Below are positions 1-54,274 of a stretch of DNA of 54,274 nucleotides, piece after piece. The notes under the pieces are model-generated. The model saw nothing but the letters and a program-made list of their open reading frames with translations, did no database searches and was not told the DNA's origin. The position numbers were made by a program, and so were the translations under genes. Each line of letters starts with the position of its first letter. The stretch's first letter is position 1. Origin of the DNA: Lachnospiraceae bacterium (GTDB taxonomy: Bacteria; Bacillota; Clostridia; Lachnospirales; Lachnospiraceae); the NCBI GenBank assembly GCA_030523345.1, contig JAUNIR010000006.1:1-54274 (forward strand), given 5' to 3'.

Positions 1-2
1 TA

Positions 3-71
3 AAACTGGCAGAGCCACTACTAAAGACAGAGTATGGTAAATACCTTGTTGATGTGGCAAATGGTTTATAG
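3..71 (+). CDS. rmlA: Glucose-1-phosphate thymidylyltransferase RmlA, C-terminal end (5' truncated by window edge)
   Basis: An open frame enters from the left edge and stops at TAG 69-71, giving about 22 residues that include LAEPLLKTEYGKYLVD. This fits the conserved C-terminal end of RmlA-type thymidylyltransferases, roughly LA-x-PL-x-K-x-x-YG-x-YL. RmlA makes dTDP-glucose from glucose-1-phosphate and dTTP, the first step of dTDP-rhamnose synthesis. The presence of rmlC 3.2 kb downstream on the same strand supports the call. Only the tail is visible, so identity rests on a short motif plus context. Confidence 0.6.
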   Translation, partial: KLAEPLLKTEYGKYLVDVANGL

Positions 72-161
72 GATAAACTGTGACAATGACACTTGGGGAG
101 GTGTCTTAGTCATATAAGGTATAGACGATTTATTTAATAATAATTAGTAAAGGGAAGTAAA

Positions 162-3100
162 ATGTTTTCACGAGATAATAGAGGGGACGACTTATTTGCA
201 AATTCAACATTTGATACGTCGAATCCAGACAAGATAATTATCAGAGAAAAAGAAGCTAAAAGAAAGGTCAGAAGACGAGTTAAAAAGGGTACAAAAGACC
301 AGGTTTTAGCTAAGAAAGAAGCTATCAAAAAGGCTGACAAGGTTAAGGTTGTTAAGAGCAAAAAAACAGAAAAGTTGGCATATGATACAACAAGTTTCGA
401 TTTCATAGACCTAGATTCATCAAGTAGGGCTGATGATAAAGATTTTAGGTTGCCACGTCTTTCTGAAATAAATAAAAAGAGGGATGATTTTGAAAAAGAC
501 GATTTAGGATCTGATTTTAGAAGAAGTTCTGCGGATTGGAAAGATTCAAAGATACCAGATTATTCAGCACTTAACGATTTATCGGATTCGTCATTTGGCG
601 GTGGGTTCTTCGATGGATTCAAGAGTATGTCTGCGCTTCAGTGGATAGCAGCAGGACTTGCACTTGTTCTATTTGGATCTTCCATTATGACAACAAATGT
701 CTATGCAAATTTACAATGTAAGGATAATCGAGATCAGGCATTTTCAAAACTTTCTACATATGAAGATACAACATTTGAACAAGTTGCGGCTTCAGTAGAG
801 GATATAGAAATCCCTATTTCTATGGAAGAAGCGACACCGGAGGTTGGAAAAGTTCTTTCGCTTGTTTTATCTTCTGTTGAAAAGGACTTAAAAATTAAGC
901 TCGTCGATGAAGACGATACGTTAGTAAAACATGTTCCATGGTCAGTTACAGTAGAAAGTAGCGACGGTAACTCATCAGAAGAAGTTGATGATGACCAGGA
1001 TGGAATTATTCATATGACAGATGTGAATGCGGGGGATTATTCAGTAACACTTAATCCTAATGATTCACTAGCAGATTTTGAACTACCAATGGCTGCTCAG
1101 ATGGTTAGCGTAAAAGCTAAGGTAGAATACAAGGTTATAGCTAATATTAAAGATGAAATCAAGTCTGAGAAGGAAATCAATGTTGCAGCCGAAGATGTGG
1201 CTGGAAATCAGGCGGCAGACCAGGAAGCAGCTCCTCCACCAGCAATGGCGGATACAGTTGAGTTTGTAGAGTCTACAAAGACCATTAATGGAGAAGATTA
1301 TGTTGAAGCAGCCGTTGACCTTACAAAGACTGCTACTATAAAGAAGAATAATTTGTTTGCTTCGCTTCTTGAGAAAGTGAAAGCAACTGCATCAGGATTT
1401 AAGGGAAGTTCATTGGCTTATACAGCGATTTTGGCGGATGAAACACCGGCAACGGAACCTGGTCAAGAAAACCAATCTCCGGAACCTAGCACGGAGTCTA
1501 AGCCAGATCAGCCTGCGACAGAACCTGATCCAACACCTACACATAATTTAAAGTATGTAAGTAATGGAGATGGAACACATACAGAAAAGTGTCAGGATTC
1601 TGGATGTTCTGAAACTGGAAATACAGGAGACTGTACATTTAAAGGTGACAATAGTAAGCAAGCATGTGACATATGTGGAGCATCAAATCCAAATTACAAG
1701 GCAGCACATGTATGTTCACTTTCTACAGTTCAGAATAATGAATCTGTTCATACAATAAAGTGTACAGATGGTTGTGATAAGGGCTATCCAAAGGATGAAG
1801 GTCACTCGTTTGATGGAAATGGTCAGTGTACAAAGTGTGGATATAAGAAGAGTGAACCAACTTTAACGATTAATGCGACAACATTAACACTTACTGTTGG
1901 TGAGGCGACGACTTTAAGTGCGTCTGTAACACCAAGCGCACCGGTTAAGTATTCAAGTTCTGATGCATCAGTTGCATCGGTTGATGGAAGCGGAAGAATT
2001 ACAGCAGTTAAAGCGGGAACAGCTACTATCACAGCGTCTGCATCGGTTGATGGAAAGAATCCTTCGGCGACATGTCAGGTAACAGTAAATGCTAAAGCTG
2101 AGGAAGCAAGTATTCAGCTTTCTGGAAATACATCTGTAAAGGTTAATGAAAAGACAACAATTACAGCTAAAATAACACCTGAAGGAAAGGTGATTGAAGG
2201 CGTAACGTTCTCCGATACATCAATAGCTAAGTCATCTGTAGACGGATTCACTATTACAGTACAGGGACTTAAGGCGGGAAGTACAAAGATGACCGTTAAG
2301 AGTGACAATGGTAAGGAATCAACAGTCACTATTAATGTTGACGGAGGCGAGTATTCAGACGATGCACAGTTATATGATGCATTTAAGAATGCCCTTTATG
2401 TAAAAGATGGTGACACTTATAGACTTGCAAAATATAGGGATTATAAGAGAGACAAAACTCAAAAATTCTATATTAAGCAGGAGACATTCCTGTATACAGG
2501 ATGGCAGACAATAGATGGTGTTAAGTGCTACTTCGACAAGGATCACAATAGAGTAACAGGTAAGCAGATAATCGGAGGAGTAGAATACGACTTCGGTGAA
2601 ACTGGATCAGTATCAACAGGCTCTGGAACACTTGGAATTGATGTATCTAAGTATCAGCCAAGCATTAACTGGTCTGCAGTTAAATCATCGGGTGTTGACT
2701 ACGTAATTATTAGATGTGGATATAGAGGTTCATCTACAGGTGTACTTGTTGAGGATCCTTATTTCAAGAGCCATATTAAGGGTGCTAAAGCGGCAGGACT
2801 TAAAGTAGGTGTATACTTCTTTACAACAGCTGTAACAGAGGCAGAAGCAGTTGAAGAAGCATCAATGTGTGCATACTTATGTAAGGGATACGGGCTTGAT
2901 TTCCCAATCTTTATGGACTGCGAGAGTTCACCTAGACCAGGATATAATGGAATGAGTTCAGGACAGAGAACAGCAATTGTTAAAGCATTCTGTAACACAA
3001 TTAGAAGCGCTGGATATACACCAGGTGTTTATGCTAATAAGACATGGCTTTCAAGCTATATGAATGCTGGAGAGTTATCTGGATATAAGATATGGCTTGC

Positions 3101-3218
3101 TCAATACAATGCAGCACCTACATATTCGGGAAGATATGATATGTGGCAGTATACTTCTAAGGGAAGTGTCAATGGTATCAGCGGATATGTTGATATGAAT
3201 AAATGTTATTACAGATAG
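162..3218 (+). CDS. Membrane-anchored GH25 lysozyme with Ig-like and cell-wall-binding repeats
   Basis: A 1018-residue cell-wall muramidase. The order seen is: a highly charged cytoplasmic N-terminus (1-157, lysine/arginine-rich near 32-70); one membrane span (about 158-180) making it a type II protein; an extracellular stretch; a cysteine-rich segment (about 475-563) made of two CxxC-type units; two Big_2-like Ig domains (about 565-645 and 647-728); a choline-binding-like repeat pair (about 773-817, GWQTIDGVKCYF); and a C-terminal GH25 domain (about 824-1018). GH25 markers are GIDVSKYQ at about 826 and the catalytic DxE in FMDCES at about 917-920. It should cleave the MurNAc-GlcNAc bond outside the cell. 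AGGGAAG at 151-157 precedes the start. Its place between rmlA and rmlC suggests wall remodelling coupled to polysaccharide assembly (inference). Confidence 0.9.
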   Translation: MFSRDNRGDDLFANSTFDTSNPDKIIIREKEAKRKVRRRVKKGTKDQVLAKKEAIKKADKVKVVKSKKTEKLAYDTTSFDFIDLDSSSRADDKDFRLPRLSEINKKRDDFEKDDLGSDFRRSSADWKDSKIPDYSALNDLSDSSFGGGFFDGFKSMSALQWIAAGLALVLFGSSIMTTNVYANLQCKDNRDQAFSKLSTYEDTTFEQVAASVEDIEIPISMEEATPEVGKVLSLVLSSVEKDLKIKLVDEDDTLVKHVPWSVTVESSDGNSSEEVDDDQDGIIHMTDVNAGDYSVTLNPNDSLADFELPMAAQMVSVKAKVEYKVIANIKDEIKSEKEINVAAEDVAGNQAADQEAAPPPAMADTVEFVESTKTINGEDYVEAAVDLTKTATIKKNNLFASLLEKVKATASGFKGSSLAYTAILADETPATEPGQENQSPEPSTESKPDQPATEPDPTPTHNLKYVSNGDGTHTEKCQDSGCSETGNTGDCTFKGDNSKQACDICGASNPNYKAAHVCSLSTVQNNESVHTIKCTDGCDKGYPKDEGHSFDGNGQCTKCGYKKSEPTLTINATTLTLTVGEATTLSASVTPSAPVKYSSSDASVASVDGSGRITAVKAGTATITASASVDGKNPSATCQVTVNAKAEEASIQLSGNTSVKVNEKTTITAKITPEGKVIEGVTFSDTSIAKSSVDGFTITVQGLKAGSTKMTVKSDNGKESTVTINVDGGEYSDDAQLYDAFKNALYVKDGDTYRLAKYRDYKRDKTQKFYIKQETFLYTGWQTIDGVKCYFDKDHNRVTGKQIIGGVEYDFGETGSVSTGSGTLGIDVSKYQPSINWSAVKSSGVDYVIIRCGYRGSSTGVLVEDPYFKSHIKGAKAAGLKVGVYFFTTAVTEAEAVEEASMCAYLCKGYGLDFPIFMDCESSPRPGYNGMSSGQRTAIVKAFCNTIRSAGYTPGVYANKTWLSSYMNAGELSGYKIWLAQYNAAPTYSGRYDMWQYTSKGSVNGISGYVDMNKCYYR

Positions 3219-3228
3219 GAAATGGAAA

Positions 3229-3780
3229 ATGGGTAAAATTACAGTAGAAACATGCGAAATAGAAGGCCTCAAGGTCATTACACCACAGGTGTTTGGTGAT
3301 AACAGAGGCTATTTTATGGAGACATACAATTATAATGATTTTAAAGAGGCTGGAATTGATGAAGTATTTGTTCAGGATAACCAGTCCGCTTCAAAGAAGG
3401 GTGTTATTAGAGGATTACATTTCCAGATTAATTATCCACAGGATAAGCTTGTAAGGTGTATTAGAGGAGAGGTCTTCGACGTGGCTGTAGACCTACGAGA
3501 AGGATCAAAAACTTATGGTAAGTGGTTCGGTGTAATACTTTCTGAGGAGAATAAGAAGCAGTTCTTTATTCCAAAGGGATTTGCTCATGGATTTGTTGTT
3601 TTGTCAGATTACGCAGAATTTGCTTATAAATGTACAGATTTCTATCATCCTAATGATGAGGGTGGTATTATTTGGAATGATCCAGAGGTAGGCGTTGAAT
3701 GGCCAATTGATGGAATCGAACTTACATTTTCGGAAAAAGACACTAAGTGGCCAACACTTAAAGAAAGAGATAATGCTTAA
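3229..3780 (+). CDS. rmlC: dTDP-4-dehydrorhamnose 3,5-epimerase RmlC
   Basis: A 183-residue cytoplasmic cupin enzyme, the normal length for the family. It epimerises dTDP-4-keto-6-deoxyglucose at C3 and C5, the third step to dTDP-L-rhamnose. The RGLHFQ motif carries the catalytic histidine, GDNRGYFMETY near the N-terminus is typical, and the YKCTDFYHP segment holds the expected tyrosine. It starts 10 bases after the lysozyme stop with AGGAAATGG as ribosome binding site. Its TAA shares one base with the next start (TAATG), so translation is probably coupled to the exporter. rmlB and rmlD are not in the window. Confidence 0.95.
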   Translation: MGKITVETCEIEGLKVITPQVFGDNRGYFMETYNYNDFKEAGIDEVFVQDNQSASKKGVIRGLHFQINYPQDKLVRCIRGEVFDVAVDLREGSKTYGKWFGVILSEENKKQFFIPKGFAHGFVVLSDYAEFAYKCTDFYHPNDEGGIIWNDPEVGVEWPIDGIELTFSEKDTKWPTLKERDNA

Positions 3781-4784
3781 TGGACAAGAAGAAAAAGATT
3801 GTAATTGCAGTTGTGACTGCGTTAGTTGTAGCACTTGATTTATACATTCTGTTACATCACAATCCATTAGATAATCACACACAGGAGATTATAAAGAAAG
3901 TAATCTCCTGTGTGATTCTTAATGCTATATATGTTGTATTTCTAATGGGATACGATAAAATTGTTATTTTGCCTTTAGAGTTACTACAGAACAGACGTCT
4001 TATTTGGAAGCTTGCAAAGAATGATTTCAAGACTAGATATGCTGGTTCGTATCTTGGTATATTCTGGGCATTTGTGCAACCTATTATTACTGTTTTACTT
4101 TACTGGTTTGTCTTTACAATTGCGATTCCTTCAAGGGCTACAACGCTAAACGGAGATTTAGAAATCCCGTATGTTCTATGGCTTATTGCAGGTATTGTTC
4201 CATGGTTTTACTTCTCAGAAGCATTATCAAGTGGAACCAATGCTCTTCTTGAGTATAATTACCTTGTTAAAAAAGTAGTATTTAAGATTAGTATTCTGCC
4301 AATAATAAAGCTTATTTCAGCATTATTTGTGCATTTATTCTTTATTGCATTTACATTAATTTTATATTCATGTTATGGAATGTATCCAGATCTTTATACG
4401 CTTCAGATTTTCTATTATTCAGCATGTATGTTTGCATTTACATTAGGTCTTTGCTACATTACGTGTTCTATAGTTATATTCTTTAGAGATCTAGGTCAGA
4501 TTATATCAATAGCACTTCAAGTAGGAATTTGGGCAACACCAATTCTCTGGAATCTGAATTCAATGTTAGCATCTCATCCACAGTATGCATGGATGAAATT
4601 TATATTCAAGCTAAATCCAATGAACTATATTGTTGAAGGATATAGAAATGCGCTTATAGATAAGATATGGTTCTACGAGACGTTCTATTCAACTGCTTAT
4701 TTCTGGATATTAACACTTTGCTTGTTTGCCGTTGGAGCTTTAGTGTTTAAGAGATTGAAAGTTCATTTTGCGGATGTGTTGTAG
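3780..4784 (+). CDS. ABC-2 polysaccharide exporter permease (Wzm type) with an N-terminal extension
   Basis: A 334-residue membrane protein that pairs with the ATPase just downstream to move a lipid-linked polysaccharide across the membrane. The core begins at about residue 73 with the family pattern RLIWKLAKNDFKTRYAGS followed by LGIFWAFVQP, then about six membrane spans and the C-terminal LNPMNYIVEGYR region. Residues 1-70 are extra: they add two predicted spans (about 7-26 and 40-57) not usual in Wzm/TagG proteins. An in-frame ATG at 3945 (residue 56) would remove most of the extension, but no ribosome binding site precedes it. The 3780 start overlaps the rmlC stop. A perfect inverted repeat lies within codons 33-45. 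Confidence 0.88.
   Translation: MDKKKKIVIAVVTALVVALDLYILLHHNPLDNHTQEIIKKVISCVILNAIYVVFLMGYDKIVILPLELLQNRRLIWKLAKNDFKTRYAGSYLGIFWAFVQPIITVLLYWFVFTIAIPSRATTLNGDLEIPYVLWLIAGIVPWFYFSEALSSGTNALLEYNYLVKKVVFKISILPIIKLISALFVHLFFIAFTLILYSCYGMYPDLYTLQIFYYSACMFAFTLGLCYITCSIVIFFRDLGQIISIALQVGIWATPILWNLNSMLASHPQYAWMKFIFKLNPMNYIVEGYRNALIDKIWFYETFYSTAYFWILTLCLFAVGALVFKRLKVHFADVL
3878..3914 (+). other. Perfect 14-bp inverted repeat inside the exporter permease gene
   Basis: CACACAGGAGATTA (3878-3891) and TAATCTCCTGTGTG (3901-3914) are exact reverse complements separated by nine bases. In mRNA they would form a long uninterrupted stem about 100 nt after the permease start codon. No T-run follows, so it does not look like a standard intrinsic terminator. 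It could slow ribosomes, protect mRNA or be a processing site; the function is unknown. Confidence 0.6.
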
Positions 4785-4833
4785 TTTAGAGGCTCAGAAT
4801 ATATTTTTGTAAAAATAAACAAGGTTTAGATAT

Positions 4834-6129
4834 ATGGAAAATAAACAGCAGGAAGTGGCCATTAAGGTCGAAAACTTAACAAAGATATATAAGTTATACG
4901 ATAGAAACAGAGATCGTTTGAAAGAGGCACTACATATCGGAAGACATGTAAATGCGCATGATCATTATGCTTTAAATGACGTTAATTTTACTGTAAATAC
5001 TGGAGAAACAGTAGGTATTATTGGAACAAATGGTTCTGGTAAATCTACAATTCTTAAAATTATTACAGGTGTATTAAATCCTACGCACGGAAGTGTTACC
5101 ATTAATGGCCGTGTTTCAGCTCTTCTTGAGCTTGGTGCAGGATTTAATATGGAATTTACTGGTATTGAGAATATTTATCTTAACGGTACGATGATTGGGT
5201 TTTCTGAAGAGGAAATAGATGCCAAGCTTCAAGATATTCTCGATTTTGCAGACATAGGTGATTTTGTATACCAGAAGGTTAAGACATACTCAAGTGGTAT
5301 GTTTGTTCGTCTCGCATTCGCTGTGGCAATTAACATCGATCCTGAAATCCTTATAGTTGACGAGGCTTTGTCAGTAGGTGATGTGTTCTTCCAAAATAAA
5401 TGTTATAGAAAATTCGAAGAGTTTAAGAAACAGGGTAAGACAATTCTTTTTGTAAGCCATGACTTAAGTTCTATTAGTAAATATTGTGATAGAGTTGTTC
5501 TTCTTGAAAAGGGCAAAAAAATTGGTGAAGGTGAGCCAAAAGAAATAATCGATATGTACAAGAAGGTTCTTGTTGGCCAGCTTGATAAAATATCTGATAC
5601 AAATAAGAGCCAGAGTCTTTCTACAGGTGCAAAGTGGAAGGATCAGATGAATCTTAATCCTAACCATGACGAGTATGGCAGTGGTCTTGCAGAATTTGAA
5701 GATTACTGTGCATACGATAATGAAGGTAATATCACAAATACAATTATTAAGGGTGAATCCTTTACTGTTAAACTGAAAATCAGATTTTTCGAAAAAATAC
5801 AGGATCCTATTTTCGCAGTTTCATTTAAAAACATGCAGGGAACTGAAATAACTGGAACAAATACAATGTTCGAAAAAATGACTATAGATACTCCTGAGCC
5901 AGGAGATGTTTATATTGCTACATTCACACAAGATATGAGCCTTCAGGGTGGAGAATACCTTGTGTCTTTAGGATGTGTCGGATATAAGGACGGTAATTTT
6001 ACTGTATACCACAGAGTTTATGACATCTTTAATCTGACAGTTATTTCATCTAAAAACACAACAGGCTTTTATGATATGAACACTATTATTACAGTGAGAA
6101 AAGAAGGCGAAGATGGAAGCGAAGAATAA
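4834..6129 (+). CDS. ABC exporter ATPase with Wzt-like C-terminal domain
   Basis: A 431-residue ATPase powering the permease encoded just upstream. Residues 1-245 are the nucleotide-binding domain: Walker A GTNGSGKST (64-72), signature YSSGM (152-156), Walker B ILIVDE (172-177) and switch H209. Residues from about 285 to the end form a second, beta-rich domain absent from simple TagH ATPases and placed as in Wzt. In Wzt-type exporters this domain reads the modified non-reducing end of the finished glycan. Finding it next to a methyltransferase/kinase gene that overlaps it by 17 bases fits that mechanism (inference). The ribosome binding site is weak (AAGG about 11 bases upstream). Confidence 0.93.
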   Translation: MENKQQEVAIKVENLTKIYKLYDRNRDRLKEALHIGRHVNAHDHYALNDVNFTVNTGETVGIIGTNGSGKSTILKIITGVLNPTHGSVTINGRVSALLELGAGFNMEFTGIENIYLNGTMIGFSEEEIDAKLQDILDFADIGDFVYQKVKTYSSGMFVRLAFAVAINIDPEILIVDEALSVGDVFFQNKCYRKFEEFKKQGKTILFVSHDLSSISKYCDRVVLLEKGKKIGEGEPKEIIDMYKKVLVGQLDKISDTNKSQSLSTGAKWKDQMNLNPNHDEYGSGLAEFEDYCAYDNEGNITNTIIKGESFTVKLKIRFFEKIQDPIFAVSFKNMQGTEITGTNTMFEKMTIDTPEPGDVYIATFTQDMSLQGGEYLVSLGCVGYKDGNFTVYHRVYDIFNLTVISSKNTTGFYDMNTIITVRKEGEDGSEE

Positions 6130-8431
6130 AGAGGTAATTGGAAACATAGCCCTTAATTTAGACTACTATAAGGGCGAAGATCTTTATTCAGAGGGTGCGG
6201 CTGAGGACGTGCTCCTTGATTTAGTTACTAGATATTCAGAATCGGATTACGAACATATTATACAAAATTCAAAGTCTTGGAGTGTAATGTACCATCTTTC
6301 TCATATAAGAGAAAATATTGTTACATGGCTTCCTATAGGTAAGAAATCTAGAGTACTTGAAATAGGTGCCGGTTGTGGCGCGGTGACAGGAGGACTTGCT
6401 AAGCTTGCGGGGCATGTTGATTGTATAGAGCTTTCTAAAAAACGTAGTACTATTAATGCGACAAGGCATAGAGAGTATAGTAATATAGACATTTATGTAG
6501 GTAATTATACGGACGTAGAGCCTAATTTAACAGAAAAATACGATTACGTAACTTTAATAGGTGTACTTGAATATGCAGGTAGCTATATTCAGTCAAAGGA
6601 ACCATATACAGATCTCCTTAGAAGTGCAGCTAGTCATCTCAAGCCGGATGGCAAGCTACTAGTAGCAATTGAGAATAAATTTGGACTTAAATACTTTGCT
6701 GGCTGTAAGGAAGATCATACAGGCGAATACTTTGGCGGAATTGAGGGATATAGAAACAATACAGGTGTGAAGACATTCTCAAAGGGGTCGCTAGAAAGGA
6801 TGATGGAGCAGCTTAATTTGAAGGGGAAGTTTTATTATCCATATCCAGATTATAAGCTTGCACATACAATTTATTCTGACGATATGTTACCTAATGAGGG
6901 GGAACTTAATACAAACCTTCGTAACTTTGATAATGATAGAGTTGTTTTATTTGATGAGACAAAGGCATTCGATTCAATAATTGAGGAAGGAAAATTTGAT
7001 TATTTCTCAAATTCATTCCTTGTTGTCATGACAAAAGAGGATATCTACGATTGTCTTAAAGTTGTTCCAATTTTTGCAAAGTATGCAAATGAGCGAAGAA
7101 ATGACCTAAGAGTTGCAACAATTCTTTATAAGAATAAGGGGGATAAACCTCTTGTATATAAGTGCGCGGGTAATAACACATCTAATACGCATATAAGAAA
7201 TATAAGTAAAAATTACAATATATTATGTGAAAGATGTCAAGATACAAAGTTTGAACCGAATAAATGCCAATATATTCAGGGCGAAGAGCCAGTTCCGTTA
7301 GTGGCGGGCGCTACATCTAAAGCTATTGATGTAATTAACTTTGAGTATATCAGTGGCATGTCAATGGACAGTTATATATTTGATTTAGCTGATGCTAAGA
7401 AATATGATGAAATAGAAAAAATCATTAGAAAATATATAAGTGAAGTGGCATTACTAAATGGTAATAAGCCATTTAAACAGACTCAGAGATTTGAGGAAGT
7501 ATTTGGAAAATATAAGTTTGATAGCTCATATACTGGTGCAGAAGAGAGCGATTTTGATATAATCTTTTCTAATATTATTTTTGATAAGGAAAAAGGTGCG
7601 GATGGCCCTTGGAATCTAATAGATTATGAGTGGTGTTTTGATTTCCCAATTCCTGACAGATTTATGGCATTTAGAGGATTGTACTATTATTTTGAGTTCT
7701 CAAATCCAACATTAAAAGTTCATTTTGAAAGCGAAAATGAGAATGTATACCAAAGATTTGGATTTACAGAAGACGAAATCAAGATGTTTATAGAGATGGA
7801 ACATAATTTCCAGGTGTTTACAATTGGTGGAGTTGCGAGTCTTGAAGTGTTACACGCCATTATGCCTACAAATACTGTATTCCTTGATAACATTCTTAGA
7901 GAGAGTAATGCCTTAAAGAATCTTAACAACCCTAAGATATATTATAGTTACGGAGAAGGCTATTCGGATGACCGTAGAATATATATAATTCCTAAGGTTG
8001 ATGGAGCAAAGGTTGAAATGGATATACCGCTTGCATCTAATATGCGAGGCGTGAGAATAGACCCTACAGAATATGATTCTATAGTTTCTATTAAGGAGAT
8101 ATATTTAGTATCAAAATCTGGAGAGGTAAAATGGGTAGATGAGTTTTTAATGAATGGATATATGGTCAGTGATAAGACTATTTTGTATAACACGAATGAT
8201 GCCCAGATTATTGTAGATAATATTAGTCCTAACATGGATAAATTGCATATATCATATGATGTATCAATGTTTTTGCCTAACATATATGAAGATTTCATGA
8301 AATTGTGTAAACAAAAGCAGAAAGAGGAGTATAAAGAGCCAGGATTTAAAGATAAACTGCTTATGAAGCTTCATCTTAAGAGAAGACCGGCGCCTTTGCC
8401 AGAGGGATACCATTACAATGTGGTTAAGTAA
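6113..8431 (+). CDS. Methyltransferase fused to a kinase-like domain (WbdD-like chain-terminator candidate)
   Basis: A 772-residue cytoplasmic protein. The N-terminal part is a class I SAM methyltransferase with motif I VLEIGAGCGAVTGG at 81-94 and acidic IEL at 105-107. The central part resembles APH/choline-kinase folds: DFDIIFSN at 480-487 matches the catalytic-loop spacing HxDx4N (with Asp in place of His), and NLIDYEW at 501-507 matches the metal-binding IDxE segment. A less characterised beta-rich region and a basic tail follow. In E. coli O9a, WbdD has a methyltransferase-kinase order and caps the O-antigen for export by a Wzt-C transporter. The same neighbours occur here, so capping is a plausible role, but it is not proven; the kinase assignment rests on motif spacing alone. 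Confidence 0.72.
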   Translation: MEAKNKEVIGNIALNLDYYKGEDLYSEGAAEDVLLDLVTRYSESDYEHIIQNSKSWSVMYHLSHIRENIVTWLPIGKKSRVLEIGAGCGAVTGGLAKLAGHVDCIELSKKRSTINATRHREYSNIDIYVGNYTDVEPNLTEKYDYVTLIGVLEYAGSYIQSKEPYTDLLRSAASHLKPDGKLLVAIENKFGLKYFAGCKEDHTGEYFGGIEGYRNNTGVKTFSKGSLERMMEQLNLKGKFYYPYPDYKLAHTIYSDDMLPNEGELNTNLRNFDNDRVVLFDETKAFDSIIEEGKFDYFSNSFLVVMTKEDIYDCLKVVPIFAKYANERRNDLRVATILYKNKGDKPLVYKCAGNNTSNTHIRNISKNYNILCERCQDTKFEPNKCQYIQGEEPVPLVAGATSKAIDVINFEYISGMSMDSYIFDLADAKKYDEIEKIIRKYISEVALLNGNKPFKQTQRFEEVFGKYKFDSSYTGAEESDFDIIFSNIIFDKEKGADGPWNLIDYEWCFDFPIPDRFMAFRGLYYYFEFSNPTLKVHFESENENVYQRFGFTEDEIKMFIEMEHNFQVFTIGGVASLEVLHAIMPTNTVFLDNILRESNALKNLNNPKIYYSYGEGYSDDRRIYIIPKVDGAKVEMDIPLASNMRGVRIDPTEYDSIVSIKEIYLVSKSGEVKWVDEFLMNGYMVSDKTILYNTNDAQIIVDNISPNMDKLHISYDVSMFLPNIYEDFMKLCKQKQKEEYKEPGFKDKLLMKLHLKRRPAPLPEGYHYNVVK

Positions 8432-10379
8432 AAAGAATTTAAAAGCGGAATATGATACTGAGCTGCTAAAACAGACAGAAAGCTACACGTATTATATAAA
8501 ACATGTAGAAAACAATGATAAAGACGTAATAAATGAAGGGGAACATGAAAATGTCCCCTTTATTTGCATGAAAGAAACAGATAATTGTGAATCTGAGGAA
8601 CAAACAGAATTAGTAGTTTCTTTAATAGAAGAGACCAATACATTTAGGACATATGAATGTGGTGACTATTTCATTTACGAAAGCGTGAAAGGTGTCTCTA
8701 GCGATGAGGAGAGGCTAGAATTAGTCACAAATGCTTATAAATTAAATGCAGATTATATTTATAGTGATGTAGATAATATCACATGTGATGGAAAAAGGAT
8801 AGCTCCGTTCTATAAACCATGCTTTTCAAAGGATACAGCGAAGTGTTTTGATTACTTTTCAGATTTTTATGCAGTAAAAAAGATGAAAAGTAAAATGGAT
8901 ATTCAGTGTTATGAAAAAATATCACACATCGAAAAAGTGCTATTTCACTACATTATAGATAATAACAATTGTAATCCAAATGAAGTATACAAATTAAATA
9001 ACAAGGGATATGAAACAAGTGATTTTTATGTGTCTGAAATAGGAATTCAGGAAGATAAAGACTGTATAAGCATAATTATCCCTTCAAAGGACAGGCCAGA
9101 TCTTATAAGGACATGTCTTGCAGGTATAGAAAAAGCAAAAATTAAATCAGGAATTAACACTTTAAATGTGGTTATAGTTGATAATGGAAGTACAGATATC
9201 CACAAAAAAGAGATAACAGATGTTATAAATGGTGTAAAACAGCGGAATACGGGGATTTCTGTATCATACCTGTATGAACAGGCAGAATTTAACTTTTCGT
9301 ATATGTGTAATCGAGGAGCAAAAGAGTCTACTGGAAAATATCTATTATTCATGAATGATGATATAGAAATTACAGATGAGCAGTTCCTTCTTAAAATGCT
9401 TTATTTTGCAAAAATGGATCATGTAGGTGCTGTTGGATGTAAGCTTTTATATCCAGGAGAAGAGAGACGAATTCAGCATGTGGGAATTACATGCCTTAAA
9501 TACCCAGGACCATCACATAAGCTTTCTACATTTTCAGATGATGAGGTACTGTATTTTGGAAGAAATAGAGGGGTTCATAATGTGCTTGCTGTTACGGCTG
9601 CTTGCCTTATGGTTTCAAACGAAAAATTCTTCAAAATTGGCGGTTTTCATGATAAAATGAAGGTTGGCTATAACGATGTGGATTTATGCGTTTCTCTTTA
9701 TGAAAATGGATATTTGAATGTTGTTAATAATGAAGCGTGTCTCGTACATCATGAGTCGATTTCAAGAGGTAGAGACAGCGCTAGTGAAGAGAAGCTAAAA
9801 CGTCTTGATCAGGAAAGAAATCTTTTATATGAAAGGCACCCTTGGCTACTTACAGAAGGTGACCCTTATTACAATGTTAATCTTGCCGAAGATTTTCTTG
9901 ATTATAGAGTAAATGTTATTCCTGATTTTGAAAGAAGAGATTACGAATCTCTGCAAAAGCAAGAATATAATGCTTTTGTTAACAAGGCAGAACATGCTGC
10001 ACAAAAAGCCAATGCGGTTCCAGCAACTAAAAATATGTTCATGAATGTGGAAGAGATTTCAAGAAACAGAAATTTCATGGAGATAAGAGGCTGGGCGCTT
10101 ATTAATAAGAAAATCAATTATCTATATGACACATTTATTACAGTAATGGGCGAGGATGGCAACTTCTATACGTATGAAACGGTGCCGGTAAAAAGAGACG
10201 ATCTTAAAGAAGTGTTCCCTGAGGCTCTTAATACGGAGCTTTCTGGATTTTTTGCAAGGGTGCCTGCATCAAGTGTTAAGTTGTCAGATGATGGTGAACT
10301 GTTAAGATGTGGCGTATTGATAATAAATAAACAGACTGGAAAGAAGTATTATGCAGGATTTAGAAAAGCAGACATTTGA
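8418..10379 (+). CDS. GT2 glycosyltransferase with a decayed N-terminal GT2-like half
   Basis: A 653-residue protein. The active-looking GT2 domain spans about 213-455: SIIIPSKDRPDLI (217-230), VIVDNGSTD (252-260), the DxD-like MNDDIE (312-317), GGFHDKMKVGYNDVDLC near 408-424 and the HHESISRG end. Residues about 100-190 still resemble the first GT2 domain of the downstream 679-residue protein (ADYIYSD, a KP element, a VLFHY element) but lack the nucleotide-binding start, DHDD and FDGSQDHD motifs. About 200 C-terminal residues form an extra domain. It transfers an unidentified sugar during chain assembly. It overlaps the previous gene by 14 bases and the next by 29. Confidence 0.85.
   Translation: MWLSKKNLKAEYDTELLKQTESYTYYIKHVENNDKDVINEGEHENVPFICMKETDNCESEEQTELVVSLIEETNTFRTYECGDYFIYESVKGVSSDEERLELVTNAYKLNADYIYSDVDNITCDGKRIAPFYKPCFSKDTAKCFDYFSDFYAVKKMKSKMDIQCYEKISHIEKVLFHYIIDNNNCNPNEVYKLNNKGYETSDFYVSEIGIQEDKDCISIIIPSKDRPDLIRTCLAGIEKAKIKSGINTLNVVIVDNGSTDIHKKEITDVINGVKQRNTGISVSYLYEQAEFNFSYMCNRGAKESTGKYLLFMNDDIEITDEQFLLKMLYFAKMDHVGAVGCKLLYPGEERRIQHVGITCLKYPGPSHKLSTFSDDEVLYFGRNRGVHNVLAVTAACLMVSNEKFFKIGGFHDKMKVGYNDVDLCVSLYENGYLNVVNNEACLVHHESISRGRDSASEEKLKRLDQERNLLYERHPWLLTEGDPYYNVNLAEDFLDYRVNVIPDFERRDYESLQKQEYNAFVNKAEHAAQKANAVPATKNMFMNVEEISRNRNFMEIRGWALINKKINYLYDTFITVMGEDGNFYTYETVPVKRDDLKEVFPEALNTELSGFFARVPASSVKLSDDGELLRCGVLIINKQTGKKYYAGFRKADI
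8536..8560 (+). other. GAAA-tetraloop hairpin in the start of the 653-residue GT gene
   Basis: AAGGGGAACAT (8536-8546) and ATGTCCCCTT (8551-8560) pair with one bulged A around a GAAA loop, followed by TTATTTG. A GNRA-type loop on a C/G-rich stem is a stable RNA fold. It lies about 120 nt into the coding sequence, at codons 40-48. It resembles a weak terminator but has only a short T-rich tail. Role unknown. Confidence 0.45.
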
Positions 10380-12390
10380 GTACTATAAGGAACTTTACGA
10401 GAAGGAACTTAAGAAAAACGAAGAACTCACAGAAGCTTTAGTTACAGCTGAGACCCAAAGAGATGACTATAAGTTCCATCTCGATAACATCCATAATTCT
10501 CTATTATGGCGTGTAATGTATCCTTTCAGAATGTGCTGGAGTCATTTTAAAAATATTTTCATTAGAATCAGAAGATACAGTAGTTTTAAACAGCTCAAGA
10601 AAAAGATACAGAGTAAGATTATTGAGAGAAAAGCATATAAGAGCTACGGAACATTAAGCATGCCATCGGAGGATGAGGTAAAGCGTCAAAGAGATATAAA
10701 ATTCTCAAAAGACATCACAATCTCTATTCTTGTTCCTTTGTATAACACTCCGGAAAAGTTCTTAAGGGAAATGATAGAATCTGTAGTTAACCAGACATAT
10801 GTTAAATGGGAACTTTGTCTTGCTGATGGATCGGACGCTGAACATACAGATGTCGCACGTATTTGTGACGAATATGTAAAAAAAGACGAGGAGACAGCTA
10901 AGTCATACGGTCTTAGTAAGAGTCGAATTGTATACAAGAAACTGGAGAAAAACCTTGGTATTTCTGGAAATACCAATGCATGTCTTGAAATGGCTACAGG
11001 TGAGTACATTGGTCTTTTTGATCATGATGACATATTACATCCAGAGGCTCTTTTTGAGTATATGCAGGTAATATGTAATGAAGATGCAGACTATATTTAC
11101 TGTGATGAGACAACATTTACTGGAAACTCCATCGATAAGATGATTACTCTTCATTTTAAGCCTGATTTCGCTATAGATAATTTACGTGCGAATAACTATA
11201 TATGTCATTTTTCAGTATTTTCAAGAAATCTTATAGATAAGACAGGGCTTTTTAGAAGCGAATTTGATGGTAGTCAGGATCACGATTTGATATTGAGACT
11301 CACAGCAAATGCGGAAAAGATTGTTCACGTACCTCGAATTCTTTATTATTGGAGATCTCATGCAGGATCTGTTGCATCCGACATTAATGCTAAGTCATAC
11401 GCTATTGACGCGGCTAAGGGTGCGGTAGCGGCTCACTTGACTAGCCAGGGATTTTCAGACTTTAAGATTGAAAGCTCACGTGCCTTTGAAACAATTTTCA
11501 GAATTAGATATCACTTAGTAGATAAACCGCTTGTATCAATACTTATTCCAAATAAGGATCATGTGGCTGATTTGAGAAGATGTATTGATTCAATAACAAC
11601 TAAGACATCTTATGAAAAATATGAAATCATCATAATAGAGAACAATTCAACAGATGCTGACACATTCTCATATTATGAGACTCTTGAAAAGCATCCTGCA
11701 ATCAAGGTTGTTAAATTTGAAGGAGAATTCAACTATTCTAAAATTAATAACTTTGGTGCAAAGGAAGCGAAGGGAGAATATCTTATTCTCCTCAATAATG
11801 ACACAGAAGTTGTTACAAGAAACTGGATTGAGGAACTTCTCATGTATGCGCAGAGGGAAGACGTAGGTGCTGTTGGATGTATGCTTTACTATGATGATTA
11901 TGCAATACAGCATGCAGGTATAGTAATTGGACTTGGTGCTCATAGAACAGCAGGCCATACTCACTACAGAATGGGTAAAGATAATCTCGGATATATGGGA
12001 AGGCTTTGCTATGCACAGAACGTGACTGCAGTTACAGGTGCATGCATGATGACAAAGAAGTCACTGTTTGATGAGCTAGGCGGACTTGACGAGGAATTTG
12101 CTGTTGCACTTAATGATGTTGATTACTGCTTAAGACTTAGAAAACTTGGAAAGCTTAATGTATTTACTCCATTTGCAGAGTTATTCCACTATGAATCAAA
12201 ATCTAGGGGAACGGACGTAACGGAAAAGGCATCTAAGGAAAATGCAGATAGATATAATAAGGAGTGCGAACTCTTTAGAACGAGATGGAAAGAGGAACTT
12301 GAAAAGGGAGATCCATATTATAATCCTAATTTTTCGTTAGACTATAGTAACTATGTATTAAAGGGAAACCCGAAAGGAATGGTAGAGTGA
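10351..12390 (+). CDS. Bifunctional tandem GT2 glycosyltransferase with N-terminal coiled coil
   Basis: A 679-residue protein. Residues 1-50 are charged and heptad-like, then SLLWRVMYPFR (50-60), a common lead-in to these enzymes. GT2 domain 1 spans about 122-380: ISILVPLYNTPE, DHDD at 224-227, FDGSQDHD at 305-312. GT2 domain 2 starts near 390: VSILIPNKDHV, ENNSTD, NNDTEVV, GACMM, LNDVDYCLRL, HYESKSRG. Both halves keep their donor-site acidic motifs, so two linkages may be made by one protein. It overlaps the previous gene by 29 bases. It is the intact member of three related tandem proteins in this locus. Confidence 0.9.
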   Translation: MQDLEKQTFEYYKELYEKELKKNEELTEALVTAETQRDDYKFHLDNIHNSLLWRVMYPFRMCWSHFKNIFIRIRRYSSFKQLKKKIQSKIIERKAYKSYGTLSMPSEDEVKRQRDIKFSKDITISILVPLYNTPEKFLREMIESVVNQTYVKWELCLADGSDAEHTDVARICDEYVKKDEETAKSYGLSKSRIVYKKLEKNLGISGNTNACLEMATGEYIGLFDHDDILHPEALFEYMQVICNEDADYIYCDETTFTGNSIDKMITLHFKPDFAIDNLRANNYICHFSVFSRNLIDKTGLFRSEFDGSQDHDLILRLTANAEKIVHVPRILYYWRSHAGSVASDINAKSYAIDAAKGAVAAHLTSQGFSDFKIESSRAFETIFRIRYHLVDKPLVSILIPNKDHVADLRRCIDSITTKTSYEKYEIIIIENNSTDADTFSYYETLEKHPAIKVVKFEGEFNYSKINNFGAKEAKGEYLILLNNDTEVVTRNWIEELLMYAQREDVGAVGCMLYYDDYAIQHAGIVIGLGAHRTAGHTHYRMGKDNLGYMGRLCYAQNVTAVTGACMMTKKSLFDELGGLDEEFAVALNDVDYCLRLRKLGKLNVFTPFAELFHYESKSRGTDVTEKASKENADRYNKECELFRTRWKEELEKGDPYYNPNFSLDYSNYVLKGNPKGMVE

Positions 12391-14117
12391 TGACTTATAA
12401 AGAGAAGTACGAATTTTGGAGAAGTGATAAATATTTTGATAAAGAAACACATGACGAACTCGAGTCAATCAAACATGATGAAGCAGAAATAGAGGATAGA
12501 TTTTATAAGGATCTTGAGTTTGGTACAGGTGGTTTAAGAGGCGTAATTGGTGCAGGTACTAACAGAATGAATCTTTTCACTGTTAGAAAAGCAACTCAGG
12601 GACTTGCCAATTATATAACAAAACAGGGTACAGGCGATAAGGGTGTTGCTATAGCATATGACTCGAGATATATGTCTAAGGAATTTGCCGATGAAGCAGC
12701 TCTTTGTCTTAATGCCAACGGAATTAAATCATTTGTATTCAGTACACTTCATCCAACACCAATGCTTTCATTTGCAGTGAGATATCTTGGCGCTACAGCA
12801 GGTATTGTAATTACAGCTAGCCATAATCCGCCTGAATATAACGGATATAAAGTTTACTGGGAGGACGGTGCTCAGATTACACCACCAAGAGACGCACATA
12901 TTATCGCTGAAGTTAATGCTGTCGAAAGTTACAGAGATGCTAAGACAATGGGTAAGGAGGCAGCTATAGCAGGCCGTCTTTACAATGTAATAGGTGATGA
13001 CCTTGATGATGCATACATGGAAGAGCTTAAAAAGCTTATCATTCATCCAGATGTTATTAAGGAAGTTGCAGATGATATTAAGATTGTGTATACACCATTC
13101 CACGGAACAGGAAACATCCCTGTAAGGAGAATTTTAGAGGAACTCGGATTCAAGCATGTATATGTTGTTAAAGAGCAGGAACTCCCTGATCCAAAATTTA
13201 CTACACTTGAGTATCCTAATCCAGAAGATGCTAAGGCTTTTGATCTTGCACTTAAGCTTGCAAAAGAAGTTGATGCGGATATCGTGCTTGCAACAGACCC
13301 TGACGCAGATAGACTCGGAATATATGCTAAGGATGACAAGAGTGGTGAATATAAGGCGTTCACTGGTAATATGTCAGGAATGCTTATTGCAGAATACATT
13401 TTAAGAGAGCGTACTAAGATGGGCACAATGCCTGAGAACCCTGCTCTTGTTAAGACAATTGTTACTACTAACCTTGCAGATCCTATTGCTGCAGACTATA
13501 ACGTTCGTTTGGTAGAAGTACTTACAGGATTTAAGTTCATTGGTGAACAGATTAAGTGGTTTATCGAACAGGGAACATATAATTATGTATTCGGACTTGA
13601 GGAAAGCTATGGATGTCTTGCTGGTACTCACGCAAGAGACAAAGACGCCGTAGTTGCAGTTATGTGTCTCTGTGAAGTTGCTGCGTTCTGCAAGAAACAG
13701 GGAATTACAGTATGGGATCAGATGATCAATATCTATGAGAAATATGGATATTTTGCAGAAGGAATTCATACAATAACACTTAAGGGAATCGAAGGCGCTG
13801 ATAAGATTAAGTCTATGATGGAAGCTATAAGAACAAATCCACCAAAGGAATTTGCAGGTCTTAAAGTTTTAAGCTTCAGAGATTATAAGCTTAACGAAAT
13901 TACAGATATAGCTACTGGAAACAAAACAGAAACAGGACTTCCAACATCAAATGTTCTCTATTTTGATCTTGAAAATAATTCATGGTGTTGTATGAGACCT
14001 TCAGGAACAGAACCTAAGATTAAGTTCTATATGGGAATCAAGGGAGAGAACCTCGATGATGCTGATGCTAAGTTAGAGGCTCTTAAGACAGCAGTAATAG
14101 AGGCGGTAGAGGCTTGA
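12390..14117 (+). CDS. pgcA: Alpha-phosphoglucomutase / phosphomannomutase
   Basis: A 575-residue phosphohexomutase of the long PgcA class. It interconverts hexose-6-phosphate and hexose-1-phosphate and so feeds nucleotide-sugar synthesis. The active-site phosphoserine lies in TASHNPPEYNGYK (Ser144), the metal loop is TDPDADRLG, the sugar-binding loop is GLEESYG, and the phosphate loop is PSGTEPKIKFY. ATG 12390 shares one base with the preceding stop (TGATG); a GTG three bases earlier is in frame and sits at slightly better distance from AAAGGAA at 12373-12379. Whether glucose or mannose phosphate is preferred cannot be told here. The symbol follows the B. subtilis enzyme of the same class. 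Confidence 0.92.
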   Translation: MTYKEKYEFWRSDKYFDKETHDELESIKHDEAEIEDRFYKDLEFGTGGLRGVIGAGTNRMNLFTVRKATQGLANYITKQGTGDKGVAIAYDSRYMSKEFADEAALCLNANGIKSFVFSTLHPTPMLSFAVRYLGATAGIVITASHNPPEYNGYKVYWEDGAQITPPRDAHIIAEVNAVESYRDAKTMGKEAAIAGRLYNVIGDDLDDAYMEELKKLIIHPDVIKEVADDIKIVYTPFHGTGNIPVRRILEELGFKHVYVVKEQELPDPKFTTLEYPNPEDAKAFDLALKLAKEVDADIVLATDPDADRLGIYAKDDKSGEYKAFTGNMSGMLIAEYILRERTKMGTMPENPALVKTIVTTNLADPIAADYNVRLVEVLTGFKFIGEQIKWFIEQGTYNYVFGLEESYGCLAGTHARDKDAVVAVMCLCEVAAFCKKQGITVWDQMINIYEKYGYFAEGIHTITLKGIEGADKIKSMMEAIRTNPPKEFAGLKVLSFRDYKLNEITDIATGNKTETGLPTSNVLYFDLENNSWCCMRPSGTEPKIKFYMGIKGENLDDADAKLEALKTAVIEAVEA

Positions 14118-15268
14118 TACAACTGCTTATTAGTAATAAAAAAATAAGAACAGCTTTATTAGTTATAATGGCATTATTGGCCTGTGTATCGTTATTACAA
14201 GGTGTCAGAAATGCTGTTAGAGATTCTCAGGATTTTCAGTGGGATGCTATGAAAGTTTTCTCAATGAGAATAAATCCTTATGACGAATCAGACAGTATGA
14301 ACCCAAGCGGAATATTAGATGAGTATGGCTACGATGAGTATTACCTTCAGATGGAGGCTAATCAGTTTCCATCCCTCTTAATGCTTCTTCTGCCATTTGC
14401 CCCATTAAAGCCGCTTACAGCGAGATACGTTTGGATTGTATGTAATCTTGTGTTTACGTTTTTAATAATTCTGTTACTGAGAAAAACCTTCCTTAAAGAT
14501 TTGGATGGTTACTGGTTCAGTATTATTAGCCTGTTAATGATAGCAGGAACTCCTTACAGGAATCAGATGGGGGTTGGACAGCATACACTTTTTGCATTTT
14601 GTCTGTTCTTAGTAGCGGTATATTATTCTGAATATTGTGAAAAAAGAAACGCGATAGTAACAACGTTGGCTCTGTTTGTTTGTTACTTTAAATACACATT
14701 AACAGTGCCACTAGTTTTGTATTTTGTATATAAGAAAAGATATAAAGAGGTCATAATTTCTGCATTTATGCATGTTATTTTGACCGGAGTAAGCGCTTGG
14801 TGGTTATCAGACAGTTTTCTTAATATGATAATTAAGCCTCTCAAGGTATCATCTAATCTGGCAGCAGAAGGAGGACTTGATATTTCAGCGTTGCTTAAAG
14901 GCTCGCCTATATCATATTTTCTTGCGCTTATTATAATGGTAGTTCTGTTAGCTATGGCTGTAAAGCTTCCGGAAGGATGTGACAGATCATACATATCAGT
15001 GCTGGCGCTATGGTCATTAATAATTACATATCACAGGACATATGATTTCTTTGTTATGATTGTGGCAGTGGCATTATTCCTTGAAATGAAGGAATTAGAT
15101 AAATTAAAAATATATTATATAGTAACTACGCTGGCGGTTTTCTTTGTACTGCGTCTGTTCCATGAAGCAGATTTAAGTAAGATTGTTGTTGGAGCAATGT
15201 ATTATGCTCTGACGTTTGTAGTTACATATAAGGTTATGAGGTTAATATGGACAAGAAAAGCAAGCTGA
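14114..15268 (+). CDS. GT87/DUF2029-like integral membrane glycosyltransferase
   Basis: A 384-residue polytopic protein with about nine or ten hydrophobic spans, beginning at about residues 14-30. The first outer loop carries acidic residues followed by an NPYDE element, and a later segment reads QFPSLLMLLLPF, both reminiscent of GT-C enzymes of the GT87 family. These use polyprenyl-phosphate sugars as donors on the outer membrane face. It starts with TTG, overlapping the preceding TGA (TTGA), with GAGG-type sequence upstream. With the GtrA-like gene next door it may form a lipid-linked sugar side-chain system. The family call is by pattern and is not certain. Confidence 0.65.
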   Translation: MIQLLISNKKIRTALLVIMALLACVSLLQGVRNAVRDSQDFQWDAMKVFSMRINPYDESDSMNPSGILDEYGYDEYYLQMEANQFPSLLMLLLPFAPLKPLTARYVWIVCNLVFTFLIILLLRKTFLKDLDGYWFSIISLLMIAGTPYRNQMGVGQHTLFAFCLFLVAVYYSEYCEKRNAIVTTLALFVCYFKYTLTVPLVLYFVYKKRYKEVIISAFMHVILTGVSAWWLSDSFLNMIIKPLKVSSNLAAEGGLDISALLKGSPISYFLALIIMVVLLAMAVKLPEGCDRSYISVLALWSLIITYHRTYDFFVMIVAVALFLEMKELDKLKIYYIVTTLAVFFVLRLFHEADLSKIVVGAMYYALTFVVTYKVMRLIWTRKAS

Positions 15269-15702
15269 TCAAGCAAATTCTTAAATTCGGAGTTGTTGGG
15301 GGATTATCTTTTGTAATCGATTTTGTTATCACACTTATAGTTTCGACTGTCTTAAGAACAGTTGGTATGAGTGTTGAAAATGCAGCTACAGTGGCTGGAC
15401 TTTTCGGTTTTATGATTTCGCTCATATTTAATTATATTATGAGTATGAAGTTCGTATTTGAAAGAAAAGAAGACATGGATAGAAAGAAGGAGTTCATAAT
15501 TTTTGCTCTTCTATCAGCTATAGGTCTTGGAATTAACGAACTTATTCTTTATTTTGGAGTTTTGATTTGCAATACACAGATGCCTGCGATAGTTGATGCA
15601 TATCCTACAATTGTTACAGCAGGAGTTAAGATAATAGCAACAGGTATTGTCATGGTATACAACTTTGTAAGTAGAAAGATGACACTTGAGAAAAAAGATT
15701 GA
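15247..15702 (+). CDS. GtrA-family membrane protein
   Basis: A 151-residue protein with four predicted membrane spans and the GtrA hallmarks: FGVVGGLSFVIDF in span 1 and FNYIMSMKFVF after span 2. GtrA proteins are thought to help flip polyprenyl-phosphate-linked sugars or to assist such transfer. The gene overlaps the upstream membrane glycosyltransferase by 22 bases, so the two are probably made together, which fits a flippase-plus-transferase pair. The substrate is unknown. Confidence 0.85.
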   Translation: MDKKSKLIKQILKFGVVGGLSFVIDFVITLIVSTVLRTVGMSVENAATVAGLFGFMISLIFNYIMSMKFVFERKEDMDRKKEFIIFALLSAIGLGINELILYFGVLICNTQMPAIVDAYPTIVTAGVKIIATGIVMVYNFVSRKMTLEKKD

Positions 15703-15720
15703 TTTAAATATTCAGGTAAT

Positions 15721-16938
15721 ATGTTAATAGGTGAGAAGGTAAAAAAAACTGAATACTTAAAACGTCTTTTGGTGTTGATGCTCTGCATTATATCAACAAT
15801 GTTTATTCTAGTTGGGTGTAGTGATGAAAGAATCATTTACCCTGTAGAAGTTGTAGAAAAGGAAGAAGCTGAAGAACTCATAGATGGCGAAGAGACATCA
15901 GATGAGGACAGCGAAAGCCTGACTGATGAGGTGGAAGAGACTGAAGAAGACGAGGAGTTTGAACTCCTTGATGTGGATGAAACGGAAGCCGAGGAAGATG
16001 AGGAAGGCAATGCAGTAACAAATGAAGGAGAGAAAATCGTAGATTTAGTCTTCTTTATGGGACAGTCTAATATGTCGGGAGCAGGTGGAAATGCAGCTCT
16101 CGCACCAGATGTGTTAGAAGGTCAAGGATATGAGTTCAGAGCTGTATCAGATCCGACAAAGCTATATGGTATTACAGAGCCTTTTGGTAAAAACGAATCA
16201 TTTATTGGTGGAATATGTGATCTTCCAGGGGCAAAGAAAGGTTCAATAGTTTCGTGCTTTGCTAACGAATATTATGCGCTTACGGGAGTTCCTATTGTCG
16301 GGGTTTCTGCATCACAGGGAGCGTCGACAACAGAGATTTGGTTAAGCTCAGGGTTCCAGAATGACATGGATCAGAGATTTAACACATCTGTAAAGTGGCT
16401 TGAAGATAACGGATACTATATAAGAAACAGATATGCTATATGGTTTCAGGGAGAATCCGATGCAGCAAATCATGTTTCACCAGATTTGTACAATACAAAT
16501 ATGGACAATATAATAAGACCTCTATTTATTGGAGGACTTACGAAGGTATTTATTGTAACACCAGGAAGAACGCTGAGCATCAAGAACTATTTTGATGATA
16601 TTATTGATGAACAGCTTACAATGTGTAAGGAAAGTGGATACTATGCACTTGGTACAAACATTTTGTCAAAAGTGCCTGCCTCAAATCTTGTGGATGAATG
16701 GCATTATAACCAGCAGACACTTAACCTTATTGGCATAGAAACTGCGAGAAGTGCAGCTTTTTATACATTAAATCGTGCTGAGAGAATCGATTATGATTAT
16801 GAGCATGATGAAGTGTTTATTCCAGATGGATTTGATTATTCAGGGGAAGAAACAGTGGAACCTTACGATTTGTCTGATGTCCAGAAGCTAGTAGATGCAT
16901 ACTGGGAGGACTATATTGCAAGGAATAGAGAAGAATAA
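15721..16938 (+). CDS. Lipoprotein SASA/CE6-like carbohydrate acetylesterase
   Basis: A 405-residue exported lipoprotein. A basic, hydrophobic signal ends in ILVGC, with Cys33 the likely lipidation site. Residues about 45-105 are an extremely acidic linker. The catalytic domain has the three SGNH/SASA blocks: GQSNM with Ser116, WFQGESD at 241-247, and DEWH at 325-328. Such enzymes remove O-acetyl groups from sugars outside the membrane. In a polysaccharide locus, with an MBOAT O-acyltransferase 8 kb away, it may trim acetyl groups on the exported polymer (inference). AGGTAA lies just upstream of the ATG. Confidence 0.85.
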   Translation: MLIGEKVKKTEYLKRLLVLMLCIISTMFILVGCSDERIIYPVEVVEKEEAEELIDGEETSDEDSESLTDEVEETEEDEEFELLDVDETEAEEDEEGNAVTNEGEKIVDLVFFMGQSNMSGAGGNAALAPDVLEGQGYEFRAVSDPTKLYGITEPFGKNESFIGGICDLPGAKKGSIVSCFANEYYALTGVPIVGVSASQGASTTEIWLSSGFQNDMDQRFNTSVKWLEDNGYYIRNRYAIWFQGESDAANHVSPDLYNTNMDNIIRPLFIGGLTKVFIVTPGRTLSIKNYFDDIIDEQLTMCKESGYYALGTNILSKVPASNLVDEWHYNQQTLNLIGIETARSAAFYTLNRAERIDYDYEHDEVFIPDGFDYSGEETVEPYDLSDVQKLVDAYWEDYIARNREE

Positions 16939-16946
16939 TTAGTAAT

Positions 16947-18386
16947 ATGAGTAAACTATCCGGTGAAAACGCGAAGCGCCTTTTTAGCTATATAAAGAGA
17001 AACGGTATTAAGGCATCATCTTATAAAGCTATAGAGCGACTTTTAGAAAAACCAAATAGAACAAATATAGCGGACAGCCAGGGAGAAGATGTATTTGATC
17101 TGATTTCTGATAAGGAGCAGGAAGAGTACGAACGTGAGATGAAATTTACTCACAGATATAAGTTCAGCGTAATAGTACCTGCATACGAGACTGGGACAAG
17201 ACGAATAAAAGAAATGATTTTTTCCGTTCTTTCACAGACTTATGATAATTTCGAATTGTGTATTGCGGATGCATCTGTATCGAATGAGGTCGAAGAGGCT
17301 GTAAAGTCTGTAAATTCGGATAAGATTAAGTATAAGAGATTACCAGAAAATAATGGTATTTCGGAAAATACAAATGAAGCGTTGAAAATGGCAACAGGGG
17401 AATATGTAGTATTTCTTGACCATGATGATATAATTACCAGAAACGCCTTATTTGAAGTGATGATGGTTCTTGAAAAGGGACTTAAAACCGAGAGTGGAAT
17501 ACTCACGAATGGCATAAAGCTTATTTATTCTGATGAAGATAAGTGTAATGATGATCTCACAGAATTCTTTGAGTGTAATAGAAAGCCTGATTTTGATATA
17601 AATCTTTTAAGGACCAACAATTATATATGCCATATGCTTACTGTAAGACGTGAGTTAGCTCTAAAATGTGGTGGTTTTAATAAAGAGTTTGATGGATCGC
17701 AGGATCATGACTTTATATTTAGATGTGTAGAAAATCTATCAAGGGATGAAATAGTCCATATTAATAAGGTTTTATACCATTGGAGGAGCCATGAAAGTTC
17801 TACGGCTACTAATCCTGAGTCTAAATTATATGCATATGATGCTGGAAAGCGTGCGGTAAAAGCTCATTTACAGCGTTTATCCATTGAAGCGGATGTAGAG
17901 GATACGCCACATCTTGGATTTTACAGGGTACGATATAAGGTCAGCGCAACTGATCTTACAAAAATAAAAATTATGACCCTTGATGAACTGAAATCACTAA
18001 GCTCTGATGAACTTAAAAATAGTGATTTTGAATATATAATGGTTCTTAATGATAATATTAAGCCAGAAAGTGCAGATTATTTTGAAGAAATGCTTGGACT
18101 ATTAAAGCAGGAAGAAACAGGATGCGTTGGTGGTTTAGTTATCAATAAGGGAAAGATTGAGAGTGCTGGATATAGCATCGATGAGAATGGTGAATTAAAG
18201 CCAGATTTCAATGGCCTTAATAAACATTTTTCCGGATATTTTAACAGAGCAAAAATTGTAAGAGAAGTTGACGGCGTGTGTACGGACTGTATGATGGTTA
18301 AGAAGTCAGCAGTAGACGAAGGCGGCGTCCTCAAAAAAGATAAAATAGTAGTTTATTGTCCGTATAGCGTGTTTAAGAGAGTGTAA
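16947..18386 (+). CDS. GT2 glycosyltransferase with a truncated second GT2-like half
   Basis: A 479-residue protein. The N-terminal GT2 domain is complete: FSVIVPAYETG (about 72-82), NNGISENTNEALKMATGEY, DHDD, and the acceptor region EFDGSQDHDFIFR followed by VLYHWRSHESS. These match domain 1 of the 679-residue tandem enzyme closely. The C-terminal 150 residues match parts of that enzyme's second domain (VLNDN, GCVGGLV, IESAGY, DCMMVKKS), but the nucleotide-binding start is lost and the frame stops before the LNDVDYCLR acceptor motif. It is likely active through the first domain only. It starts eight bases after the esterase stop. Confidence 0.87.
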   Translation: MSKLSGENAKRLFSYIKRNGIKASSYKAIERLLEKPNRTNIADSQGEDVFDLISDKEQEEYEREMKFTHRYKFSVIVPAYETGTRRIKEMIFSVLSQTYDNFELCIADASVSNEVEEAVKSVNSDKIKYKRLPENNGISENTNEALKMATGEYVVFLDHDDIITRNALFEVMMVLEKGLKTESGILTNGIKLIYSDEDKCNDDLTEFFECNRKPDFDINLLRTNNYICHMLTVRRELALKCGGFNKEFDGSQDHDFIFRCVENLSRDEIVHINKVLYHWRSHESSTATNPESKLYAYDAGKRAVKAHLQRLSIEADVEDTPHLGFYRVRYKVSATDLTKIKIMTLDELKSLSSDELKNSDFEYIMVLNDNIKPESADYFEEMLGLLKQEETGCVGGLVINKGKIESAGYSIDENGELKPDFNGLNKHFSGYFNRAKIVREVDGVCTDCMMVKKSAVDEGGVLKKDKIVVYCPYSVFKRV

Positions 18387-18389
18387 TTA

Positions 18390-19349
18390 ATGCCTAAAGT
18401 ATCGGTTATAATACCTAATTACAATGGAATAAAGTATATAGAGGATTGTCTTAATTCCCTTAAAACACAAACGTTCGATGATTTCGACATCTGGGTAATT
18501 GATAATGCTTCTACAGATGGCAGTGATGCTATAGTTGTAGAAAAATTCCCACTTGTAAAGTTTGTAGGACTCAAAGAAAATTATGGATTTTCAAGAGCTG
18601 TTAATGAGGGTCTTTTACGCACAAGAAATTCAAAGTATGTAATACTCTTAAATGCAGATACAAAGGCAGAACCTGAATTTGTGGAAATGCTATATGAGGC
18701 TATAGAAAAGGACGACAAGATATTTTCAGTATCTTCTAAAATGATTCAGATGTTTGCACCTGATAAGTATGATGGTGCGGGTGATTTATATTGTTGCCTT
18801 GGCTGGGCATTTGCACTCGGTAAGGATAAAAAGCTAGGAAGATATGATAAAGAATGTAATATCTTCTCTGCATGTGGTGGGGCAGCTATATACAGAAGAG
18901 AGCTCTTTGAGGAAATTGGATATTTTGATGAACTTCATTTTGCTTATTTAGAAGATGTTGATATAGGATATAGAGCACGTATTATGGGATACGTGAATAG
19001 GTATACGCCTAAGGCAGTTGTTTATCATGCTGGATCTGGCATCACAGGCAGCAGATATAATTCATTCAAGGTTAGAATTGCAGCCAGAAACAGTTGGTAT
19101 GTAATATTTAAAAACATGCCTACACTTCAGATTATTATTAATTTGCCATTTATTTTATTTGGTTTTTTTGTTAAGAGTTTGTTCTTCATTATGAAAGGGT
19201 TTGGAAGAGAGTATCTTTCAGGAATGAAGAGAGGATATCTTATGTGTACAGAGGGTAAGAAATATCCTTACTCATCTCAGTTTTTAGGAAATTACGTAAA
19301 GATTCAGTTGGAATTATGGCTGAATATGTTTAGAAGGATTTTAGGATAA
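18390..19349 (+). CDS. GT2 glycosyltransferase (WbbL/rhamnosyltransferase-like)
   Basis: A 319-residue cytoplasmic enzyme with a C-terminal membrane-associating hydrophobic patch (about 248-270). Motifs in order: VSVIIPNYNGIKYI, VIDNASTDGS, ENYGFSRAVNEG, LLNADT, SACGGAAIYRRELF, YLEDVDIGYRARIMG, and YHAGSGITGSRYN. This layout is that of WbbL-type GT2 enzymes, many of which add rhamnose from dTDP-rhamnose. With rmlA and rmlC in the locus a rhamnosyl role is reasonable but not shown. It begins three bases after the previous stop and abuts the next start exactly. Confidence 0.88.
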   Translation: MPKVSVIIPNYNGIKYIEDCLNSLKTQTFDDFDIWVIDNASTDGSDAIVVEKFPLVKFVGLKENYGFSRAVNEGLLRTRNSKYVILLNADTKAEPEFVEMLYEAIEKDDKIFSVSSKMIQMFAPDKYDGAGDLYCCLGWAFALGKDKKLGRYDKECNIFSACGGAAIYRRELFEEIGYFDELHFAYLEDVDIGYRARIMGYVNRYTPKAVVYHAGSGITGSRYNSFKVRIAARNSWYVIFKNMPTLQIIINLPFILFGFFVKSLFFIMKGFGREYLSGMKRGYLMCTEGKKYPYSSQFLGNYVKIQLELWLNMFRRILG

Positions 19350-20759
19350 ATGATTAAGGACAATCAGCGAATACTAAATCAGATACATGTTGTTCTTGAC
19401 GCTATTGTAACTGCACTTATGTATATTGCAGCATGGTGGTTTAAGTTCCAGTCAGGAATTATTGATTCGGGATATGCTCTGTCAAGACAGTATTATTTTA
19501 GAGCACTTTACATTATTGTGCCGGCATATTTAATCTTGTATTATCAGTTTGATCTGTACGGATCAAAGCGTGTTAGTGGCAGAAAAAGGGAACTTTTTAA
19601 TGTCATTAAGGCTAATGCAGTAGGAATTGTTGGATGTATAGTTATCCTCTACATGATTAATCAGTCACACTTCTCAAGAGAAATGATTTTCTTCTTTGGA
19701 ATGTTCAATATTGTGGCCATTACTGCAGAGAGAAACGCAATCAGATATTGCTTAAGATATTTCAGAAAGAAAGGCTTTAACCTAAAGCACATACTTCTCG
19801 TAGGTTATTCGAAATCTGCCGAGATGTATATTAATAGAATCCGTATGAATCCTCAATGGGGATACAATATTCGTGGTGTTCTTGATAACAAAGTTGAAGC
19901 GGGAACTATGTATAAAGGAATTAAGGTTCTTGGAAAGATTGAGAATCTTTCGGTTATTCTTCCTGAAAACAAGTTAGACGAAATTGTTATTACACTTCCT
20001 CTTGAAGAGTACGGTAAGCTTGAAAAAATCGTTGCTCTATGCGAAAAATCAGGTGTTCATACTAAGTTCGTTCCTGATTATTCAGACTTTATTTCAGGCC
20101 GTCTTGTTACTGAAGACATGCAGGGACTCCCTGTTATAAATATTAGAGCTATTCCTTTGGCGAATGCTTTTAATAAGATAGTTAAGCGTTTTGTGGATAT
20201 TGTTACAGCGATAATTGGTATAATTATTTCTTCTCCTGTAATGCTTGCCACAGCTATTGCTATTAAGAGTACAAGTAAGGGACCTCTTATTTTCAAGCAG
20301 GAGCGTGTAGGACTTCATAACAAGCCATTTTATGTTTATAAGTTTAGAACTATGTATATTAAGGAAGAACTTGATGAGGAGTTACAGGACATAAATTGGA
20401 CTACAAGAGATGATCCTAGAGTTACAAAGGTAGGAAAATTCCTAAGAAAGACAAGTATTGATGAGCTCCCTCAGTTTTTCAATATTTTATATGGTCAGAT
20501 GTCACTTGTCGGACCTCGTCCTGAGCAGACAGCATTCGTAGAGCAGTATAAGGAAGAAATTCCTAGATATATGATTAAGCATCAGGTACGTCCAGGTCTT
20601 ACAGGTTGGGCACAGGTTAATGGACTTAGAGGCGATACATCCATTGAGGAACGTATTGAGCATGACTTGTATTATATTGAAAACTGGACGCTAGGATTTG
20701 ATATAAAAATAATGTTTTTAACTATCTTTAAAGGCTTTGTTAATAAGAATGCGTACTAA
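19350..20759 (+). CDS. Polyprenyl-phosphate hexose-1-phosphate transferase (chain initiator)
   Basis: A 469-residue membrane protein that starts a polysaccharide by moving a sugar-phosphate from a nucleotide sugar to undecaprenyl phosphate. About four spans occupy residues 12-125, then a Rossmann-like CoA-binding-type domain (about 140-260), then the catalytic bacterial sugar transferase domain from about 275. Seen there: the membrane-embedded helix, KFRTM, DDPRVTKVGKFLRKTSIDELPQ in two short runs with the catalytic Asp371-Glu372, VGPRPE, and GLTGWAQVNG. The length and order fit WbaP/CpsE-like enzymes that use glucose-1-P or galactose-1-P. It starts directly at the preceding stop. Confidence 0.95.
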   Translation: MIKDNQRILNQIHVVLDAIVTALMYIAAWWFKFQSGIIDSGYALSRQYYFRALYIIVPAYLILYYQFDLYGSKRVSGRKRELFNVIKANAVGIVGCIVILYMINQSHFSREMIFFFGMFNIVAITAERNAIRYCLRYFRKKGFNLKHILLVGYSKSAEMYINRIRMNPQWGYNIRGVLDNKVEAGTMYKGIKVLGKIENLSVILPENKLDEIVITLPLEEYGKLEKIVALCEKSGVHTKFVPDYSDFISGRLVTEDMQGLPVINIRAIPLANAFNKIVKRFVDIVTAIIGIIISSPVMLATAIAIKSTSKGPLIFKQERVGLHNKPFYVYKFRTMYIKEELDEELQDINWTTRDDPRVTKVGKFLRKTSIDELPQFFNILYGQMSLVGPRPEQTAFVEQYKEEIPRYMIKHQVRPGLTGWAQVNGLRGDTSIEERIEHDLYYIENWTLGFDIKIMFLTIFKGFVNKNAY

Positions 20760-21732
20760 TGTTAATGTAGTAATTCCGGCATACAAACCGGATGAAAAGT
20801 TAATAAAGATATTTAAAATGATGGAAACTCAGACTGCAAGAGTTTCTAAAATCATTGTTATGAATACATGTCAGGATGCTAAAAACTGTGAAAGAGTGGA
20901 TAGCGATGAAGTTACCAAGTTATGTGATAAGTCCGGCTATAAAATAGATAAAGATTTTATAGAAATTCACAATATACGTAAAGAGGATTTTGATCATGGT
21001 GCTACAAGAAATGCAGGGGCATCTCATGTAAGCGATGACTGTGATTATGTTCTTTTTATGACACAGGATGCAGTTCCTGAAAATGATAAACTGATAGAGA
21101 ATCTCTTAAAGCCATTCAGCGATGAAAGCAATGGTAATAAGATTGGTGTAGCTTACGGAAGACAGCTTGCAACAGATAGTTCATCTTTAGCGGAGAAATT
21201 CACACGAGGATTTAACTATCCTGATGAGGATAGGATTAAGACTGTAGATGATATTGGTACAATAGGAATTAAGGCATTCTTTTGTTCTAACGTATGTGCG
21301 CTTTATAGAAGAGAAGTTCTAAATGAGCTTGGAGGCTTTGTAAATAAAGCCATATTCAATGAAGACATGGTATTTGCTAATAAGCTTTTAAAGAGTGGAT
21401 ACAATATTGCCTATGCATCAAAGGCAACGGTAATTCATACCCATGAGTATTCTGGAATGCAGCAGTTTAAGAGAAATTTTGATTTAGCTGTTTCTCAGAA
21501 AATGAACCCACAGGCTTTTGAAGGAATATCATCAGAGTCAGAGGGTGTGAAATATGTGATAGCGGCCTTTAAGTATTTTTGTAAGAATAAAAGACCATTT
21601 ACAATAATTCCATTTGGAATAAATTGTGTTTATAAGTATCTAGGATACAGAAAAGGTAAGAATTACGAGAGGCTATCTAAAGGACAAATTATGAAGTATA
21701 CGTCGAACAAGGCGTTTTTTGAAAAAATTTAG
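20749..21732 (+). CDS. GT2 glycosyltransferase, rhamnosyltransferase-like
   Basis: A 327-residue enzyme with VNVVIPAYKPDEKL at the start, KEDFDHGATRNAG, LFMTQDAVPEN, and CSNVCALYRREVLNELGGF then NEDMVFANKLLKSGY. The DHGATRN and MTQDA pair is characteristic of GT2 proteins annotated as rhamnosyltransferases. It closes the glycosyltransferase series. I chose ATG 20749, overlapping the previous gene by 11 bases; an in-frame TTG at 20737 would add four residues but has no space for a ribosome binding site. Donor specificity is inferred from the family and from the rml genes. Confidence 0.85.
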   Translation: MRTNVNVVIPAYKPDEKLIKIFKMMETQTARVSKIIVMNTCQDAKNCERVDSDEVTKLCDKSGYKIDKDFIEIHNIRKEDFDHGATRNAGASHVSDDCDYVLFMTQDAVPENDKLIENLLKPFSDESNGNKIGVAYGRQLATDSSSLAEKFTRGFNYPDEDRIKTVDDIGTIGIKAFFCSNVCALYRREVLNELGGFVNKAIFNEDMVFANKLLKSGYNIAYASKATVIHTHEYSGMQQFKRNFDLAVSQKMNPQAFEGISSESEGVKYVIAAFKYFCKNKRPFTIIPFGINCVYKYLGYRKGKNYERLSKGQIMKYTSNKAFFEKI

Positions 21733-21782
21733 TCTAATATGGAATTATAAAGTATAGAGTATAAATAAAAGGAGAGCATTTT

Positions 21783-23621
21783 ATGTGCGGAATAGTTGGA
21801 TATGTAGGTAAAAATCAGGCGGCCCCAATTCTTTTAGAGGGACTATCAAGGCTTGAATATAGAGGATATGACTCAGCAGGTATTGTTATTCGTGACGGTG
21901 AAAAAGATGCTGAAGTAGTTAAAGCAAAAGGAAAGCTCATCAATCTGTATGAGAAGACTAATGACGGTAATGATGTTAAGGGTCACTGCGGTATTGGCCA
22001 TACAAGATGGGCTACGCATGGCGAACCATCAGAAATCAATGCTCATCCACATGTATCAGATGATATGAATGTTGTAGCTGTTCATAATGGTATTATTGAA
22101 AACTACCAGGAACTTAAGGATAAGCTTTTAAGAAAGGGATATGAGTTTTACTCACAGACAGATACAGAAATCCTTACAAAGCTTGTAGATTATTACTATA
22201 AAAAGTATCAGGTTGGACCTATCGATGCTATTGCTAAGACTATGGTTCGTGTTCGCGGAACATACGCTCTTGCAGTAATGTTTAAGGACTATCCTAATGA
22301 GATTTATGTTGCCAGAAAAGACTCACCTCTTATTCTCGGTGAAACAGATGGGGATTGCTTCCTTGCATCAGACGTTCCAGCCATTCTTAAGTACACAAGA
22401 AGCGTATATTATATAGAAAATATGGAGATGGCACGTCTTCATGATGGTAAGTGTGATATCTATAACCTTGATGGTGATATTGTACCAAAGGAAAAGGTTG
22501 AAATTACATGGGATGCTGAAGCTGCTGAAAAGGGTGGATATGAGCATTTCATGATGAAGGAAATCCACGAGCAGCCAAAGATTATTGCAGATACATTTAA
22601 TTCGGTACTTAAAGATGGAAAGATTGATTTATCAGAAGTAGGTCTTTCAGAAGAAGAGATGAAGAAAATCTCTAGAATTAATATCGTAGCTTGTGGTTCT
22701 GCATATCACGTAGGTATGGTTGCACAGTATGTTATTGAAGATATGTGTAGAATACCTGTAAGAGTAGAGCTTGCTTCAGAATTCAGATATAGGAAGCCAC
22801 TTCTTAACGACGAAGATTTTGTAATAGCTATTAGCCAGTCTGGTGAAACAGAAGATACTAAAAAGGCTGTTATAGAAGCGAAAGAGCTTGGTGCAAATAC
22901 ACTGGCAATCGTTAATGTTGTAGGTTCATCAATTGCAAGAGATGCTGATAACGTATTTTATACATTAGCTGGACCTGAAATCTCAGTTGCTACAACTAAA
23001 GCATACAGTGCCCAGCTTATTGCAATATACGCTATTGCTATAGAACTCGGAAGAGTAAAAGGAACTGTGGATGCCGAGAAATATGATTACTTCATAAAGG
23101 AAATTCAGTCGCTTCCTGATAAGATTGAAAAGATTATCGAGAATAAAGAGAGAATCCAGTGGATTGCTAATAAATTTGCTTATGCTAAAGATGTATTCTT
23201 CATTGGAAGAGGTCTTGACTACGCAGTATGTCTTGAGGGATCTCTTAAGATGAAGGAAATTAGTTATATTCATTCTGAGGCATATGCAGCAGGAGAATTA
23301 AAGCATGGTCCTATAGCTCTTATTGATGATGGAATTTTAGTTATTTCGTGTCTTACACAGGAAGATTTATATGAAAAAACTACAAGTAATATGACAGAAG
23401 TTAAGGCGAGAGGAGCTGTTCTCTTAGCGGTTACAACTTATGGCCATTACAATATTGAAGATAATGCAAATTATGTTACATATATTCCAAAGACAGACGA
23501 GCATTTTATGGCATCTCTTTCAGTAGTGCCAATGCAGCTCATGGGTTATTACTTAAGTGTGGCAAGAGGAATTGATGTTGATAAGCCTAAGAATCTTGCA
23601 AAGTCTGTAACAGTAGAATAG
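21783..23621 (+). CDS. glmS: Glutamine-fructose-6-phosphate aminotransferase GlmS
   Basis: A 612-residue enzyme making glucosamine-6-phosphate for peptidoglycan and amino sugars. After Met1, Cys2 in CGIVGYVG is the glutaminase nucleophile. EYRGYDSAG, GHTRWATHG and HNGIIENY follow in the class II amidotransferase half. Two SIS sugar-isomerase domains come next (CGSAYHVG, ISQSGETEDT, GRGLDYAVCLEGSLKMKEIS in two short runs, ELKHGPIAL), ending NLAKSVTVE. AAAGGAGAG sits just before ATG. Only 50 bases separate it from the previous gene, which is too short for a glmS ribozyme. It probably supplies the amino sugars of wall and surface polymers. Confidence 0.98.
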   Translation: MCGIVGYVGKNQAAPILLEGLSRLEYRGYDSAGIVIRDGEKDAEVVKAKGKLINLYEKTNDGNDVKGHCGIGHTRWATHGEPSEINAHPHVSDDMNVVAVHNGIIENYQELKDKLLRKGYEFYSQTDTEILTKLVDYYYKKYQVGPIDAIAKTMVRVRGTYALAVMFKDYPNEIYVARKDSPLILGETDGDCFLASDVPAILKYTRSVYYIENMEMARLHDGKCDIYNLDGDIVPKEKVEITWDAEAAEKGGYEHFMMKEIHEQPKIIADTFNSVLKDGKIDLSEVGLSEEEMKKISRINIVACGSAYHVGMVAQYVIEDMCRIPVRVELASEFRYRKPLLNDEDFVIAISQSGETEDTKKAVIEAKELGANTLAIVNVVGSSIARDADNVFYTLAGPEISVATTKAYSAQLIAIYAIAIELGRVKGTVDAEKYDYFIKEIQSLPDKIEKIIENKERIQWIANKFAYAKDVFFIGRGLDYAVCLEGSLKMKEISYIHSEAYAAGELKHGPIALIDDGILVISCLTQEDLYEKTTSNMTEVKARGAVLLAVTTYGHYNIEDNANYVTYIPKTDEHFMASLSVVPMQLMGYYLSVARGIDVDKPKNLAKSVTVE

Positions 23622-23630
23622 GAAAGATAG

Positions 23631-25115
23631 ATGTCAGAAAAGTATTGTTCAATGTGCTTTCGTTCTGAGAGCGCAGCAGGAAAAATGATGGAACTTCCAG
23701 GTAATCTGTGTGTGTGTCAGGATTGCCTTCAGAAGACAATGGATACAATGTCCTCATTCACAATGCCTGGTTTTCAGGGCATGGATGTAAAGGGACAGGT
23801 TGATGAAGAAAACACTTCGGATGAAGCTGAGAATAAGGAAGTGAATAGCGAAGAAAAGTCTGACGAAAAGACCTCTTCTAATAATTCAAATAACCAAAAT
23901 AATCCTTTTGGTGGATTTCCAAATGTAAGCTTTATGAATATGGCGGATTTCCAGAATCTTCTTGGTGGTGGGAGATCTAGAGTAAAGAAGAAAAAGCAGG
24001 TACCAGAAGAGGAAAGAGTACCGCTTATTGATATTAAAGATATACCAGAACCACATAAGCTAAAGGAAATGTTAGACGAGTATGTGGTAGGTCAGGAACA
24101 GGCAAAGAGAATTGTTTCTGTAGGAGTATATAATCACTATAAAAGAGTTGCAGCAGAGGGCATGAAGCGAGACCAGTTTGAGGATGGTCTTTATGATGTA
24201 GAGATTGAAAAGTCCAACATGCTTATGATTGGGCCTACGGGTTGTGGAAAGACCTATCTAGTTAAGACATTGGCTAAGCTTCTTAATGTACCGCTTGCAA
24301 TTGCCGATGCTACTTCACTTACGGAAGCAGGATATATTGGTGACGATATTGAGAGCGTAGTAAGTAAGCTGTTAGCGGCAGCAGATAATGATGTTGAGAA
24401 GGCTGAGACCGGTATTATCTATATCGATGAAATAGATAAGCTTGCTAAGAAAAAAGATGCTCATACAAGAGATATTAATGGAGAAAGCGTACAGCAAGGT
24501 ATGCTCAAACTGTTAGAAGGTGCTGACGTAGAAGTACCAGTTGGCTCCAATTCAAAAAATGCTATGGTACCTCTTGAGACAATTAATACAAATAATATTT
24601 TATTTATTTGTGGTGGCGCATTTCCTGATCTTGATGAAATAATTAAGCAGAGACTTAGAAAGCAGACATCAATTGGATTTAATGCAGAGCTTAGGGACAA
24701 GTTTGACAAGAGAAAAGACATTTTATCAGAGGTAAAGACTGAAGATATTAAGAAATATGGTCTTATCCCAGAATTTATTGGAAGACTTCCTGTTGTGTAC
24801 ACAATGGAAGGGCTCACTAAAGATATGCTTGTAAAGATACTTAAAGAGCCAAAGAATGCTCTTGTAAAGCAGTATCAGAAGTTATTATCAATGGATGAAG
24901 TAAAGCTCGAGTTTGATGATGACGCTTTAGAAGTAATAGCTGAAAAAGCATATGAAAAAGATACAGGTGCCAGAGCACTTAGATCTATTGTAGAAGAACT
25001 CATGCTGGATATCATGTATGAAATTCCAAAGGATAAGAATATTGGACGTGTAGTTATTACAAAAGACTATATCGAAGGAACAGGCGGACCTGTTATTGAA
25101 ATGAGGACATTATAA
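23631..25115 (+). CDS. clpX: ClpX-type AAA+ unfoldase with an acidic linker
   Basis: A 494-residue protein, about 70 longer than typical ClpX. The N-terminal zinc-binding domain keeps C6, C9, C29 and C32. Residues about 55-120 are an added Glu/Asp/Ser/Asn-rich linker. The AAA+ core has Walker A GPTGCGKT (201-208), pore-loop GYIG (234-237, normally GYVG), Walker B IIYIDE (262-267) and an IGF loop (348-350) for docking to ClpP. No clpP is adjacent. It lies nine bases after glmS and shares one base with the MBOAT gene. It may be a second, specialised ClpX; whether another copy exists cannot be seen here. Confidence 0.88.
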   Translation: MSEKYCSMCFRSESAAGKMMELPGNLCVCQDCLQKTMDTMSSFTMPGFQGMDVKGQVDEENTSDEAENKEVNSEEKSDEKTSSNNSNNQNNPFGGFPNVSFMNMADFQNLLGGGRSRVKKKKQVPEEERVPLIDIKDIPEPHKLKEMLDEYVVGQEQAKRIVSVGVYNHYKRVAAEGMKRDQFEDGLYDVEIEKSNMLMIGPTGCGKTYLVKTLAKLLNVPLAIADATSLTEAGYIGDDIESVVSKLLAAADNDVEKAETGIIYIDEIDKLAKKKDAHTRDINGESVQQGMLKLLEGADVEVPVGSNSKNAMVPLETINTNNILFICGGAFPDLDEIIKQRLRKQTSIGFNAELRDKFDKRKDILSEVKTEDIKKYGLIPEFIGRLPVVYTMEGLTKDMLVKILKEPKNALVKQYQKLLSMDEVKLEFDDDALEVIAEKAYEKDTGARALRSIVEELMLDIMYEIPKDKNIGRVVITKDYIEGTGGPVIEMRTL

Positions 25116-26617
25116 TGTCATTTAGTTCAGTTTCATTTTTTGTGTTTATGATTGCGGTATTTCTCATTTACTGGGGAATACCGCATAAATTTAAATATAT
25201 GCTACTCATATGTGCAAACATAGCATTTTATGGAAGCTTTGGAGTTAAATTTATTCCTGTACTACTTGTTGAAGTAATTATAGCTTTTGTACTTGCAATT
25301 GCCATAGAGAACAAAAAGGCAGAGAAAAAGCAGACCAAATTACTAATTTGCATTGGGATAATTTTGACTGTTTTACCTTTGTTGTTTTTCAAGTATCTTA
25401 ATTTCGCAATATATACTGTAGATAAGGTTTTAAGTAAAATCACAGTTCCGGTAAATGATCATACTCTAAAAATAATAGCTCCTATAGGTATATCATTTTA
25501 CACATTTGAGTTATTATCTTATATAATTGATGTTTATTCAGGCAAAACTAAGGCTGAAAAAAATATATTAAGGCTTTTTGTTTTTGCATCGTTCTTTCCA
25601 AATATCACATCAGGTCCTATTGAAAGAGCGAATAGTTTTCTTAAACAGCTTGATATGGAAAAGGAGTTTAACTATGACAGATCTGTATCAGGATTAAGAC
25701 TTGTGATGCTTGGAATGGTCAAAAAGATCTGCGGCGCAGATGTCCTTAAACAGTATGCAGATGTGGTGTTCTCTAATGTGTATGGGTACAGAGGCCCGAT
25801 TTTTATAATTGCAATTATCTTATATACATTTGAAATATATCTTGATTTCTCCGGTTATACAGATATGGCAAGAGGCTTTGCTAGGATGTTAGGCTTTGAG
25901 CTCACGGAAAATTTCAAATCTCCATACCTGTCTGCAAGCGTTTCAGAGTTCTGGAGAAGATGGCATATTTCCTTATCACAGTGGTTAAGAGACTATATAT
26001 ATATTCCTCTTGGAGGAAGTAGATGTTCTAAGATTAGAAAGTATATTAATCTTATGGCTACATTTCTAGTAAGCGGTATATGGCATGGCGCTAGCTTTAC
26101 ATTTATTGTGTGGGGATTGCTTCACGGAATATATCAGTGTATTAGTGATTTTGTATCGAATATAGTGAAAAACAAAGCCAACGCATCAAAATATAACACA
26201 GATATGCAAAATAATACGCAAATAAGGAGCGATAATAGTCCGTTAAAGTGGTTGAAAATTGCTGTTACATTTGTTCTCGTCAGCTATGCCTGGATGTTCT
26301 TTAGGGCAAATTCACTTACAGATGCCAAATACATTACTATGAATATGTTTAGTGGAGACAACTTTTACGGACAGATGCTACAGATGGGATTTCTAAACGT
26401 AGCTTCTTATGTAGGTGTGATTTTAATTATAGCTATAACGATTGCCTATGATATTTATAACGAGAAATTGTCTATATGTGGGACTAACATAATTGAGAAG
26501 TTTTCGCAGCTTAAATTCATAGTTAGGTGGGCTATTTATATTATACTAGGGGTGTTGATAGTAGTACTTCGTTCTCATGTGGGAGCGGGTGCTGAGTTTA
26601 TATATTTTAAGTTTTAG
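25115..26617 (+). CDS. MBOAT O-acyltransferase (DltB/AlgI-like)
   Basis: A 500-residue polytopic membrane protein with about eleven spans. MBOAT markers are FWRRWHISLSQWLRDYIYIP followed by LGGSR, and SGIWHGASFTFIVWG with the catalytic-type His324. Proteins of this class pass acyl (often acetyl) groups through the membrane for transfer to an external polymer such as alginate, teichoic acid or peptidoglycan. The next gene encodes an SGNH-like partner, as in many such systems. ATG shares the last base of the clpX stop codon. Confidence 0.93.
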   Translation: MSFSSVSFFVFMIAVFLIYWGIPHKFKYMLLICANIAFYGSFGVKFIPVLLVEVIIAFVLAIAIENKKAEKKQTKLLICIGIILTVLPLLFFKYLNFAIYTVDKVLSKITVPVNDHTLKIIAPIGISFYTFELLSYIIDVYSGKTKAEKNILRLFVFASFFPNITSGPIERANSFLKQLDMEKEFNYDRSVSGLRLVMLGMVKKICGADVLKQYADVVFSNVYGYRGPIFIIAIILYTFEIYLDFSGYTDMARGFARMLGFELTENFKSPYLSASVSEFWRRWHISLSQWLRDYIYIPLGGSRCSKIRKYINLMATFLVSGIWHGASFTFIVWGLLHGIYQCISDFVSNIVKNKANASKYNTDMQNNTQIRSDNSPLKWLKIAVTFVLVSYAWMFFRANSLTDAKYITMNMFSGDNFYGQMLQMGFLNVASYVGVILIIAITIAYDIYNEKLSICGTNIIEKFSQLKFIVRWAIYIILGVLIVVLRSHVGAGAEFIYFKF

Positions 26618-26627
26618 TTAAAAGTAT

Positions 26628-27752
26628 ATGAAGAAACTGATAATCAAGAGTATAGCATTTATATTGATTATTGCAGCGCTAATCCTTCCGATGAGCATTT
26701 CAGTGGATCCATATAATGTGTTCCATACGAAAGCGCCAAGGGATAACGGCATAGAGTCAAATAAAGGCTTTATAAAAACAGAATATATTAAGAAGAATCA
26801 TGACAAGTTTGATTCCCTTTTATTTGGTTCGTCGAGGGCAGGATTTTACGACATTGGATATCTTAATGAAAAGATGGGAGCAAAATTCTATGACATGGCG
26901 AGCTCTGAATCGCTTGTTAATGAGGAGGCAAAGGAATTAAAAGTTCTAATTAAGGCAGGATTTGTTCCTAAAAACGTGTTAGTACTTGTCGATGATATTT
27001 CATGCTTTGTAGATCCTAAGATTCATGAAAATATGCTTTATAGGGTGCCATATCCGGATGGCGGATTTGCAGATAGAATGGAGTTCTATCTGAAATATAT
27101 GGATTTAATTACGGTAGCAAATTCTATGTCTGTAATAAAAGACCATAAAGCAAAAGTTGAGGCAGAATTAGTTAATGGAGTAGATAATGCATATGATAAT
27201 TCTACACATATGAGTTACACGGACAGGTTTTATGAGACTGGAACGGAGCGTCTTGATAAAGAAAGCCAGTTTGATCCTAATGAAGAACAGTATCAGAAAG
27301 GTTACTGGGTAGATTACTACGATCTAAGAGTAGAAGAGGCTCTTAATGATATGAAAGAGCTTAAGAAGCTGTGTGATGACAATGGTATTAATCTTATTGT
27401 TATGACTAATCCTTTATATCACCTTACATATGAGCAAGATATTGAAAATGGATACCTTATATATTTAAGAGGGATTGCAGATATTACTGATTATTATAAC
27501 TTCAGTGGATTTTCTGAAGTAACTGAAGACTATCATTATTACTATGAAACAAGTCATTTTATGCCAGAGGTTACCCGTATGATGACGGATGCCTTTCTTG
27601 CTAGTGAAAATGCATCAAATAATCATGAAGGAATTAGTGAAGAGTCTGTTTTTGGCTGTCATGTTACAAGCGAAAATGTGGACGAGATTATATCCATACT
27701 AGAAGAACAGGCGATTAAACGTGGAATTAGTGTGTATCAATGCTTAGATTAA
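26628..27752 (+). CDS. SGNH-like exported partner of the MBOAT acyltransferase
   Basis: A 374-residue protein with one N-terminal membrane anchor (about 5-25) and an extracellular domain. LLFGSSRAG (65-72) resembles the block I serine region of DltD/AlgJ/AlgX-like proteins, and ETSHFMPE (307-314) resembles the block V Asp/Glu-x-x-His pair. These proteins take the acyl group brought by the MBOAT protein and put it on the polymer. The family is inferred from motif position and from the gene just upstream; overall similarity cannot be scored here. The ribosome binding site is weak, so it may depend on coupling to the upstream gene ten bases away. Confidence 0.7.
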   Translation: MKKLIIKSIAFILIIAALILPMSISVDPYNVFHTKAPRDNGIESNKGFIKTEYIKKNHDKFDSLLFGSSRAGFYDIGYLNEKMGAKFYDMASSESLVNEEAKELKVLIKAGFVPKNVLVLVDDISCFVDPKIHENMLYRVPYPDGGFADRMEFYLKYMDLITVANSMSVIKDHKAKVEAELVNGVDNAYDNSTHMSYTDRFYETGTERLDKESQFDPNEEQYQKGYWVDYYDLRVEEALNDMKELKKLCDDNGINLIVMTNPLYHLTYEQDIENGYLIYLRGIADITDYYNFSGFSEVTEDYHYYYETSHFMPEVTRMMTDAFLASENASNNHEGISEESVFGCHVTSENVDEIISILEEQAIKRGISVYQCLD

Positions 27753-28324
27753 GAAAAGAGAAATTAGTAAAAAGAACCCCAAAGGCTATTACAATTTTGT
27801 TTGTGAAGATGTTTGTCATGGGAATTGCAATAGAAATGACAGCAGCATATATTTTGTCGGCAATCTTAAACTTTATGCCAGAGGTGTCTGAAAGATACAA
27901 TAGTAATATAAGCACCCTTAAACAGTTCACACCCGAAATGCTTATATATGTATGTCTATTAGCTCCTATTATAGAAGAACTTATTTTCAGAGGGCTGATA
28001 TTGGGAATAATTAAGAAATTTGCACCATTTATTGTAGCCAACATTACCCAGGCAATTGTATTTGGAATTTATCATGGAAACTGGGTTCAGGGAATCTATG
28101 CTTTTTTGCTCGGAATACTAATAGGATATGTGGCATATATTACGGGAAGTATTGTATATACAATTGTATTACATATGGGTGTTAATATTTCGGGAATACT
28201 CATTGATTACATTATTCCTGAAGGAACTAATGGTTTGATAACTTTATTTATAGCATTGATTTCCTTATTAGTTATAGTGGGAATTATAAAAGGAATTAAT
28301 AATGACAGGTTGGCTGATTGTTAA
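27740..28324 (+). CDS. CPBP-family intramembrane glutamic endopeptidase
   Basis: A 194-residue membrane protein with about five or six spans. The CPBP (Abi/CAAX-protease-like) signature is present: EELIFRG with Glu79-Glu80 and Arg84, then FGIYHGNW with His112, and VLHMGVN with His145 and Asn149. Family members cut membrane-proximal peptides; some process bacteriocins or prenylated proteins. It overlaps the SGNH gene by 13 bases and the first ATP-grasp gene by 23, so all three are probably coupled. The substrate is unknown. Confidence 0.9.
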   Translation: MLRLRKEKLVKRTPKAITILFVKMFVMGIAIEMTAAYILSAILNFMPEVSERYNSNISTLKQFTPEMLIYVCLLAPIIEELIFRGLILGIIKKFAPFIVANITQAIVFGIYHGNWVQGIYAFLLGILIGYVAYITGSIVYTIVLHMGVNISGILIDYIIPEGTNGLITLFIALISLLVIVGIIKGINNDRLADC

Positions 28325-29222
28325 CGAGTATCTTAATACTGAAAAATTCATAGAATTACAGGATTTATTCATTGAAGCGTCAAAGAAAAGAAATGTTAAT
28401 TTGTATGTCCATAGTAACGCAGAATTTGTTGTAGACAGTAGTAATGGACGAGTTCTTTCTAAAGCGTTTGATGAGTACCCTGATTTTATTATTTTTTATG
28501 ATAAGGATATATGCCTGGCTGAAGGTTTTGAACGGATGGAAATACCGGTATTTAATAGTGCTGAGGCTATAAAGACTTGTGATAGTAAGCTCGTTACCGT
28601 AGAGAAGATTAGAGAATATAAATCAGGTAAGATAAATACTCCTAAGACATTTAAGGTGCCGTTTTCATACGAAAACATTGGCATTAGTAATGATGCTGAC
28701 TTTTCTTTCCTGGAAATAGTTGAAGAGGAATTGATGGCCTGCAGCGGAAACGGTATGGCGTATCCTATGATTATTAAGGAGTGTTACAGTTCCTTTGGAA
28801 TGGGAGTTCATCTTGCTAATAATAGAGATGAAGCTATTTCACTCATCTGCAAGTTTGGTAATAAAGAGTGCCTTATCCAGCAGTACATAGAGTGCTCATC
28901 AGGAGTTGATGTAAGACTGCAGATGGTTGGAAGTAAATGTGTTGCTTCTATGATGAGAAAAAATGATAAGGATTTTCGTGCAAATATAACAAATGGTGGA
29001 AAGATGTGCGCCTATGAACCTACGGAGGACGATTTAGAATTGGCGGAAGATGTTATGGAATGTCTTGACTTGTCATTTGCAGGGATTGATATCATGCACG
29101 ATGAGCTTGGACAGCCAGTGTTCTGCGAAGCTAATTCAAATGCACATTTTAAAAATTTATATGACCTTACTGGTATAAACTGTGCTGAATATATGATCGA
29201 GTACATATTGGAGAGGATATAG
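28302..29222 (+). CDS. RimK-like ATP-grasp ligase (first of a pair)
   Basis: A 306-residue cytoplasmic protein. The C-terminal two-thirds is ATP-grasp: YPMIIKECYSSFGMGV (Lys and glycine-rich loop), CLIQQYIECSSGVDVRLQMV, FRANITNGGKM, and FAGIDIMHDELGQPVFCEAN with the metal-binding Glu/Asn. RimK-like enzymes form amide bonds between a carboxylate, activated by ATP, and an amine, often adding amino acids to proteins or peptides. The N-terminal 100 residues are a poorly conserved pre-ATP-grasp domain. The acceptor is unknown. It ends one base before the start of the second ATP-grasp gene. Confidence 0.85.
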   Translation: MTGWLIVNEYLNTEKFIELQDLFIEASKKRNVNLYVHSNAEFVVDSSNGRVLSKAFDEYPDFIIFYDKDICLAEGFERMEIPVFNSAEAIKTCDSKLVTVEKIREYKSGKINTPKTFKVPFSYENIGISNDADFSFLEIVEEELMACSGNGMAYPMIIKECYSSFGMGVHLANNRDEAISLICKFGNKECLIQQYIECSSGVDVRLQMVGSKCVASMMRKNDKDFRANITNGGKMCAYEPTEDDLELAEDVMECLDLSFAGIDIMHDELGQPVFCEANSNAHFKNLYDLTGINCAEYMIEYILERI

Positions 29223-30032
29223 ATGTTTAAAGGGCTTTTAGTCTACGACAAGGCGGATGCTGAATATAATAGCTGGTTCGTCAATAGAATTATAGAGACA
29301 GGCGCCAGCATAGGATTAGATATTAAGCTTGTGACGACTGAAGAAGGAGTAGGTTGTGACATACTTAAAATGTGTGATTTTGCAATTATGAGGAACAGAA
29401 ATGCTGAAATGAGCAAAAAATTAGAAGCTCGGGGCATAAAATGTTTCAATTCTTCCTATGTGTGTAGTATTGGCAATGACAAATGGGATATGTATAAAGA
29501 TTTTTCATCTGCTGGAATACCGGTAATGTATACACAGACCTCGAAACTTCCATTTCCATTTGTGCTAAAGCCAAGAAATGGTCATGGCGGAAAAAATGTT
29601 TTTTTAATTAATAATTCTGACGAATTTGAACGAGTTAAGGCAGAAATAGGTGACCTTGATAATTACATATATCAGATGAAGGCCTCAGAAACGGGCAGGG
29701 ATATAAGAGTATATGTGTGTGGAGATATGATTCTTACGGCTATAGAAAGAACTGCAGCCGGTGACGGTGAATTCAGAGCTAACTTCTCGTTAGGTGGAAA
29801 GGCCATAGAACATAGTCTTACAGATGATGAACTAAAGCTGGCGGCTAAGGTGGCCAATAGAATTAAAGCAGATTTTGTAGGGATAGATATTATATATAAT
29901 AATGGTAAGCCGATAGTTAACGAAATAGAAGATGCGGTCGGTACTAGAATGCTCTATGCCAATACAGATATCGATGCAGTGTCTGAATATATGGACTGGA
30001 TTAAAAAGTGCCTTGATGAAACTACGAGATAG
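29223..30032 (+). CDS. RimK-like ATP-grasp ligase (second of a pair)
   Basis: A 269-residue cytoplasmic protein related in layout to the gene before it but clearly diverged. Seen: FPFVLKPRNGHGGKNVFLI (ATP-binding lysine and glycine loop), DIRVYVCGD, FRANFSLGGKA, and FVGIDIIYNNGKPIVNEIED followed by AVGTRML. The last metal site reads Glu-x-Glu-Asp rather than the usual Glu-x-Asn, so its chemistry or metal binding may differ. Two consecutive, directly abutting ATP-grasp genes suggest two successive ligations or a heteromeric enzyme (inference). Confidence 0.85.
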   Translation: MFKGLLVYDKADAEYNSWFVNRIIETGASIGLDIKLVTTEEGVGCDILKMCDFAIMRNRNAEMSKKLEARGIKCFNSSYVCSIGNDKWDMYKDFSSAGIPVMYTQTSKLPFPFVLKPRNGHGGKNVFLINNSDEFERVKAEIGDLDNYIYQMKASETGRDIRVYVCGDMILTAIERTAAGDGEFRANFSLGGKAIEHSLTDDELKLAAKVANRIKADFVGIDIIYNNGKPIVNEIEDAVGTRMLYANTDIDAVSEYMDWIKKCLDETTR

Positions 30033-30042
30033 AATAAATAAG

Positions 30043-30447
30043 ATGAACACGGATAATACAGTAAAGGTTCTATATAAAATAGGACTTTTTCTTTTAGTCC
30101 CGTTTGTTTTAGTTTTTATATTTCTTGGAACGGATAAGGCTGTGGAGTTGCTTATTAGCGAAAATACGGTGTGCGCCTTTAGAACCGTAACAGGATTTAA
30201 CTGCCCTGGCTGCGGCGGCACAAGAGCTGCAATATATTTTGGCAGATTAAGATTTGCAGATAGCTTTAAAATGAACGCTTCTGTGATTGCGGGAGCAGTA
30301 TTATATTTGTTTTTTATAGTAAGACAGTCGATTAGCTTATTTTTAAATATAAAAAGCCTAAAGGAAAAACATATATATGTTATGCTCGGGATGTTTCTAT
30401 TCACAGTATTAGCTAACTGGATAGTGAATAATATTCCAAATTTATAA
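30043..30447 (+). CDS. DUF2752 small membrane protein
   Basis: About 134 residues with three hydrophobic spans. The DUF2752 hallmark is clear: CAFRTVTGFNCPGCGGTRAA, with the paired cysteines in CPGC and the GTRA that follows. The function of the family is not known. I take ATG 30043, ten bases after the ATP-grasp stop; an in-frame ATG at 30016 would add nine residues and overlap that gene. It ends the coupled run that began with clpX. Confidence 0.82.
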   Translation: MNTDNTVKVLYKIGLFLLVPFVLVFIFLGTDKAVELLISENTVCAFRTVTGFNCPGCGGTRAAIYFGRLRFADSFKMNASVIAGAVLYLFFIVRQSISLFLNIKSLKEKHIYVMLGMFLFTVLANWIVNNIPNL

Positions 30448-30472
30448 TAAAGGAATGAAGGAAAACGTTAAA

Positions 30473-30518
30473 AATGCAATGAAAGTATTTGCATTCAGAA
30501 AATAAATTTTACATGCAA
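30473..30518 (+). promoter_or_regulatory. Three ATGCAA motifs upstream of the sugar kinase
   Basis: AATGCAA (30473-30479) and TTGCATT (30489-30495) form a perfect inverted repeat, and ATGCAAT recurs at 30513-30519, about 20 bases before the kinase start. Such spacing could be an operator or a small hairpin. No convincing promoter boxes were found with it. Low confidence. Confidence 0.3.
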
Positions 30519-30539
30519 TATAAAGGTGGAGAGGGTTAT

Positions 30540-32057
30540 ATGAAAATCGCAGGATTGGATATTGGAACTACTGGTTGTAAATGTACAGTTTTTGACAATA
30601 ATGGTAAGGAGCTAGGAAAATCTTACAGGGATTATCCTGTAAAAAGAGGAATATCCGGGCACGAAGTTGATGTAAATAATCTCATGATAGGTGTTTATGA
30701 GGTAATTACAGAAATGGCGTCCAAATTTAGTGACATTTTAGGAATAGGAGTTACAAGCTTCGGTGAGACATTTGTAATGACGGATGAAAACGGCACGCCA
30801 CTTGCTCCTGCTATGATTTATACAGATCCAAGAGGAGCCGATGAGTGTAGGGAACTTTGCGATGCTCTTGGAGAAGAAAATCTTGCAAGAACTACAGGCG
30901 TTTCACCACATGAAATGTATGGCATACCTAAGATGATGTGGATGAAAAAGAATAGGCCTGAAGTCTATTCAAAATGCAGACATATCTATCAGATGGAAGA
31001 TTATGTGGTATATTCGCTTACTGGCAACGCGCAAATTGACTACTCTCTTGCTACAAGGAGTCTTGGCTTTAACATTAATACTTTGACGTGGGATGAGAAA
31101 ATATTTGATGTTGCAGGAATAGATATTAATTTAATGTCAAAGCCAGTGCCTACAGGAACAGATGCAGGTTGCATTACTAAAGAAGTTGCAGAAAAGACTG
31201 GGTTGTCTGTAAACACACATATTGTAAGTATAAGCCAGGATCAGGTGGCAGCTGCAGTTGGCTCCCGTGCATTTGACGGTGAAGTAGGTGTTGACGGTGC
31301 GGGAACGGTACAGTGTTTAACACCTGTTTTTGACAAAATGCCTGATGTAGAAGACATGAGACCAGGAAAATATGTAATTGTTCCTTATGTGATCCCAGGA
31401 AAATACGTTACTTATGCGTTCTCTTATACAGGCGGTGCTTTAATTCAGTGGTGCACTGATAACCTTACTAAGAAGGAAAAGGAACTTGCAAAAGAGGAAG
31501 GGATATCTGTAAATACGTATTTGGAAAGACAGTATGAGAAGGAAAGAGAGGCAGATGGTCTTGATAAAGAGGGACCTTCAGGAATGCTTTTACTTCCACA
31601 TTTTGCAGGAGCTGCAACACCATATATGGATACAGGATCAAAGGGTGCAATTATTGGGTTAAGCGTAGCATCAACAACTGCAGACATATATAGAGCCTGT
31701 ATGGAAGGTGTTACATACGAAATGTACTTAAATTACAAGAATGTATTAAAGGCTGGGGCATGCCCTAAGAAGCTTCATGCAACTGGAGGTGGAGCCCATT
31801 CAAAGGTGTGGATGCAGATGAAAGCAGATGTGCTTGGAATCCCAATTGTTGCCCTTAATACAGTAGATGCAGGGACAGTAGGGTCGGCGATGCTTACGGG
31901 AGTTGCAATAGGTGTGTTTAAGGACATCGAAGACGCTGCTAATCACATGGTAGAAGAATCTACAGTATATGAGCCACGCATGGATTACCACGAAAAATAC
32001 ATGGAAATGTATGAAAGATATGAGAAAATCTATGGGGCGATTAGAGGATTAGTGTAG
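30540..32057 (+). CDS. FGGY-family carbohydrate kinase
   Basis: A 505-residue sugar kinase. GLDIGTTGCKCTVFD at the start is the first phosphate-binding loop, GVTSFGETF follows, DGAGTVQC is the second phosphate loop, YTGGALIQW and ATGGGAHSKVWMQMKADV are typical of FGGY enzymes. It phosphorylates a sugar or polyol (xylulose, gluconate, glycerol or similar); specificity is not readable here. An ATG further upstream (30489) is in frame, but the strong GGTGGAGAGG at 30524-30533 marks ATG 30540 as the real start. It is separated from the DUF2752 gene by 92 bases. Confidence 0.9.
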   Translation: MKIAGLDIGTTGCKCTVFDNNGKELGKSYRDYPVKRGISGHEVDVNNLMIGVYEVITEMASKFSDILGIGVTSFGETFVMTDENGTPLAPAMIYTDPRGADECRELCDALGEENLARTTGVSPHEMYGIPKMMWMKKNRPEVYSKCRHIYQMEDYVVYSLTGNAQIDYSLATRSLGFNINTLTWDEKIFDVAGIDINLMSKPVPTGTDAGCITKEVAEKTGLSVNTHIVSISQDQVAAAVGSRAFDGEVGVDGAGTVQCLTPVFDKMPDVEDMRPGKYVIVPYVIPGKYVTYAFSYTGGALIQWCTDNLTKKEKELAKEEGISVNTYLERQYEKEREADGLDKEGPSGMLLLPHFAGAATPYMDTGSKGAIIGLSVASTTADIYRACMEGVTYEMYLNYKNVLKAGACPKKLHATGGGAHSKVWMQMKADVLGIPIVALNTVDAGTVGSAMLTGVAIGVFKDIEDAANHMVEESTVYEPRMDYHEKYMEMYERYEKIYGAIRGLV

Positions 32058-32083
32058 CAAAAGGATAATGCATAGGCTGACAG

Positions 32084-32695
32084 ATGAATATAGATGAAGA
32101 GAAAAGTATAGATAGTAAATATGGCATGGATACATGCGGCAGAGATGATAGTGGAGAAGATAATGAGCACCATGCATATGAACCAACGCCTTATGATGTG
32201 CTTGGATTGATTGCTGAAAGCGGATTTATTAAATCGTCGGACGTACTTGTAGACATGGGAGCAGGAAAGGGTCGAGCTTCTATATATTTTACTAAAGAAA
32301 CCGGATGTAAGGCTAAGGGAATCGAGTACGATGAAGCTATTTTTAAGGTAGCAGAACGAAATATTGAAACTTCCAAATCAGGTGAGAGAGTTACAGTAAT
32401 TAATACGGCTGCTGAAAAATACGAAATAGATAAAGAAGATACGGTGTTCTTTTTCTTTAATCCTTTTTCCGCAAAGATATTAGAAACTGTTTTGTCGAAC
32501 ATAGAAAATTCTTATTATGATAAGAGACGAGAAATAAAGCTGATATTTTATTATCCGTCCCTTGAATATGTGGGCAGACTTATGACAAAGGACTATCTTG
32601 AATTTGTTGATGAGATTGATTGTTCGCACCTGTACAAGGATAAGAAAGGCCGGGAATGCGTGATGATTTTTAGGGTTTCACCAGGCGAATTTTAA
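32084..32695 (+). CDS. Class I SAM-dependent methyltransferase
   Basis: A 203-residue cytoplasmic protein. YEPTPYDVL precedes motif I LVDMGAGKGRASIYF, then GIEYDEAIF (acidic residue for SAM ribose) and FFFFNPFSAKIL, an NPF-type motif IV. That order is typical of small Rossmann-fold methyltransferases. The very acidic, variable N-terminal 30 residues have no assigned role. The substrate is unknown. It lies 26 bases after the kinase, probably in the same transcript. Confidence 0.83.
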   Translation: MNIDEEKSIDSKYGMDTCGRDDSGEDNEHHAYEPTPYDVLGLIAESGFIKSSDVLVDMGAGKGRASIYFTKETGCKAKGIEYDEAIFKVAERNIETSKSGERVTVINTAAEKYEIDKEDTVFFFFNPFSAKILETVLSNIENSYYDKRREIKLIFYYPSLEYVGRLMTKDYLEFVDEIDCSHLYKDKKGRECVMIFRVSPGEF

Positions 32696-32736
32696 TAGAT
32701 TGAACTACAAATATACAGGATTATTATTAGTTACTT

Positions 32737-33999
32737 ATGAAAATAAAAGTTACAGAATTAGATTATGACAAGGTTATTTCAGAGAAGAAATATCATCATA
32801 TAAGACCGGTAAAACAGTCTAAGTTACTCCGTAAGCTATTTTATCTTGCGTCTATAAAAGAACTTAAGGACGTGGATTTTACATGTACTTTAGAAGGAAT
32901 GGAAGAAATAGCGGGGGATGCTCCTTGTCTATTCCTAATGAATCATTCAAGCTTTACAGATCTTCAGATAACGGCAAAGCTTCTAAAAGACAGGCAGTAT
33001 CACATTATATGTACTAATGATGGACTTGTTGGCAAAGAGGGTATTATGCGCCGTGTGGGATGTATTCCTACAAGGAAGTTCATTCAAGATGTGGAGCTTG
33101 TCCGTGATATGAAATATGCAGTTGATAAGCTTGGCAGCTCAATTCTTATGTTTCCGGAGGCAAGCTATACCTTTGACGGTACAGCAACACCGCTTCCAGA
33201 TTCCCTCGGAAAATGCGTAAAACTGCTTGGAATTCCTGTGGTTATGATAAAAACTTCAGGTGCATTTCTTAGAGATCCCTTATATAACCTTTTGCAAAAA
33301 AGAGATGTAAAGGTGTCGGCAGAGGTTAAGATTCTATTAAATAAGGATGCAATTAAGAAGACTCCCGTAAACGAGATTAATGAGATATTGCGGGATGCGT
33401 TTACATTTGATCATTTTAGAGAGCAGTTTGAAAATGGAATTGTTGTTGATGAAAAATTCCGTGCCGATGGTCTTCATCGAGCATTATACAAATGTCCTGA
33501 ATGTCATAAAGAAGGAAAGATGGAAGGTAAAGGGATATATATAAGATGTAATTCATGTAATAAGGAATATGAACTACTACCAAGTGGAAAGCTGACAGCT
33601 AGGTCAGGAGATACTAAATTCGAGTATGTAACGGATTGGTATGCGTGGCAGAGACGAGAAGTTATGGAAGAGATTGATGAAAATCGCTATTCTATGGATT
33701 TTGACTGCGACATCTATATGCTTTCAGACCTTAAGAGTATTTATAAGGTAGGAGAGGGACACTTACACCATGACAGTAACGGGTTTGTCCTAGATGGGTG
33801 TGAGAATAGGCTACATTACACCCAGAAACCATCTGCTTCATACAGCCTGTATGCTGATTACTACTGGTATGAGCTTGGAGATATGATTTGCATTGGGGAT
33901 ACAAAATGTCAATATTATTGTTTTCCTAAGGACCAGAAAGGTGCTATTGTTGCAAAAGCAAGGTTAGCAACGGAGGAAATGTTTAAGAAGATGCGGTAA
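32737..33999 (+). CDS. PlsC-like acyltransferase with an inserted zinc ribbon
   Basis: A 420-residue protein. The N-terminal part has the lysophosphatidate acyltransferase motifs: NHSSFTD with His70 and Asp75 (Hx4D), and FPEASYTFDG at 139-148 (normally FPEGT). A four-cysteine zinc ribbon follows (C253, C256, C271, C274), and then a C-terminal domain of about 140 residues that I do not recognise. It likely acylates a glycerol phosphate or related acceptor at the membrane face. The zinc ribbon is not part of standard PlsC. The ribosome binding site is weak. Confidence 0.82.
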   Translation: MKIKVTELDYDKVISEKKYHHIRPVKQSKLLRKLFYLASIKELKDVDFTCTLEGMEEIAGDAPCLFLMNHSSFTDLQITAKLLKDRQYHIICTNDGLVGKEGIMRRVGCIPTRKFIQDVELVRDMKYAVDKLGSSILMFPEASYTFDGTATPLPDSLGKCVKLLGIPVVMIKTSGAFLRDPLYNLLQKRDVKVSAEVKILLNKDAIKKTPVNEINEILRDAFTFDHFREQFENGIVVDEKFRADGLHRALYKCPECHKEGKMEGKGIYIRCNSCNKEYELLPSGKLTARSGDTKFEYVTDWYAWQRREVMEEIDENRYSMDFDCDIYMLSDLKSIYKVGEGHLHHDSNGFVLDGCENRLHYTQKPSASYSLYADYYWYELGDMICIGDTKCQYYCFPKDQKGAIVAKARLATEEMFKKMR

Positions 34000-34027
34000 A
34001 AATCTAGAGAAAATTTTAAAAAAGTGG

Positions 34028-34056
34028 TAGACATAATTATTTTTTTCTAGTATAGT
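34028..34056 (+). promoter_or_regulatory. Sigma-A-type promoter for the surface protein/sortase operon
   Basis: TAGACA (34028-34033) and TATAGT (34051-34056) are separated by exactly 17 bases, with a T-rich spacer. Transcription would begin near 34063, giving a leader of about 165 nt before the ATG at 34229. Confidence 0.65.
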
Positions 34057-34090
34057 TGTATTAATTGTGGAAGAGTGTTTCCATATTCTG

Positions 34091-34228
34091 CATGTCTACG
34101 AGGGGTAGAAATCCAGATTAACTGATAAAAATATATATAATACGTGTGTTGTATTAAGGGAGTCACATGAGGGATGTGATTAGTGCTTGGGGAAGCACGT
34201 ACAACGCTTATGTGGCAAGGAGGGTGCT
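34091..34228 (+). promoter_or_regulatory. Structured 5' leader with a predicted three-way junction
   Basis: Hairpin TCTAC-GAGGG-GTAGA occupies 34095-34109. Further on, GTGTTGTA (34146-34153) pairs with TACAACGC (34200-34207, one G-U) and encloses two perfect hairpins: TCACAT-GAGGG-ATGTGA (34163-34179) and GTGCTT-GGGG-AAGCAC (34183-34198). AGCAC (34194-34198) could instead pair with GTGCT (34224-34228) immediately before ATG, which would loop out the ribosome binding site AAGGAGGG. This looks like a regulatory RNA, but I cannot match it to a known riboswitch class. Confidence 0.5.
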
Positions 34229-36805
34229 ATGGTATTGAAAAAAATGTTGAAGGGTATAAGAAGACTTGTGCTTACTACAGGATTGCTGTGTGGCGTAGGT
34301 CTGTTTTTGTGTGGAAATGATGTATGGGCGGATACAAGCGCTAGCATCATAAAAAACGGAGATAATATTGATATTACGCTATCAGAAGCAGCGACTCTAG
34401 ATAGTGTAAAGCTGTATTATTCAGATTCTGATACAAGCAAGTACATCGAATTTGCTAAAGCTGAGTTAGAAGAACTTATAGGAGCAGATACTACATGGAG
34501 AATTTCCAAGAGTAAGTATATTGATAAAGCAAAGGTTAAAATGGATGATCTTAATCAGTTTACCATCTATTCTGCAGATGTATCATTTACAGGAGGTGCA
34601 GGAACATCACCTACTTCAACATCTGGATTAAGTAGTGTTTTGCCTAATGTATATAAGGTAACTGCAAAATATGCAGGTGGTGCTGACGGGGGATATACAA
34701 CGGCTCTTGATGCATCTTCAGCTAGCAATCCAAAGTATCAGATAAATGGTAGTGCGGATCCTTTCTTCGGATATGCTGGAGATAAATATACAATTACACA
34801 GAGTATATCAAACAAAAATTACTGGATTCAGGATATTTTTAATGGAAGTAAAACACCTTGGCAGGGTTATTTAGAAAAGTGGTTTGAATATGATGAGGGT
34901 GAACCTCTTTGCAAAGATGTGGAGATTAGTACTGATGAATCTAAAAATTCACATAAGTTTGTATATCTTCCTAAAGTAAACAAAATAGAGATTCCAAAGG
35001 ATTATGTATTATTAAATTATAGTTCAACAAATAATAAAGTAACTATTCCACTTACAAAAGATAATGTAATAGCTATGGAGGCAAGTGAGGCGAATTCTAA
35101 AGCTATTATTAAGAATATGTTGACGTTAACTCCAGTAACTCCAGACAATATTACTTTTAGTACTATAGAAAATACTGAAAGTGATATTAAGGCTACAGTT
35201 AATTTAACTAATCCATCATACATGGGATTTACAAAAATTAAGGTAGAAGATGGAATAGTAACATCTGATACAGATAAAAATATATATGTGTATAGCCAGA
35301 CGCCAGCAATTAAATATAATGAAGGAAATTCGGCTGTTGTTAAAGTAGGGTCATATTATGCTTCACAGTGTGATATTGTTCCGGGAATGAACACTAATAA
35401 CCCAGATATAAATAAGATCTATGTAGATATTATTAATAACATTAAATATGATGAAACATCCTATAACAAAGATAAGATAGCAGTTTCATTTTATGATGGA
35501 CTAAAGGGATATGTAAAAGTTGAAGGTAAGAAAGAGACGGAAAAGGAAATCGTAAAACTATTTGTAGATGCAAGTAGTCTTAAGCCAGAAACACAAGCCG
35601 CACTTGGTGGAATCGATGAAGCCAAGAAGATAGTTGGAAGTATCGAAGTTAAGGTTGGTTCATCTGACTTTGATATTGATAAAACAGTCTCAGCTATCAA
35701 TAACAGTGGTAGAAACTTTATTACATATAACAGTGATAAGAAATATAAACTTGATGTAAGACAGCTTATCCTCGACAATATAAAGGATGGTAACAATAGC
35801 AAGGTTACTTCACTTAGCGCATCTGATATTACAGACATTAAGGTTGCTGATGGTAGTGTTTCAGATGGTAGATACTGGACTCCATCAGGTAAGGTAATGA
35901 AGAGTAAAGTAACATGTAAGATAGCAGGTGTTGATGTAAGCGGAATTGAAGTAAGCGCATATCCATTACTTGGTGATGTTAAGTACAACGATAACAGAAC
36001 TATAACAGGTACTGTTCCTAAGAAGATTTCAACAGCATATGATGATGAAAACACAGTTTCAGAGACAAAGGGATTCAAGCTTATTCTCATGAAAGGTAGC
36101 GATGAGAAGGTTGAATTTGATAGATCTGACATTAAGGACTTAAAGCTTGAATCAGACGGTGATTATAACTATAAGTTTACAATTGATGCTAAGACTGTTG
36201 AAGCATTAGTTGATAAGGCAGCAGATAAGGGAGAAATCTTCGATAAGAGTAAGGACAGTACAGAAATTAAGTTCAAGGTTATCCCATCAGGTAAGAAAGC
36301 TAACACAGATGATACAACATACGCAAATAAAGATGTGAATGGTGTTACAAATACTGTAAATGTTTACCGTGTAAGAGTATACGGAAATCACGTAAGTGAG
36401 AAGGCATACTTTGGTCTTAAGGGTCAGAAGAAGTCTATAACTGCAAATGTTGACTCTGGATACACAGTTAAGGGTTGGAAGATTTCTGTTAATGGTAAAA
36501 CAGATAACCTTAGTAAGACAGATTATACATATTCTGATTACTCAATTGAGGGTGCAACTCAGATAGAGATTATGACTGATACATCAACAACAAATTCAAC
36601 AACTGCGAATGGTCAGAATTCAAATTCATTAAATAACAGAAATAATGGTCTTAATGATAATTCTGAGCTTTATGATGATGTACCTAAGACAGCAGAAAGC
36701 AATTCAGCAATTTGGCTTATTATATTCATGGTATTTGCAGTTATGGGAACAACATATGCATTATACCTTCAGTTAAGAGCAGCAACTTCTAAGAATGATA
36801 AATAA
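34229..36805 (+). CDS. Sortase-anchored surface protein of unknown function
   Basis: An 858-residue exported protein. ATG 34229 follows the strong AAGGAGGG at 34218-34225; upstream in-frame codons lie in the leader. Residues 1-35 are a signal peptide (KKMLKGIRR, hydrophobic core, cleavage near VWADT). The bulk is Ser/Thr/Lys/Asp-rich beta-type sequence without a family I recognise. The end is a sorting signal: VPKTAE at 818-823, a hydrophobic span (about 827-850) and a short tail with Arg and Lys. The motif varies from LPxTG in having Ala after PKT. The sortase gene overlaps it by 11 bases and is its probable partner. Confidence 0.85.
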   Translation: MVLKKMLKGIRRLVLTTGLLCGVGLFLCGNDVWADTSASIIKNGDNIDITLSEAATLDSVKLYYSDSDTSKYIEFAKAELEELIGADTTWRISKSKYIDKAKVKMDDLNQFTIYSADVSFTGGAGTSPTSTSGLSSVLPNVYKVTAKYAGGADGGYTTALDASSASNPKYQINGSADPFFGYAGDKYTITQSISNKNYWIQDIFNGSKTPWQGYLEKWFEYDEGEPLCKDVEISTDESKNSHKFVYLPKVNKIEIPKDYVLLNYSSTNNKVTIPLTKDNVIAMEASEANSKAIIKNMLTLTPVTPDNITFSTIENTESDIKATVNLTNPSYMGFTKIKVEDGIVTSDTDKNIYVYSQTPAIKYNEGNSAVVKVGSYYASQCDIVPGMNTNNPDINKIYVDIINNIKYDETSYNKDKIAVSFYDGLKGYVKVEGKKETEKEIVKLFVDASSLKPETQAALGGIDEAKKIVGSIEVKVGSSDFDIDKTVSAINNSGRNFITYNSDKKYKLDVRQLILDNIKDGNNSKVTSLSASDITDIKVADGSVSDGRYWTPSGKVMKSKVTCKIAGVDVSGIEVSAYPLLGDVKYNDNRTITGTVPKKISTAYDDENTVSETKGFKLILMKGSDEKVEFDRSDIKDLKLESDGDYNYKFTIDAKTVEALVDKAADKGEIFDKSKDSTEIKFKVIPSGKKANTDDTTYANKDVNGVTNTVNVYRVRVYGNHVSEKAYFGLKGQKKSITANVDSGYTVKGWKISVNGKTDNLSKTDYTYSDYSIEGATQIEIMTDTSTTNSTTANGQNSNSLNNRNNGLNDNSELYDDVPKTAESNSAIWLIIFMVFAVMGTTYALYLQLRAATSKNDK

Positions 36806-37799
36806 GTATACGCACTTAAGAACTGGTAAAAAGCAGGCATTGCCCGGTAAGCCTTTTTACAGGACTTTAGGGCCACATGCAGAGATTTCAGATTATACAG
36901 TGGAGCAGGGTGAATTTGCTCCACTGCTTTTTGTATGTTTTTTCATAGTAACAATATTTTCATCAGCGCTTTGCCTCTATAGATTCGGAGGAATGCAGTT
37001 CCATTATAATGATCAGATGAAGGAACTTCAGCAGGTTAAAGAATCCCTTGATGATACAACTCAGGAAGAGATTGTCTATGAGAGCGATTATTCAGAAGAA
37101 GCAGCTGAAATCGCATCTACAGCAGAGGGAGAATATGGTCTTAGAAAAAGAAATCATGTTCAGACGATGGATTCTCCGGAAATGCTTTCTAGTATGCGTG
37201 AACTCTACGAGATGAATCCAGATGTGATTGGATGGCTTAAAATTGAGGACACGAACATTGATTACAACCTCATGCAGTGTAAGGAAGATGAGAAATTCTA
37301 CTTAGACAGAGATTTCATGAAGAACTATTCTGCTAATGGTTCGCTTATATTAGATAATGATTCTGACATAGGATCAGGAACAAGAGTAAATGCTTATGAT
37401 GACGGAACACTTCCATCAACAAACCTCATCATACATGGTCATAACATGAAAAGTGGTGCTATGTTTGGTAATCTTGATAAGTATCGTCAGCAGGAGTATG
37501 AGCAGAAACACAATATTATCCGACTCACAACTTTATATGAAGAGCGTGAATACGAAATAATGGCCGTATGTTTATCACAAGTATACTTAAAGTCTCAGAC
37601 AGATGTTTTTAAGTACTACAAATTTTTTGAGGCATATAACAAAGAAGAATTCGATTATTTTTATGACAATATTAAGAAATTACAGCTATATGACACAGGT
37701 GTAACCGCGGAGTATGGTGATGAATTCATTACGCTTTCGGTTTGTGCCTACCATGTAGAGAATGGTCGACTTGTTGTAGTCGGAAAACGAATAAAATAA
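36795..37799 (+). CDS. Class B sortase
   Basis: A 334-residue membrane-anchored transpeptidase. After a cytoplasmic 40-residue tail comes one span (about 42-62), a charged stalk, and the catalytic domain. Catalytic residues: His216 in IIHGHNMKSG, Cys317 in TLSVCAY, and Arg332 in VVVGKRIK. The HGHNM and TLSxC forms, and the long helix before the domain, fit class B. It should cleave the VPKTAE-type signal of the surface protein encoded just upstream and attach it to the wall. ATG 36795 overlaps the upstream stop, so the two are made together. Confidence 0.93.
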   Translation: MINKYTHLRTGKKQALPGKPFYRTLGPHAEISDYTVEQGEFAPLLFVCFFIVTIFSSALCLYRFGGMQFHYNDQMKELQQVKESLDDTTQEEIVYESDYSEEAAEIASTAEGEYGLRKRNHVQTMDSPEMLSSMRELYEMNPDVIGWLKIEDTNIDYNLMQCKEDEKFYLDRDFMKNYSANGSLILDNDSDIGSGTRVNAYDDGTLPSTNLIIHGHNMKSGAMFGNLDKYRQQEYEQKHNIIRLTTLYEEREYEIMAVCLSQVYLKSQTDVFKYYKFFEAYNKEEFDYFYDNIKKLQLYDTGVTAEYGDEFITLSVCAYHVENGRLVVVGKRIK

Positions 37800-37818
37800 C
37801 GCATAAGAAGGAACAAAA

Positions 37819-38928
37819 ATGACTCGCAGGGAACTTATTAGCACAGAAATTGAATTACCAAAGGACGAAGTATATTATCAGATAAAGCGTATTATTGATA
37901 ATCTTCCAAAGCCAGTTGATGGTCTTGGGAAGTTTGAAGATCTTATATGTAAAATCGGTAGTATGCAAGACACTATTCATCCGGATATTAAAGAAAAAGC
38001 ACTTGTAGTAATGTGTGCGGATAATGGAATTCTTGAAGAAGGTGTTACAGAAGTTGGCGGATATATGACGGGTCTTATCTGTAAGAAAATGGCAGACGGA
38101 GAGGCTTCTGTATGCTACATGGCTGATATTGCGGGTGTAAAAGTTATGCCAGTAGATATAGGCATTAACGGTGATATTGAGGGAAAGAATCTTATTGTTA
38201 ATAAAATTGCAAAGGGAACAAAAAACTTTGTAAAAGAACCAGCAATGACAGAAGAACAGGTCTTAGAAGCTATTAAGACTGGAATGGACATTGTAACAAA
38301 GCTTAAGAGTGAAGGTTATGGCCTTATCTGTACAGGTGATATGGGTATTGGTAATACTACAACAGCAGTTGCCTTAATATGCGCAATTCTTGAAGGAGAC
38401 CCAGAGGCTCTTGCAGGAAGAGGAGCTGGAGCATCTGACGCAATTCATAAGAGAAAGTTAGATGCAATTTTCGAAGGTCTTCATATATATGGTTATGATG
38501 GAAGTGCAGGATTTTCAAGTCTTTCAGGATATGACAGCCCATATGGAATGGGTCAGGATGCGGGCCGTATAGTAGAAATGGTTATGAACTTAGGCGGTCT
38601 TGATATAGCAGGCCTTATTGGAATATTTATTGGTGGTGCTATTAATCACATTCCTGTTGTTGTAGATGGAATCCTTCCTGCAGCGGCTGCACTTGCAGCA
38701 GACAATATCATTCCAGGATGTAAGAGTTATATGCTAGGATCTCATTTTGGTAAGGAGCCAGCAACAGAAATAGTATTTGAAGAACTTGAGATAGATCCAG
38801 TCATTAATGCAGACATGGCTATGGGCGAAGGCGTTGGCGCTGTTATGCTCATGCCAATGCTTGATATGGTTATGAGTATGTATAATAACTTAGGTACGGA
38901 AGAAGAGGAATCGCTTAACTATGATTAA
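37819..38928 (+). CDS. cobT: Nicotinate-nucleotide-dimethylbenzimidazole phosphoribosyltransferase CobT
   Basis: A 369-residue cytoplasmic enzyme that makes alpha-ribazole phosphate, the lower-ligand precursor of cobalamin. CADNGILEEGVTEVG, GDMGIGNTTTAVA, AGRGAGASD and MGEGVGAVMLMPMLDM (the catalytic-base Glu) are the family landmarks, and length is normal. AAGGAAC lies upstream. It overlaps the CobU-like gene by eight bases. Only these two cobamide genes are visible, so the organism may salvage or finish cobamides; other cob genes must be elsewhere. Confidence 0.95.
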   Translation: MTRRELISTEIELPKDEVYYQIKRIIDNLPKPVDGLGKFEDLICKIGSMQDTIHPDIKEKALVVMCADNGILEEGVTEVGGYMTGLICKKMADGEASVCYMADIAGVKVMPVDIGINGDIEGKNLIVNKIAKGTKNFVKEPAMTEEQVLEAIKTGMDIVTKLKSEGYGLICTGDMGIGNTTTAVALICAILEGDPEALAGRGAGASDAIHKRKLDAIFEGLHIYGYDGSAGFSSLSGYDSPYGMGQDAGRIVEMVMNLGGLDIAGLIGIFIGGAINHIPVVVDGILPAAAALAADNIIPGCKSYMLGSHFGKEPATEIVFEELEIDPVINADMAMGEGVGAVMLMPMLDMVMSMYNNLGTEEEESLNYD

Positions 38929-39505
38929 GGTCGTATACGGAAGCAAAAATAGCGGAAAAATACCATATGCAGAAGATTTGTGCTCTAAGATTCCTGGAAA
39001 CAAATATTATCTTGCTACTATGCGTGTGAAAACCGATGATGACAAGAAAAAGGTTGAGAGGCATAGAAAAGAACGTGAAGAAAAGGGATTTGTGACTATT
39101 GAGCAGGATGTGGCAATAGTTAAGGCCATCGATAAAATCAAGTGGATGGATTCCCTTCTTGGAAACGTAGAGGGTGACAGAGTGGCAATGATAGCCTCAC
39201 TTCCTAATTTGTGTGCTAATGAGATGTTTTTACCTACTGGTGAAATTGTGCCACATAAGGAAGTAGAAAGCACTATACTGTGTGGACTTGCGTTGTTGCA
39301 GGAGTTCTTTGCAAGTATTGTGATAGTGTCTGACGACGACCCTGAACTGTCATATTACGGAGATATTGACGTAGAACAAGCTGTTGGAATTGGTGAAATC
39401 GATGGCAACGGCATTAAGGAATATAAAGAGGCAATGAAGGAACTTAATGCGGCCCTCAAAACTCTGGCAGATGAGGAATTTAGAGGCCCATTTAAGACAT
39501 CTTGA
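38921..39505 (+). CDS. CobU-like adenosylcobinamide kinase/guanylyltransferase with altered P-loop
   Basis: A 194-residue protein with the CobU layout: P-loop at the N-terminus, His48 in VERHRKEREEKG (the guanylylated-histidine position), and an acidic LPNLCANEMF segment where CobU has a conserved Asn-Leu motif. The P-loop reads GSKNSGKI; the usual Ser/Thr after Gly-Lys is replaced by Ile14. That residue normally binds Mg, so kinase activity may be weak or lost. CobU converts adenosylcobinamide to its GDP form. The gene overlaps cobT by eight bases, which supports a cobamide role. Confidence 0.75.
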   Translation: MIKVVYGSKNSGKIPYAEDLCSKIPGNKYYLATMRVKTDDDKKKVERHRKEREEKGFVTIEQDVAIVKAIDKIKWMDSLLGNVEGDRVAMIASLPNLCANEMFLPTGEIVPHKEVESTILCGLALLQEFFASIVIVSDDDPELSYYGDIDVEQAVGIGEIDGNGIKEYKEAMKELNAALKTLADEEFRGPFKTS

Positions 39506-39564
39506 TAAACTAAAAATTTGGTGATATTATTTACATAACTATTTATTGTATTTGAGGATTTGTT

Positions 39565-40077
39565 ATGACGATATCTCCAGTTGGTTTTTCATCATATCAA
39601 AACTACATAGGTGGAATCTCAGGTGTAGGTAGTGTTGGCCAGACAGAAGATGTTAAGAAGCCAGTACTGAACCCTGGGGAATCCGACGTAAAGGCAGCCG
39701 GAAGAACATCGGCACCTTCCGAATGTGAGACATGTAAGAATCGTAAGTACCAGGACGGTTCTGATGAAATGGTATCATTTAAGTCAGCAGCTCACATTTC
39801 TCCAGAGGCATCGGCTTCAGCAGTAAGAGGTCATGAACAGGAGCATGTATCTAATGCTTATAAAAAGGCATCTACAGATAACGGTAAGGTTCTACAGGCT
39901 AGTGTTTCTTTAAAAACTGCAATATGTCCGGAATGTGGAAGGTCATATGTCGCAGGTGGAAAGACAAGGACTAAAATAAAGTATTCTAAAGATGCGGATA
40001 CTAATCCATATGCTAAGGATAGGAAGGCAATTCAGGGGGATGCTTTAAGAGGCATGAATCTTGATTTGGCTGTATAA
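39565..40077 (+). CDS. Putative zinc metalloprotease-like protein (SprA-related family)
   Basis: A 170-residue protein. SECETCKNRKYQDGS (C54, C57), then SFKSAAHISPEASASAVRGH and HEQEH (His90, Glu91, His94) form the core of small SprA-related, HEXXH-containing proteins. A second CxxC (C121, C124 in CPECG) may bind another zinc. No signal peptide is seen. Known members are poorly characterised; proteolysis has not been shown from sequence alone. GAGGATTTG lies before the ATG, and a strong terminator follows the stop. Confidence 0.72.
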   Translation: MTISPVGFSSYQNYIGGISGVGSVGQTEDVKKPVLNPGESDVKAAGRTSAPSECETCKNRKYQDGSDEMVSFKSAAHISPEASASAVRGHEQEHVSNAYKKASTDNGKVLQASVSLKTAICPECGRSYVAGGKTRTKIKYSKDADTNPYAKDRKAIQGDALRGMNLDLAV

Positions 40078-40089
40078 GTTAGAGATTAC

Positions 40090-40124
40090 GTCGGGTAAGG
40101 TTGTCTTGCCCGACTTTTTATTTT
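40090..40124 (+). terminator. Intrinsic terminator
   Basis: GTCGGGTAAG (40090-40099) pairs with CTTGCCCGAC (40105-40114), one G-U pair, loop GTTGT, followed by TTTTTATTTT. This is the first clear intrinsic terminator met on the + strand in the window. Confidence 0.9.
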
Positions 40125-40148
40125 CAATATATTTCTTGGGGAGAATAA

Positions 40149-40946
40149 ATGAGAAAACCTAGAGAACTTAAAATGATGGCGCGTCAGCGTATAACAAGGA
40201 ATTTTGGAACATTAGTGGGAGCAACAGCAATCTATGGTGGAATCTACGGATTTGTAATTATAGCTATTGTTCTTTCATATACACTTAATTTAATTACAAA
40301 GGGTGTTTTTACATCATATGCATCAGTTGAGATGTTTATGGAATCTACAAGGAACTCCTTTTCATTCTATCTAATAACTGAAGGTGTATTAGTGTTAGTT
40401 TCTGCTCTTATGAGTACACTATCCGTAGCTATTTATTATATGTGTCTTAAAAGCGTAAGAGGCCAGGAAACAAAGCTTTCAGATATTTTATATGTAGTAA
40501 GACATAATCCTGACAAAGTAATTCTCATATACCTAATTCAGGAGCTTATATTATTCCTTGCTAGCACACCAGCAAACCTTATGTCATACTTCGTGGATAT
40601 AGATGCAAATATTACTTATCAAATTATATTTTTTGCATTCACGATATTCAGTTATGTTGCCGATATAATAGTTATAGCCCTTTTTTCTATGGCGATGTTT
40701 GTTTACATTGATGATCCTGAGAAGGGGGTTATTCAGTGCATAGAAATTAGTATGCATGCTATGAAGAATAAAATAACAAGCTATATGTGGCTGATTATAA
40801 GCTTTATACCTTTATATATTTTGGCGTCACTTAGCTTTTTCGTGCTATACCTTTTTGTATTTCCGTATATGCACGCAACAGTTGCATTGTATTATATGCA
40901 GCTTAATGGGGAACTTGGGAGTACTATAGATGTTACAATTGAGTAA
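40149..40946 (+). CDS. DUF975-like integral membrane protein
   Basis: A 265-residue protein with about six hydrophobic spans. RELKMMARQRITRNFGTLVG at the start, a basic amphipathic segment leading into span 1, resembles DUF975 proteins, as does a later ISMHAMKNKITSYMWL element. Function unknown; family membership is by general layout. GGGGAG precedes the ATG, 25 bases after the terminator. It overlaps the CAP-domain lipoprotein gene by 17 bases. Confidence 0.6.
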   Translation: MRKPRELKMMARQRITRNFGTLVGATAIYGGIYGFVIIAIVLSYTLNLITKGVFTSYASVEMFMESTRNSFSFYLITEGVLVLVSALMSTLSVAIYYMCLKSVRGQETKLSDILYVVRHNPDKVILIYLIQELILFLASTPANLMSYFVDIDANITYQIIFFAFTIFSYVADIIVIALFSMAMFVYIDDPEKGVIQCIEISMHAMKNKITSYMWLIISFIPLYILASLSFFVLYLFVFPYMHATVALYYMQLNGELGSTIDVTIE

Positions 40947-41730
40947 GAAAAAAATAATAATATACTTGCTTGTATTAGCGTTTGCGTCTGTATCAATGTA
41001 TGGTTGTAATAAAGAAGATGCGGCCGACAATAATACAGAAGAGACTGGTGATGGTGGTAATGTATCTGATGATGCAGCTCTTGATAATGCAGTTGCTAAT
41101 GCATTAAATGATAATGGAGAGGATGCTCCATCGGGAGATGCCACAGAATCAGAGAACCCTGAAAATAATCAAGATAATCCATCAGAAGAGCCTGCTAAAA
41201 AGGCTATCGCGGATAGAAGCCCTGTAGAAATAACAAGAATCGAAGTACCTAAGAAAGTAGCTACCGGCAGTGGTGAGTTAGTATCAAATGAAAAAGATCC
41301 TCATGAACACGAGGTAACACCTAATTTATTTGAAATCGATGACTGCCAGGTTGAGGTAAACGGTATTTATCAGGTTAAGCTTGCAAAAGATTTGTTAAAG
41401 GCTATAAACACAAGACGTAAAGACTATGGTATAGGACCTCTTGCACAGAATACATCACTGCTTGCATGTGCAGATTCGAGATGTAAGGAACAGACTTACT
41501 TCATTGGACATTTCAGACCTAATGGATTGCCATTTAATTCAGTTGCTTATGACTATGTTCAGGGTGAATGTATTGCTATTGATTACAGATCAGTTAATGA
41601 CATCATGGAGGCATGGTTCTCAGTTAATGATAGTAGAAAACAGCTTATGAATCCAGATTATACGCAGTGTGGAATATCCATATATGACATTGATGGAATA
41701 TACTACATAGCTGCTGTATTTGGATGGTAG
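40930..41730 (+). CDS. CAP (SCP/PR-1) domain lipoprotein
   Basis: A 266-residue exported lipoprotein. The signal ends in SMYGC with Cys26 lipidated. Residues about 30-130 are a low-complexity acidic Asn/Glu/Asp linker. The C-terminal CAP domain shows INTRRKDYGIGPL, ACADSRCKEQ, GHFRPNG, GECIAID, WFSVNDSRKQLMNPDYTQCG. Bacterial CAP proteins sit outside the cell; their biochemical role is largely unknown. It ends 84 bases before the tex stop on the other strand. Confidence 0.88.
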   Translation: MLQLSKKKIIIYLLVLAFASVSMYGCNKEDAADNNTEETGDGGNVSDDAALDNAVANALNDNGEDAPSGDATESENPENNQDNPSEEPAKKAIADRSPVEITRIEVPKKVATGSGELVSNEKDPHEHEVTPNLFEIDDCQVEVNGIYQVKLAKDLLKAINTRRKDYGIGPLAQNTSLLACADSRCKEQTYFIGHFRPNGLPFNSVAYDYVQGECIAIDYRSVNDIMEAWFSVNDSRKQLMNPDYTQCGISIYDIDGIYYIAAVFGW

Positions 41731-41751
41731 ATATATATTTTTATTTATAAT

Positions 41752-41808
41752 AAAACCGGCATACTGTACTAATCTAATGATTGTAGGTTGGAGCAGCATG
41801 CCGGTTTT
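41752..41808. terminator. Bidirectional terminator between convergent genes
   Basis: AAAACCGGCAT (41752-41762) and ATGCCGGTTTT (41798-41808) are exact reverse complements with A and T flanks, so the stem works from either strand. It lies between the CAP lipoprotein gene (+) and tex (-). The 35-base loop is longer than usual. Confidence 0.8.
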
Positions 41809-41813
41809 TATAA

Positions 41814-43949
41814 TTATATTTTCATTGTAAGAGCGATTCTCTTTTTGTTCATATCGACTGACAATACTTTAACTTCAACGATATCGCCAACAGATACTGC
41901 TTCGAGAGGGTGCTTGATGTATCGCTCGCAAATCTGTGATATATGTACAAGACCATCCTGATGAACGCCAATATCTACGAACACACCAAAGTCTATTACA
42001 TTTCTAACAGTTCCTTTAAGAATCATACCTTCTGTTAAATCCTCCATTGAAAGAACGTCAGATCTAAGAACTGGCTTTGGAGAGTCTTCACGAGGGTCTC
42101 TTCCTGGTTTTTCAAGTTCCTTAATGATATCTGTTAGGGTAAGATCACCTACACTTAGTTCAGCAGCAAGGGTTTTCTTATCTTTAATCTTATCTGAAAC
42201 TTTAAGACCAGTCTTAATATCAGATGCACTGAAACCAAGCTTTTCAAGAAGCTTCTCGGTAACTTCGTAGCTTTCTGGGTGCACGCTTGTAGCATCTAAA
42301 GGATTATCACCATTAAGAATTCTCATAAATCCGGCGCACTGTTCGTAAGCCTTAGGTCCAAGCTTTGGTACCTTGAGAAGCTGCTTTCTGTTTGTGAAGC
42401 GACCGTTAGTCTCTCGGTAGTCTACAATATTCTTAGCAAGTGTTTTGTTGATACCTGAAATATATTCAAGCAGGGCAGCACTTGCCGTATTTAAATCTAC
42501 GCCAACTTTATTAACGCTGTCCTCTACGACACCTGACAAAGCATCAGACAATTTCTTCTGGTTCATGTCGTGCTGGTATTGTCCAACACCGATGGACTTA
42601 GGGTCTATCTTAACAAGCTCTGCTAGTGGATCTTGGATACGTCTTGCTATTGATGCAGCACTTCTCTGGCCTACATCGAAATTAGGAAATTCCTCAGTAG
42701 CAAGCTTACTAGCTGAATATACGGAAGCACCGGCTTCATTAACAATTACATATTCTACATGAGTATCAAGCTCTTTTAGCATGTCAGCTATTATAACCTC
42801 TGATTCTCTTGAGGCAGTACCGTTTCCTACAGAAATAAGCGTAATTCCGTATTTTTTAATAAGAGCCTTAACATCGCGTTTTGCCTCCTCGACCTTATTC
42901 TGTGGGGCAGTAGGATATACGACCTTAGTATCAAGAACTTTACCTGTAGCATCTACAACTGCTAATTTGCACCCTGTTCTGAACGCAGGATCCCAGCCAA
43001 GTACAACATGTCCCGCTACTGGTGGCTGTAAAAGAAGCTGCTCTAAATTTTTGCCAAAAACAGTTATGGCACTGTCTTCAGCCTTTTCTGTAAGTTCATT
43101 TCTAATTTCTCTCTCGATAGAAGGATAGATAAGTCTGTCGAAAGCATCGGAAATAGCCTCTTTAAGGGCACCAGATGTGTTTTTATTATCATTAACGATG
43201 ACTTGTGACTCTAAATATTTCAAAAGTGGATCTTCGTCAACTGTTACCTTAACTGTAAGTACTTTTTCAGCCTCACCTCTGTTCAGGGCAAGAATTCTAT
43301 GACCTGGAAGTTTCTTAACGGCTTCTGAGTAGTCGTAGTACATTTCGTACACAGACTCCTTTGAATCATCTTTGGCTTTAGATACTATAAGACCATTGTC
43401 AAAAGTGTATTTTCTAATGTAGCTACGGTAGTCAGCATTGTCACTGATTCCTTCTGCGATGATATCCTTAGCTCCTGCAATAGCTTCATCGGCTGTGTTA
43501 ACTTCCTTTTCAGGGTTGATATATGCGTTTGCCTCTTCTTCAAGAGATTTTTTAGTCATTTGAAGTAATATAATGTTGGCAAGACCTTCTAAGCCCTTTT
43601 CTTTAGCGATTGTAGCTTTTGTACGACGCTTAGGTCTATATGGTCTGTAAAGATCTTCAAGAACAACAATAGTCATAGCAGCGTCAATCTGAGCTTTTAA
43701 TTCCTCTGTTAGTAGCCCCTGCTCATCGATTGTTGCAAGAATTGATTCTTTCTTTTCTGAAAGATTTCTTAAATATGTAAGGCGCTCAAAAAGGTTACGA
43801 AGTTGTTCATCGTTAAGAGCACCTGTTGCCTCTTTTCTGTATCGTGAAATAAAAGGTATAGTGTTGCCCTCGTCTATTAATTTGACGGCAGCATCTACTT
43901 GAGTAATTTTAATGTTAAGTTCGTCTGCGATTGTTTTATTAATGTTCAT
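41814..43949 (-). CDS. tex: Tex transcription accessory / RNA-binding protein
   Basis: A 711-residue cytoplasmic nucleic-acid-binding protein. Order: N-terminal helical region, YqgF-like domain (GWDPAFRTGCKLAVVDATG), helix-hairpin-helix repeats (TASAALLEYISGINKTLAKN and following), and a C-terminal S1 domain (GMILKGTVRNVIDFGVFVD, HISQICERYIKHP). Length and order match Tex/YhgF. The start is ATG at 43949: a strong GGAGGG sits just before it, whereas further upstream in-frame codons read through this ribosome binding site. It is divergent from the hydrogenase-like gene and convergent with the CAP lipoprotein gene. Confidence 0.97.
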   Translation of the reverse strand: MNINKTIADELNIKITQVDAAVKLIDEGNTIPFISRYRKEATGALNDEQLRNLFERLTYLRNLSEKKESILATIDEQGLLTEELKAQIDAAMTIVVLEDLYRPYRPKRRTKATIAKEKGLEGLANIILLQMTKKSLEEEANAYINPEKEVNTADEAIAGAKDIIAEGISDNADYRSYIRKYTFDNGLIVSKAKDDSKESVYEMYYDYSEAVKKLPGHRILALNRGEAEKVLTVKVTVDEDPLLKYLESQVIVNDNKNTSGALKEAISDAFDRLIYPSIEREIRNELTEKAEDSAITVFGKNLEQLLLQPPVAGHVVLGWDPAFRTGCKLAVVDATGKVLDTKVVYPTAPQNKVEEAKRDVKALIKKYGITLISVGNGTASRESEVIIADMLKELDTHVEYVIVNEAGASVYSASKLATEEFPNFDVGQRSAASIARRIQDPLAELVKIDPKSIGVGQYQHDMNQKKLSDALSGVVEDSVNKVGVDLNTASAALLEYISGINKTLAKNIVDYRETNGRFTNRKQLLKVPKLGPKAYEQCAGFMRILNGDNPLDATSVHPESYEVTEKLLEKLGFSASDIKTGLKVSDKIKDKKTLAAELSVGDLTLTDIIKELEKPGRDPREDSPKPVLRSDVLSMEDLTEGMILKGTVRNVIDFGVFVDIGVHQDGLVHISQICERYIKHPLEAVSVGDIVEVKVLSVDMNKKRIALTMKI

Positions 43950-44047
43950 ATTTCCCTCCCTAAGTACACCTTGAAAAGTATACCACAAAAGTAACAAGTG
44001 TAGTATAATATACATTGGTTTATAGTATCTAAAGTATGAGGTGAAAA

Positions 44048-45682
44048 ATGGCTGGAAATATCAGAGGAATATACACATCTATTAATGATATACGACAGAA
44101 AGTTTATGCGGAAGTAGCACGACTTTCATATGAGTATAATGACGAGAAGGATTTAGCATATATGGAGAAGGTTCCATATATTATCATTCCTGGTGAAGAA
44201 ACGGTGTACCGTGACAGCGTATTTGTTGAGAGAGCTATTGTAAGAGAGCGTATGAGACTTGCAATGGGACTGCCTGCAAGAAATGCTGATGAAATGGCAC
44301 CAGTATCTCAGGGGGCAGAGGAAGCTGTTCAGCCTGAGAAATACTATCAGCCACCTCTTATTAACATTATAAAATTTGCTTGTCACAAGTGTCCTGAAAA
44401 GAGAATTCAGGTTACAAATATGTGTCAGGGTTGTCTTGCCCATCCATGTATGGAAGTTTGTCCTAAAAACGCAATCTCATTCGTAGATGGTAAGGCTCAT
44501 ATAGATCAAGAAAAATGTGTTAAGTGTGGATCATGTGTTAACGTATGTCCTTACTCAGCAGTAGTTCAGCAGGAGCGTCCTTGTTCTAAGGCGTGTGGTA
44601 TGAATGCTATACATTCAGACGAGCATGGAAGAGCAGATATTAATCAGGACTTATGTGTATCCTGTGGTCAGTGTCTTGCAAACTGTCCATTTGGAGCTAT
44701 TGCAGATAAAGCACAGATTTTCCAGTGTATTCAGGCTATGAAGACAGACACACCAGTATATGCAGTAATTGCTCCGGCAGTTGCAGGTCAGTTTGGTAAG
44801 TCTGTTATTCCAGGTAAGATTAGATCATTATTCCAGGCGCTTGGATTTGCTGATTCATTTGAGGTTGCAATTGGTGCAGACCTCTGTGCAGTAGAAGAGG
44901 CTAAGGACTTTATTAAAGAGGTACCTGAGAAGTTACCATATATGGCTACATCATGTTGTCCTGCATGGGCAGCAATGGCTAAAAAGCTTTTCCCAGATCA
45001 GGCGCAGAACATCTCAATGGCGCTGACACCTATGGTTCTTACAGCAAGACTTATTAAGCGTCAGTTCCCTGGATGTAAAGTAGCATTTATTGGACCATGT
45101 TCAGCTAAGAAGCTTGAAGCTAGCCGTAGAACGATTCGTTCGGATGTAGATTTTGTATTAACGTTTGAAGAAGTGCTCGGTATGGTAAGAGCAAAGGAAA
45201 TCGACTTTGATGCATTAGAAGAAGTTGATTGCATGCATGGTGGTACAGGAGATGGTAGAGCATTTGCAGTCAGTGGTGGAGTTGCCAATGCTGTTGTAAA
45301 TTGCCTTAAGGAAATGGCTCCTGATATGGAAATTAAGACAGCTTCAGCTGACGGTTTAGGCGAGTGTAAAAAGCTTTTACAAAAGGCTAAGGCTGGATTA
45401 TATAATGGATACCTATTAGAGGGTATGGCTTGTCCTGGAGGATGTGTTGCTGGTGCTGGAACTGTACAGCCTATAGCTAAGTCGACGGCAGCAGTTAACC
45501 TTCATAAGAGTGTATCAACAAATGCCCATTCTTATGAAACACCTTATGGTGTATGGCTTGAGAGCCTTGAAGAGGGACAGACTCTTGATACAGCATCTAA
45601 GACAATTGATCCTAAGCAGGTTTGGGGTGCTGGACCTCATAGCTCGGATAACTTAAGAGCTAAGAGCAGCGATGATGTATAG
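44048..45682 (+). CDS. Monomeric [FeFe]-hydrogenase-like protein
   Basis: A 544-residue iron-sulfur protein. A 120-residue N-terminal region is followed by ferredoxin-type clusters (CxxCxxxC units at about 115-230) and an H-cluster domain with TSCCPAW (301-307), GPCSAKKLE (349-357) and MACPGGC (460-466). All cysteines expected to hold the H-cluster are present. The GPC in place of MPC and GAG in place of GGG after the last motif set it apart from the classic catalytic group A enzymes and suggest an uncharacterised clade (group B-like). It may make or use H2, or sense it. No maturation genes lie beside it. Confidence 0.87.
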   Translation: MAGNIRGIYTSINDIRQKVYAEVARLSYEYNDEKDLAYMEKVPYIIIPGEETVYRDSVFVERAIVRERMRLAMGLPARNADEMAPVSQGAEEAVQPEKYYQPPLINIIKFACHKCPEKRIQVTNMCQGCLAHPCMEVCPKNAISFVDGKAHIDQEKCVKCGSCVNVCPYSAVVQQERPCSKACGMNAIHSDEHGRADINQDLCVSCGQCLANCPFGAIADKAQIFQCIQAMKTDTPVYAVIAPAVAGQFGKSVIPGKIRSLFQALGFADSFEVAIGADLCAVEEAKDFIKEVPEKLPYMATSCCPAWAAMAKKLFPDQAQNISMALTPMVLTARLIKRQFPGCKVAFIGPCSAKKLEASRRTIRSDVDFVLTFEEVLGMVRAKEIDFDALEEVDCMHGGTGDGRAFAVSGGVANAVVNCLKEMAPDMEIKTASADGLGECKKLLQKAKAGLYNGYLLEGMACPGGCVAGAGTVQPIAKSTAAVNLHKSVSTNAHSYETPYGVWLESLEEGQTLDTASKTIDPKQVWGAGPHSSDNLRAKSSDDV

Positions 45683-45742
45683 AAACAATAGATGATTACT
45701 GATATTTAGGAATATTGGTTTACATAATATAAGGAGTTTGCA

Positions 45743-46327
45743 ATGAGGGTAGCAACAGTAGAGAGAAAGACAAAAGAAACAGACATTAAATTAACTCTTA
45801 ATCTTGATGGAACAGGAGTAAGCAAGATTGATACAGGAATCGGATTTTTCGATCATATGCTAGATGGTTTCACAAGACATGGATTATTTGATTTAGAGCT
45901 TACATGTAAGGGAGATCTTAATGTTGACTGTCACCATACAATCGAGGATGTAGGAATTGTTCTCGGAGAGGCTATTAAGCAGGCTATTGGTGACAAGAAG
46001 TCTCTTGTAAGATATGGAAGTATGATGTTACCAATGGACGATGCTTTAGTTCTTTGTGCCATTGATTTGTCTGGAAGACCTTACTTTGCATACAACTGTC
46101 AGTATACAATGACAAGTGTTGGAGACATGGATACAGAAATGGTTAAGGATTTCTTCTACTCAGTATCATATGCTTCAGCAATGAACTTACACATTAAGCA
46201 GCTTGATGGTACAAATAACCACCACATTGCAGAGGCTACATTTAAGGCTTTTGCGAAGGCGCTTGACCAGGCTACAAGAGTGGATTCACGAATCGAAGGA
46301 GTTCTTTCTACAAAGGGTTCTCTATAG
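45743..46327 (+). CDS. hisB: Imidazoleglycerol-phosphate dehydratase HisB
   Basis: A 194-residue histidine-biosynthesis enzyme of normal length. The two metal-binding histidine clusters are visible: GFFDHMLDGFTRHG and DCHHTIEDVGI, and later NNHHIAEATFKAFAKALDQA. It dehydrates imidazoleglycerol phosphate. AAGGAGTTTG lies just upstream. No other his gene is in the window, so the gene is isolated from the rest of the pathway here. Confidence 0.97.
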   Translation: MRVATVERKTKETDIKLTLNLDGTGVSKIDTGIGFFDHMLDGFTRHGLFDLELTCKGDLNVDCHHTIEDVGIVLGEAIKQAIGDKKSLVRYGSMMLPMDDALVLCAIDLSGRPYFAYNCQYTMTSVGDMDTEMVKDFFYSVSYASAMNLHIKQLDGTNNHHIAEATFKAFAKALDQATRVDSRIEGVLSTKGSL

Positions 46328-46371
46328 GTTTAAGAAATCCGTACGAAGGTTTCTACGTAAGGGAATGAGAC

Positions 46372-46944
46372 TTGATTAAAAAAATTATAGAATATTTGGT
46401 GCTTGTGATAATTACTACATGTGTTATTACAGCTTATGGCTATTTTTATATAATTAATAGAGATGCTGTTGATTTGAGGGAACTATGTTTGACGTGCTTT
46501 CTTATCAGCAGCGTTCTTGTGTTTGCCATTAACAGGCTTCTTAAGTATATGGGAGATGTTAGGTATTTACATTCGCCATTGTCTAAAATCGATAAGATGG
46601 AAGGCGAGGAATTTGAGTATTATCTTAAATTGAAACTAATGAAATTTGGATATAAGGTTGAGATGACGCCGACCTCTGGTGATTATGGTGCGGATCTTTT
46701 TTGCTTTAACAAAGATGAAACGATTGTAGTCCAAGCAAAGCGGTACGAGGCAAATGTAGGTACAAAAGCGGTGCAGGAAGTTGTTGGCGCGATGGAATAT
46801 TACGAGGCAGACTCAGCCGTTGTAATTACGAATTCCTATTTTACGATTAATGCGCTGAACCTGGCAGAGGCTAATAAAGTGGCACTTATTGATAGGGATA
46901 AATTATTGAGTTTTAAGAAAGAAGACTTGTATTACAGTGAGTAG
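46372..46944 (+). CDS. Membrane-tethered Mrr-like nuclease domain protein
   Basis: A 190-residue protein with two N-terminal membrane spans (about 5-26 and 40-57) and a C-terminal Mrr-type endonuclease fold: MEGEEFEYYL, SGDYGADLF with Asp108, then VVQAKRY with Gln121 and Lys123, and EVVGAMEYYEADSAVVITN. The D...QxK active site is intact. Such proteins can cut DNA or act in restriction; the membrane anchor is unusual for a restriction enzyme. It starts with TTG 46372 behind AAGGGAA at 46359-46365, and overlaps the next gene by eight bases. Confidence 0.82.
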   Translation: MIKKIIEYLVLVIITTCVITAYGYFYIINRDAVDLRELCLTCFLISSVLVFAINRLLKYMGDVRYLHSPLSKIDKMEGEEFEYYLKLKLMKFGYKVEMTPTSGDYGADLFCFNKDETIVVQAKRYEANVGTKAVQEVVGAMEYYEADSAVVITNSYFTINALNLAEANKVALIDRDKLLSFKKEDLYYSE

Positions 46945-47785
46945 TAGTTGGATATTTCTGACTCTTGTATATGGCCTTTTAAAGGGAGCAAGAGAAATTG
47001 TAAAAAAAGAATCGCTTAAGAAGAGTAGTGTTGTAGAAGTTTTATTCTTCTACACTTTATTTGCATTTTTAATTTGCATTCCAGCATCTAATGATATTGC
47101 GTCAATCGATACAAAATATCTTCCGGCGATTTTTATCAAATCTTTTGTAATCTTCATTGCCTGGATTTTAAGCTTTCGTGCAATCAAGTCATTGCCTATA
47201 AGTCTTTACGGAATACTGGATTTATCAAGGGTATTATTTGCAACACTCCTTGGCATTTTTGTCCTTAAGGAAGCTGTTACAAGGAATCAGATTATAGGGC
47301 TTGTGTGTGTTGTACTCGGACTTGTTTTTCTAAAGAAAAGAAAAAGTGACGAGGATGAAAATGTAAAGCCTCTTGTAGTTGTGCTGGCTCTCTTATCCTG
47401 TGTGCTGAATGCGGTTTCTGGATTTCTTGATAAGGTGCTTACTAAGTTTGTAACGCCTTCACAGCTGCAGTTTTACTATATGTTATTCTTGACACTACTG
47501 TATCTTACGTACCTGATCATTGACCGTAGTGAGATAAATATTAAGTCATCTGTTAAAAATTACTGGATTTGGATATTAGCGATTCTATTTGTAATTGCTG
47601 ATAAGTCGCTATTTGTGGCTAATGCCAATCCTGCCAGCAAAATTACGATTATGACACTAATCAAGCAGTCGGGGTGTCTTATAACGATTGCAGCTGGAAA
47701 GCTTATATATCATGAAAAAAATATGCTTCACAAATTTGTCTGTGCCACTGTAATTATTGCAGGAATTGTAATTGCAGTGTTGTAA
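46937..47785 (+). CDS. EamA/DMT-family transporter
   Basis: A 282-residue membrane protein with about ten spans in two related halves, as in EamA permeases. FRAIKSLPISLYGILDLSRVL resembles the conserved region of the first half. Members export or exchange small metabolites such as amino acids or sugars; substrate unknown. The start is GTG 46937, overlapping the nuclease gene by eight bases. A hairpin follows the stop. Confidence 0.85.
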   Translation: MSSSWIFLTLVYGLLKGAREIVKKESLKKSSVVEVLFFYTLFAFLICIPASNDIASIDTKYLPAIFIKSFVIFIAWILSFRAIKSLPISLYGILDLSRVLFATLLGIFVLKEAVTRNQIIGLVCVVLGLVFLKKRKSDEDENVKPLVVVLALLSCVLNAVSGFLDKVLTKFVTPSQLQFYYMLFLTLLYLTYLIIDRSEINIKSSVKNYWIWILAILFVIADKSLFVANANPASKITIMTLIKQSGCLITIAAGKLIYHEKNMLHKFVCATVIIAGIVIAVL

Positions 47786-47791
47786 CAGGAG

Positions 47792-47826
47792 AAATGTCGG
47801 GTTGGTTACTAATAACAGCGACATTT
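47792..47826 (+). terminator. Possible weak terminator after the EamA transporter gene
   Basis: AAATGTCG (47792-47799) and CGACATTT (47819-47826) are perfect inverted repeats with a 19-base loop, directly after the stop codon. No T-run follows, so termination would be weak; it may instead protect mRNA ends. Confidence 0.4.
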
Positions 47827-47832
47827 AAAGCC

Positions 47833-47861
47833 TTGTATATGAAATAGAACGGGTGTAAAAT
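47833..47861 (+). promoter_or_regulatory. Promoter for ddh
   Basis: TTGTAT (47833-47838) and TAAAAT (47856-47861) with a 17-base spacer lie 55 bases before the ddh start. The gap has no lysine-riboswitch-sized space after them. Confidence 0.55.
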
Positions 47862-47915
47862 GCACTTTGGTGATTTAAAGCAGTAAAAATATTACAATAA
47901 AAAGGAGAAACAAAA

Positions 47916-48899
47916 ATGATTCGCATCGGTATTTTTGGGTATGGAAACCTTGGAAAAGGTGTTGAATGTGCAGTAAAGAAAAATAAAGATATGGAGCTTA
48001 CTGCGGTATTTACAAGAAGAGATCCAGCTACAGTTAAGGTTGCAACAGAAGGCGTAAAGGTATTAAAGGAAGACGAGCTTCAGAATATGAAGGATGAAAT
48101 TGATGTTTTAATCCTTTGCGGTGGATCAGCAACAGATCTTCCAGAACAGACACCTAAGTATGCTGCACTTTATAACGTAGTTGATAGTTTTGATACACAC
48201 GCTAAAATTCCAGAGCATTTTGCAGCTGTTGATAAGAATGCAAAGGCAGCAGGTAAAACATGTGTAATCTCATGTGGATGGGATCCAGGTATGTTTTCAC
48301 TTAATAGATTATATGCGAATTGCATTCTTCCAGATGGTAAGGATTATACATTTTGGGGTAAGGGAGTAAGCCAGGGACATTCAGATGCTGTTCGTCGTAT
48401 TGATGGTGTTAAGGATTGCAGACAGTACACATGTCCAGTAGAATCAGCACTTGAAAGTGTAAGAGAGGGTAAGAATCCGGAGCTTACAACAAGAGAAAAG
48501 CATACAAGAGAGTGTTTTGTAGTAGCTGAGGAAGGTGCAGACCTTGCTCGCATTGAGAACGAAATCAAGACAATGCCTAACTACTTTGCAGATTACGACA
48601 CAACAGTTCATTTTATAACAGAAGAGGAAATGAAGAAGAATCATGCAGGTCTTCCACATGGCGGAAATGTAATCCGTACAGGAAAGACAGGTATGAATGA
48701 TGAGAACACTCATGTAATTGAGTATAAGTTAACACTTGATTCTAACCCTGAATTTACAGGCTCAGTTATCGCTGCTTATGCAAGAGCTGTATACAGACTT
48801 AACAAAGAGGGAAGTACAGGTTGTAAGACAGTATTTGATATTGCACCTGCATATCTTTCAGATCTATCTTCAGAAGAATTAAGAGCACATTTATTATAA
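47916..48899 (+). CDS. ddh: meso-Diaminopimelate dehydrogenase Ddh
   Basis: A 327-residue NADP-dependent enzyme that forms meso-diaminopimelate in one step from tetrahydrodipicolinate. It supplies peptidoglycan and lysine. IRIGIFGYGNLGKGVE is the Rossmann start, then FTRRDPATV, CGGSATDLPEQ, DSFDTHAKIPEHF, SCGWDPGMFSLNRL, GKGVSQGHSDAVRRI and LPHGGNVIRTGKTG are the family landmarks. Length is normal. AAAAGGAGAAAC precedes ATG. It has its own promoter (47833-47861). The call also shows meso-DAP as the wall diamino acid here (inference). Confidence 0.96.
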   Translation: MIRIGIFGYGNLGKGVECAVKKNKDMELTAVFTRRDPATVKVATEGVKVLKEDELQNMKDEIDVLILCGGSATDLPEQTPKYAALYNVVDSFDTHAKIPEHFAAVDKNAKAAGKTCVISCGWDPGMFSLNRLYANCILPDGKDYTFWGKGVSQGHSDAVRRIDGVKDCRQYTCPVESALESVREGKNPELTTREKHTRECFVVAEEGADLARIENEIKTMPNYFADYDTTVHFITEEEMKKNHAGLPHGGNVIRTGKTGMNDENTHVIEYKLTLDSNPEFTGSVIAAYARAVYRLNKEGSTGCKTVFDIAPAYLSDLSSEELRAHLL

Positions 48900-48922
48900 T
48901 TTTATAAGTTGTGTAATTTAAT

Positions 48923-48942
48923 AAGCGTGTAATTGCACGCTT
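48923..48942 (+). terminator. Small hairpin after ddh
   Basis: AAGCGTG (48923-48929) and CACGCTT (48936-48942) are perfect inverted repeats around TAATTG. Only a short TTG follows, so terminator activity is doubtful. Confidence 0.4.
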
Positions 48943-48958
48943 TGAGTGAGTAAATATT

Positions 48959-49864
48959 ATGAAAAAATTGAATACAACGGCTCTTGGAATAATTGCGGCG
49001 ACTCTTGGAGGAACATTCTGGGGATTTTCAGGATGCTTTGGACAGTATATGTTCACTTATAAGGGTGTTACTAGTTCATGGCTTGTTCCAATACGACTTC
49101 TAGTTTCAGGGCTATTGATTCTTATACTTCTGACAGTGCAGAAAAAGAATGTATTTGTCGTCTATGAAGATAAGAAAAACATATTAAAAATGCTTATATT
49201 TGCGCTGTTTGGCATGGCTTTGTCGCAGTATGGATATTTTACAGCAGTTCAATATTCAAATGCAGGAACAGGCACGATTCTACAGTACATGGGACAGATT
49301 ATGCTCCTTGTGTATGTGTGTGTGTCGACGCCAAGATGGCCTAGGAAAAATGAAACTATAGCCATTATACTTTCCATGGCAGGTGTATTTATTATGGCGA
49401 CCCATGGCAAAATAGGAGAGCTTGCATTAAGACCTGAGGCTATATTCTGGGGTGTATTTGCAGCGATTGGATTTGTCTGTTATTCAGTCCAGCCAGCAGA
49501 AATGATAAGTAAATATACAGTTCTCCCAGTACTTGGTTGGGGAATGTTCTTAGGCGGAATAATGCTTTGCGCAGCTATGAGGCCTTTTTCTATGGCAGTT
49601 AAAGTTGACGGTGAGGTAGCCTTGTTTTTTACAGGAATAGTAATATTCGGAACGATTATGGCATATTACTTGATCCTCACATCTATAAAGCTTATTGGTC
49701 CAGTAAAGACGTCGCTAATAGCCTGTGTCGAGCCAGTTGTGGCACTTGTAGTTGCGGCTGTATGGTTAAAAACTTCTTTTGCACCAATGGATTTAGTTGG
49801 GGCGGCCCTTGTATTATTAGCGATACTTGTAATTACAAAAAAGACAGAGGACTTTAAATTATAA
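48959..49864 (+). CDS. EamA/DMT-family transporter
   Basis: A 301-residue membrane protein with about ten spans. TFWGFSGCFGQYMF in the first span, then FTAVQYSNAGTGTILQYMGQ at the end of the first half and LIGPVKTSLIACVEPVVALV at the end of the second, are clear EamA signatures. Substrate unknown. It lies 59 bases after ddh and is followed by a terminator at 49898-49927. It is not closely similar to the EamA protein at 46937. Confidence 0.9.
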   Translation: MKKLNTTALGIIAATLGGTFWGFSGCFGQYMFTYKGVTSSWLVPIRLLVSGLLILILLTVQKKNVFVVYEDKKNILKMLIFALFGMALSQYGYFTAVQYSNAGTGTILQYMGQIMLLVYVCVSTPRWPRKNETIAIILSMAGVFIMATHGKIGELALRPEAIFWGVFAAIGFVCYSVQPAEMISKYTVLPVLGWGMFLGGIMLCAAMRPFSMAVKVDGEVALFFTGIVIFGTIMAYYLILTSIKLIGPVKTSLIACVEPVVALVVAAVWLKTSFAPMDLVGAALVLLAILVITKKTEDFKL

Positions 49865-49886
49865 GAAAAGTGTGGTAAAATAGCAC

Positions 49887-49927
49887 ATGAAACAAAGGCG
49901 TTTCATCTTGTCGGTGAGACGCTTTTT
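49887..49927 (+). terminator. Terminator with a competing upstream hairpin (attenuator-like)
   Basis: GCGTTTCATC (49898-49907) pairs with GGTGAGACGC (49913-49922; two G-U) and is followed by TTTTT: an intrinsic terminator. But GTTTCAT (49900-49906) also pairs perfectly with ATGAAAC (49887-49893), so the two stems exclude each other. A TAAAAT (49876-49881) lies just before, without a clear -35 box. It serves at least as terminator for the upstream transporter; regulation of the next gene is a possibility. Confidence 0.65.
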
Positions 49928-49963
49928 GATTATAAAGATTCTATGCTAAGGGGGTACGTAGTT

Positions 49964-50551
49964 ATGAGAAAAATAATTACTATAAGCAGAGAGTTTGGAG
50001 CAGGCGGTAGATCAATCGGCAGGGAAGTAGCATCAAAGCTTGGAATTGCCTTTTACGATAGAGATATAATTTTAAAGACAGCACAGGAGACAACAGATCT
50101 TACGCCTGAGGAAATAATGAAGTTTGAGGAAAAGACTCACATAAATGTTGGATTTACACAGAGTCTTTTTGATTATTATTCAAGACCAATTGATGAGAAG
50201 ATCTGGGATGCCCAGGTTAAGGCAATTAGACATTTGGCAGACAAAGAGAGCTGCGTAATTGTTGGAAGAAACGCAGACTACATTTTAAGAGAGTTCGATC
50301 ACTTACTTAGAGTATTTGTGTACGCAGATAAGCAGTGGAGAGTGCAGCATCTTAAGACTTTGATGGATGACAGTGAGTCGGAAATCGAAAGCAAGATGAA
50401 TCAGGCTGACAAGGCTAGAAAGAATTACTGTTCAAAGCTTACAGGTAGAGCTTATGGCGATATTCACAATTATGATTTGTCAATTAATACAGGTAAGTTC
50501 GGATTTGATAAGGCAGTGGAATTAATACTTAATACAGCTGAAAATGTATAA
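49964..50551 (+). CDS. Cytidylate-kinase-like family protein
   Basis: A 195-residue P-loop protein. ITISREFGAGGRSIGREVAS is the phosphate-binding start, FYDRDII follows, CVIVGRNADYIL is conserved, and a lid-like RVQHLKTLMD and ARKNYCSKLTG come later. These small proteins are related to cytidylate kinase but are distinct from the CMP-kinase proper; the substrate is not established. The AAGGGGG at 49948-49954 places the start at ATG 49964 rather than the in-frame ATG 49943. Confidence 0.85.
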   Translation: MRKIITISREFGAGGRSIGREVASKLGIAFYDRDIILKTAQETTDLTPEEIMKFEEKTHINVGFTQSLFDYYSRPIDEKIWDAQVKAIRHLADKESCVIVGRNADYILREFDHLLRVFVYADKQWRVQHLKTLMDDSESEIESKMNQADKARKNYCSKLTGRAYGDIHNYDLSINTGKFGFDKAVELILNTAENV

Positions 50552-50584
50552 GTATTAACATATAAAGAAAGAGAGGAAAAAATT

Positions 50585-51400
50585 ATGAAAAAATTAGTTT
50601 CAGTAGCACTTGTAGGTGTAATGGCACTTTCAATGCTCGTTGGATGTGGCGCTAAGGAAGCAGCAGCTCCAGCAGCAGAGGCAGCACCTGCTCAGACAGA
50701 AGCAGCAGCAGAAACAGCTGGTGCAAAGAGTTTTGTTATCGCAACAGATACAGTATTCAAGCCATTTGAGTACACAGATGAAAGCGGTGCATTCGTTGGT
50801 ATCGACGTAGACATTCTTGCAGCTATCGCAGAGGATCAGGGATTCACATATGATCTTCAGAGCCTTGGTTGGGATTCAGCTATCGCAGCTTGTCAGGCTG
50901 GTCAGGCAGACGGTATGATCGCTGGTGCTTCAATCACAGATGAGAGAAAAGAATCAGGTTGGATTTTCTCAGATGGTTACTATGATGCAACACAGTGTAT
51001 GACAGTTGCAGCTGACTCAGATATCGCTACATTTGCTGATCTTAAGGGTAAGACAGTTGGTGTTAAGACAGGTACTCAGGGTGCAGCTTACGCTGAAAGC
51101 TTAAAGGATGAGAACGGATTTGATATCACATATTACGAGGATTCACCTACAATGTACCAGGCAGTTCTTGGTGGCCAGGTTGTAGCTTGCTTCGAGGATA
51201 CACCTATCATGAAGGCTTCAATCCAGGAAGGTGATCTTGCACTTAAGGTTCTTGACGATTCACAGAATGCTGGTTCACCATATGGTTTTGCAGTATTCTC
51301 AGCTGACAAGCAGGAGTTAATCGACCTCTTCAATGCAGGTCTTAAGAACATCAAGTCAAACGGTAAGTATGACGAAATCCTTGCTAAGTATCTTGGATAA
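50585..51400 (+). CDS. Polar amino-acid ABC transporter substrate-binding lipoprotein
   Basis: A 271-residue lipoprotein: signal ending SMLVGC (Cys21), then an Ala/Glu/Pro linker, then a SBP_bac_3 domain with FKPFEYTDESGAFVGIDVDI, MIAGASITDERKE, SDGYYDATQCM and GVKTGTQGA. It captures an amino acid (glutamine, cystine or similar) outside and hands it to the permease. It is separated from the permease by a strong terminator and a new promoter. AGAGAGGAAAAA lies upstream. Confidence 0.95.
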   Translation: MKKLVSVALVGVMALSMLVGCGAKEAAAPAAEAAPAQTEAAAETAGAKSFVIATDTVFKPFEYTDESGAFVGIDVDILAAIAEDQGFTYDLQSLGWDSAIAACQAGQADGMIAGASITDERKESGWIFSDGYYDATQCMTVAADSDIATFADLKGKTVGVKTGTQGAAYAESLKDENGFDITYYEDSPTMYQAVLGGQVVACFEDTPIMKASIQEGDLALKVLDDSQNAGSPYGFAVFSADKQELIDLFNAGLKNIKSNGKYDEILAKYLG

Positions 51401-51463
51401 TTGATTAATACTTATTTGAAATAATAAGCTAATACTTATTTAGGATAATTTGTATTTATTATA

Positions 51464-51494
51464 GGCGTATGGGCATTGTCCATACGCCTTTTTT
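51464..51494 (+). terminator. Intrinsic terminator after the binding-protein gene
   Basis: GGCGTATGG (51464-51472) and CCATACGCC (51480-51488) are perfect inverted repeats with loop GCATTGT, followed by TTTTTT. It separates the binding-protein mRNA from the permease and ATPase genes. Confidence 0.95.
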
Positions 51495-51519
51495 ATAAGT
51501 TGTGAAAGCATTGAATTCG

Positions 51520-51548
51520 TTGATATTTCAAGCTTTTTCTATTATAAT
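51520..51548 (+). promoter_or_regulatory. Promoter for the amino-acid permease/ATPase genes
   Basis: TTGATA (51520-51525) and TATAAT (51543-51548) are 17 bases apart, close to the sigma-A consensus. The start codon follows 36 bases after the -10 box. Upstream, TAATACTTATTT occurs twice (51406-51417 and 51430-51441). Confidence 0.8.
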
Positions 51549-51583
51549 ACAAGGGTTAATGATTTTCGAAAGGAGCTTTTAAA

Positions 51584-52258
51584 ATGGTACGTATCATTAC
51601 AGCATACGGTGGACTTTTATTAAAGGCTATGGGACAGACCCTTCTTTTAGCATTATGTGGTCTGATATTCGCATGTATTTTAGGTCTTATATTTGGTCTA
51701 TTAAGTGTAATTAAAAACAGAGCTTGCAATATAATAGCAACTATCTTTGTTGACGTCATTCGTGGTGTCCCAATGATAGTTCTTGCATATTTCATATACT
51801 TCGGTGTTCCTTATATGTGGAATACGATTTTAGGCATAGGTGGAATGAACCTGACAGCTTTACAGGCCGGTACAATCTGTCTTGCTCTTAACTGTGGTGC
51901 ATATATGGCGGAAATTATTCGTGCCGGTATTCAGTCAGTAGATAAGGGCCAGATGGAAGCTGCAAGAAGCCTTGGTCTTCCATATTGGAAAGCAATGCAG
52001 AAGGTTGTTCTCCCACAGGCTATTAGAACAATGATTCCAAGTATTATTAACCAGTTCATCATTACACTTAAGGATACATCAATCCTTTCAGTTATTGGAT
52101 TCCCAGAACTTGTTAACACAGCTAAGAATGTTGTAGCAAATACATTCATGTCATTCCAGACATGGATTATCGTAGGTATTATGTACTTGATAGTAATTAC
52201 AATCTTATCACGTACTGCAAAAGCACTTGAGAGGAGACTTAACCGTGGAAGAGAATAA
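51584..52258 (+). CDS. Polar amino-acid ABC transporter permease
   Basis: A 224-residue inner-membrane permease of the HisM/GlnP class with about five spans. [20 protein letters not shown] and the cytoplasmic EAA loop ([20 protein letters not shown]) that docks to the ATPase are visible. GAAAGGAGC precedes ATG. It pairs with the ATPase that overlaps it and with the binding protein at 50585. Confidence 0.96.
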
Positions 52259-52988
52259 GAAAGTTAAAATTCATGTTTCTCACCTTAAGAAGAGTTTTGG
52301 ATCTCTTGAGGTACTTAAAGACATTAATACAGATATTTATGAGGGTGAAGTAGTAGTCGTACTTGGGCCATCAGGATCTGGAAAATCTACATTTTTAAGA
52401 TGTCTTAACAGATTAGAGGATATTACATCTGGTGAAGTAAATGTTAATGGATTTAATATCTGTGATAAGAAGACTGATATTAATAAGGTTAGAGAAAATG
52501 TAGGAATGGTATTCCAGCACTTTAATCTTTTCAATAATCTCGACGTTATGGGCAATATGACATTAGCACCTGTTGAGACAAAGAAGGCTAAAAAGGAAGA
52601 GGCAAAGGAAAAGGCAGTAAAGCTTCTTGAGAGAGTTGGACTTCAGGACAAGGTAAATGCTTTCCCAGCACAGCTTTCAGGCGGACAGAAGCAGAGAGTT
52701 GCTATCGCAAGAGCCCTTGCAATGAATCCAGACATCCTTCTTTTCGACGAGCCTACATCAGCTCTCGATCCAGAAATGGTAGGTGAAGTTCTTGCAGTTA
52801 TGAAACAGCTTGCTAAGGACGGAATGACAATGGTTGTTGTTACTCATGAAATCGGATTTGCAAGAGAAGTTGCAGACAGAGTCATATTTATGGAAGGTGG
52901 ATACATTATCGAAGAGGGAACACCTGAAGAGGTAATTCTTAATCCTAAGGAAGACAGAACAAAAGACTTCTTAAGTAAGGTATTGTAG
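52245..52988 (+). CDS. Polar amino-acid ABC transporter ATPase (GlnQ-like)
   Basis: A 247-residue ATPase. Walker [10 protein letters not shown], signature [17 protein letters not shown], Walker [14 protein letters not shown] and HEIGFAREV with the switch His are present, and the whole is typical of GlnQ/HisP. It powers the upstream permease. The start is GTG 52245 with AGGAG at 52232-52236; an in-frame TTG at 52227 would add six residues but lies ahead of this ribosome binding site. It overlaps the permease gene by 14 bases. A terminator follows. Confidence 0.96.
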
Positions 52989-53032
52989 TTAGAGCGTGCT
53001 TGGCAGAGTGCTTTGGACGGCTTGATTAGATT

Positions 53033-53060
53033 AAAAGGCAGTGAAATTCGCTGCCTTTTC
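53033..53060 (+). terminator. Intrinsic terminator
   Basis: AAAAGGCAG (53033-53041) pairs with CTGCCTTTT (53051-53059), followed by a short T/C-rich tail. It ends the amino-acid transporter transcript. The A-run on its left may also allow action on the other strand. Confidence 0.75.
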
Positions 53061-53061
53061 T

Positions 53062-53217
53062 ATATTAAAGAATAAGAGAAAGATCTATAGATAAAAGGAC
53101 TTTATAAATAAAAGGTAGTAAAGAAGAAAAAGGCCGTAAGAATAGAAGGATAACTTAAAGTAACGAGACCATAAGAAAAAAGATTGTAAGAAATAGAAAA
53201 GTATAAGGAGCAAAAAG
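53062..53217 (+). other. Purine-rich leader before the glycerol-1-phosphate dehydrogenase gene
   Basis: About 155 bases that are overwhelmingly A and G on the + strand, with no open frame and no clear -35/-10 boxes. It holds a perfect palindrome ATCTATAGAT (53083-53092) and ends in the ribosome binding site AAGGAGC (53206-53212). A low-structure leader of this kind could aid ribosome loading or carry an unrecognised promoter. Confidence 0.45.
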
Positions 53218-54273
53218 ATGTTAAGAACAGAAATCGGTATACCAACATTTTTAAAAGTAGGTGAGAATACTCTCGAGAAAATGGGCGACTATTTCGCAGA
53301 ATGCGAACTTGAAAAGGTTGTTTTATATTTTGGCAATGGTTTAGTAGATTTGTTTGGTGAAAAAGTTTTTTCTGGTATGGAGAAAGCGGGTATTGAAGTT
53401 TTGCATTATGAAGAGCTTGACACTGTTAAGATTGAAGATTTAATGGATATGGCTTTTTCACTTCCAAATAATACTCAGGCGGTTGTTGGCATAGGAGGAG
53501 GAAAGGTAATAGATGCAGTTAAGTATATGTGTTACCTAAAAAAACTTCCTTTTGTAAGTGTTCCTACATCTGCTTCAAGTGATGGATTCTGTAGTTCTAC
53601 AGCATCATTAATAGTAAATGAGAGAAGGCTTAGTGTGCCAGCGGAGCTTGCAGATGCCATTATTGTAGATACGGCTGCAATTCTTAGTGCTCCTAACAAA
53701 TTCATATTATCAGGTGTTGGTGATCTAGTGGCTAAGATTACTGCTATATACGATTGGCAGTTTGAAGCGGCTTGCGGCTACTCAATTATCAATGATACAG
53801 CAGTCATGATTGCTAAGAATGCTGTTAATTCGTTTGTAAGACTCCCATTTGACAAGACAGAGAAGCCATTATTTATAAGAGAGCTTGTTAATGGACTTAC
53901 ATTAAGTGGACTTGCAAATGAAATTGCGGGATCTAGCGCACCTACAAGTGGCTCTGAGCATTTAATAAGCCATGCTCTTGATAAGAATTCGCCATGTCCA
54001 CAGCTTCACGGTGTTCAGGTGGGAATTGCCACATATATTATGGCTTTAGTGCAGCAGCACAGAGTTGAGAGAATCAGACAGGTGTTTACTGACACTGGAT
54101 TTTTTGATTATTGTAAGACACTAGGACTTAGTAAAGAAGAATACAAGGCAGCTATTGATACAGCTCCTTCGATTAAGCCTTTCAGACATACATATCTTCA
54201 TGAAGAAGTGTATAGAAATGCTGCGAAGCAGGTAATCGAGACAGATAGTATACTTAGGGAGATACTTAAGTAG
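53218..54273 (+). CDS. Glycerol-1-phosphate dehydrogenase (EgsA/AraM-like)
   Basis: A 351-residue cytoplasmic oxidoreductase, complete to its TAG. IGGGKVIDAVKY (92-103) is the NAD(P)-binding loop, and PTSASSDGF (116-124) the substrate loop. Metal ligands typical of the family are Asp169 (GVGDLVAK), His in GSEHLISHALD and His in LHGVQVGIA. The enzyme reduces dihydroxyacetone phosphate to sn-glycerol-1-phosphate, the archaeal-type enantiomer; bacterial AraM makes it for polyprenylglyceryl lipids. Other iron-alcohol dehydrogenase-fold enzymes are possible but the PTSASSDGF form favours this call. Confidence 0.85.
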   Translation: MLRTEIGIPTFLKVGENTLEKMGDYFAECELEKVVLYFGNGLVDLFGEKVFSGMEKAGIEVLHYEELDTVKIEDLMDMAFSLPNNTQAVVGIGGGKVIDAVKYMCYLKKLPFVSVPTSASSDGFCSSTASLIVNERRLSVPAELADAIIVDTAAILSAPNKFILSGVGDLVAKITAIYDWQFEAACGYSIINDTAVMIAKNAVNSFVRLPFDKTEKPLFIRELVNGLTLSGLANEIAGSSAPTSGSEHLISHALDKNSPCPQLHGVQVGIATYIMALVQQHRVERIRQVFTDTGFFDYCKTLGLSKEEYKAAIDTAPSIKPFRHTYLHEEVYRNAAKQVIETDSILREILK

Positions 54274-54274
54274 G

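What the first reader, a model, noticed from the sequence alone, without database searches (positions are those of the whole stretch)
4834..8431. Gram-positive counterpart of the WbdD/Wzt chain-capping export system
An exporter ATPase with a Wzt-like glycan-reading domain overlaps a gene for a methyltransferase fused to a kinase-like domain. In E. coli O9a, WbdD (methyltransferase-kinase) caps the chain and Wzt recognises the cap. The same logic here would set polymer length and license export in a Gram-positive. The kinase motif has Asp in place of the catalytic-loop His.
Basis: partly seen in the sequence, partly recalled or inferred. Interest (0 to 1): 0.72.

Follow-up and report, generated by a model that had tools for sequence, protein, structure and literature searches.

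The report
Phosphate-cap sugar exporter in gut bacteria
A probable gut Clostridia bacterium carries a gene pair that probably puts a methyl-phosphate tag on the end of a finished surface sugar chain and then lets only tagged chains out, a quality check worked out mainly in bacteria such as E. coli and Klebsiella.

Summary
Window 4834-6129 encodes a Wzt exporter ATPase with a complete carbohydrate-binding domain (CBD). The overlapping 6113-8431 encodes a methyltransferase, an unannotated domain that models as an APH/LicA-type kinase (K350, D482, N487, D504 invariant in 43 sequences), and a beta-sandwich. The cap-and-export reading is supported, but the relative is not WbdD (no detectable similarity). 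It is the methyltransferase-kinase terminator described in Klebsiella O7: six published SAM-site residues and the catalytic Asp map onto the window, through a Pseudomonas homologue that I take as O7-type. In 145 related genomes the enzyme and this CBD type occur together in 59 and singly in 3.

New lead: the CBD residue that stacks on a neutral methyl cap in Aquifex (Trp362; Trp also in E. coli O8) is Arg in E. coli O9 (methyl-phosphate cap) and in all 59 genomes with the pair, but aromatic in 11 of 12 relatives lacking the enzyme. This predicts a phosphate-bearing cap.

Not supported: a built-in chain-length ruler (no coiled coil here, though relatives have one) and a conserved Asp-for-His (the position varies). 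A Gram-positive phosphate cap has a chemical precedent in C. difficile.

The parts
3229..3780 (+). rmlC (dTDP-4-dehydrorhamnose 3,5-epimerase), points to rhamnose in the polymer
   Evidence: 61% identical to the gene annotated rfbC in L065; homologue just before wzm in L003, L005, L013, L066, L071; not scanned with Pfam
3780..4784 (+). wzm, exporter membrane subunit
   Evidence: Pfam ABC2_membrane 1.6e-14
4834..6129 (+). wzt, exporter ATPase with C-terminal carbohydrate-binding domain
   Evidence: Pfam ABC_tran and Wzt_C; near full-length match to a solved transporter ATPase
5662..6078 (+). Wzt_C carbohydrate-binding domain, residues 277-415
   Evidence: Pfam Wzt_C 3.5e-40, profile 1-143 of 143
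6013..6015 (+). Arg394 codon, at the position of A. aeolicus Trp362 that stacks on the methyl cap
   Evidence: alignments; Trp362 role from PMC9445017 passages
6113..8431 (+). methyltransferase-kinase chain terminator (772 aa), start overlaps end of wzt
6113..7042 (+). methyltransferase domain, residues 1-310; SAM-site residues Y25, Y60, G85, G87, E106, Y154
   Evidence: Pfam Methyltransf_23; a separate ORF in several relatives; residue map
7064..7828 (+). APH-like kinase domain, residues 318-572; K350, D482, N487, D504
   Evidence: AF2 model and Foldseek; 43-sequence conservation
7910..8269 (+). beta-sandwich domain, residues 600-719 (compare the Ig-like CBM of Klebsiella O7 ORF6)
   Evidence: AF2 strands at model 308-419; conserved RxDP and NG residues
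8270..8428 (+). short C-terminal tail, residues 720-772, no coiled coil
   Evidence: longest tail helix 18 residues (722-739), pLDDT below 50 from 738 on; similarly short tails in 29 genus relatives
8418..10379 (+). glycosyltransferase family 2 gene overlapping the terminator gene
   Evidence: Pfam Glycos_transf_2 9.3e-15
10351..12390 (+). two-domain GT2, candidate polymerase (role inferred)
   Evidence: Pfam Glycos_transf_2, 2 stretches; 39% match to the C-terminal part of the L064 terminator protein
14114..15702 (+). GT87 and GtrA pair, likely side-chain addition outside the membrane (role inferred)
   Evidence: Pfam
19350..20759 (+). Bac_transf priming sugar-phosphate transferase
   Evidence: Pfam 1.9e-71

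Best explanation
This is a chain-termination and export-licensing pair for a (probably rhamnose-containing) surface polysaccharide. While the lipid-linked chain grows in the cytoplasm, the APH-like kinase domain phosphorylates its non-reducing end, the methyltransferase domain methylates that phosphate, growth stops, and the Wzt CBD of the overlapping gene binds the methyl-phosphate cap so that only capped chains pass Wzm-Wzt. Shown: gene pair, domains, kinase-type predicted fold, invariant catalytic residues, conserved linkage, Arg in the cap pocket. Inferred: substrate, cap chemistry, order of reactions, export gating. In this genus the enzyme lacks the coiled-coil ruler, so chain length must be set another way, e.g. 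by competition between polymerase and terminator (inference).
For: Wzt_C and near full-length Wzt match. Kinase-type models from two proteins of the family, built on the same 13 sequences. Klebsiella O7 ORF6, shown in vitro to phosphorylate then methylate a terminal rhamnose, has the same MT, APH-like kinase, Ig-like domain order (PMC11231755 passages and section 11 part 1). Its SAM-site residues Y28, Y66, G91, G93, E112, Y158 sit at the same numbers in the P. asturiensis homologue L064 and align with identical residues in the window; D443 of L064 (next to the published D441) aligns with D482 here. L064 and L065 keep wzm-wzt-terminator order. Co-occurrence in 145 genomes: 59 with terminator and strong Wzt_C, 2 terminator only, 1 strong Wzt_C only, 83 neither; 54 of 58 strong same-contig pairs within 300 nt; 0 of 24 weaker Wzt_C loci adjacent. 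Arg at the Trp362 position in 59 of those 59 genomes (39, 3, 17); Arg in E. coli O9, Trp in E. coli O8 and Aquifex.
Against: No activity or glycan data. G143 has the terminator beside an ATPase lacking Wzt_C, and G106 has it with no Wzt_C found; G019 has the CBD-Wzt, Arg included, but no terminator found. With any Wzt_C match counted, 13 genomes have Wzt_C without the terminator. Arg rows need only 2 label changes on the CBD tree, so the association is largely shared descent. Two exceptions in the wider sample: L139 has an O7-type MT-kinase but His; L142 has a kinase+MT protein two genes away and Trp in a divergent CBD. K350, invariant in the clostridial set, aligns with His in L064 and Arg in L065, and the metal Asp with Glu in L065. 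Foldseek TM-scores are modest. The kinase region has no Pfam or meaningful PDB sequence hit. The Klebsiella O7 sequence itself was not in hand.
Confidence: 0.74

Rival explanations
1. Phosphate-only or other phosphodiester cap: the kinase works, but the methyltransferase acts elsewhere, or the mature end is phosphate or a cyclic phosphate, still read by the CBD.
For: C. difficile Ox247 S-layer glycan ends in 2,3-cyclophosphoryl-rhamnose; the words kinase and methyltransferase do not occur in that paper's main text.
Against: MT is better conserved than the kinase outside the genus (median 53% against 30%, 11 loci) and keeps all six SAM-site residues; methyl-phosphate is among the products of the O7 enzyme.
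Confidence: 0.12
2. The kinase is a pseudo-kinase and the system is a methyl-only capper like E. coli O8 or WsaE, with the kinase fold used to hold the glycan.
For: The His before the catalytic Asp is absent; the Citrobacter homologue L065 has Glu at the metal-Asp position, so change happens in the family.
Against: K350, D482, N487 and D504 invariant in 43 of 43; the CBD pocket has Arg, as in the methyl-phosphate O9 system, not Trp as in methyl-only O8 and Aquifex.
Confidence: 0.07
3. The enzyme is not a terminator but decorates the chain (side-chain phosphorylation or methylation), the Wzt CBD reading something else.
For: Many sugar methyltransferases act on internal residues (recalled); G106 and G143 carry the enzyme where no CBD was found; G019 keeps the CBD without the enzyme.
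Against: Tight linkage to a CBD-bearing Wzt; homology to a tested terminator; relatives carry the coiled coil typical of terminators.
Confidence: 0.07

Closest known systems
Klebsiella pneumoniae O7 ORF6 (N-terminal methyltransferase-kinase terminator), PMC11231755
   Same: MT, then an APH/AmiN-like kinase without recognisable family match, then an Ig-like domain; published residues mapped through L064; wzm-wzt-terminator order in its gamma-proteobacterial kin L064 and L065, with rhamnose genes in L065
   Different: Window protein ends soon after the Ig-like domain: no coiled coil and no fused GTs; host lacks a detectable LpxC; O7 kin were reported from alpha- and gammaproteobacteria and cyanobacteria
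E. coli O9a WbdD / Wzt
   Same: Same logic: kinase plus methyltransferase beside a Wzt; the O9 (strain HS) Wzt CBD also has Arg at the cap pocket
   Different: No sequence similarity found between the terminators; WbdD kinase is eukaryotic-kinase-like with a His two before the catalytic Asp and a long coiled coil
Geobacillus stearothermophilus WsaE / Wzt (S-layer rhamnan, 2-O-methyl cap)
   Same: Gram-positive, rhamnan, capping enzyme gene overlapping wzt, Wzt predicted to bind the cap
   Different: Methyl cap only, MT fused to GTs, no kinase (PMC2943079 passages)
C. difficile Ox247 S-layer glycan
   Same: Gram-positive, ABC exporter, dTDP-rhamnose genes, phosphate on the terminal rhamnose
   Different: Cap is 2,3-cyclophosphoryl-rhamnose; capping enzyme not identified in the passages read (PMC6254364)
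Aquifex aeolicus Wzm-Wzt CBD
   Same: Best PDB match over NBD and CBD; Asn313 conserved
   Different: Neutral 3-O-methyl cap read by Trp362 (PMC9445017 passages); Arg here

Membership tests
CBD-bearing Wzt (O-antigen type exporter ATPase) | NBD plus complete Wzt_C domain | tested here: met
CBD-bearing Wzt (O-antigen type exporter ATPase) | partner Wzm gene next to it | tested here: met
   ABC2_membrane at 3780-4784
CBD-bearing Wzt (O-antigen type exporter ATPase) | binds a chain cap and gates export | not testable with these tools
   needs binding and export assays
Klebsiella O7 ORF6-type MT-kinase terminator | MT with SAM-site residues Y28, Y66, G91, G93, E112, Y158 | tested here: met
   mapped through L064 to Y25, Y60, G85, G87, E106, Y154; the O7 sequence itself not in hand
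Klebsiella O7 ORF6-type MT-kinase terminator | APH-like kinase with catalytic Asp (D441) | tested here: met
   weak profile match to L064 kinase and following domain, 25.0 bits over two stretches
Klebsiella O7 ORF6-type MT-kinase terminator | Ig-like domain after the kinase | tested here: met
   beta-strand domain in both models; profile match including the RxDP motif in L064; Ig fold itself not tested by a separate fold search
Klebsiella O7 ORF6-type MT-kinase terminator | coiled-coil molecular ruler | tested here: not met
   absent from the window model; short tails in 29 genus relatives; present in L006 as a 106-residue helix. My heptad score did not separate the groups cleanly
Klebsiella O7 ORF6-type MT-kinase terminator | phosphorylates then methylates the terminal sugar | not testable with these tools
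   needs enzyme assay
WbdD (E. coli O9/O9a) | sequence homology of MT or kinase | tested here: not met
   best blastp E 0.55, to the C-terminal end of WbdD only; kinase profile -1.6 bits
WbdD (E. coli O9/O9a) | eukaryotic-type kinase with His two before the catalytic Asp | tested here: not met
   APH-type top hits, though protein kinases also score, and no WbdD among the 50 rows listed; no His two before the Asp in any of 43 sequences
WbdD (E. coli O9/O9a) | C-terminal coiled coil that recruits the polymerase | tested here: not met
   no long tail helix in the model

The most novel reading that the evidence does not exclude
The Wzt carbohydrate-binding domain carries a one-residue charge code: an aromatic residue at the Aquifex Trp362 position reads neutral (methyl) caps and Arg reads anionic caps (methyl-phosphate, and by the two loci beside a sulfotransferase-like gene perhaps sulfate). 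A conserved branch of gut Clostridia uses the Arg form with a terminator that has lost, or never had, the molecular ruler, so licensing of export and setting of length have come apart.
Probability: 0.35. Interest if true: 0.75.

Novelty: new variant of a known kind. Interest (0 to 1): 0.6.

Why it matters
If right, a quality-control step known mainly from Gram-negative O antigens runs in nearly every sampled species of one clostridial genus (terminator found in 36 of 37 genomes), on a surface polymer of unknown structure. It names candidate enzymes for phosphate capping in Gram-positives, where a phosphate cap has been seen chemically. It also offers a simple sequence test (one CBD residue) that may predict cap chemistry from genomes, and a natural ruler-less terminator in which chain-length control can be separated from export licensing.

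Tried and rejected
Direct WbdD homology: rejected. Profile search of the kinase region against PDB sequences: no meaningful hit, best E 0.29. Pfam and NCBIfam give no kinase for the window protein. The aspartate-for-histidine peculiarity as a family trait: rejected, the position varies. Coiled-coil detection by a home-made heptad score: tail scores of genus members (up to 0.60) overlap those of coiled-coil relatives (0.53-0.78), so I rest on tail length and the two AF2 models. Independent switches to Arg: not shown, the label needs 2 changes on a poorly resolved CBD tree of 74 rows. Papers not held: Mann, Kimber and Whitfield 2019 on chain-termination chemistry and Mann et al. 2019 on the O9a CBM, PMC6791312. 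The first may already list Firmicutes terminators and the second may already describe the Arg, so novelty claims reach no further than the papers listed (several of these listings were cut to the best 10-25 of many more).

Row handling. The 145-genome tables were typed into as one best terminator place per genome (61) and all 84 Wzt_C places. CBDs of the 59 genomes with the pair: 39 read, 3, 17, all Arg. The 52 'linked' rows are 51 distinct loci (L008 and L072 are the same); besides those 39 genomes they hold the genome-contig loci, L064, L065 and G019 (no terminator); L011 and L067 were dropped because their ATPases have no CBD. Of the 24 weaker Wzt_C loci in the relatives sample I read 12, one from each of the 12 genomes with Wzt_C but no terminator other than G019. 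In the phylum sample I fetched 27 of the 28 places outside the window's CBD type: 5 Arg and 22 not; L134, L137 and L138 align poorly. One downstream gene each was classified by Pfam or by reading for 4 of the 5 and 16 of the 22; Fisher p is 0.011 with L138 kept as negative and 0.003 with it dropped. The p of 0.004 counted 6 unscanned rows as negative and should not be used. The alignment took in several unrelated ORFs through a loose length filter; the clean repeat, gives the same residue map.
Full report
What is there. Two overlapping genes: an exporter ATPase at 4834-6129 and a 772-aa protein at 6113-8431. They sit in a polysaccharide cluster with rmlC, wzm, several GT2 genes, a phosphoglucomutase, GT87, GtrA, an esterase and a Bac_transf priming enzyme. 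The genome (G000, 91.6% complete) has no LpxC match, while the same search rings in 4 of 14 control genomes including E. coli. Of 16 named loci encoding relatives of the 772-aa protein, 14 are titled Lachnospiraceae, Clostridia, Clostridiales or Bacillota, one Methanobrevibacter and one Spirochaetia. A Gram-positive-type clostridial host is therefore inferred, not shown.

The exporter. The ATPase has a complete Wzt_C domain (3.5e-40) and aligns over residues 9-406 with the solved chain 8dku, whose residues match the A. aeolicus pocket described in PMC9445017. It is the only Wzt_C match (E up to 0.01) in this assembly.

The terminator. Residues 73-237 match Methyltransf_23; no Pfam or NCBIfam match lies beyond the MT domain. 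Homologues show that the MT and the rest are separable: in L004-L008, L012 and L015 they are two neighbouring ORFs. An alignment of 43 sequences of the second half has invariant R328, T336, K350, H360, F460, F464, D482, N487, D504-Y-E-W507, P514, R521 and F566. AlphaFold2 on residues 301-772 with 12 other sequences (mean pLDDT 74.9, pTM 0.56; mostly 74-95 over the kinase-like and beta parts) gives, by Foldseek, APH(3')-Ia first (E 9.6e-06), then protein kinases and MPH-E. A second model, of relative L006 (mean pLDDT 85.1, same 13 sequences), returns APH, MPH, pneumococcal LicA and PRPK. WbdD is not among the 50 rows listed in either. Query-normalised TM-scores are 0.19-0.32.

Which known enzyme. 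The Klebsiella O7 work describes ORF6: MT, an unannotated 223-aa domain resembling the AmiN kinase, an Ig-like domain, a coiled coil, then GTs; it phosphorylates position 3 of the terminal rhamnose and methylates the phosphate (incompletely in vitro), and D441A abolishes activity (PMC11231755, passages and section 11 part 1). I could not obtain that sequence. tblastn of plasmids found two gammaproteobacterial homologues (2 of 72,556 records): P. asturiensis L064 (1457 aa, with GTs) and Citrobacter L065 (649 aa), each directly after wzm and wzt genes, L065 also with rhamnose genes. In L064 the six published O7 SAM-site residues fall at exactly the published numbers, and each aligns with the same residue in the window; D443, N448 and D461 of L064 align with D482, N487 and D504. 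Against: K350 aligns with His in L064 and Arg in L065, and D504 with Glu in L065, so the invariant lysine of the clostridial set is not shared. The kinase profile scores 25.0 bits on L064 and 12.4 on L065, against -1.6 on the terminator of E. coli HS.

Linkage. In 145 related genomes the terminator is found in 61 (E 1e-10 or better) and Wzt_C in 72. With a strong Wzt_C (E below 1e-34) in 60, both occur in 59, terminator only in G106 and G143, Wzt_C only in G019, neither in 83; outside the window's genus 23 both, 2 and 0 single, 83 neither. Counting any Wzt_C match, 13 genomes have it without the terminator. Of 58 strong pairs on one contig and strand, 54 are within 300 nt, and none of 24 weaker Wzt_C loci is adjacent to the terminator. 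In the genus it is in 36 of 37 genomes, some on cut contigs. The exceptions are informative: G143 has MT, a kinase with a long repeated coiled coil (by reading), and RgpF (rhamnan synthesis) beside a 242-aa ATPase with no Wzt_C hit, and G106 fuses MT and kinase to RgpF; G019 has a 537-aa protein without Pfam hit, membrane-protein-like by reading, where the terminator should be.

The cap pocket. In A. aeolicus, Trp362 stacks on the 3-O-methyl cap and Trp362Leu essentially abolishes LPS binding (PMC9445017 passages). Aligned there, E. coli IAI1 (O8-type, methyl-only terminator) has Trp, E. coli HS (O9-type, kinase-methyltransferase) has Arg, and the window has Arg394; the O8/O9 chemistry is from PMC3482155 passages. 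All 59 of 59 genomes with the pair have Arg (39, 3, 17), as do G019, L064 and L065. The 12 CBDs read from relatives without the terminator have Y 5, W 4, F 2, N 1. In a second sample (299 genomes of the phylum, 29 with Wzt_C) the Arg rows outside this type are L121 and L122, each beside a gene with a Sulfotransfer_3 match of about 2e-05, slightly under Pfam's cut-off; L125 (MT, a divergent kinase-like ORF, beta domain, coiled coil, by reading) and L130 (O7-type); and L138, whose alignment is doubtful. Aromatic rows lie beside methyltransferases without a kinase hit by Pfam or by my kinase profile in L118-L120, L123, L124, L127, L128, L131-L133, and in L136, where only the beta domain matches; since the window's own kinase has no Pfam hit, an unknown kinase cannot be excluded there. 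Against: L139 has an O7-type enzyme and His; L142 has Trp with a kinase+MT protein two genes on. Shared descent explains much of the pattern (2 changes on the tree).

Constant cap, varied glycan. Outside the genus (11 loci) median identity to the window is NBD part 78, CBD 52, MT 53, kinase 30, beta domain 23 percent; within it (29 loci) 94.5, 78, 65, 35, 37. The parts expected to touch the methyl-phosphate (MT, CBD) hold steadier than those expected to touch the sugar (kinase, beta domain). This is an inference; L069 and L070 have MTs at only 29 and 39 percent.

Chain length. Known terminators carry a coiled-coil ruler (PMC11231755 passages). L006 has a 106-residue helix after the beta domain, and L002, L004 and L007 have similar-looking tails. 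The window model has at most an 18-residue helix there, and the 29 genus relatives have short tails, many with a PEG-containing motif near the end. So length control by this protein's own ruler is unlikely here.

Prior art. Methyl-capped rhamnan with a Wzt predicted to read it is known in G. stearothermophilus (PMC2943079 passages). A phosphate cap on terminal rhamnose is known in C. difficile Ox247, where the authors speculated on an O9a-like role (PMC6254364 passages). Among the papers listed by my searches none describes, by title and start of abstract, an MT-kinase terminator in Clostridia; those listings were partial, and the key 2019 survey is not held.

Verdict. A real and probably functional cap-and-license pair, a new variant of the O7-type system, in a host group where I saw no report of it. 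The Arg lead is the most testable new point.

Noticed in passing
L067 (G143) 5564-6931, minus strand: Kinase ORF followed by a coiled coil built of similar repeats of roughly 28 residues (by reading), then RgpF: a rhamnan cluster with a terminator but an exporter ATPase without Wzt_C.
   Followed up: partly
L065 8923-10872: Citrobacter plasmid terminator has Glu at the metal-binding Asp position and may have an impaired kinase, yet its Wzt CBD keeps Arg.
   Followed up: partly
L121 960-4484 and L122 3054-4232: Sulfotransferase-like proteins (sub-threshold Pfam match) sit directly after Arg-type Wzt CBDs: possible sulfate-capped glycans.
   Followed up: partly
L066 (G019) 6523-8136, minus strand: In one genus member a 537-aa membrane-like protein without Pfam hit stands where the terminator should be, although Wzt is 83% identical to the window's.
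   Followed up: partly
window 162-3218: GH25 muramidase with Big_2 domains and a sub-threshold choline-binding-type repeat just upstream of the glycan cluster.
   Followed up: no
window 25115-30032: MBOAT acyltransferase followed by a gene without Pfam hit, a CAAX-protease-like gene and two adjacent RimK-like ATP-grasp genes; looks like a small separate pathway.
   Followed up: no
L009 4443-6251: A Methanobrevibacter record carries a fused MT-kinase homologue; no Wzt_C was found in that genome.
   Followed up: no
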